A stretch of 25,584 nt of DNA from a virus: positions 1 through 25,584 of the IMG/VR virus record IMGVR_UViG_3300030450_001527; one strand, 5' to 3'. This document shows, in pieces, positions 1 to 25,584 of this stretch. The notes beneath the pieces were generated by a model that searched no databases, had not been told where the DNA came from, and saw only the letters and a list, made by a program, of their open reading frames with translations. A program made the translations under genes and the position numbers. Within the stretch, counting starts at the first letter, position 1. Each line of letters opens with the position of its first letter.

Positions 1-624
1 GTAGTCAAGCTAATAAACGGAAAAAGTCTTAAAAAGGGGGGAGACTCTAACCCTTAACTACCTAATACTATTAAGCCCTAGATCTTAAAAGAAATAAAGG
101 ACAGTGGGGTAAAAAGACTACTAAGTTAAGAGCAGGAGATAATGCGTTTTTTGGCGACTGATAGTTTCTCTGCCTATGGATTTTTCACCTCTTACAAAGT
201 AGAGTCTTCTCGTTGGCGACTTACGCCCCACCCTTAACCTAGTAGCGACGGTGAATCTGAGTATAGCTCGCATCTGATTATATCCTCAGCTTTGACTAGT
301 CTGCTAAAAAACACCATCTAAGCTATAAACCATCAAGTCTCGCCACGCAACGTATTTTAACTTGTATCTAAGCCTACCCTTATTTGACTGATCAAACGCC
401 TGCTTTGTAGGTAGTTTATAACCTAGTAGTATTAAGCCTAACATCGTAAATATTGTAAAGCATACTCAAAAAGTTGTGCCAGTGGTGAATTAGCCCATTA
501 TATACATATTACATAAGTGTACATAAAAAAATAAAAAACACTTATGACCTTGTCGAGCGTCACACACATTCACCTCGATTACGCCATCTGGCACACATAG
601 CTTTTGGATGACAAGGGAATATTT
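1..624. other. Non-coding region at the left edge, with repeats
   Basis: No gene was found here. TTA, CTA and TCA trinucleotides close all minus-strand frames within the first 60 bases, and no plus-strand frame stays open for a plausible length. I see no tRNA cloverleaf. Repeats are visible: the 11-mer TAACCTAGTAG occurs at 235-245 and 419-429; CTACTAAGTTAAG at 118-130 is an inverted copy (12 of 13) of CTTAACCTAGTAG at 233-245; TTGGCGACT occurs at 151-159 and 213-221. A nested inverted repeat at 475-595 is listed separately. The region follows the last gene of the leftward operon, so it could hold a terminator, an origin, packaging signals or an untranslated RNA. The sequence alone does not decide between these. 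Confidence 0.7.
475..595 (-). repeat. Three nested inverted repeats; possible terminator or structured RNA
   Basis: Three pairs of perfect arms are nested. TGTGCCAG (475-482) pairs with CTGGCACA (588-595). GGTGAAT (484-490) pairs with ATTCACC (568-574). CATAAGTGT (512-520) pairs with ACACTTATG (538-546) across a 17-base A-rich loop. The two outer stems are separated by 1 base on one side and 13 on the other. Read leftward, as the upstream operon is transcribed, the outer stem is followed by ACTTTTTG, a short T-run. It lies just past the stop of the last operon gene, so transcript termination or 3'-end protection is a reasonable guess. An origin-like structure is the alternative. Confidence 0.45.
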
Positions 625-1332
625 TTAATCAAAATTACCCATTAACCAAAACACAAGCAAGTATCTATCTCCTTCTTCAACAGGTAGACCACGATGCATG
701 TGGCTAAAACTAGGAAACATTAAAGCTGTACCGCTGGGTAGGGGGTCTACAATTCCTTTACGGTGAAACTCAGTTCCTCCGCCTTTATACCCACTAGTAT
801 TCAGGGGCACCACAACACTAATATCTGCAGACGTATCATGATGCCAAGCCCCCTGTTGCTTGTCGGCTATATTATAGTTAGCCAACTGTATACTCCCAGG
901 ACGCACGGAGTATCTCTGCCATAACGCCATAAATGCAGGGTTGAGGTAGTTTAGGACTACCGACCATAAATTTTCAAATAGAGGTGGGCAGTTATCGTGA
1001 AGAGTAATTTCTGGTATTTGACGTAAAAAATCTTCGTTAGAGTTAGGTTCAAAACCAAGATAATGTTCCATGTGTTTTATTTCATCTAACATCATTTCAC
1101 AAAATTCTTGAGTAAATAATGGCATGGTAAAAACATCTGGTAATACTTCTGTTACATATTCTTGTAGCGTAGTAGTTAGATCGTTTTGTCCTTCATGTAT
1201 TTCGTATTGTTCTATATCGTTTTCGGAATCTTGCACAAGGGCGAGGGTAGTTTTATCTACCAGCCACTCCCCCTGAACGCCCAACAAAGTGTTTTTTAAG
1301 CGATAAGGCATAAGTTCTTTGATATTTGACAT
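625..1332 (-). CDS. 2-oxoglutarate/Fe(II)-dependent oxygenase (prolyl-4-hydroxylase-like)
   Basis: This 235 aa protein has the facial-triad pattern of 2-oxoglutarate/Fe(II) dioxygenases. The HxD motif is His164-His165-Asp166 within WHHDTS. The distal His is probably His213 in HMHRGLPV, and Arg223 in GDRYLL sits where the 2-oxoglutarate carboxylate is bound. The order HxD, then H-x-G-x-P-V, then G-x-R-Y resembles the P4H/PLOD-like branch of the superfamily. The N-terminal 100 residues have no recognised motif. Its start overlaps the stop of the preceding 58 aa ORF by one base (TAATG), implying translational coupling. The substrate (protein, nucleic acid or small molecule) cannot be inferred from sequence. 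It is the last gene of the long leftward array. Confidence 0.85.
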   Translation of the reverse strand: MSNIKELMPYRLKNTLLGVQGEWLVDKTTLALVQDSENDIEQYEIHEGQNDLTTTLQEYVTEVLPDVFTMPLFTQEFCEMMLDEIKHMEHYLGFEPNSNEDFLRQIPEITLHDNCPPLFENLWSVVLNYLNPAFMALWQRYSVRPGSIQLANYNIADKQQGAWHHDTSADISVVVPLNTSGYKGGGTEFHRKGIVDPLPSGTALMFPSFSHMHRGLPVEEGDRYLLVFWLMGNFD

Positions 1333-1508
1333 TATTTTTTCTCCAATTTAGTTAATCTTTCTTGTTTATCTTTGCTGGGTCTATTTATAGAAAAGCCCAT
1401 AATTTTACCTGAGTGTAATGCTTTACTGGCTGCGGATCTAATCTCAGGGTAATTAGACTCTACAGCGTTTTCCATTTCAAAAATCATTTTTACTACATCT
1501 TTAGTCAT
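1332..1508 (-). CDS. Small hypothetical protein (58 aa) between two oxygenases
   Basis: A 58 aa ORF fills the gap between the two oxygenase genes on the same strand. It starts MTKDVVKMIFEMENAVE and ends KQERLTKLEKK. Its ATG overlaps the AlkB-like gene's stop in an ATGA arrangement, and its TAA overlaps the next gene's ATG in a TAATG arrangement. This exact tiling, with no other explanation for the 170-base gap, is the main support. The protein is charged, probably helical and cytoplasmic, with no signal peptide or membrane segment. No family was recognised. Confidence 0.7.
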   Translation of the reverse strand: MTKDVVKMIFEMENAVESNYPEIRSAASKALHSGKIMGFSINRPSKDKQERLTKLEKK

Positions 1509-2104
1509 AGCCCAGTTCTAAAAGTTAAATTAATTCTTTCTTCTGCTAAAGGTAAATCTTCCACAGCATGTGTAGCATTCATTTGAGAATGACCATCAAA
1601 TATAAGGACATCTCCATGTTCTAAAATGTAGTGTGTTTCTTCTTTTATGAAGTTTTCTTTAAAAAAGACATCACTAGTGTTGGTGTGGTTCTTTATGGGG
1701 TTTTGGTATTTTCTCCAAGTAAATACACGTGGTCCACCAAAACTAGTAGAAACAACAATATCATCTAAAGTAGGAACTGTGTCACTGTGGTGTGGTATAC
1801 CTTTTCCGTCATCTGTGTATAAACCACAAAGACAAAAGGTAAAATTAACTTCTCTTTCAAATATTTTGGAACACATTCCTTCTACAACTTGCTTTATTGA
1901 ATTTAGTTTAGGAGTCCACGGTTCAGGATTCATAAACTTACCAGCATACTCAAACGGTGCATCTCCAAATCCTCTGCTGGGTCTCCCATACACCATACCA
2001 TTATTGGTTTTACGAACAACAGGTTCATCCCAATAGTCAAACTCCATTGTGAAGTGTGCTAAGGCACCCTTTAAATAGTGTATTTTTCCTGTAGTTTTAT
2101 CCAT
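1505..2104 (-). CDS. AlkB-like 2-oxoglutarate/Fe(II) oxygenase
   Basis: This 199 aa protein carries the AlkB-type signature. His106-x-Asp108 lies in PHHSDT, distal His179 in NATHAVED, and the closing Arg190-x5-Arg196 motif reads RINLTFR. The R-x-N-x-T-x-R ending is typical of AlkB homologues and places it in that branch of the dioxygenases. AlkB proteins oxidatively remove alkyl groups from bases in DNA or RNA, and phages use them for repair or modification control. A role on the phage's own modified DNA is only a speculation from the hypermodification genes about 8 kb upstream. The N-terminal nucleotide-recognition lid is not obvious. The gene overlaps the DUF7220-like gene by 8 bases and the 58 aa ORF by 4. 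Confidence 0.85.
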   Translation of the reverse strand: MDKTTGKIHYLKGALAHFTMEFDYWDEPVVRKTNNGMVYGRPSRGFGDAPFEYAGKFMNPEPWTPKLNSIKQVVEGMCSKIFEREVNFTFCLCGLYTDDGKGIPHHSDTVPTLDDIVVSTSFGGPRVFTWRKYQNPIKNHTNTSDVFFKENFIKEETHYILEHGDVLIFDGHSQMNATHAVEDLPLAEERINLTFRTGL

Positions 2105-2306
2105 TTCTCATAAAAAACATTCTTACACAATACTTCCTTAGTAAAGCTAGGAAAGTAAAAACAATCGTTTGTGTTAAAGCTGTTGCTGTCACACTAAACC
2201 CCCAATCATCAGTTAAGGATAGCACAACAAAAGCCACAGGAAAAGAAATAGTTAATCCTATAGCTACGTCACTCACGCTTTCTTTTGCAGCATTTCTGTT
2301 TATCAT
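2097..2306 (-). CDS. Small two-helix membrane protein, DUF7220-like
   Basis: This 69 aa protein has two hydrophobic segments, roughly residues 14-31 and 40-58. They are joined by a short polar turn (TDDWGFS) and followed by a basic tail (RKYCVRMFFMRNG). The pattern of an N-terminal polar stretch, GLTISF, a Gln-Thr pair in the second helix and an Arg-Tyr-x-x-R-x-F-type ending matches the small phage membrane family annotated DUF7220, whose function is unknown. It probably sits in the host inner membrane. The gene overlaps the AlkB-like gene by 8 bases and follows the terminase gene by 6 bases, so it is co-transcribed with both. A holin role is possible by size but nothing specific supports it. 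Confidence 0.65.
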   Translation of the reverse strand: MINRNAAKESVSDVAIGLTISFPVAFVVLSLTDDWGFSVTATALTQTIVFTFLALLRKYCVRMFFMRNG

Positions 2307-2312
2307 TTATTC

Positions 2313-2804
2313 TTATTTCTTCGATTCTTCTATATCATCTAAATCAGTGGAGTCTCCTTCTATAATTTTACCCATAGGCAAAATACCACCTGTATCATAA
2401 TAGATTTCTTTCATTCTCTCCAGTATTTGATCTTTATTCATTGTTTCAACTTTATTAACTACAAGTTCGCTACGGTTGATGTACAGACCTGCTGCTTTTC
2501 CCCTAGCAACTTCTGCACCAACCGCAGCAGACCACGCACCATTACGCATGGCACCTTCTCTTATGTCTTTTAAATCTGTGAGATGAGTAGCTAAATCTAA
2601 ACTGGCTTTTTCTGAGGCTTTAAGCTGTAGTGCTTTTATTTTGTCTTGTACTAAAGGGTTCTCGTCACTAGCCAGTACATACCCTGCTTTTACAGCATTC
2701 TTCTCGCTGTATCCTGCTTCAATTGCTGCCTCTTTTTTGGACATTCCTTTAGCTACATTCTGTGCGAACTTTTCTTGTTTAGGCGTAAGTTTTTTCTTAG
2801 TCAT
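2313..2804 (-). CDS. terS: Terminase small subunit
   Basis: The 163 aa protein begins with the Terminase_2-type N-terminal helix-turn-helix. LTPKQEKFAQNVAKGMSKKE and the following AAIEAGYS segment (about residues 6-33) are the family's recognisable motif, used to bind the packaging site. A helical central part (about 60-115) fits the oligomerisation core, and the C-terminal tail is acidic (DSTDLDDIEESKK). TerS forms a ring that recognises concatemeric phage DNA and hands it to TerL for packaging into the procapsid. No large terminase is next to it or elsewhere in the window, which is unusual because the two are often adjacent. It overlaps the upstream 53 aa ORF by 8 bases. Confidence 0.87.
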   Translation of the reverse strand: MTKKKLTPKQEKFAQNVAKGMSKKEAAIEAGYSEKNAVKAGYVLASDENPLVQDKIKALQLKASEKASLDLATHLTDLKDIREGAMRNGAWSAAVGAEVARGKAAGLYINRSELVVNKVETMNKDQILERMKEIYYDTGGILPMGKIIEGDSTDLDDIEESKK

Positions 2805-2958
2805 TTAATTTCTTGAATGTAAATATTAACTTGATATATCTATCTCTTCTGTCTTCCCAATCTTCTTTAGATTCATCTGCAATTAACATAAAAAGAAGTT
2901 CCATAGGTACAGCGTATACATAGGGTATCCAATCTTTAAAAAATTCTTTTTTATACAT
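2797..2958 (-). CDS. Small hypothetical protein (53 aa)
   Basis: This 53 aa ORF lies in the gap upstream of the terminase gene on the same strand. It starts MYKKEFFKDWIPY and ends IKLIFTFKKLND. Its stop overlaps the terS start by 8 bases, as do several true gene pairs in this genome. The protein has an aromatic-rich N-terminus, a short hydrophobic stretch (MELLFMLIA) and an Asp/Glu/Arg-rich middle. A GAGG sequence sits almost directly against the ATG, closer than an ideal ribosome binding site, so the start is less sure than the frame. No family was recognised. Confidence 0.55.
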   Translation of the reverse strand: MYKKEFFKDWIPYVYAVPMELLFMLIADESKEDWEDRRDRYIKLIFTFKKLND

Positions 2959-2973
2959 ACCTCATAGTATAAC

Positions 2974-3327
2974 TCAGTTAATGGATTTGACTTCGCTGGC
3001 TTCATAATCATACACTGGTAATTGCTGATAAATTTCCATTGGGCAATCCAAAACTGCTTTCATCACCATTCCGTCTTCATTGTACGGACCAATAATTTCT
3101 ATTCGCATATGAAGATCTGTTATTTTTCCATCCGCATGTTCATGGGGCATAAGAGGAAACACAGGGTATTTTGCGGTATCTGGGTTGTAGCCATATTGAC
3201 TTACAGTTTCAAAAAACTTTTTTGTATTTAAAGTTCGGTTGTAACCTTCCTTTATTGCAGTTTCGTTTGCTGTTTCTAATAGTTTTGAGTTCATTACTTT
3301 TATTTCAAAGTTCACACTGTTCTCCAA
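2974..3327 (-). CDS. Hypothetical protein (117 aa)
   Basis: A 117 aa, mildly acidic, soluble-looking protein with no membrane segment and no recognised motif. The middle has the pattern PVFPLMPHEHADG, followed by an alternating, probably beta-strand stretch (LHMRIEIIG and MVMKAVLDCPM). It overlaps the end of the 84 aa gene by 16 bases and so belongs to the same transcript. The function is unknown. Its position among small genes just upstream of terS suggests an accessory, non-structural protein. Confidence 0.7.
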   Translation of the reverse strand: MENSVNFEIKVMNSKLLETANETAIKEGYNRTLNTKKFFETVSQYGYNPDTAKYPVFPLMPHEHADGKITDLHMRIEIIGPYNEDGMVMKAVLDCPMEIYQQLPVYDYEASEVKSIN

Positions 3328-3566
3328 ACTCGTAGCATTTTTATATCTCCTGCTTCCCCATTACCATCTTCGTAAGTAGTTCTACTAACATATACTCTAC
3401 CGTTGCGTTTACCATACGCACTCGCAGCAACTCTGAATCGAGTAACTTCTTGTTGATTATTTTCAAAAGGAATTGCTTTGCTGTCCCCTACTTCAAAATC
3501 GCCAAAATGCCATTTAATTTTAAATGGTGGTCGTGGTATTTCTATACCAGATACTATCTCATTCAT
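3312..3566 (-). CDS. Small basic phage protein (84 aa), DUF7303-like
   Basis: An 84 aa protein with the arrangement FEVGDSKAIPFE, then a basic helix-like segment RFRVAASAYGKRNGR, then a C-terminal MLRVWRTV. The sequence order (VGDS, R-x-x-x-A-A-x-A-Y-G-K-R-x-G, R-V-W-R) resembles a family of small phage proteins catalogued as DUF7303. I assign it from memory of the pattern only. The basic centre would suit binding to nucleic acid. It starts 2 bases after the ribbon-helix-helix gene stops. Confidence 0.65.
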   Translation of the reverse strand: MNEIVSGIEIPRPPFKIKWHFGDFEVGDSKAIPFENNQQEVTRFRVAASAYGKRNGRVYVSRTTYEDGNGEAGDIKMLRVWRTV

Positions 3567-3568
3567 AC

Positions 3569-3772
3569 TTACTCCTTGTCTATAAGACGGAAAATGTTTT
3601 CAAGTTGTTCAAGGTACTTCTGTATCGCCTTACCTGCAATTCCTGACATAGTTAGTCCGTGTTCATCACAAAAGCCTTTTAACTCTTCGTGAACATAACT
3701 AGGGACACTAACATTTTTAAAAGCAGGTTGAGCTGATATGTCGGCGTAATCACCATCGTAGTTTATTTTCAT
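3569..3772 (-). CDS. Ribbon-helix-helix (CopG/Arc-type) DNA-binding protein
   Basis: A 67 aa protein whose residues 18-55 fit the ribbon-helix-helix fold. A short strand (FKNVSVP) is followed by helix A (YVHEELKGFCDEHG), a turn with the conserved small residues (LTMSG) and helix B (IAGKAIQKYLEQL). Members dimerise and insert the paired strand into the DNA major groove, usually acting as repressors. It is the best candidate in the window for a transcriptional regulator of the phage's own promoters, and the AT-rich region 225 bases upstream is a possible operator. It overlaps the preceding gene by 4 bases (ATGA). Confidence 0.65.
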   Translation of the reverse strand: MKINYDGDYADISAQPAFKNVSVPSYVHEELKGFCDEHGLTMSGIAGKAIQKYLEQLENIFRLIDKE

Positions 3773-3996
3773 TGAATTGTGGGGTTGTTTTCTTTATTAA
3801 CCCCTCCCTCATCTTTGTAGAACCAACTTTCAACAGTAACTTCAGAAACTTGAATAAAGTCAGGGCTGAATTTTTCATCTATTAATAGACACTCAGAATG
3901 AATGTCCTTTTCTTCCATCACTGTGCGTGAGTGTATTTCTCCGCCAAAACTTCCGTAAGAAATGGTATACATTGTGCTTAGTTTAGGTGCTTCCAT
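3769..3996 (-). CDS. Hypothetical protein (75 aa), first gene of a small operon
   Basis: A 75 aa acidic protein with probable beta-strand segments (MYTISYGSFGG, FIQVSEVTVESWFY) and no recognised family. The start is well supported: AGGAG at 4003-4007 lies 6 bases upstream of the ATG, one of the clearer ribosome binding sites in the window. It sits behind a 167-base AT-rich gap, so it probably opens a new transcription unit reading through terS to the oxygenases. Its last 4 bases overlap the start of the ribbon-helix-helix gene. Confidence 0.7.
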   Translation of the reverse strand: MEAPKLSTMYTISYGSFGGEIHSRTVMEEKDIHSECLLIDEKFSPDFIQVSEVTVESWFYKDEGGVNKENNPTIQ

Positions 3997-4163
3997 ATAT
4001 ATCTCCTATTTATATAATATAATTAGTATATATTAATATTGATCTTATACGAAGTATACTAAAATCTAAAATTATATTTAAGGCGTTTTAAGGCGTTGAT
4101 TACTTAAATAGGGTTTAGGGTAAGGTTATTAAATCTAAACGCTCAGAGGGGCTCAGAGGGGCT
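3997..4163 (-). promoter_or_regulatory. AT-rich upstream region with ribosome binding site, likely promoter
   Basis: This gap has no gene. Read leftward it holds AGGAG (4007-4003) before the 75 aa gene, and upstream of that a very AT-rich tract rich in TATAAT-like hexamers. It contains the palindromes AGTATACT (4053-4060) and ATATTAATAT (about 4030-4039). AGGCGT occurs twice close together (4081-4086 and 4091-4096). The clear ribosome binding site and the break in gene packing make a promoter here likely. I could not fix a single -35/-10 pair. Confidence 0.45.
4141..4160. repeat. Perfect tandem 10-mer repeat
   Basis: GCTCAGAGGG occurs twice in direct tandem (4141-4150 and 4151-4160), followed by a further GCT. 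It lies directly beyond the stop codon of the 87 aa gene, in the 3' part of its transcript. It is GC-rich against an AT-rich background. Function unknown; a protein-binding site is possible. Confidence 0.8.
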
Positions 4164-4427
4164 TTAATTAATGCTTTGAGTATAAAAAGGTATTTTAAAA
4201 ATAGTCACAAATTTATACTTACTCTTGTTTGTCTTACTTTTTATGGCTTTTACTACTGCCTTAGATACTTGGTCTTTATGTTCGGTTAACCAATCATACA
4301 TATCATCGCCTACCAGTGCAGTAGGGTCATTTTTGTCGAGTTTCAATAGTAATCTTGCAGGGGATCCTTCCACTTCATGTGGGTTATGATAAACCATTTC
4401 CCATATTAATTCATAGTCTGGTTTCAT
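4164..4427 (-). CDS. Hypothetical protein (87 aa)
   Basis: An 87 aa protein with an acidic N-terminal half (MKPDYELIWEMVYHNPHEVE) and a Lys-rich C-terminal half (VVKAIKSKTNKSKYKF). No family was recognised and no membrane segment is evident. Its ATG overlaps the stop of the 181 aa gene by 4 bases (ATGA), so it is the last gene of the unit that begins with the DUF932 gene. The gap and tandem repeat after it suggest that the transcript may end or be re-initiated there. Confidence 0.65.
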   Translation of the reverse strand: MKPDYELIWEMVYHNPHEVEGSPARLLLKLDKNDPTALVGDDMYDWLTEHKDQVSKAVVKAIKSKTNKSKYKFVTIFKIPFYTQSIN

Positions 4428-4969
4428 ATAATTTTAATGTACCCTAATTTAATATCATACTTTATGTCATTAATTTCTAGTATACCTTGATCAAGAACGT
4501 CTTGAATAGTTTTAATTTTATTGTACTGTTTCATACGCTCTTTATTTTTAGTCGACATAGGCATTTTATCCGTGCGTCTTATTTCCTGACTAGTGTCGTA
4601 AGGGTCACGAGCACTCACCTCATTACAATAATTATTGGGTTTAGTTATTTCTTTAGTTGTTTGATAAGATCTTTTCAAGTCCATCTCCTCTGGTTTAATT
4701 GCTAATTTATATAATAGATTCCACAGTTTAACCTGACTGTCTTTTTCGTTTTTAAATTCTTTAAGTTTACGCTTAGAAAATTTATTGTAAACTTCTAACG
4801 CTTTCGTAATTGGTGTAATCGTATTCTTACTTGACATAAAAACAGGGTCACCAATACGCTGATAACCCTGTTCTATTTTATGCAAATCTTGCATCTCTAC
4901 TTTCACCACCCTTGAATATTCAGGGGCAGTGAAACATAGAAACTCTATAGTGTTATGCTGCTTCTGCAT
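4424..4969 (-). CDS. Hypothetical protein (181 aa)
   Basis: A 181 aa basic protein with no recognised domain. Residues about 55-90 (NKFSKRKLKEF onward) look helical and Lys-rich. A later Lys/Arg-rich segment around 130-155 (RRTDKMPMSTKNKERMKQYN) could contact nucleic acid. The C-terminus (VLDQGILEINDIKYDIKLGYIKII) is compact and hydrophobic, like a small beta-rich or winged domain. It overlaps the DUF932 gene by 17 bases and the 87 aa gene by 4, so the three are translated together. Confidence 0.65.
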   Translation of the reverse strand: MQKQHNTIEFLCFTAPEYSRVVKVEMQDLHKIEQGYQRIGDPVFMSSKNTITPITKALEVYNKFSKRKLKEFKNEKDSQVKLWNLLYKLAIKPEEMDLKRSYQTTKEITKPNNYCNEVSARDPYDTSQEIRRTDKMPMSTKNKERMKQYNKIKTIQDVLDQGILEINDIKYDIKLGYIKII

Positions 4970-5981
4970 ACTCTATAGCTTTAGTCATAGCTCTAGTTTT
5001 TAAACTAGCTCTCCCACCAAACCAAGCGTTGTGCATTGCTGCGTCACGGTCATGACCCCACTTATGGTCCACGACAAAGGTAACAGCATTCATAGCACCC
5101 CACCAAGTACCTTTACTTGATTTAAGGTTAGCTCCAGGTTGCTGTTCTAACGCCTCATACACTTTACTAGGGGCACTTTGAAACTCGTCAAGCATACTCG
5201 CACGTGCAGCGTAGGCTTTCTCGTTTTTAGTGTTCTCTAGTATTTTCTGCTGCATAGCTAACTTAGGTTGCATTAAGTCGGCTATATAACTAATAACGCT
5301 ATTCTCATTGTACTGTCGACTGCAGAGATATTCTGCTGCTTCTTTGTACTCTTTCATACGGTCACTAGCTAACCCTAACGCTTTTTCTGCACTCAGAATA
5401 AGGTCAGCGTCAAACACTTTAGTATGGGGCATTTTAAAATGTGGCTGACTTTTATCAGCTAACGCCATACTCAACGTGTTATTACATACTACCCTAATAG
5501 GCGTAAACCTAATCTCATTAGCTTTACCCCACTCGTGACTCACAGACACAAGCAAGTTACCTAACACCCTATCATCTCCAGGAAGCGTAAAACTGTCATC
5601 AATTTCAGCTAACCCCCAGATTTGTCGACCGTCTTTTAATGAGCCTGCGGTTGACATACTCATATTACCAGCGTCGGTAAACTTCTTAAAGAAGGTAAAC
5701 GCATCACGGTTTTGGGTTGGTATAAACTTTGGTCCACAAGGTCCAAAGATTTGGTTATCACTATCTCTTACGAGTAGTGAGTGGTTAGGTGCCATGATAA
5801 GGTCTTTCGACTTATCAGCGTCTGCGTGGTCATAAGTAAATATGTCACGCTTACTAACTGACCAATCAAGACCAGCTTGCACTAACATTTCTTCAGGCGT
5901 TAAGTTGCCATCAACTTTTACGCCTAGCCCATGCCAGGGTACTTCCCCTGCATAAGCCATTGTTTCTACGGCTGCTGCCAT
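4953..5981 (-). CDS. DUF932 / TIGR03299 phage-plasmid-like protein
   Basis: The 342 aa protein matches the DUF932 family (TIGR03299, phage/plasmid-like protein) along its length. The N-terminus has the signature MAYAGEVPWHGLG near the start, followed by the LDWSVSKRDI segment, the VGPxF-equivalent region (FIPTQNRDAF), and the C-terminal TWWGAMNAVTFVVDHKWG region. The family is widespread in phages and plasmids near replication or anti-defence genes, and its biochemical role is not established. The start is supported by GGGAG 7 bases upstream of the ATG. A 152-base gap with two hairpins separates it from the thermonuclease gene, so it may begin its own transcript. Confidence 0.87.
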   Translation of the reverse strand: MAAAVETMAYAGEVPWHGLGVKVDGNLTPEEMLVQAGLDWSVSKRDIFTYDHADADKSKDLIMAPNHSLLVRDSDNQIFGPCGPKFIPTQNRDAFTFFKKFTDAGNMSMSTAGSLKDGRQIWGLAEIDDSFTLPGDDRVLGNLLVSVSHEWGKANEIRFTPIRVVCNNTLSMALADKSQPHFKMPHTKVFDADLILSAEKALGLASDRMKEYKEAAEYLCSRQYNENSVISYIADLMQPKLAMQQKILENTKNEKAYAARASMLDEFQSAPSKVYEALEQQPGANLKSSKGTWWGAMNAVTFVVDHKWGHDRDAAMHNAWFGGRASLKTRAMTKAIEYAEAA

Positions 5982-6133
5982 AACATTCTCCCGTTATATT
6001 AACCGACATTGGCTAATAACTTACCCTTATATAAGTAAGTAAATTAATATTAGGTTAGATGCGTTAATGATAAAAGGATAATCATTAAGTTTTTTAAGAC
6101 GCTGTTTGAAAAAAATATGTGCAAAAATTTTGG
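5982..6133. repeat. Intergenic region with two small hairpins
   Basis: This is the gap between the thermonuclease stop and the DUF932 start. TTAATGAT (6064-6071) and ATCATTAA (6081-6088) form a perfect 8-bp stem with a 9-base loop, and ACTTAC (6019-6024) pairs with GTAAGT (6035-6040). On the plus strand the larger stem is followed by GTTTTTT, but the genes run on the minus strand, where no T-run follows. It therefore does not read as an ordinary terminator for them. It more likely holds the promoter or leader of the DUF932 unit. Confidence 0.5.
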
Positions 6134-6556
6134 TCAGGATTTAACTTCATACAGCCCTGCTTGTATCAGGAGTTCTTTATTGTTTAAATGCTGCTCAGCG
6201 ATTTCTTTTTTACTTTGACCATAATATTTCACAGCGTAATGATTTAATACCATTTGATTGTTTAAATCAATGCCGTCGGCAATTACAGAGCCCAGTACTC
6301 TACCAAATTTTCCTCTAGAATCTTTGAGTTTTGTTTGGATAATTATTTTCTTCGCCTCTTTTATTTTAGTAGAAAGATAATTTTTTGCTAATAGACCACG
6401 AGCTTTTTCTTCAAGATCACGAGTCCTGCTTTCAGGTGTGTCAATGCCGTAGAGACGGACGCGAGCACGATAAAGAATGTCAAAACCAAGATCCAAGATA
6501 ACGTCAATAGTGTCGCCATCAACAACTCTTTTAACTTGACAACTATACTCATACAT
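6134..6556 (-). CDS. Thermonuclease (staphylococcal nuclease homologue)
   Basis: This 140 aa protein is a single staphylococcal-nuclease domain. VVDGDTIDV (11-19) is the first conserved motif. RLYGIDTPES (34-43) supplies the equivalents of Arg35, Asp40 and Glu43, and GKFGRVLG places Arg86 at the Arg87 position. All catalytic and Ca2+-ligand residues therefore appear present. The enzyme cleaves DNA and RNA at 5'-phosphodiester bonds. Unlike the secreted staphylococcal enzyme there is no signal peptide, so it should act inside the cell, for example in host DNA degradation or processing of phage DNA. Its start overlaps the AT-hook gene's stop in TAATG. Confidence 0.93.
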   Translation of the reverse strand: MYEYSCQVKRVVDGDTIDVILDLGFDILYRARVRLYGIDTPESRTRDLEEKARGLLAKNYLSTKIKEAKKIIIQTKLKDSRGKFGRVLGSVIADGIDLNNQMVLNHYAVKYYGQSKKEIAEQHLNNKELLIQAGLYEVKS

Positions 6557-6756
6557 TATTTTTTCTTACGAGGTCTGCCTCTTTTCTTAGGAACTTTTGT
6601 ATAGGCTTCGTTCTTATTTGGAGTGGTAGGATCGTCCCCTACATACTGACCCTTTTTATTTCTAGACCTAACAGTTTCCATTTCCTGTAAAGGATTAGGA
6701 AGTTCTGCTGAAGATAGAGGTGTGAAAAACTTCAATACTTTTTTAAACCAGTTCAT
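6556..6756 (-). CDS. Small AT-hook-like protein (66 aa)
   Basis: A 66 aa protein with an amphipathic N-terminus (MNWFKKVLKFFTPL). It has a polar, low-complexity middle containing GQYVGDDPTTPNKNEA and a C-terminal RGRPRKKK. The Arg-Gly-Arg-Pro core flanked by basic residues is an AT-hook, which binds the minor groove of AT-rich DNA and would suit this AT-rich genome. The N-terminal helix could associate with a membrane or a protein partner. It overlaps the DUF1289 gene by 14 bases and the thermonuclease gene by one. Confidence 0.65.
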   Translation of the reverse strand: MNWFKKVLKFFTPLSSAELPNPLQEMETVRSRNKKGQYVGDDPTTPNKNEAYTKVPKKRGRPRKKK

Positions 6757-6994
6757 TTTTTCTCCTATTATGCTCTCTTAGAGAGTCTCTTTTTTGACGA
6801 GGAAGATAATCTTCCCAACACCTTAAAACTACTAACTTTTTTTCAAAGTCTGTATACGAACACCAGTCTCTTATCTCAGTTGCTGTTCTGCCACAACCTT
6901 TACAAGTTCGAGTTCCCCATTGCGTTACTGTGCACACGCCAATACAGGGAGAGTCGGCTAACCCTGTTGTTTCATGAAGAGCTTTTTGTGCCAT
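6743..6994 (-). CDS. DUF1289 domain protein
   Basis: This 83 aa protein has the DUF1289 (PF06945) signature: SPCIGVC at residues 15-21, CKGCGRT at 31-37, then EIRDW. Four cysteines (17, 21, 31, 34) are placed to bind zinc or an iron-sulfur centre. DUF1289 is common in proteobacteria and their phages, but its function is not established. The C-terminus is Arg/Lys-rich (RQKRDSLREHNRRKN). It overlaps the HTH gene by 23 bases, so the two are expressed together. The family link to proteobacteria is a weak hint of a proteobacterial host. Confidence 0.85.
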   Translation of the reverse strand: MAQKALHETTGLADSPCIGVCTVTQWGTRTCKGCGRTATEIRDWCSYTDFEKKLVVLRCWEDYLPRQKRDSLREHNRRKNELV

Positions 6995-7292
6995 CGTTTT
7001 TACCTTTTATAAGACGAACATTTTTAGTTCTTAACCATTCTCGTAAAAGTTTGTTCCTTTCTATTGTACTAAGGTTTGTGTCTAAAAGTAAAGTTTTATA
7101 TTCCTGATTGTATAGATCATACCCAGCGTAATAATCACCATTACCTATATGATTAAACCGAACAATCTGCCATACTCTCTGTTTAGTCATGCCGTATTTA
7201 ACACCAATTTCTTCGAGCGTACACTCACTATTGAGTGAAAGCATAAATATTTCGAAATATTTTTTTCTTAAATCTTTTCTTTTACCTACCAT
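6972..7292 (-). CDS. Helix-turn-helix protein, sigma-70 region 4-like
   Basis: The 106 aa protein has a clear helix-turn-helix at about residues 25-46 (TLEEIGVKYGMTKQRVWQIV). The pattern L-x-E-I-G-x-x-x-G-[MV]-T-x-x-R-V-x-Q-I is that of sigma factor region 4, which recognises -35 elements. The rest is a basic helical C-terminus (STIERNKLLREWLRTKN). With no region 2 it cannot be a complete sigma factor. It is more likely a transcriptional regulator or an RNA-polymerase-redirecting protein. It overlaps the end of the polymerase gene by 11 bases. Confidence 0.7.
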   Translation of the reverse strand: MVGKRKDLRKKYFEIFMLSLNSECTLEEIGVKYGMTKQRVWQIVRFNHIGNGDYYAGYDLYNQEYKTLLLDTNLSTIERNKLLREWLRTKNVRLIKGKNDGTKSSS

Positions 7293-9165
7293 TGTAAAAC
7301 TCCTTGTAGTTCTCTACTGCTGTGCCCCAGCTGTGCCCTATTTCTGCGTCTACCTTATTAGGAACAACTAACGGAACACAGTCTGTCATAATCTGTATTA
7401 TTTTTTCACACTCCTCTACACCATCCACCGATATATCTAATTCATCATGAACTTGGGTGTGAGGTAGTATGCCTTCTTTATACAGTTCTACCATAGCTTT
7501 CTTTGTCATGTCTGCTGCTGAGCCTTGTATTAACCTATTCATAGCTTTATATGTATACGCACGTTTAAGGTCGTCGCCATATTTTTCTATTGCCTCTACA
7601 TAAGGTAATGCTTGTTCTCTATCAAATCTTGGCTCAAATAAATTAAACCTACATCTACGACCTAATATAGTTGTGATAAATCCACGATTACTACCCAGTC
7701 TAGAACATTGGTCTCGTAAACCCTTAATAAAAGGTACTCGTCTATGGAAGGTATCAAATAATATTTCAGCTTCTTGCGGTGAGATATCTAATTGAGATAT
7801 AAGTTTATCTTTACCCATGCCATAACTTAAACCAAGATTAATAATCTTAGCTTCTTTACGACTAATGTTAGCCATGTCTGCTACAACTTGATGAAAGTCT
7901 GCGTCTTTATTACGGTAAGCATCTACTGCTTCATCTGCACCTTCTTGTTGAGTAATAGAAGAGTAGTGAACAGTTAGTCTTGGTTCTTGTTGGGAGTAAT
8001 CAAAACAACCCCACTGTTTACCATCTTCTGGTACAAAAATGCTACGAATAAGAGGTCCTATATAATCATTACGTGCTGGTACTTGCTGTAGATTAGGATT
8101 ACTACTACTAAATCTACCAGTCACAGTTCCTCCACGGTCTGAGCGTAGTGGGTGTAATTCTCCATGAATTCTCCCATTAACACTATGTTCCAATATCATC
8201 TTATCTATAAAAGTAGTTCTAGCTTTGTTTAATTTACGTGCTCTTGCTATATTATTAGCTAACTTGTGATCGTGAGATTCTAGCCAATCTCCAGCAAAAG
8301 AAGGGGCGTTAGTTTTAGGTGTGCGTGGGTAACTTAACCCAGCCCTATCAAAAACAACAGCAACAGATTGTGCTGCCCATAAATCTGGGGCTACACCATA
8401 TTCTTTTTCTATTGATTGGATAATAGATTTCTCTTCTGATAATAATTTTTTACCTACTGACTCTGCTTTATCTAAATCAACAGGCACTCCTTTCCATCTC
8501 ATGTCTAATAGTATGGGTATCAAACTAGTTTCTAACTCATAAATTTTTTCTACATTCTCTTTTATTAATCCCTCTTTTAGTATTTGCCACAACTTTAAAG
8601 TTAGTGCTGCATCCTGCTCAGCGTACTTACCTACATACTTAGCTGGTAGTTTATACATTTCAGACTTGGGATTTATCTTATAGGCTTTTGCTGCTTCTTC
8701 AAGTAATGTCTCATCTTTTATTTCACCTACATATCTTTGCCCTAGTTTATTAAGTGAGTACCCATATTGATTTTCATCAACCAGAGGTGCAGCAAACATA
8801 GTGTCGTGTATTTTACCACCAACATGAACACCCATTCTTCTAAGCCACCCCATGTCATATAAAGAATTATGAAAAATCTTATCGTTTTCGTGGCTCAATT
8901 CTTTCTTTAACCATTCAGTCACTACTCTTTTATCTAAATTACCCCCACCTACATGTTGTATTGGTAGATAGATAGCAAACTTTTCTGTCGCTATAGCTAT
9001 ACCAGTGACATACCCCTGCCCTTCAAAAGCCCACGACGGTCCATGAGACATGAGTAGAGGGTCATAAGTTTCTAGATCAATAGCCACTTCTTTAAACTGA
9101 CTTAGCTCAGGTAGACTTGAGGGGGGTAACCAATCGGTTTCAGGTGTGAATAAAGAAGGTTGCAT
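7282..9165 (-). CDS. polA: DNA polymerase, family A, with 3'-5' exonuclease
   Basis: The 627 aa protein has an intact proofreading domain: Exo I AIDLETYD with Asp30/Glu32, Exo II NSLYD with Asp104, Exo III YAEQD with Asp185. It has all three polymerase motifs: A, FDYSQQEPR, with Asp389 and Glu394; B, RKEAKIINLGLSYG, with Arg436, Lys440 and Tyr448; C, VHDE, with Asp574. The 5'-3' exonuclease domain of Pol I is absent, as is usual for phage replicases. The residue equivalent to E. coli Phe762 is Leu444 (codon CTT at 7836-7834), the Leu variant known from many marine phages. It should be the phage replicase. An AGAGGG 6 bases before the ATG supports the start, which overlaps the 30 aa ORF's stop (TAATG). 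Confidence 0.97.
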   Translation of the reverse strand: MQPSLFTPETDWLPPSSLPELSQFKEVAIDLETYDPLLMSHGPSWAFEGQGYVTGIAIATEKFAIYLPIQHVGGGNLDKRVVTEWLKKELSHENDKIFHNSLYDMGWLRRMGVHVGGKIHDTMFAAPLVDENQYGYSLNKLGQRYVGEIKDETLLEEAAKAYKINPKSEMYKLPAKYVGKYAEQDAALTLKLWQILKEGLIKENVEKIYELETSLIPILLDMRWKGVPVDLDKAESVGKKLLSEEKSIIQSIEKEYGVAPDLWAAQSVAVVFDRAGLSYPRTPKTNAPSFAGDWLESHDHKLANNIARARKLNKARTTFIDKMILEHSVNGRIHGELHPLRSDRGGTVTGRFSSSNPNLQQVPARNDYIGPLIRSIFVPEDGKQWGCFDYSQQEPRLTVHYSSITQQEGADEAVDAYRNKDADFHQVVADMANISRKEAKIINLGLSYGMGKDKLISQLDISPQEAEILFDTFHRRVPFIKGLRDQCSRLGSNRGFITTILGRRCRFNLFEPRFDREQALPYVEAIEKYGDDLKRAYTYKAMNRLIQGSAADMTKKAMVELYKEGILPHTQVHDELDISVDGVEECEKIIQIMTDCVPLVVPNKVDAEIGHSWGTAVENYKEFYNGR

Positions 9166-9257
9166 TAATACCCTCTAACCTTTATGTAGATAATAACTGC
9201 CATGATTATATTAACTAATACAAATAGTCCCATAATTATTCCTATTGCTTCAAGCAT
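9165..9257 (-). CDS. Very small single-pass membrane peptide (30 aa)
   Basis: A 30 aa ORF fills the 84-base gap between the 109 aa gene and polA: MLEAIGIIMGLFVLVN, then IIMAVIIYIKVRGY. Residues 4-25 form one uninterrupted hydrophobic helix and the tail is basic (YIKVRGY), giving a predicted N-out/C-in single-pass membrane peptide. Its ATG overlaps the stop of the 109 aa gene by 8 bases, and its TAA overlaps the polA start by one base, so both ends tile perfectly with its neighbours. Such placement is unlikely in spacer DNA. No family was recognised, and function is unknown. Confidence 0.6.
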   Translation of the reverse strand: MLEAIGIIMGLFVLVNIIMAVIIYIKVRGY

Positions 9258-9579
9258 CGACTTTAGCATCGTTTTGCTGTTTATTTGCTTCTTCTAATAC
9301 CTGACCTGTGAAAGACTCAACTAATAATAAATACCTTCTTAAGTCACGAATGTCATCTAGTAAACCAGCGTCGCTAGTGTCAGCAAAAATTGCTGCAAAC
9401 ATATCCCAGCCTTGCTTATTAGTTTGGTTTTCTATCCTATCCCATTTACGTGCGAGCATCATAAAAGCACCCACACCACCACGTTTACGCCAACTGTCAC
9501 CGTAAGATACTTCAGCGTTTTTTAAACACTCAATATCTTGTTCGGTTAAAGTTTTAATCTTATCAAAATCTGCTGCCAT
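9250..9579 (-). CDS. Phage protein (109 aa), all-helical, possible nucleotide-modification associated family
   Basis: A 109 aa helical protein with the conserved-looking segments VSYGDSWRKRGGVGAFMMLA, RKWDRIEN and LDDIRDLRRYLLL. The YGDSW ... R-x-x-RI ... D-x-x-x-DL-x-x-Y-x-L order recalls the DUF1599/Nmad1 nucleotide-modification-associated proteins. I treat that as a weak similarity by eye, not an assignment. A MazG-like nucleotide-binding helical fold is another possibility. AGGAG about 7 bases upstream of the ATG (AAAGGAGAAATAG) supports the start. It stands between the nuclease and polA, so a role in nucleotide or DNA metabolism is reasonable. Confidence 0.7.
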   Translation of the reverse strand: MAADFDKIKTLTEQDIECLKNAEVSYGDSWRKRGGVGAFMMLARKWDRIENQTNKQGWDMFAAIFADTSDAGLLDDIRDLRRYLLLVESFTGQVLEEANKQQNDAKVDA

Positions 9580-9591
9580 ACTATTTCTCCT

Positions 9592-10275
9592 TTAGTCGTA
9601 CCTACTGGGGCAAATATTCTGTTTGCCAAAGTAGCACCATTTACATTTAAACTGAGAAGGTCTAGCAGGGAACTCCTCAGTCGTCGTCATTTCTACAGCC
9701 CTAGCGTTTAGTCTTTCACGCTTAGCCTCTACTGTTTTTTTATCATATTGATATCTATCTAGCTTACCATGGTCCAAGTACCACAACTCAGTTGTAATGG
9801 TATCTAGTTCTGGTAGCCTTTTAAAAACTATTGAAGCATATAGCTCACACTGTTCTCTATGTCCTTCTTGATTACCATCGTATCTACCTGTTTTAAAATC
9901 AATTACCCTAGCGTTCTTATCTCCCTCCACATGTACGAAAGCATCTACTTTAGCCCTACCCCATGTGTCATGATCAAACCAGCCTGTAGGTTCCCATTCG
10001 GTAGTAAAAGCCCAATCTCCTTCACAAAGTACATGCCCTTTTAAATGCATGTCCTTTAATAAATCAAAGGCTTCTTCAAAATCCTGTAGGGCTTTAGGTA
10101 TTTCATCATACCTACCTCTTATGTATTCTTCACATTCTTTGTGAATGTCTTTTCCTCTGTCCATGGCTTTATTCCCAGGTTCTTTTATTCTCTGTATGTA
10201 CGCATACTCTGCTTTCTTTGGGCACCCTTCAAATGTTTTGAGTCTACTATAAGACCACTGCGGTATTGTAGGCAT
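9592..10275 (-). CDS. PD-(D/E)XK nuclease, Cas4/RecB-like, with probable Fe-S cluster
   Basis: This 227 aa protein has the PD-(D/E)XK nuclease core. The N-terminal motif is WSYSRLKTFEGCP, followed by GKDIH (His45), Asp111 in GRAKVDAF, Asp126-x-Lys128 in VIDFKTG, and a QxxxY-like element (Gln142-Tyr146). Four cysteines sit as in Cas4 and AddB: Cys18 near the N-terminus and Cys211, Cys214 and Cys222 at the C-terminus. This suggests a 4Fe-4S cluster that pins the two ends together. Such phage proteins resect or process DNA ends in recombination-dependent replication. No CRISPR array or cas1/cas2 is nearby, so it is a replication/recombination nuclease and not part of a CRISPR system. TAATG couples it to the ThyA-family gene. 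Confidence 0.88.
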   Translation of the reverse strand: MPTIPQWSYSRLKTFEGCPKKAEYAYIQRIKEPGNKAMDRGKDIHKECEEYIRGRYDEIPKALQDFEEAFDLLKDMHLKGHVLCEGDWAFTTEWEPTGWFDHDTWGRAKVDAFVHVEGDKNARVIDFKTGRYDGNQEGHREQCELYASIVFKRLPELDTITTELWYLDHGKLDRYQYDKKTVEAKRERLNARAVEMTTTEEFPARPSQFKCKWCYFGKQNICPSRYD

Positions 10276-11291
10276 TACTTTTCCTTATTATTAATTGATG
10301 TATTAAGCCAGTCAAACCCAGCGGTGCACCAATCAGTAGCCTCACACCTTTGAACTTCAACCAACGCCTCTTCGTACTCTCCTTTCTTATAACAGTACCA
10401 AGCGTCCTGCAGTGGGCAGGCGACGTCGGTAAAAAAATCATCCACAAACTCCATAGGTTCAAATGGTCTGCGGTCTAAAAATGCAACTAAATCTGTATCC
10501 CAAGTATGAGAGTCAACTGACATCATAGGGTAGGGATTTATAGCTTTATTATCATAGGGATTTAAACTTTCTTTCATGCTCCAAAAATCGAATGCGTCTT
10601 GTGCTTCTAATTTGGCATGCATGTCTTCAAACACATCTACATAAGCATGAAAACTGTCACTAATTTGTGTATAAAAGCCAGTCTCCACTCCTATAGCAGA
10701 AGCAACATATTCATGAAGCATAGACATATGAACAACGTTAGCTCCAAAAGTTCCCCAAATAATATCATTTGATCTATTGCTAACAGTCATGTGTAGCATA
10801 TTATCTCTTATTTTAAAATATATACAGGTATTACAAGGTACATCTACACCAGCCCTATTTAAATCCACCACAGGATCCCACATTTGAATAACACAACGTC
10901 TATCACTAGGATCCATTTGCAGTCTCTGGATAACTAATTCTAGTTGGTCGCCACCAAAATGTTCTCGCCACCTATAACCGTACGCACCATGTAAAACAAC
11001 ACCATCGTCGCTGTACTCCTTCATGCGTTTATTGTATTTAACCACATAATCTAAATCATTACGACCACCAAGCATCCACAAACTTTCCATAAAGTGGAAA
11101 AAAGGATTAGCTTTACGAATAGATTCAAATAGAACCCTTTCCTGTGGATTACCGAAAACAGTTGTAACAGGAACAGGAACCTCTATAACATCCCCTCCTC
11201 TACTAGTCGTAACGTCTTCTTTAAATTGATTTAATAGATCAAGCCCCTTTATAAAACCGTCATTCACATTTCTGCAATTTATAACTAACAT
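10275..11291 (-). CDS. thyA: Thymidylate synthase-family enzyme (ThyA or pyrimidine hydroxymethylase)
   Basis: The 338 aa protein has the ThyA fold's key residues. These are Glu69 in FMESLW, HGAYGYRW with Tyr104, the phosphate-binding Arg131-Arg132, catalytic Cys153 in VPCNT, the R-S-x-D motif at 173-176, Asn185, and H-x-Y at 215-217. The family transfers a one-carbon unit to C5 of dUMP or dCMP, giving dTMP or a hydroxymethyl- or methylpyrimidine nucleotide. Asn185, one residue further from R-S-x-D than in E. coli, fits dUMP rather than dCMP. The C-terminal 110 residues do not resemble ThyA, and the classical C-terminal tail is absent. With the glycosyltransferase and HMUDK-type neighbours, a dUMP hydroxymethylase is a serious alternative to a plain thymidylate synthase. 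Confidence 0.87.
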   Translation of the reverse strand: MLVINCRNVNDGFIKGLDLLNQFKEDVTTSRGGDVIEVPVPVTTVFGNPQERVLFESIRKANPFFHFMESLWMLGGRNDLDYVVKYNKRMKEYSDDGVVLHGAYGYRWREHFGGDQLELVIQRLQMDPSDRRCVIQMWDPVVDLNRAGVDVPCNTCIYFKIRDNMLHMTVSNRSNDIIWGTFGANVVHMSMLHEYVASAIGVETGFYTQISDSFHAYVDVFEDMHAKLEAQDAFDFWSMKESLNPYDNKAINPYPMMSVDSHTWDTDLVAFLDRRPFEPMEFVDDFFTDVACPLQDAWYCYKKGEYEEALVEVQRCEATDWCTAGFDWLNTSINNKEK

Positions 11292-11509
11292 TACTTACTC
11301 CTACTACTGATTAAAAAATTAACAATTTTTAATTTGTCTGTTATCTCTGCCATTGTCCCGACCAGTTTGTCTACTTCTGTGATTAAATTTGTGTGTTCGG
11401 ATATAACAGTTGGGTTGGTTAATAAAATGTCTAGTGTAACATTTATTGTGTCTCTTTCTCCTTCTAACCTCTTCTTATACGCCTCTAATATTTCAGAATA
11501 ATTCGCCAT
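11291..11509 (-). CDS. Small coiled-coil-like protein (72 aa)
   Basis: A 72 aa, mostly helical protein (SEILEAYKKRLEGERDTINV and TEVDKLVGTMAEITDKL) with heptad-like spacing of Leu, Ile and Val. A coiled coil or helical hairpin is therefore likely. No family was recognised. It overlaps the glycosyltransferase gene by 17 bases, and its stop overlaps the ThyA-family start in TAATG. It therefore sits inside the putative modification block and could be a small scaffold or partner, but nothing shows this directly. Confidence 0.7.
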   Translation of the reverse strand: MANYSEILEAYKKRLEGERDTINVTLDILLTNPTVISEHTNLITEVDKLVGTMAEITDKLKIVNFLISSRSK

Positions 11510-12266
11510 TTGCTGCTCCTTGTTTTAACGCTTTTTTCCACATAACTTTTACATCTTTACGGATAGCTCCACCCCAAGCTGTCTTAGTTTCTTTCTCTAC
11601 TACTGTCACTACTTCTGGGTGTAGCTTAGCCAATAACTCAGCCCCCTCTGATTGCACATCTAAGGTACGCCACTCACTACAGCCACCAGCTGCATTAGAA
11701 CTACCTTGTCCTTGTGCATAGTAATAACTTATCTTACTAGGATATCCCTTTTTAAGAAGTTGTAAATTAATATCAAAATCTTCCATAACTCTAGTTCTTG
11801 CTAGTTCTATGCCATCAAATTTATCTAAGTTGTAGGCTAGTAATCTCATGTACCTAGTAGTTTCTACTGAGAGAGCTTCTACTCTATTATTACCTTCCCT
11901 AGCACTCACGCCACAATGAGCATAGTCATCAAGCCACACATCTAACAACCCAAACAACGCAGGGTATTCCTCTGGTTCTAGGTATCTTAAATGCCAATCG
12001 TTAGTAGCTTTACGAATATAAAAACGCAAGTCGTCATCTAGCATAACTATTTTATTGTCATCGGTGTTGTTGTGGATAAACCTACGCTTAGTAGCTATAT
12101 CATGAACCGTGTTATCACACACCATAATTTTACAATCATATTTAGAGTATAAATCTTTTTCATGCTCGTCTACAACTAATGTGACTTCTTTGCGTAATTC
12201 TTCAGGAAAGAAAGACAAGGTCACTTGGCTGTCTGCTCTTCCTCTTGTGGGAATAAATATTCTCAT
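11493..12266 (-). CDS. GT-A-fold glycosyltransferase, TET-associated glycosyltransferase (TAGT)-like
   Basis: A 257 aa protein with the pattern of the phage TET-associated glycosyltransferases. The N-terminus is RIFIPTRGRA, a Rossmann-like strand carrying Arg for the sugar nucleotide, followed by LVVDEHE. Next come RRFI (61-64) and the metal-binding DxD-type motif MLDDDLRF (Asp77-Asp79). The C-terminal half has MEDFDINLQLL (161-171), then GQGSSNAAGGCSEWR. In the known family these enzymes attach sugars to hydroxymethylated pyrimidines in phage DNA. No TET/JBP dioxygenase and no C5 DNA methyltransferase are found here, but a ThyA-family enzyme lies one gene downstream. The hydroxymethyl group could thus be made at the nucleotide level. 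It overlaps the HMUDK-type gene by 4 bases. Confidence 0.78.
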   Translation of the reverse strand: MRIFIPTRGRADSQVTLSFFPEELRKEVTLVVDEHEKDLYSKYDCKIMVCDNTVHDIATKRRFIHNNTDDNKIVMLDDDLRFYIRKATNDWHLRYLEPEEYPALFGLLDVWLDDYAHCGVSAREGNNRVEALSVETTRYMRLLAYNLDKFDGIELARTRVMEDFDINLQLLKKGYPSKISYYYAQGQGSSNAAGGCSEWRTLDVQSEGAELLAKLHPEVVTVVEKETKTAWGGAIRKDVKVMWKKALKQGAANGELF

Positions 12267-13093
12267 TTATTTACCTTATATTTTGCACGTGGTCTGCCTT
12301 CTCCCAAACGTGTACGTTCATATTTATCAAACTCGCAAAGGCAGTGTTCGATATCTCTCATTTCTAGTGGTAGCATATGTCCTTGTAAATAATCAGGAGA
12401 GCAATCTAATAACTCTTTCATCTCACTATTTAGTTGTTCTTTTTTAATTGTTTTATTTAAATCTCTATGATGTATTCTATTCAAGCCACGCTGAGCTCCA
12501 GGTCCAGGATTAGCCCACGTCATAATATCTTTAGCATTCTCTAACCATTTAGTGTGTCGTAAGTCTGTTACTACCTCGTAAGCCATAAAACCACTAAAAC
12601 CAGCATGCTTTAAATACCCTCGCCATGTTTCTTCTAATGAGTCTTCTATCATAGGTGGGTGGTTATTGTATAACGGTGTTAGTATTTTATCTATAGTTTG
12701 TTCTATTTTAGTGCCACCTAAAGTGCCTGTCAACATGTACGCACCAGTATAAACTTTTTCTTTTCTGTTCATTCTACCTTGCATTATAGCTTTTAAACGT
12801 TCAGGATTCCAGTGCTCAGGAAAACCCAACTCTTCTAAAGTGTCTGGCCAATTGATTTGTCTAGCCATAGCCATAGCAAAAGGTAAATTAGGATGGTCAG
12901 CGTAAGGCTCTCGCCAGTTAACTCGTATCCATTCTGTAACTCTATCTAGTTCACGGTACACGTTACAAAAACTATACTCAGTTAATATAGCATCACTAGT
13001 CCACGGATAAGCTACACCGTTTTGCCGACGTAAGTATATGATATGACGTTCATTTAGATAATTAAAAAACTTTTGTACTTCTTCATGATTCAT
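12263..13093 (-). CDS. Putative DNA base hypermodification protein, 5-hmdU DNA kinase helical domain family
   Basis: The 276 aa helical protein matches the HMUDK helical family (PF18723, often named putative DNA base hypermodification protein). Family marks seen are ERHIIYLRR with PWTSD near residues 15-34, FCNVYRELDRVTEW (42-55), VYTGAY (114-119), PGPGAQRG (196-203) and the closing LCEFDKY (252-258). Related proteins act on 5-hydroxymethyluracil in phage DNA, phosphorylating it or replacing the phosphate with an amine or amino acid. No Walker A P-loop is present, so a kinase module, if used, would be separate. Its neighbours, a glycosyltransferase and a ThyA-family enzyme, fit a thymine hypermodification pathway. 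ATGA overlaps couple it to both flanking genes. Confidence 0.82.
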   Translation of the reverse strand: MNHEEVQKFFNYLNERHIIYLRRQNGVAYPWTSDAILTEYSFCNVYRELDRVTEWIRVNWREPYADHPNLPFAMAMARQINWPDTLEELGFPEHWNPERLKAIMQGRMNRKEKVYTGAYMLTGTLGGTKIEQTIDKILTPLYNNHPPMIEDSLEETWRGYLKHAGFSGFMAYEVVTDLRHTKWLENAKDIMTWANPGPGAQRGLNRIHHRDLNKTIKKEQLNSEMKELLDCSPDYLQGHMLPLEMRDIEHCLCEFDKYERTRLGEGRPRAKYKVNK

Positions 13094-13587
13094 GCTACTT
13101 CCTCTTTAGTCCACCACCATGGTTTAGGTGTGCACTTATTCCACTCAGCGTAATGCTTTTCGTTAATTAAATAATTACGATAGGCTTTAACTGGGTTAGG
13201 GTCTTTATACTGGTCTGGCATAGCTTGGGCTGGTGGATAAAACTTATACTTAGGTATCTGAGTAGGAACCTCTGCTAGTTTATCATTTAATTTACGATAA
13301 CTAGCGTGTACTTTACCATACCGTCTATTGTACTCATGGGATAAAGCTACAAAATGCATATAAAGCCATTTATAATTCATAACGCTTTCCCTAGCCCAGA
13401 TAGTACAAGGGTGGTTAAGGTGAGCAGTTTTATAAAGACCCAATAGGTCGCAGTACTCATCACCGTTATAAACACGGTGCACCGTAGATAACATTTGAGC
13501 ACTTTCTAAAGGCATCTTAACTACTAGTTTATCTGGTAGGTAGATTGCAGCTTTAGCTGGATCTTTATCGACATAAAATATATTCAT
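13090..13587 (-). CDS. Conserved phage protein (165 aa) of unknown function
   Basis: This 165 aa protein has the pattern MNIFYVDKDPAKAA, then VVKMPLESAQMLST, HPCTIWARES, YRRYGKVH-like (EYNRRYGKVH), AQAMPDQYKD and a Trp-rich end (KPWWWTKEE). I know this arrangement from many T4-like, cyanophage and marine phage genomes, where it is usually labelled hypothetical. No biochemical role is established to my knowledge. A nucleic-acid-binding protein is plausible from conserved Lys, His and aromatic residues. Its ATG is preceded by AGGAG (AGGAGATAAAAATAA). It overlaps the HMUDK-type gene by 4 bases and leads the modification block, so it may belong to that pathway. Confidence 0.8.
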   Translation of the reverse strand: MNIFYVDKDPAKAAIYLPDKLVVKMPLESAQMLSTVHRVYNGDEYCDLLGLYKTAHLNHPCTIWARESVMNYKWLYMHFVALSHEYNRRYGKVHASYRKLNDKLAEVPTQIPKYKFYPPAQAMPDQYKDPNPVKAYRNYLINEKHYAEWNKCTPKPWWWTKEEVA

Positions 13588-13611
13588 TTATTTTTATCTC
13601 CTATATAAAAT

Positions 13612-13639
13612 TTTACTTTACTTGTTTAGTAAAAGTAAA
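13612..13639. repeat. AT-rich hairpin between the helicase and 165 aa genes
   Basis: TTTACT (13617-13622) pairs with AGTAAA (13628-13633) across a TGTTT loop. The stem continues as TTTAC (13612-13616) with GTAAA (13635-13639) after a one-base bulge. It lies 2 bases beyond the helicase stop, between two genes on the same transcript. Read leftward the stem is followed by a short T-run (AATTTTATA), so it may be a weak terminator or an RNA-processing or stability element in front of the modification block. Confidence 0.45.
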
Positions 13640-13640
13640 G

Positions 13641-15140
13641 TTAAATCATAACTTGAAACTCTTTTCTAGTTCTCCCTTGAATAATGTGTAGGTTTTGTTT
13701 AGTTCTTGTTACACCAACATAGAACGCTCGACACTCGTTGTCTGGGCTTTTGTATAATTCATCAAAAGTTCTAGTAGCCATGTCTGTTAAAAGCACAACA
13801 TTTTCACATTCTCCACCTTTAGTAGCGTGTATAGTGTTCAGCTTAATTCTTGAAGAATTTACTTTTTGGTGCTTACGCAAGCAAGATATAATATACTCCC
13901 TTTGGGAATCCCCTATTAAATCAAACACAGCGTGCCAAATACCATCAACCATAAGACCATAGCTTTCCTTTAATTGATTAATGTCTAGTAATGTGTCTGG
14001 GTCGACCTGTTTAAGAGTTTTAAAGCCAGTCTTAACTCCTTTACCTGCTTTCATGTAACCGTATATCTTCTTTACTCTTATGGCTTCTATACTTTCTCCT
14101 TTACGCAAAGACTCCCAATCCAGAATAGCTTTCAATAAATTTTCTGTTACAGAAGGTTTATTATTCTTAGTATAGAAGAACCCACAAGTCCTGAGATGTT
14201 GTTCTACATTATTTAATAGGTAATTGTTTCTTGCTAAAAACAGCCATTCTCCTTCGCTATAGTCTATATGCTCATAGCTATTATGGTAGGTAACGCTTCC
14301 TTCATCCTCTCTAGGTATCCATGTTTTATGTCTTCTCTTTTTAATACGCTTAACAATATTAAGAGCTACATCATGAACCTTTTTAGGTACTCTGTAACTT
14401 TGTTCCAGATATATTTCTTTACCGTCTAAATTTATAAAATGATCTGTATCTGCACCTGCCCATTTATAAATAGCTTGGTCATCGTCCCCTGCTATGTAAA
14501 CGTGTTCTAAACCTTGAGCCAATTTATGCACACACTTCCATTGTAAAGCAGATAAGTCTTGAGCTTCGTCTACAATTAAAGCCTTTAAAGGTGGGCGAGT
14601 ATCAAAGTCTATAAACCCAGAAAGCATATCAGTGTAGTCTTTTAGAAAGTTTGTTTGTTTAAAATTATTGTAGCTACTACAGAACCAGTCAAAATGAATC
14701 CAACTCAAATCACCCTGAGCCACGTTCCAAGCTTCTCGGTAAGTTTTACAGGTATTACGTGCCATGTTTTCTAGGAATAACATATTGTCCCCTAAACTAT
14801 TTAACGCCATTAAATTTTCACCGTCCCAAGCTGAGTTAATACGTTCCCCAACCAATTGACTAAATGTTCGTAAGTCTTTACGGTCTAGTACATCCGACTT
14901 AGTAAGTCCTTGCCAAAAATAACAAAGCGAATGAATCGTTCGGAAATATATTAATTGATCTGGTTCATAGTCAAACTTAGCAACCGCACGAGTTAGTGCT
15001 TCTGTTGCAGCTTTCTTAGTAAACGCAAGGTATGCTAATTCATATGGTTGTATATCTTCTTGGAATAAATCTTCAACTTTATTAAGCAGGAAAGTAGTTT
15101 TCCCAGTTCCAGGTGGTCCAAGAACTATGTTCCAACTCAC
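13641..15140 (-). CDS. UvrD/Rep-like superfamily 1 helicase
   Basis: The 499 aa protein has the SF1A helicase motifs in order: Walker A GPPGTGKT (8-15), Ia FTKKAA (40-45), RTIHSL (67-72), Walker B DEAQD (191-195), III GDDDQAIYKWAGA (218-230), IV QSYR (247-250), V HATKGGE (438-444), and VI YVGVTRTKQNL (474-484). It should be an ATP-dependent 3'-5' DNA helicase. It is shorter than E. coli UvrD because the 1B and 2B insertions are reduced. Its start overlaps the primase stop by 4 bases, and no other helicase is next to the primase. It may therefore serve the replication fork directly, though repair or recombination is equally possible. Confidence 0.94.
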   Translation of the reverse strand: MSWNIVLGPPGTGKTTFLLNKVEDLFQEDIQPYELAYLAFTKKAATEALTRAVAKFDYEPDQLIYFRTIHSLCYFWQGLTKSDVLDRKDLRTFSQLVGERINSAWDGENLMALNSLGDNMLFLENMARNTCKTYREAWNVAQGDLSWIHFDWFCSSYNNFKQTNFLKDYTDMLSGFIDFDTRPPLKALIVDEAQDLSALQWKCVHKLAQGLEHVYIAGDDDQAIYKWAGADTDHFINLDGKEIYLEQSYRVPKKVHDVALNIVKRIKKRRHKTWIPREDEGSVTYHNSYEHIDYSEGEWLFLARNNYLLNNVEQHLRTCGFFYTKNNKPSVTENLLKAILDWESLRKGESIEAIRVKKIYGYMKAGKGVKTGFKTLKQVDPDTLLDINQLKESYGLMVDGIWHAVFDLIGDSQREYIISCLRKHQKVNSSRIKLNTIHATKGGECENVVLLTDMATRTFDELYKSPDNECRAFYVGVTRTKQNLHIIQGRTRKEFQVMI

Positions 15141-16642
15141 AACATATCCTCTGTAAAGTCATGGGCGTCTAATGTTTCATCCCTGTATTCAAATTCTGGT
15201 ATAAACCAGACGTTAGTACCTCTACCTTTTAAATTCCAGAAAACATGCTTAGCTTTTAGGTCTCTTAATTTACTAGCAATTTTATTGGTTTCTAACTCAG
15301 TAAACCTGTGTTTAACTAGGTATTCTTTTAAATCTTTTATTCTAAAGAAAGTATTACCGTCTTCTGTGTATGGTTTACCTAATAAAACTTCCTCTCTTGT
15401 GCTAGCTTGTGCTAAATCACTACAGAAAGATTCTAATAATTCCATAAACTGACCGTCTAGTGATACGTCTGTGCTTACTTCTATTATTTCCATACCATTA
15501 TCCATTAGTGTTTGGATTTGTGCTTGCCATGCCCTTTCGTTAGTTCTAGGGGGCATAATATTTAAGGTCTCCATACAACTACGTTGAAACTTAGTTTGAT
15601 TTTGTAATTGCTCTGTAGTTAATTCTAGCCTCTTATCATCTATTGATAAGAACCACAGGGGTGGTTTAGAGTCTAGCTTAGCTAAGCTAGAAAAAGTTGG
15701 AGTAGTATTGCCTTTACCCACACCAAACTTACACGTTCTACACTTTTGTACGTCACAATAAGAGCGTATGGGTTCATCCCCACACTTATAGTTATACTCT
15801 TTTTTATCTAGAGTACTGATTAAGGTTAGTACCTCTTTAGCAGGTAAGGGGGGTTGAACAAACTTACGATTATATTCTTCTATATCTGTTTGCCACTGGT
15901 CAGGGGAAGATTGTTTTAAATAGACACCCACATTAAACAATCCATTATTACGAGTACCTTCAGGGAAACCTTGTTTTAATAAAGTTTTTAAACACGGTGG
16001 TCCACCTTCCATTTCCTCTACTTCAGGCACAGAAAGTTCAAGTAACTCTTCGCTAGTTACCTTACGACTATTGGCAAAGTTTATAAATTCTTCTGGTGTT
16101 AAAGACTCACCCTTAGCACTAAAGGCATATCTAATAGAGGTTTCCCCACCAAAATATGGCATGTTCAACCAACTACCTATGTCTCCACGATCAACTAGGA
16201 CTTCCCTTTGTTTAGGGAATATTTCTACACCACCATAACCAAGACCTGCAGCTAACTCTCTAAGTTTGTCCTGCATATCCCCAGCACTTACCCAATCATT
16301 GGTAAAACAGAAGATATGAGCACCACCACTCTTACTTCTACATACTACTAAAGGTACTTTAAAAGATTCTACCTTTTTAACTAATTCTGGTAAGTCTAAG
16401 GGGTAGGTATCAACATCAACCACACCCCACTTAACTAAGTTGTCTTCGTTGATAGGTATGATACCCAATCCAAGAGTTCCTTCTAAGTGTGATTGCCAGT
16501 TGTCTAAATTGGCTCCGATTGTTTTTATTGTTTTAGCAATACCTTGTTGCTTCTGACCTGTGTTTTCACTATTAATAGTAAAAGTACCGTGAGCTCTTTT
16601 TGAGCCTTCGAATAGTAAGCTAAATTGTTCTGTTAAATTCAA
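15137..16642 (-). CDS. Primase with archaeo-eukaryotic primase (TOTE/PrimPol-like) domain, TTG start
   Basis: The 501 aa protein has an archaeo-eukaryotic primase core. Asp76-x-Asp78 lies in VVDVDTY, the nucleotide-binding RSKSGGAHIF (102-111) follows, and Glu140 in GGVEIFPK fits the third metal ligand. A PriCT-like linker with PEGTRNNGLFNVG (227-239) comes next, then four cysteines (287, 296, 301, 304) able to bind zinc or an Fe-S cluster. The C-terminal 190 residues have no helicase motif. It should synthesise primers for the phage polymerase, possibly extending them as well. Positions 16642-16640 read TTG, with AAGGAG (16654-16649) 6 bases upstream. No in-frame ATG lies near, so TTG is the probable start. 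It is coupled to the UvrD-like helicase gene by a 4-base overlap. Confidence 0.85.
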   Translation of the reverse strand: MNLTEQFSLLFEGSKRAHGTFTINSENTGQKQQGIAKTIKTIGANLDNWQSHLEGTLGLGIIPINEDNLVKWGVVDVDTYPLDLPELVKKVESFKVPLVVCRSKSGGAHIFCFTNDWVSAGDMQDKLRELAAGLGYGGVEIFPKQREVLVDRGDIGSWLNMPYFGGETSIRYAFSAKGESLTPEEFINFANSRKVTSEELLELSVPEVEEMEGGPPCLKTLLKQGFPEGTRNNGLFNVGVYLKQSSPDQWQTDIEEYNRKFVQPPLPAKEVLTLISTLDKKEYNYKCGDEPIRSYCDVQKCRTCKFGVGKGNTTPTFSSLAKLDSKPPLWFLSIDDKRLELTTEQLQNQTKFQRSCMETLNIMPPRTNERAWQAQIQTLMDNGMEIIEVSTDVSLDGQFMELLESFCSDLAQASTREEVLLGKPYTEDGNTFFRIKDLKEYLVKHRFTELETNKIASKLRDLKAKHVFWNLKGRGTNVWFIPEFEYRDETLDAHDFTEDML

Positions 16643-16654
16643 CAGATTCTCCTT
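16640..16654 (-). promoter_or_regulatory. Ribosome binding site that decides a TTG start (primase)
   Basis: Read leftward the sequence is AAGGAGAATCTG followed by TTG. The AGGAG core is 6 bases from the TTG, a normal spacing. The first in-frame ATG is more than 120 codons downstream, past the catalytic motifs. The primase must therefore start at TTG, which usually lowers the rate of initiation. Confidence 0.75.
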
Positions 16655-16665
16655 ATAATAAATAA

Positions 16666-16735
16666 GCTAGTGCGGTGGGAAGCCTTAACTGGAGGACAGA
16701 GACTTGGAGGTTTCCCACCTTACAGCATCACTAGC
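16666..16735 (-). ncRNA. Long imperfect hairpin in the primase leader; structured RNA, attenuator or terminator
   Basis: Two stems are stacked. GCTAGTG (16666-16672) pairs with CACTAGC (16729-16735), and GGTGGGAA (16674-16681) pairs with TTCCCACC (16712-16719). The inner stem continues after one mismatch (C16683-G16710, C16684-G16709, T16685-A16708) to a loop of about 20 bases. One side has a 1-base and the other a 9-base bulge. It is strikingly GC-rich for this genome. It lies 41 bases past the SSB-like gene's stop and 12 bases before the AAGGAG of the primase. Read leftward, TTATTTATT follows the outer stem, so partial termination is possible. A protein-binding leader controlling the TTG-started primase is the alternative. 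The functional class is uncertain. Confidence 0.6.
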
Positions 16736-16776
16736 AAGACTGAAATAAATCCCAAGCCCTGTCTAACTAAATTATT

Positions 16777-17559
16777 CTAGAATGGTGCTTCTGAAGTAGT
16801 CTCGCTATCATTAGCTTGTGATAAATTCACATCACCCACAGTTGTTGCAAAGTCTTTTGCAGCTTGGTAGAAGAACATGTCTTCTTCCGATAGTGGTCCA
16901 TCCATAGTTATATTCCAACCGAACCAAGTTCCACGGTCATTGGACTCAGCTTTAGTTTTCATAACATATTTATGACTATAACTTGCAGGGGTAAATACTT
17001 TATCTCCCGAACGCATTTTTATACTCGCCATAATAGAGTTCCAAGTACGAGACTTCTTCAGCTGAGTACCAGCCATAGCTATCATCGCATTGTCGTAACT
17101 ACCGTCTTCGTGTATTGATAATACAAAGTGCGTAGCTGAAGTTTGGATATAATTACCATTCTCCAACATATCTCTACCCATATTATCTTTAGTAGTTTTA
17201 GACAAGATACTAGCGTCTTCATGTTGAGCTACTAGCCCACCTCCAGACTCTCTTGGTCCCCACTCTAAAAATAAACGCTTATAAGCCACAGGTAAAACTA
17301 CCAGTGGATTATCGTTTGTATAGAGTTTACTAGTGACGGTATTTATAATATCACCAGCATTTGCACCTTCGACATACTTACCATCGTTCTTTAATACTTC
17401 TGGGCTCATAGCCTGTAGTACTTTTAAACGAGGGATAGTAATATCCTCGGCAGTTAATGTTTCTAGTCCACTGTTGGCGTCTTCTATAAAAGCAGACGGC
17501 ACAGCAACACTAGTGTTTTTCTTTTCGCTTATAGCGTTTTCACTTTTTTCATTACTCAT
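16777..17559 (-). CDS. Probable single-stranded DNA-binding protein
   Basis: A 260 aa protein with a charged N-terminus and a conserved-looking core (ITIPRLKVLQAMSPEV, GANAGDIINTVT, VVLPVAYKRLFLEWGPRESG). The core resembles phage proteins found beside replication genes. The C-terminal tail is acidic and ends ETTSEAPF. A Pro-Phe tip after acidic residues is the partner-docking tail of bacterial SSB proteins, and phage SSBs also use acidic tails. No OB-fold motif can be proven by eye. It is placed between a coiled-coil protein and the primase, where an SSB is expected. A role in DNA modification or an unrelated OB-fold protein is possible. It is linked to the 177 aa gene by a 4-base overlap. 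Confidence 0.6.
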   Translation of the reverse strand: MSNEKSENAISEKKNTSVAVPSAFIEDANSGLETLTAEDITIPRLKVLQAMSPEVLKNDGKYVEGANAGDIINTVTSKLYTNDNPLVVLPVAYKRLFLEWGPRESGGGLVAQHEDASILSKTTKDNMGRDMLENGNYIQTSATHFVLSIHEDGSYDNAMIAMAGTQLKKSRTWNSIMASIKMRSGDKVFTPASYSHKYVMKTKAESNDRGTWFGWNITMDGPLSEEDMFFYQAAKDFATTVGDVNLSQANDSETTSEAPF

Positions 17560-18089
17560 TTTTTTATTACCTTAGTTTTCTGACCTATGTAAACATTGAA
17601 AGTTTCTAAAGGCAGGTCAGAGCCTTTTTCCACTTGTTCCCGCACAAACGCTTTTAGAGTCATAGGCTCTACCCACTTTTTCTGTGCGGTAGAAAACCCA
17701 TTATCTTCCAGCTCTTCTGCGAGCTTCTTAGCAGAGTCGTCTTCTTCCCTGCCAAAACTTACTGAAACTGTGTTTTTAATAATATCGCTAAAGCCGTTTT
17801 CATCAAGCCAATCGAATGCTTCCTCACGGTTTTCATCTGTGATACGTGCTGAATAATATGTTGTAGTGGTAATTTTATTACCGTCTTTAAGGGTAATTTC
17901 GCTTAGCCCCAATTCATTTAACATATTGGGTATTATTATTTCACTTAACTCTCTAGTCTTAGCTTTTAACTTACCCATTTGTTCTTCTAAGTCAGCAAAC
18001 TCAGATAAGAGTTCTCCTAACTCTTCTGAACGACTAGTTAAGTCTTTTAAACTAGTGTCATTTATATTTTTTTCTTCTGGTTCAAACAT
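17556..18089 (-). CDS. Coiled-coil phage protein (177 aa), host-nuclease inhibitor-like or replication accessory
   Basis: The first 60 residues form a helical heptad-like coil (LKDLTSRSEELGELLSEF, LEEQMGKLKAKTRELSEI). A compact part follows with NMLNELGLSEITLKDG, FDWLDENGF, and a C-terminal segment with VREQVEKGSDLP and ETFNVYIGQKTKV. The order coiled coil, LGL-x-x-x-x-L-x-D-G, then the FDWLxExGF segment occurs in many phages beside SSB-like genes. Some of those are labelled Gam-like nuclease inhibitors by distant similarity, which I cannot confirm. It overlaps the 103 aa gene by 8 bases. Confidence 0.7.
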   Translation of the reverse strand: MFEPEEKNINDTSLKDLTSRSEELGELLSEFADLEEQMGKLKAKTRELSEIIIPNMLNELGLSEITLKDGNKITTTTYYSARITDENREEAFDWLDENGFSDIIKNTVSVSFGREEDDSAKKLAEELEDNGFSTAQKKWVEPMTLKAFVREQVEKGSDLPLETFNVYIGQKTKVIKK

Positions 18090-18393
18090 TTGTAGTTACC
18101 TCCACGCAGTAATATGTATGTTCTCGGTTATCCCACTTTAATAATTTAGCCCTACCTCTATTATTTTGTAAAGCAAAGTGTACGCAAATACCTATCGCAG
18201 CAGGATCACCTATTAATAGTAAATAGTCATCATCGGAAAAGTCTTTAAGTTTTTTACGAACCATACTAACAGTTGGTCCAGGGCTGAACATTAAATCAGG
18301 GTAATCACCTAATACAAATTCAAACTCCCCATACTTTGCGGCAGAGAGAATGTTTTTATTAGCACTTGGCTTTTGAACTACATGTACTGTCAT
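18082..18393 (-). CDS. Conserved phage protein (103 aa), first gene of the leftward replication operon
   Basis: A 103 aa protein with the conserved-looking stretches FSPGPTVSMV, FSDDDYLLLIGDPAAIGI and NNRGRAKLLKWDNREHTYY. I have seen the pattern SPGPTV, then DFSDDDYLLLxGDPxAIG, then GRxxLLKWD in uncultured marine phage genomes, always unannotated. It looks like a small alpha/beta protein, and the GDP turn followed by a small-residue helix could bind a nucleotide or metal. It stands first in the leftward array, behind a hairpin leader, so it is probably expressed early and well. The function is unknown. Confidence 0.75.
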   Translation of the reverse strand: MTVHVVQKPSANKNILSAAKYGEFEFVLGDYPDLMFSPGPTVSMVRKKLKDFSDDDYLLLIGDPAAIGICVHFALQNNRGRAKLLKWDNREHTYYCVEVTTNV

Positions 18394-18416
18394 CTTGTTT
18401 CTTGTCTCTTAAAGTT

Positions 18417-18438
18417 GGGCTACTTTTTACAGTAGCCC
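18417..18438 (-). promoter_or_regulatory. Perfect 8-bp hairpin in the leader of the leftward operon
   Basis: GGGCTACT (18417-18424) pairs perfectly with AGTAGCCC (18431-18438) across a 6-base loop. It lies 23 bases before the first gene of the leftward operon. There is no T-run directly after it in the leftward direction, so it looks more like a 5' stabilising or regulatory stem than a terminator. Confidence 0.6.
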
Positions 18439-18548
18439 CATATTCACGGGAGATAACTATGAATAATTAATTACTTATTAATAAAATAATTAAGTAAATT
18501 AACTATACGCTTGATGGTTTAAAAAATAAAGCCTTATGTTAAATAAAT

Positions 18549-18695
18549 ACCTATTACTATATATGGTGGATAGAAATAAATTATTTTAAAAATTAAAAAA
18601 CGCTAATAATAGCTAATAGCAGTAATAGGACTTTTGTAACTCTAGGTATTTAAAGGCGTCAAGGGGTATTAGCAAAACCTATTGACTACCTATTG
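18549..18695. repeat. Iteron-like ACCTATT/TAATAGG motifs
   Basis: ACCTATTG occurs at 18677-18684 and 18688-18695, exactly 11 bases apart (about one helical turn), and ACCTATTA occurs at 18549-18556. In the opposite orientation TAATAGG is at 18623-18629. TAATAGC is tandem at 18607-18613 and 18614-18620. AGTAATAGG (18621-18629) is the exact inverse of CCTATTACT (18550-18558). Repeated sites on one face of the helix beside a promoter or origin suggest binding of an oligomeric regulator or initiator. Confidence 0.55.
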
Positions 18696-18766
18696 GCATA
18701 AAACACGTAATAGTATTTTAGAATTAAGTAGAAGTAGTTTATAGTTATATATAAGAAACGAGACAA

Positions 18767-20212
18767 ATGACAGAATTTATATTTAAGACTGATCCTTATG
18801 ATCACCAGCGTCAAGCCTTAACTGAATCTTGGGATAGAGAAGAGTATGCTCTCTTTATGGAGATGGGTTGTGGTAAATCTAAAGTTGTTATTGATAACTT
18901 TGTTCATTTGTATGGTCAATCAAAAGTTTACAATGTTCTAATTGTTGCACCTAAAGGTGTATACAATAATTGGATAGCTAAAGAAATACCCACACACATG
19001 GCAGACCATGTAACACACGACATAGTTAAGTGGCAAAGTAATCACACTAAGAAGTTTGAAAAAGAAATGGAAAAACTTTTCGAATTTGATTTTAAATTAA
19101 AAATACTTGTTATGAATATAGACGCTTTTAGTACTAAAAAAGGTTGTCAGTATGCTAGTAGGTTTATACAACACAATAAAACTATGTTTATAATAGACGA
19201 AAGCACAACTATAAAAAACCCAGAAGCAAAACGCACAGCTAATTGTGTTAGGTTAGGTAAGTATGCACACTACAAAAGAATCCTAACAGGTTCACCCATA
19301 ACTAAAAGCCCATTAGATTTATATAGTCAATGTATGTTTTTAGATCCAGCAATACTAGGCTTTAGCAGTTTTTATTCTTTCCGTGCAAGATACGCAGACC
19401 TAATAGAAAAACGTGGTCAAGGTAGAACCTACAAATTTGTAGCAGGATATAAAAATTTAGAAGAGTTAAATGAAACTTTAGAAAAATTTAGCCATAGAGT
19501 TCTAAAGAAAGACTGCTTAGATCTACCAGAAAAAGTGTATATGCGTAGAGAAATACAAATGACACCTGATCAAGTAAAAGCCTATAGAGAATTACAAAGG
19601 TTTTCTGTTACTTTATTAAAAAATTCTAAGACTGTAACCATAAACCATGTCATAACGCAAATCATACGTTTACACCAAATTTCATGTGGATTCACAGTAA
19701 CCGATGACGGAGTTACTACCGAAATATCTTCTCAGAGGCTTCCAGAATTGCTGTCTATTATAGAAGAAACAGATGGAAAGATGATTATTTGGGCAAATTA
19801 TAGATACGATATACAACGTATAGAAAAAACCTTAAAAGAACTTTATGGTAATAATTCAGTAGGAACTTACTACGGTGGAGTTGAACAAGAAGAACGTGAA
19901 AGGGTAATTGAAGAGTTTCAAAATCCAGACAGCCCTTTAAGATTTTTTGTTGGTAATACTCAAACTGGTGGCTACGGTATTACACTGACTGCTGCCAGCA
20001 CGGTAGTGTACTATAGCAACAACTATGATTTAGAAAAACGTTTACAATCAGAAGACCGTGCTCATCGTATTGGTCAAACCAATAAAGTTACTTATATAGA
20101 TATTGTTTGTGAAAAAACTGTTGATGAAAAAATAGTGAAAGCATTAAGAAAGAAACAATCTATTGCTAGCTTAGTTCTAGGCGAAGACCGTATTACTGAT
20201 TGGTTAACTTAG
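18767..20212 (+). CDS. SNF2-type superfamily 2 helicase/ATPase
   Basis: The 481 aa protein, the only plus-strand gene, has SF2/SNF2 motifs. A Q-motif-like YDHQRQAL (11-18) precedes Walker A MGCGKS (33-38). Motif Ia is IVAPKGVYNNW, Walker B is DEST (144-147), motif III is TGSP (174-177), and motif V is TQTGGYGITLTAAS. Motif VI is QSEDRAHRIGQ (427-437), the SNF2 hallmark. The length is that of a compact two-RecA-domain phage enzyme without extra domains. It should translocate on double-stranded DNA, with roles proposed for phage relatives in replication, recombination or branch migration. The ATG has only a weak GAG-type ribosome binding site. Its TAG stop overlaps the stop of the opposing gene. 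Confidence 0.93.
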   Translation: MTEFIFKTDPYDHQRQALTESWDREEYALFMEMGCGKSKVVIDNFVHLYGQSKVYNVLIVAPKGVYNNWIAKEIPTHMADHVTHDIVKWQSNHTKKFEKEMEKLFEFDFKLKILVMNIDAFSTKKGCQYASRFIQHNKTMFIIDESTTIKNPEAKRTANCVRLGKYAHYKRILTGSPITKSPLDLYSQCMFLDPAILGFSSFYSFRARYADLIEKRGQGRTYKFVAGYKNLEELNETLEKFSHRVLKKDCLDLPEKVYMRREIQMTPDQVKAYRELQRFSVTLLKNSKTVTINHVITQIIRLHQISCGFTVTDDGVTTEISSQRLPELLSIIEETDGKMIIWANYRYDIQRIEKTLKELYGNNSVGTYYGGVEQEERERVIEEFQNPDSPLRFFVGNTQTGGYGITLTAASTVVYYSNNYDLEKRLQSEDRAHRIGQTNKVTYIDIVCEKTVDEKIVKALRKKQSIASLVLGEDRITDWLT

Positions 20213-21237
20213 GCTTTATACAACTCATTAACAGCTTCTTGTGGCACAAGAGAAGTGACACCTGACCCAAAAACAGGGAACATTAAATTACCATATTGTT
20301 GGTAAGGGTTAGTGAAGTTTTGGTTTTTAATGTTGTTTGAGTAACCACCACCAAATATATTATCCATTTGAAATTGAACATCTGCAGGTGTTGAGTATGT
20401 GTTTTGATAAGAAACATTCGGTATACCGTATTGTCCTTGACTATTTCCATAGTTAGCTACTTGTTGATTAGGTGTTTGAGCACGTCGGCTTATGTATTCC
20501 CCTGCTTGTAAACCAGATTGTTGCCCTTGTGGGCTTGAAGCATTATACACAGGCATATTTTGTTGTGCTGCTGCTTGTGCGTCTTCATCATTCTGAACTA
20601 AGAATTTTAAAAATGTGTCGTTGTATTGTTGATTAAGTTTAGCTAAATCATTGCCTGTGGTGGGTGTTAAAGTTGGGTTAACAACTGAATTTATCTCTTC
20701 GTCAGTAAGACCAGCGTCCGTACCTGTAATCAAATTCATATCTTCCGCTGCTGCTGGTGGAAGGACAACTTGAGGTAAACTACCTATACCAGATGTATCT
20801 ACTACTGGAGGAGCTGGTGTTGGAGATGGTGTTGGAGATGGAACTACTTCAGTAGCTACTTCATCACTTACTACTTCTTCAACTGGATCTTCAACAGGAG
20901 CACTAGGCATAACTGGTGCTATAGTTTCAACTTCATCCACTACCTCTTCCTCTTCAACTGGATCTTCAACTGGATCTGTAAACACGGTTGGTATACCAAA
21001 CATTTGGTCTTTTAACCCAGCTAATATGTCGTTATAGTTTAAAGTAACTCCAGGAATAGCTCCTAGACCACCACCTAAATCTATACTAGGCGTAGTAAAA
21101 GATCCGTCACCAGAAAACATAGGAATGCCTTCTTTAGACATATTAAGTATTTCTGCAGCTTGTTCTCTAGTTAATGGTGAACCACCGTCTTGCATACGCA
21201 TTAGGGGTTGGTTTTTAAATCTATCGTAAATACTCAT
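20209..21237 (-). CDS. Probable virion-associated protein with Pro/Glu/Val-rich repeats (342 aa)
   Basis: The protein starts with MRMQDGGSPLTREQAAEIL, a pattern I know from marine phage late proteins. Residues about 85-150 are low-complexity: DPVEDPVEEEE, VEDPVEEVVSDEV, then PSPTPSPTPAP. The rest is Gln/Asn/Tyr-rich (QQYNDTF, GNSQGQYG, NPYQQYG) without membrane segments. The acidic repeat plus Pro-Thr hinge looks like a flexible linker between two folded parts. It is the last of three co-directional large genes, and a structural or internal virion role is inferred from them alone. No catalytic motif is visible. Its stop overlaps that of the SNF2 helicase, with no terminator between them. Confidence 0.6.
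   Translation of the reverse strand: MSIYDRFKNQPLMRMQDGGSPLTREQAAEILNMSKEGIPMFSGDGSFTTPSIDLGGGLGAIPGVTLNYNDILAGLKDQMFGIPTVFTDPVEDPVEEEEVVDEVETIAPVMPSAPVEDPVEEVVSDEVATEVVPSPTPSPTPAPPVVDTSGIGSLPQVVLPPAAAEDMNLITGTDAGLTDEEINSVVNPTLTPTTGNDLAKLNQQYNDTFLKFLVQNDEDAQAAAQQNMPVYNASSPQGQQSGLQAGEYISRRAQTPNQQVANYGNSQGQYGIPNVSYQNTYSTPADVQFQMDNIFGGGYSNNIKNQNFTNPYQQYGNLMFPVFGSGVTSLVPQEAVNELYKA
20816..20970. repeat. Coding repeats in the 342 aa protein gene
   Basis: A 20-base exact repeat occupies 20876-20895 and 20951-20970 and encodes the two acidic VEDPVEE-type copies. A 12-base unit is in perfect tandem at 20816-20827 and 20828-20839 and encodes PSPTPSPTP. These are slippage-prone and may vary in copy number between relatives. 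Confidence 0.85.
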
Positions 21238-21238
21238 A

Positions 21239-23452
21239 TTAATAATTATACTTTAATTCTATTAGTGGGCTACCGCCTTTGTTCATTTCTAACCCTTCTA
21301 AATCTAACCCTTCTAAATCTATACTCACGTCAGGAGTGTCTATAGGTAACGCACTCGGTTGGTCTGGTTCTGCTTTACTAGTAGTGCCATCTTCTTGTCC
21401 ATAAAATCTGGCTAATGCTCTAGCTGCAACTTTAAATTCAGAATCTATAAGACCGTCTTTACCAAATAATTTAATTTCTGGAGCTATAACACCTTTTTCT
21501 AAACGTTCCCCACGTTGTATTCTTTTGTATAGTTTTTCTGGATTTAAAATCATGTCTTCAAAACTGCCTTTCCTTACAGAACGTCTTACTTGATTAATAG
21601 CAGTAATAACCCTACCAGGACGAGTAAAGATTCCGACGTATGCCCTTGCTAAACCTGTCGTAACTTTCATTAATTCATCATCACCTATTTTACCACCGAC
21701 AGATTCGATATTTATATCCTTAATGATTTTATTGTATGTTTTTAAACCGTCCACAAACTCATCACCAAACACAACTTTTAAACCCTCTCCATGTTGCTTG
21801 AGATATTTATCTATAGCTGCAGGATTACTGCTGCCTTTTTCCACAAAGTCTCTATAGATTAATTTTTGAAATTCACCAATAGAATCTTCTGGTAAAACTT
21901 TTAATAACGTTTGTGTATTACTTATTCTAGCATCTTTCCATATTTCATCAAACAATGCTTCTGGTTCATTTCGATTCATAGCACTTTTTAATTTAAAAGC
22001 TAGAGCTTTTTCATCTGTAGGTAAGTTTTTTATATCTTCTAAGTCAACATCATTTATAATTCTATTACCGAAACTTTGTTTTAATACAACAGGATCACCT
22101 AAATCAAGTACAACAGGATCTACCCCAGTTTGTTCAAAAACATCGTCGTATCCTTTATTTATAACATTTTGTTGACCAATCATTTGTCTTTCAACGTCCA
22201 CTGCTGAATCAACTGACAAATCTACTTCTCTTTGTAGTATACCTCTTTGTCCTGTTGTTCCTACATCACTCATCCCCATTATTTGTGGAGTTGTGAGAGT
22301 ATCAATTACCTGTGCTGCTGGACCTGAACCAGCCGTCTTTATATCTTGAGCTGTTTCCCAAGCGTTTTTAAAAGTCTCTTTGTCTATACCTATACTGATA
22401 GGGTTAGCCCCCATAAATTTAGCAAAAGTTGCAAACGCTGCATTACCACCTAATGACCAAGCACCCACAACTTTAGAATCATCCATAGCTGTCTGCATTA
22501 TTTTTTCAGGTGTGTAGGTTTCGTCTAATACGCCACGTTCTTTTAAACCTTTCAAGTTTTGATATCGCCACAAGAAATGAGCCATGGTCTCGCCAGCTAC
22601 CGTAAAAGTTAGTGGTGCAGCTAACGTACCAGCTGTAGCACCTGCTGCTGTACCTGCTAATTGAAAAAATCCACTGTCTGTCATCGCAGTTGAAGCACCT
22701 AAACCTAAAACAGCTCCAGTACCACCCCCCTGTACTCTACCTACCGAACTACCATAACCAAACCCTGCTAATCCTGCTGCAATCTCTAAAGATAAAGGTT
22801 GCATAACTGCTGTAACATCTGCCCAATCAATACCTGGAGGAGAAACAAATTGTTTAGTATTAGTTTCTGGGTCTGTGTAAATTACTCTATTAGTACGTGG
22901 CTCTAGTTGTATGTTTAAATCTTCTAACGGTACATTAGGGTAAGCCTCTTTTAATAAAACTTTTAACCCTCTGTCTCGTTGGTCAGCTGGTAAATATGCT
23001 GCATCTTTTTGTACTTGATACGGTGCACCTTTGTCTACTTCTATACCAGCACGTTCTGCAGCGTCTATCTCAGCTGTACGAGGAGAAAAGAGTTCGCCTA
23101 AATTTAAACCGAATGCTTGTTGGTCTTTCCTAAGTGGTTGATCACCAGGAGTACCAAACCGTATGAGATCTCTTACAGCGTCGATTGGGTTTAAGTTTAA
23201 ATATCTGTCTCTCATACTATTAGGTGCACCAACTATGGTATCTATAGTATCTGGGCTGAGATTAGGAAATTTATCTAATAGATAATTTTTTACGTCAGGA
23301 GAAAGTAATTCTCTTTTTTGTGTTTTAGGACCATAGTATCCAGGAGACACGGTCGCTTGACCACTGCCCATGGGGGCTGTAGGTATAGGTTGTTGAAGTA
23401 ATAGTTTTTCGTCTATTACCTCATCAATATCTATAATATCATTTTGTGCCAT
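21239..23452 (-). CDS. Large hypothetical protein (737 aa), probable internal virion or structural protein
   Basis: The N-terminal 210 residues are soluble and contain DLIRFGTPGDQPLR. Residues about 214-296 are Gly/Ala-rich and hydrophobic (EIAAGLAGFGYGSS, GGGTGAVLGLGAS, FQLAGTAAGATAGTLAAPLT), the type of segment that can enter a membrane. The remaining 440 residues are helical and charged. The C-terminus has the short repeat DLEGLDLEGLEM. A large protein with one Gly/Ala-rich hydrophobic stretch is a common look for ejected internal virion proteins, such as those forming a conduit through the cell envelope. That comparison is inference. It lies 1 base from the 342 aa gene and 2 bases from the next upstream gene, in one late transcript. 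Confidence 0.6.
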   Translation of the reverse strand: MAQNDIIDIDEVIDEKLLLQQPIPTAPMGSGQATVSPGYYGPKTQKRELLSPDVKNYLLDKFPNLSPDTIDTIVGAPNSMRDRYLNLNPIDAVRDLIRFGTPGDQPLRKDQQAFGLNLGELFSPRTAEIDAAERAGIEVDKGAPYQVQKDAAYLPADQRDRGLKVLLKEAYPNVPLEDLNIQLEPRTNRVIYTDPETNTKQFVSPPGIDWADVTAVMQPLSLEIAAGLAGFGYGSSVGRVQGGGTGAVLGLGASTAMTDSGFFQLAGTAAGATAGTLAAPLTFTVAGETMAHFLWRYQNLKGLKERGVLDETYTPEKIMQTAMDDSKVVGAWSLGGNAAFATFAKFMGANPISIGIDKETFKNAWETAQDIKTAGSGPAAQVIDTLTTPQIMGMSDVGTTGQRGILQREVDLSVDSAVDVERQMIGQQNVINKGYDDVFEQTGVDPVVLDLGDPVVLKQSFGNRIINDVDLEDIKNLPTDEKALAFKLKSAMNRNEPEALFDEIWKDARISNTQTLLKVLPEDSIGEFQKLIYRDFVEKGSSNPAAIDKYLKQHGEGLKVVFGDEFVDGLKTYNKIIKDINIESVGGKIGDDELMKVTTGLARAYVGIFTRPGRVITAINQVRRSVRKGSFEDMILNPEKLYKRIQRGERLEKGVIAPEIKLFGKDGLIDSEFKVAARALARFYGQEDGTTSKAEPDQPSALPIDTPDVSIDLEGLDLEGLEMNKGGSPLIELKYNY

Positions 23453-23454
23453 TA

Positions 23455-25584
23455 TTAATTACTTGTTTTTGTTTGTTGTGCTTTGTTGTAAAAAATTCTA
23501 AAAGCATTAAATTCCTCTTCGGATAAATGCAGTTTTAATTGATCAAAATAGCTACTTAGATATTGATCATCATTAGAATAATACTCGTATTTATTAATCA
23601 TATCTCTGTATGTACCCATGATCGGGTTACTATCTAATAAAGTATAATCTTTAGTGAGCCCATACTGTACTCCAACTGGGCTATCCATACCTATCCTAGC
23701 ATTAAATTCTACAACTCCAGGAACATTTTCTTCACCGCTTGCATCAGCCACAAATGTGTTTGTGTTTGTAAAATCGCTAGCAGTCCTAGTTTGACCGTAC
23801 ACATAAGTGCCTTGGTACAACTCTTCGTACTTATTAAGTTCCGCTAATGTTTTATTTACGTCTGCTATTAAAGCATCTTGTGCTGCTTTATCTGGTTGAC
23901 CACTAGCGTCTGTAATTTTTCGTAAATTAGTAGGTTTGATTAATTGATTTAAACTGTTTCTATTTCTTGCTATCGTTTTGCGTCTAAAACTATTACTTAT
24001 TTCCATAAACGCTTGTAATGTTTTAGCATTACCACCTTGAATACCAACAAAAGAAATCATTTCTCTATCTGAAATAGCCCTTAAATCTGTAGTACCTTTT
24101 CCTCCATAAGCTGCAGCACCTACTAAAGCTAAGTCAAATAATGCTGCTTCTAATGCATCTCCAACTACACCAGCGTCTTCAAAAAATTTAGCTAATCCTG
24201 TGCGGTTTCCTTCTGTTCCTAAAAACTTTTTAAACTCCTCAGAACCAAGAACTTTGGCTCTCATCTCATCTATAGAAGCACCTTGCTTACCGTCTACAAC
24301 ATACGTACCATACTCAGTAAAAGCATTACGGAAGCCTTCAAAATTAATTCTAAGAGAATCTCCTATTTTTGCTGCAGCACCAACTAAATTATTAAAAGGT
24401 ATGTTTTGTTGGTTAGGATTAGCTGTTAAATAATCTGTGAGTATACGGTCTGTTTCTGCTGCCGAAGTAAAGTAGTTAGTAGTTGCTTGTTGAATGCCTG
24501 TGGCTTTTTCTACTAAATCATCATACGCTTTAGTTCCTCTTCTTTCTCTTTGTCTCTGCAAACCTGCACTACCTGAAGTAAACTCCGTTGTTCCATCTGC
24601 TCCTATAAACATACTTATACCTGAATCATCCATGTAGAGATCAGGGTTATCTAAAATTTGTTGGTCGGTAACAAAAACGCCTTCACCTGATTCTTTATTG
24701 ATAACATATTTTGGTGAGCCTGAAGTTGGAGCAAAACTTGTAGTGAAACCATCTTTATTTAATTTTTCCATTCCTGCTGGTGTTAACCAACGTTGTGGTT
24801 GTTTTTCTCCGTCTTTAAAAATGTTGTACAATTTTAAATTTGTTGGGTCTTTGTGCCCTTCTCTCAATGTCGCCCCACCTTGTTTAGCAGGATCCCAAGC
24901 GTTTATACTATCTTGATCTATTAAAACATGACTAATTCCACCACCAGGAGAATAAATACTCATGGCTTGGACATCTGCATTTTTAGCAGGTCTTATTTTT
25001 CCTTGAAATTCTTCTCGCCCAGCGTAATAATTAAATTCTGCATCAGATAAAGGCACAGTTGATTTATCGATAAAATTACCAGTGTTACTTATATCATACA
25101 TTTTAGGAGCTTCTAAATTTGTTTTCCTTAATGCTGCGTTGATTGCTGCTTTATTTTTAAAGTCTAACATACCGAACTGCATTACTAAGTTATTGTAGTC
25201 TTGATATTTTGCTATCTCCTCAGCTCGTAATTCTTTTTTATATTGTAGTTCACCAGATTTTTTAGCTGTAAAATAAGCTAAAGCACTTTCACTCAATGCT
25301 GTGCCCCAATCCTCTCCTTCAGTACCAGATTTAATTAAAGCACTACCTAACATTAACCACGGCAGACCTTTGTCTGGCTCTGGTAAGTCGTCTGGGTATT
25401 TTAGTTTGCCGTGTAATATGTCTGCTGCTTCGTAAATTTGATCCATATCAAAATCTGTAGGATCTGACGCTAGTATTTCACCTTTTGTTTTTATAATGTT
25501 TTTTACATCTGCTACATTACCAGAAGCTAACATTTCAGCAGCATCAATTTGCCCTGTCTCTTGTCTTTTGTTTAATATGGGTTG
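23455..25584 (-). CDS. Large hypothetical protein, 5'-truncated at the window edge; probable virion protein
   Basis: The frame stays open from its stop at 23455 to the right edge. The codons before the first internal Met (25533) read ILNKRQETGQIDAAEMLASG without a stop, so the true start probably lies outside the window. At least 709 residues are present. Most is soluble and helical, with segments FNYYAGREEFQGKIRPA, YSPGGGISHVLID and a hydrophobic Ala-rich stretch ALEAALFDLALVGAAAYGG. A C-terminal helical region contains LSEEEFNAFRIFYNKA. No enzyme motif was found. It is the first of three tightly packed co-directional large genes, which suggests a late structural cluster continuing beyond the window. 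Confidence 0.6.
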   Translation of the reverse strand, partial: QPILNKRQETGQIDAAEMLASGNVADVKNIIKTKGEILASDPTDFDMDQIYEAADILHGKLKYPDDLPEPDKGLPWLMLGSALIKSGTEGEDWGTALSESALAYFTAKKSGELQYKKELRAEEIAKYQDYNNLVMQFGMLDFKNKAAINAALRKTNLEAPKMYDISNTGNFIDKSTVPLSDAEFNYYAGREEFQGKIRPAKNADVQAMSIYSPGGGISHVLIDQDSINAWDPAKQGGATLREGHKDPTNLKLYNIFKDGEKQPQRWLTPAGMEKLNKDGFTTSFAPTSGSPKYVINKESGEGVFVTDQQILDNPDLYMDDSGISMFIGADGTTEFTSGSAGLQRQRERRGTKAYDDLVEKATGIQQATTNYFTSAAETDRILTDYLTANPNQQNIPFNNLVGAAAKIGDSLRINFEGFRNAFTEYGTYVVDGKQGASIDEMRAKVLGSEEFKKFLGTEGNRTGLAKFFEDAGVVGDALEAALFDLALVGAAAYGGKGTTDLRAISDREMISFVGIQGGNAKTLQAFMEISNSFRRKTIARNRNSLNQLIKPTNLRKITDASGQPDKAAQDALIADVNKTLAELNKYEELYQGTYVYGQTRTASDFTNTNTFVADASGEENVPGVVEFNARIGMDSPVGVQYGLTKDYTLLDSNPIMGTYRDMINKYEYYSNDDQYLSSYFDQLKLHLSEEEFNAFRIFYNKAQQTKTSN

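Follow-up and report, generated by a model that had tools for sequence, protein, structure and literature searches.

A conserved hel-TAGT-ThyA cassette in a putative pelagiphage relative, predicted to make glycosylated 5-hydroxymethyl-2'-deoxyuridine

Introduction

In kinetoplastid base J, the hydroxyl group comes from JBP dioxygenases acting in DNA. TET-TAGT systems for cytosine hypermodification have reportedly been described by Iyer (2013), Burke (2021), and Pyle (2024). Turning to phages, the accessible text of the relevant reports states that M6 is thought to work via 5-hydroxymethyl-2'-deoxyuridine (5hmdU) in DNA (PMC6449724) and that thymidine hypermodification has been proposed for Rhodococcus phage Tonitrus (PMC11955845). 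HTVC023P-type pelagiphages of clades II, V, VIII, and IX carry TS and aG/PT-PPlase1 near polA, sometimes with an added beta-glucosyl-HMC-alpha-glucosyltransferase and 5'-deoxynucleotidase (PMC9599517). That report likens the set to M6; in its accessible text, neither the lack of a kinase, nor the swapping of tailoring enzymes, nor the hel fold is addressed. Here, we analyzed a stretch of viral DNA of 25,584 nucleotides (the window), in which an earlier note had proposed a variant hypermodification pathway.

Results

The window contained a cassette on the minus strand (10275-13587) in which a Pyr_excise-family gene, hel, TAGT, a 72 aa ORF, and a ThyA-family gene followed one another with overlaps of 4, 4, 17, and 1 bp (Table 1), in agreement with the five coupled ORFs described in the earlier note. 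The three family assignments made there were also confirmed with Pfam: PF18723 (HMUDK_hel; E 1.6e-46, 159.3 bits) and PF20691 (TAGT; E 1.5e-18, 67.9 bits) exceeded their curated cut-offs of 25 and 27.5, respectively, and PF00303 (ThyA) was matched with E 1.1e-20.

Table 1. Features of the cassette and of its flanks in the window
Feature	Position	Strand	Basis
DNA polymerase A, downstream edge of cassette slot	7282..9165	-	PolA comparison
PD-(D/E)XK nuclease, next downstream gene, 1 bp overlap	9592..10275	-	PF12705 71.4 bits
ThyA-family enzyme, probable dUMP hydroxymethylase (HM), 338 aa, core	10275..11291	-	Pfam, residue table, relatives
72 aa ORF, not core	11291..11509	-	phrog_1811
TAGT-family GT-A glycosyltransferase, 257 aa, core	11493..12266	-	Pfam, DDD motif D77-D79, model
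hel, stand-alone HMUDK_hel (PF18723, alias aGPT-Pplase1), 276 aa, core	12263..13093	-	Pfam, fold model, dN/dS
Member of the Pyr_excise family (T4 endonuclease V-like), 165 aa, often near hel but outside the core	13090..13587	-	PF03013, phrog_624
UvrD-type helicase, upstream edge of cassette slot	13641..15140	-	Pfam scan

In DSL-LC04, the helicase abuts polA and the cassette is absent between them. The PolA of the window was 54% identical to that of 023Pt_psg01 and 49% identical to that of HTVC023P, which places this phage near HTVC023P as a putative pelagiphage relative. All three genes were found near each other at 72 distinct hel loci, and 67 of these kept the order hel>TAGT>HM. Against six relatives, dN/dS was 0.05-0.10 for hel, 0.02-0.09 for TAGT, and 0.07-0.13 for ThyA, with some dS values saturated. 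Given the kept order and the low dN/dS, the arrangement is not due to chance; hel-TAGT-ThyA is a conserved core under purifying selection in the HTVC023P-like lineage, and it recurs in Brevibacterium phage LuckyBarnes. The downstream PD-(D/E)XK nuclease, present near hel in 64/71 TAGT contigs but only 1/21 kinase contigs, probably serves general replication or recombination.

The accessory ORFs fared differently. The 165 aa protein, previously considered an unexplained member of the module, belongs to the Pyr_excise (DenV) family (PF03013, E 8e-9, 36.2 bits, cut-off 23; phrog_624) and lay near hel in 50/71 TAGT contigs. Its relatives occur in 602 phage records, whereas the window TAGT has matches in only 4, so that it is a neighbour and not part of the core. 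Compared with T4 endonuclease V, with its catalytic Glu23 and N-terminal Thr2, the protein retains Glu23 as E28 and has Asn at residue 2; R22 and R26 are replaced by Leu and Gln in this two-sequence alignment. The 72 aa ORF (phrog_1811, E 1.1e-7; no Pfam match) is indeed located inside the module, but it is not part of the core, as it was found near hel in just 19/71 TAGT contigs (dN/dS 0.2, from one relative).

The ThyA-family enzyme retains the catalytic Cys (C153), R173, S174, and D176 (Arg-Ser-x-Asp), N185, and H215 and Y217 (HxY). In a residue table with SPO1 gp29, T4 gp42, E. coli ThyA, and M6 gp58 as references, Asn185 aligned with E. coli ThyA Asn177, consistent with its earlier designation as dUMP-type, and the signature was that of a hydroxymethylase, not a synthase. 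The column of E. coli ThyA W80 is a gap in the window enzyme, with the Trp also missing in SPO1 gp29 and M6, and an Asn (N154) after the catalytic Cys replaces E. coli His147, giving Cys-Asn for Cys-His. The lost Trp and Cys-Asn are common to the window, M6, SPO1 gp29, and seven other aligned phage relatives. The nearest named relatives are M6-like phage enzymes (48% identity; 47% to M6 gp58). Judged from these residues, the enzyme is a probable dUMP hydroxymethylase with the SPO1 gp29 signature rather than a synthase type; N185 and the absence of the Trp would also be compatible with dCMP or some dTMP activity.

The nearest solved sequence is that of a CMP 5-hydroxymethylase (5b6d), and in the accessible text of PMC13390438, TAGT is proposed to attach the second glucose to cytosine in T6-like phages. 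Both would suit a dCMP hydroxymethylase as in T4, with TAGT glycosylating 5hmC and the sugar placed on cytosine. However, the Asn at the 177 position is that of SPO1 gp29 and M6 gp58, the same column being occupied by Tyr180 in T4 gp42; Trp80 is lost as in SPO1 but retained in T4 gp42; and hel elsewhere often accompanies 5hmdU-type kinases. The cytosine route is thus improbable.

For the glycosyltransferase, D77, D78, and D79 were invariant across 26 TAGT proteins. The structure model (pLDDT 89.5) matched GT-A enzymes, with a GT-A fold and an acidic DxD-type motif present; its closest matches were enzymes that use UDP-sugars, for example GalNAc-T2 (Z 13.6, 221 aligned). We identified no gene for a sugar donor in the window. 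According to the accessible text of PMC4111573, 5hmU in duplex is glucosylated by T4 beta-GT only if it is mispaired with guanine; therefore, the acceptor base is not readable from the family name. As the GT-A enzymes of nearest fold act on polysaccharides and proteins, TAGT could in principle modify the cell surface or a protein instead of DNA, the ThyA-family enzyme and hel being leftovers or nucleotide-only. The gene order kept in nearly all loci, the purifying selection on all three genes, the recurrence in other phages, and the apparent exchange with a DNA kinase argue against this reading, which we consider highly improbable.

The TAGT name derives from an association with TET/JBP dioxygenases, which is not part of the Pfam model. 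A Pfam scan of 20 window ORFs (a set that leaves aside smaller ORFs and the two longest, 21239-23452 and 23455-25584) gave no Tet_JBP or C5-methylase domain and no 5hmdU DNA kinase. The absence of TET, C5-methyltransferase, and 5hmdU kinase, as claimed before for the fragment, extended to whole records of relatives. PF12851 (TET/JBP dioxygenase) was found in 0/32 records with hel and TAGT, and the one record in 50 with Tet_JBP was a phage without hel. PF00145 (DNA C5-methyltransferase) was found in 0/50 records, with 10/14 positive controls detected; the kinases PF18748 and PF18751 were above cut-off in 0/40 TAGT records, and PF18747 was found in 0/50 records of the first set. The amino acid:DNA transferase (ADDT, PF18724) was above cut-off in 9/50 records, none of which had TAGT above cut-off. 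Separately, two 2OG-Fe(II) oxygenases are encoded outside the module (625-1332 and 1505-2104), and the TET/JBP model matches neither.

Since the window is a fragment (25.6 kb), a kinase and an amino-acid transferase encoded elsewhere in the genome would give an M6-type pathway that TAGT supplements or competes with. This would be close to the reading in PMC9599517, whose accessible text compares TS and aG/PT-PPlase1 with M6. Nevertheless, searches at E 0.01 of the 27 whole same-lineage records tested, seven of which (59-64 kb) are similar in length to HTVC023P (60.9 kb), found neither a kinase (PF18748, PF18751, PF18747) nor ADDT, and kinase and TAGT occurred together in 0/98 records at curated cut-offs, making a hidden M6-type pathway very improbable.

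Among 70 hel proteins, 12 columns were invariant, including D50, D177, E254, and K257. With the hel structure model (pLDDT 95.5), rank 1 of 264 chains was PaMx11 gp46, a 5-PmdU DNA glycinyltransferase (220 aligned), at a Z of 11.5, below the caution line of about 13 that the fold tool sets for mostly helical models. The matches after it were largely HhH DNA glycosylases (most of the 50 rows listed, Z 6.0-10.6), and two of the top five rows were DUF2419, not glycosylases. A BFVD search matched an ADDT protein (E 8e-4), Foldseek against the PDB gave nothing below E 0.8, and hhalign against ADDT and endonuclease III profiles gave probabilities of 1.0% and 0.6%, that is, no link. In a by-eye alignment, the invariant G197 of the hel GPG motif sat where the catalytic Asp of HhH-GPD glycosylases falls, and no glycosylase Asp/Lys was recognised by eye in hel. 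With moderate support, the predicted fold of hel is like those of the PaMx11 5-PmdU glycinyltransferase and of HhH DNA glycosylases, and hel may bind DNA and present 5hmdU to interchangeable enzymes.

The partners of hel varied. Among 48 hel records of the first set, TAGT was above the curated cut-off in 32 and kinase PF18748 or PF18751 in 10, with both in none; in 48 further records retrieved through hel, TAGT occurred in 6, PF18748 in 3, and PF18751 in 2, with none shared. When hel proteins were grouped into 66 clusters (70% identity), 19 had a kinase, 15 TAGT (one assigned by local search where Pfam gave no match), 2 TAGT with a second GT, 5 a methyltransferase, 4 a GT-B-like enzyme, and 3 another GT-like enzyme, and in 18 no tailoring enzyme was seen. 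No kinase cluster had another class (Fisher p 1e-6, the 70% clusters not being independent). Two Microbacterium foliorum phages illustrate the exchange: QuadZero has hel with two TAGT genes, and BouleyBill has hel with an adjacent P-loop kinase and without TAGT. A gene annotated as thymidylate kinase is present in QuadZero, and likewise in BouleyBill and Pikmin. A TAGT match in M6 was rejected as chance (13 bits, under cut-off, opposite strand of the RNR gene). In Goe26, hel is fused to a kinase, and in one further locus to a thymidylate-kinase domain; Manatee Spring virus MW202897 carries TAGT and hydroxymethylase without hel, so hel is not always needed. These results reveal a constant hel and a variable tailoring enzyme (kinase, TAGT, GT-B-like, or methyltransferase), which is new here. 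Such exchange of the last, decorating enzyme hints at one shared helper protein for many DNA decorations. The earlier note was correct that no kinase accompanies the HMUDK-type protein, but this is no oddity of this phage, since hel in M6 is also a separate protein with the kinase adjacent and the tested TAGT records have no kinase at cut-off.

Alternatively, hel could itself be an enzyme, a PUGT-like transferase or a pyrophosphorylase-type catalyst after which TAGT acts, which would be compatible with glycosylated 5hmdU as the product. Its top structural match is a transferase, its 12 residues are invariant, and pyrophosphorylase is its name in some records. Its partners, however, are chemically unrelated enzymes, and one fixed catalytic step is hard to reconcile with them unless that step is common to all. 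We regard a catalytic hel as rather unlikely.

Discussion

Taken together, the product of the cassette is likely a glycosylated 5-hydroxymethyl-2'-deoxyuridine that, much like base J, replaces thymidine in phage DNA. The ThyA-family enzyme, given its residues and relatives, would convert dUMP to 5hm-dUMP, which would be phosphorylated and incorporated by the phage PolA, as proposed for M6-like phages. TAGT would then glycosylate the hydroxymethyl group in DNA directly from a host nucleotide-sugar, with neither a phosphorylated nor an amino-acid intermediate. This predicted pathway would dispense with TET, C5-methyltransferase, 5hmdU kinase, and amino-acid transferase. Most likely, hel would bind DNA and offer the 5hmdU base to TAGT, and in relatives it would serve a kinase, a GT-B-like glycosyltransferase, or a methyltransferase likewise. 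The modification would probably protect against host nucleases. The sequence data thereby favour, by inference, the previously suggested order of hydroxymethyl on dUMP and sugar in DNA. The gene combination is not in itself new, because a pelagiphage region that brings together TS, hel, and a glycosyltransferase was reported in 2022 (PMC9599517, accessible text).

More tentatively, and with somewhat less than even confidence, we propose that hel, folded like a DNA glycosylase, is not part of a kinase and acts universally as the subunit that presents 5hmdU. It would be kept with dUMP hydroxymethylase and combined with a single decorating enzyme in each case (kinase, GT-A, GT-B, or O-methyltransferase), implying several unseen thymidine decorations, including base J-like sugars and 5-methoxymethyl-dU, in relatives of abundant pelagiphages. 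If the proposals are true, phages possess a route to sugar-modified thymidine without TET or DNA kinase, a simple bacterial-virus counterpart of base J; the unexplained hel family gains a testable job as DNA presenter for exchangeable catalysts, which would explain the diversity of thymidine hypermodification and could be used for building decorated DNA to order. Isolates allow a direct test, namely LuckyBarnes and QuadZero (hel with TAGT) and BouleyBill, which infects the host of QuadZero and has a kinase instead.

Among known systems, the M6/YuA cluster (M6 gp51-gp59) has a related dUMP hydroxymethylase (47% to gp58) and hel (42%), and near its polA, hel is likewise followed by small gene(s) and then HM. 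M6, however, encodes an amino acid:DNA transferase (PF18724) and, beside hel, a P-loop 5hmdU kinase (PF18748), whereas here TAGT stands in, and kinase and transferase are absent from related records. HTVC023P-type pelagiphages are alike in having TS and hel partner genes near polA (PolA 49-54%). LuckyBarnes (gp38-gp41) has HM, TAGT, TAGT, and hel in one block with no kinase found, but it is an actinophage with two TAGT genes and a hel only ~30% identical. TET-TAGT cytosine systems share the glycosyltransferase family; here, no C5-methyltransferase or TET was found, and the hydroxymethyl would be added to a mononucleotide, probably dUMP. Tonitrus resembles the present case in its proposed thymidine hypermodification. 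Base J is the same kind of product as predicted here, a glycosylated 5-hydroxymethyluracil in DNA, but the hydroxyl in the present case would come from a nucleotide hydroxymethylase.

Composition and conservation of the cassette

The five cassette genes overlap end to end on the minus strand of the window, a viral record of 25,584 bases. The earlier note had placed three of the products in the ThyA, TAGT (PF20691) and HMUDK-helical (PF18723, here hel) families, and these assignments were right, with Pfam matches above the curated cut-offs. It had also described the 165 aa protein as an extra, unexplained member; its family is now assigned (Pyr_excise). The Pyr_excise gene was rejected as a core component: it lay near hel in 50 of the 71 TAGT contigs, and its relatives occur in 602 phage records (mainly Synechococcus, Vibrio and Acinetobacter phages). 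The 72 aa ORF, found near hel in just 19 of the 71, was rejected too. Both genes look dispensable, although some of the contigs stop near hel. Against the PDB, the 165 aa protein yielded PhoB chains alone, at E 0.67-0.76.

Features of the window, with family assignments and remarks
Feature	Position	Strand	Length	Assignment or remark
Pyr_excise-family protein	13090-13587	-	165 aa	Pfam above curated cut-off; phrog_624
hel (HMUDK_hel)	12263-13093	-	276 aa	Pfam above curated cut-off; phrog_2396
TAGT glycosyltransferase	11493-12266	-	257 aa	Pfam above curated cut-off; phrog_842
Small ORF	11291-11509	-	72 aa	No Pfam match; phrog_1811
Thymidylate synthase-family (ThyA) enzyme	10275-11291	-	338 aa	Pfam above curated cut-off; phrog_5131
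OGFOD2-like 2OG-Fe(II) oxygenase	625-1332	-		Pfam; not TET
AlkB-like 2OG-Fe(II) oxygenase (PF13532)	1505-2104	-		Pfam; not TET
SNF2-type helicase	18767-20212	+		Longest plus-strand gene; anti-parallel to its neighbours, in relatives too
Protein	21239-23452			No matches among phage proteins

The PolA of the window was 54% identical to that of the uncultivated phage 023Pt_psg01 and 49% identical to that of Pelagibacter phage HTVC023P. In phage DSL-LC04, the helicase directly adjoins polA, and in 023Pt_psg01 just two small genes separate them; in the window, the cassette occupies this slot together with the gene of a PD-(D/E)XK nuclease and another of 109 aa. Because the slot is empty or nearly so in those two phages but filled here, the replication block is fixed and the cassette an optional addition to it.

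IMG/VR scans yielded 51 TAGT loci and 74 hel loci, most of which carried hel, TAGT and the ThyA-family probable dUMP hydroxymethylase (HM) in the same replication block. When all collections were pooled, 143 hel loci were distinct by hel sequence. In 71 of these, TAGT was the sole class of tailoring enzyme within 4 kb of hel, and HM was there too in 69; the gene order hel>TAGT>HM was kept in 67 of the 72 loci with all three. Against six relatives, dN/dS lay within 0.05-0.10 (hel), 0.02-0.09 (TAGT) and 0.07-0.13 (HM); in many of the pairs dS exceeded 1. The cassette is real and, by its conservation, functional. No hel-TAGT fusion appeared among the long hel and TAGT ORFs listed for the first 114 loci.

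The ThyA-family enzyme and the TAGT glycosyltransferase

The best named relatives of the ThyA-family enzyme were M6/YuA-like enzymes (48% over 97% of the length; M6 gp58, 47%), some of which are annotated as deoxyuridylate hydroxymethyltransferase. The enzyme was aligned with those of M6, SPO1 gp29 (annotated dUMP hydroxymethylase), T4 gp42 (annotated dCMP hydroxymethylase), E. coli ThyA and further phage relatives. The window enzyme retains Asn at position 177 as well as the catalytic residues (Cys, Arg, Ser, Asp, His and Tyr); it has a gap at E. coli Trp80 and Asn in place of E. coli His147. Both changes were common to the nine aligned phage relatives other than T4 gp42, an enzyme in which the Trp is present and Tyr occupies the Asn177 column. 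The roles of these residues are established. The pattern fits a dUMP hydroxymethylase, which is the putative activity of this enzyme.

The DDD motif was present without exception in 26 TAGT proteins. The predicted TAGT structure (pLDDT 89.5) resembled GT-A enzymes, with GalNAc-T2 bound to a UDP-sugar at the top (Z 13.6, rmsd 4.5, 221 aligned) and a best Foldseek E value of 3.2e-6; a PDB sequence search with the TAGT profile gave a single match, at E 0.12.

hel is constant and its partner enzyme varies

Scanning IMG/VR with a hel profile gave at least 543 relatives, and 80 loci were kept. Clustered at 70% identity, the hel loci formed 66 groups, one of which (L012, counted under TAGT) is a hel fragment of 65 aa. 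By local search within 4 kb of hel, the partner was a kinase in 19 clusters, TAGT in 15, TAGT plus a second glycosyltransferase in 2, a class I methyltransferase in 5, a GT-B-like protein in 4 and another glycosyltransferase-like protein in 3, and 18 had none. Another tailoring class occurred in none of the 19 kinase clusters, against 29 clusters with such a class (Fisher p 1e-6; kinase versus TAGT clusters, p 1e-3); since the clusters are not independent, these p-values are a guide. Among the 18 partner-less clusters, the records of three (L142, L150 and L119) contained the kinase model PF18751, and a fourth (L134:7254-8948) encoded one 564 aa protein combining a thymidylate-kinase domain with hel (hel part, 387 bits). 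One TAGT cluster (L146) was assigned by local search and had no Pfam match.

The alternative partners differed in how firmly they could be classified. A class I methyltransferase adjoins hel, in the TAGT position of the window's replication block, in L111 (9138-9980), L193, L196, L176 and L173; the three tested (L111, L193 and L196) were above Pfam cut-offs, and L176 and L173 were assigned by local search alone. Such a methyltransferase would predict O-methylated 5hmdU. The GT-B-like proteins of L106, L189 and L208 matched Glycos_transf_1 at 22-23 bits, below the cut-off of 26.4, and neither that of L159 nor the other glycosyltransferase-like group (L103, L161, L154) had any Pfam match, so that these two labels are weaker. 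In L106 (7679-13340), the genes of a GT-B-like glycosyltransferase and a radical SAM-SPASM protein precede hel and the hydroxymethylase, and a 169 aa gene and then a NAD-dependent epimerase follow, all in one series.

Of the 21 kinase contigs, 13 had the amino acid:DNA transferase ADDT (PF18724) near hel, against none of the 122 others; this would be expected if phosphorylated 5hmdU alone receives amino acids. A hel-kinase fusion was also found in Goe26 and, like that of L134, indicates direct pairing of hel with a catalyst. The occurrence of one hel family alongside kinases, glycosyltransferases and a methyltransferase makes a role as part of the kinase unlikely; more likely, its task is to handle the substrate that they share, 5hmdU in DNA.

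Several individual loci showed further features. L166 (8001-9697) seemingly has two hel-type genes in tandem ahead of TAGT. Microbacterium phage Pikmin (L120, 3778-4587) carries hel, but its thymidylate synthase is annotated as ThyX. Two annotations are likely wrong: for M6 gp54 (L004:7426-7989), labelled a "terminase small subunit", the match is to the PF18748 kinase, and the "SNF2 DNA repair protein" of DLP_6 (L126:10945-12291) contains a Tet_JBP match.

TAGT and the kinase do not co-occur in the records searched

Whole-record Pfam searches covered two sets. The first, of 50 records, was a choice from over 80 distinct contigs and comprised 16 named phages besides 34 viral contigs; the second, of 48, was taken from those reached via more distant hel (L099, of 639 bases, was left out). 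Pikmin is apparently in both (W10 and G067, with the same length and match), so the 98 records represent about 97 genomes. In the first set, at curated cut-offs, hel was found in 48 records, TAGT in 34 (hel being present in 32 of these), the kinase models PF18748 in 8, PF18751 in 2 and PF18747 in none, ADDT in 9, Tet_JBP in 1 and a C5-methylase in none. No record of the 50 combined TAGT with a kinase or with ADDT. Below the cut-offs, TAGT matches of 13 bits in M6 and 18 bits in Pikmin and kinase matches of 17-18 bits in PaMx11 and AIIMS-Plu-RaNi were seen. The second set contained TAGT in 6 of 48 records, PF18748 in 3 and PF18751 in 2, without overlap, and seven further PF18748 matches below cut-off, none with TAGT.

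Across both sets at cut-offs, TAGT was present in 40 and a kinase in 15 of the 98 records, and none had both. Because 27 of the 40 TAGT records belong to one lineage, the more distant cases carry more weight (LuckyBarnes, L103/L105, L138, L147, L153, L166, L167, L202 and QuadZero); in L100, TAGT is in the record, not adjacent to hel. Two of the phages infect Microbacterium foliorum: in BouleyBill, hel has an adjacent P-loop kinase and there is no TAGT, and in QuadZero hel is accompanied by two TAGT genes, with neither a PF18748 nor a PF18751 kinase. Each phage also has a gene annotated as thymidylate kinase. This is a direct exchange of kinase and TAGT.

The earlier note had reported no TET, no C5 methyltransferase and no P-loop kinase, and all three were absent, at cut-offs, from those records of the first set that have both hel and TAGT. 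A TET-dependent cytosine pathway was rejected on the Tet_JBP (1/50) and C5-methylase (0/50) counts, and a hidden M6-type kinase or ADDT in related records on the whole-record searches. The AlkB-like oxygenase may be another source of the hydroxyl: its gene lay close to hel in 13 of the 71 TAGT-type contigs, in 15 of the 20 methyltransferase-type contigs and in 0 of the 21 with a kinase. The hydroxymethylase by itself already accounts for this step. The cassette is best read as a TET-free and kinase-free path to glycosylated 5hmdU. Family membership, gene order, selection, the absences at cut-offs and the exchange are observed; the individual chemical steps, the acceptor base and the role of hel we infer.

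Predicted fold of hel

The AlphaFold2 model of hel was of high confidence (pLDDT 95.5, pTM 0.91). A PDB sequence search with the hel profile gave no matches, and Foldseek found nothing significant in the PDB. When 264 of the best Foldseek chains were realigned, PaMx11 gp46 ranked first (Z 11.5, rmsd 3.9, 220 aligned; Z below about 13 needs caution with helical models). Most of the chains next in rank were HhH DNA glycosylases, although DUF2419 took places 4 and 5. PaMx11 gp46 is a 5-phosphomethyl-dU glycinyltransferase, PF18724 matches at its gene, and the phage has a putative kinase beside hel. In a comparison with predicted structures of viral proteins, ADDT was likewise the closest named family other than hel (E 8e-4); sequence profiles gave no support for a hel-ADDT or hel-Nth link. 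Compared by eye, the hel motif GFSGFMAYEVVTDL...NPGPGAQRGL resembles the HhH glycosylase hairpin and following loop, with an invariant Gly apparently at the position of the glycosylase Asp. The natural reading of the model is that hel would bind DNA and present the base.

Comparison with known systems

M6, ViI and phiW-14 are described as hypermodifying thymidine via 5hmdU, a DNA kinase and transfer enzymes (PMC6449724). In T6-like phages, TAGT has been put forward as the enzyme that glucosylates cytosine (PMC13390438), and pelagiphage clades V, VIII and IX carry TS with aG/PT-PPlase1, at times with a glucosyltransferase and 5'-deoxynucleotidase, the TS and aG/PT-PPlase1 pair being compared to M6 (PMC9599517). 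Our searches of an open-access library turned up no description of the TAGT-for-kinase exchange; parts of it may be treated in papers behind subscription, Iyer 2013 and Lee 2022 in particular. The combination of TS, hel and glycosyltransferase is already known, and the new point, as far as we have searched, is the exchange of tailoring enzymes around a constant hel.
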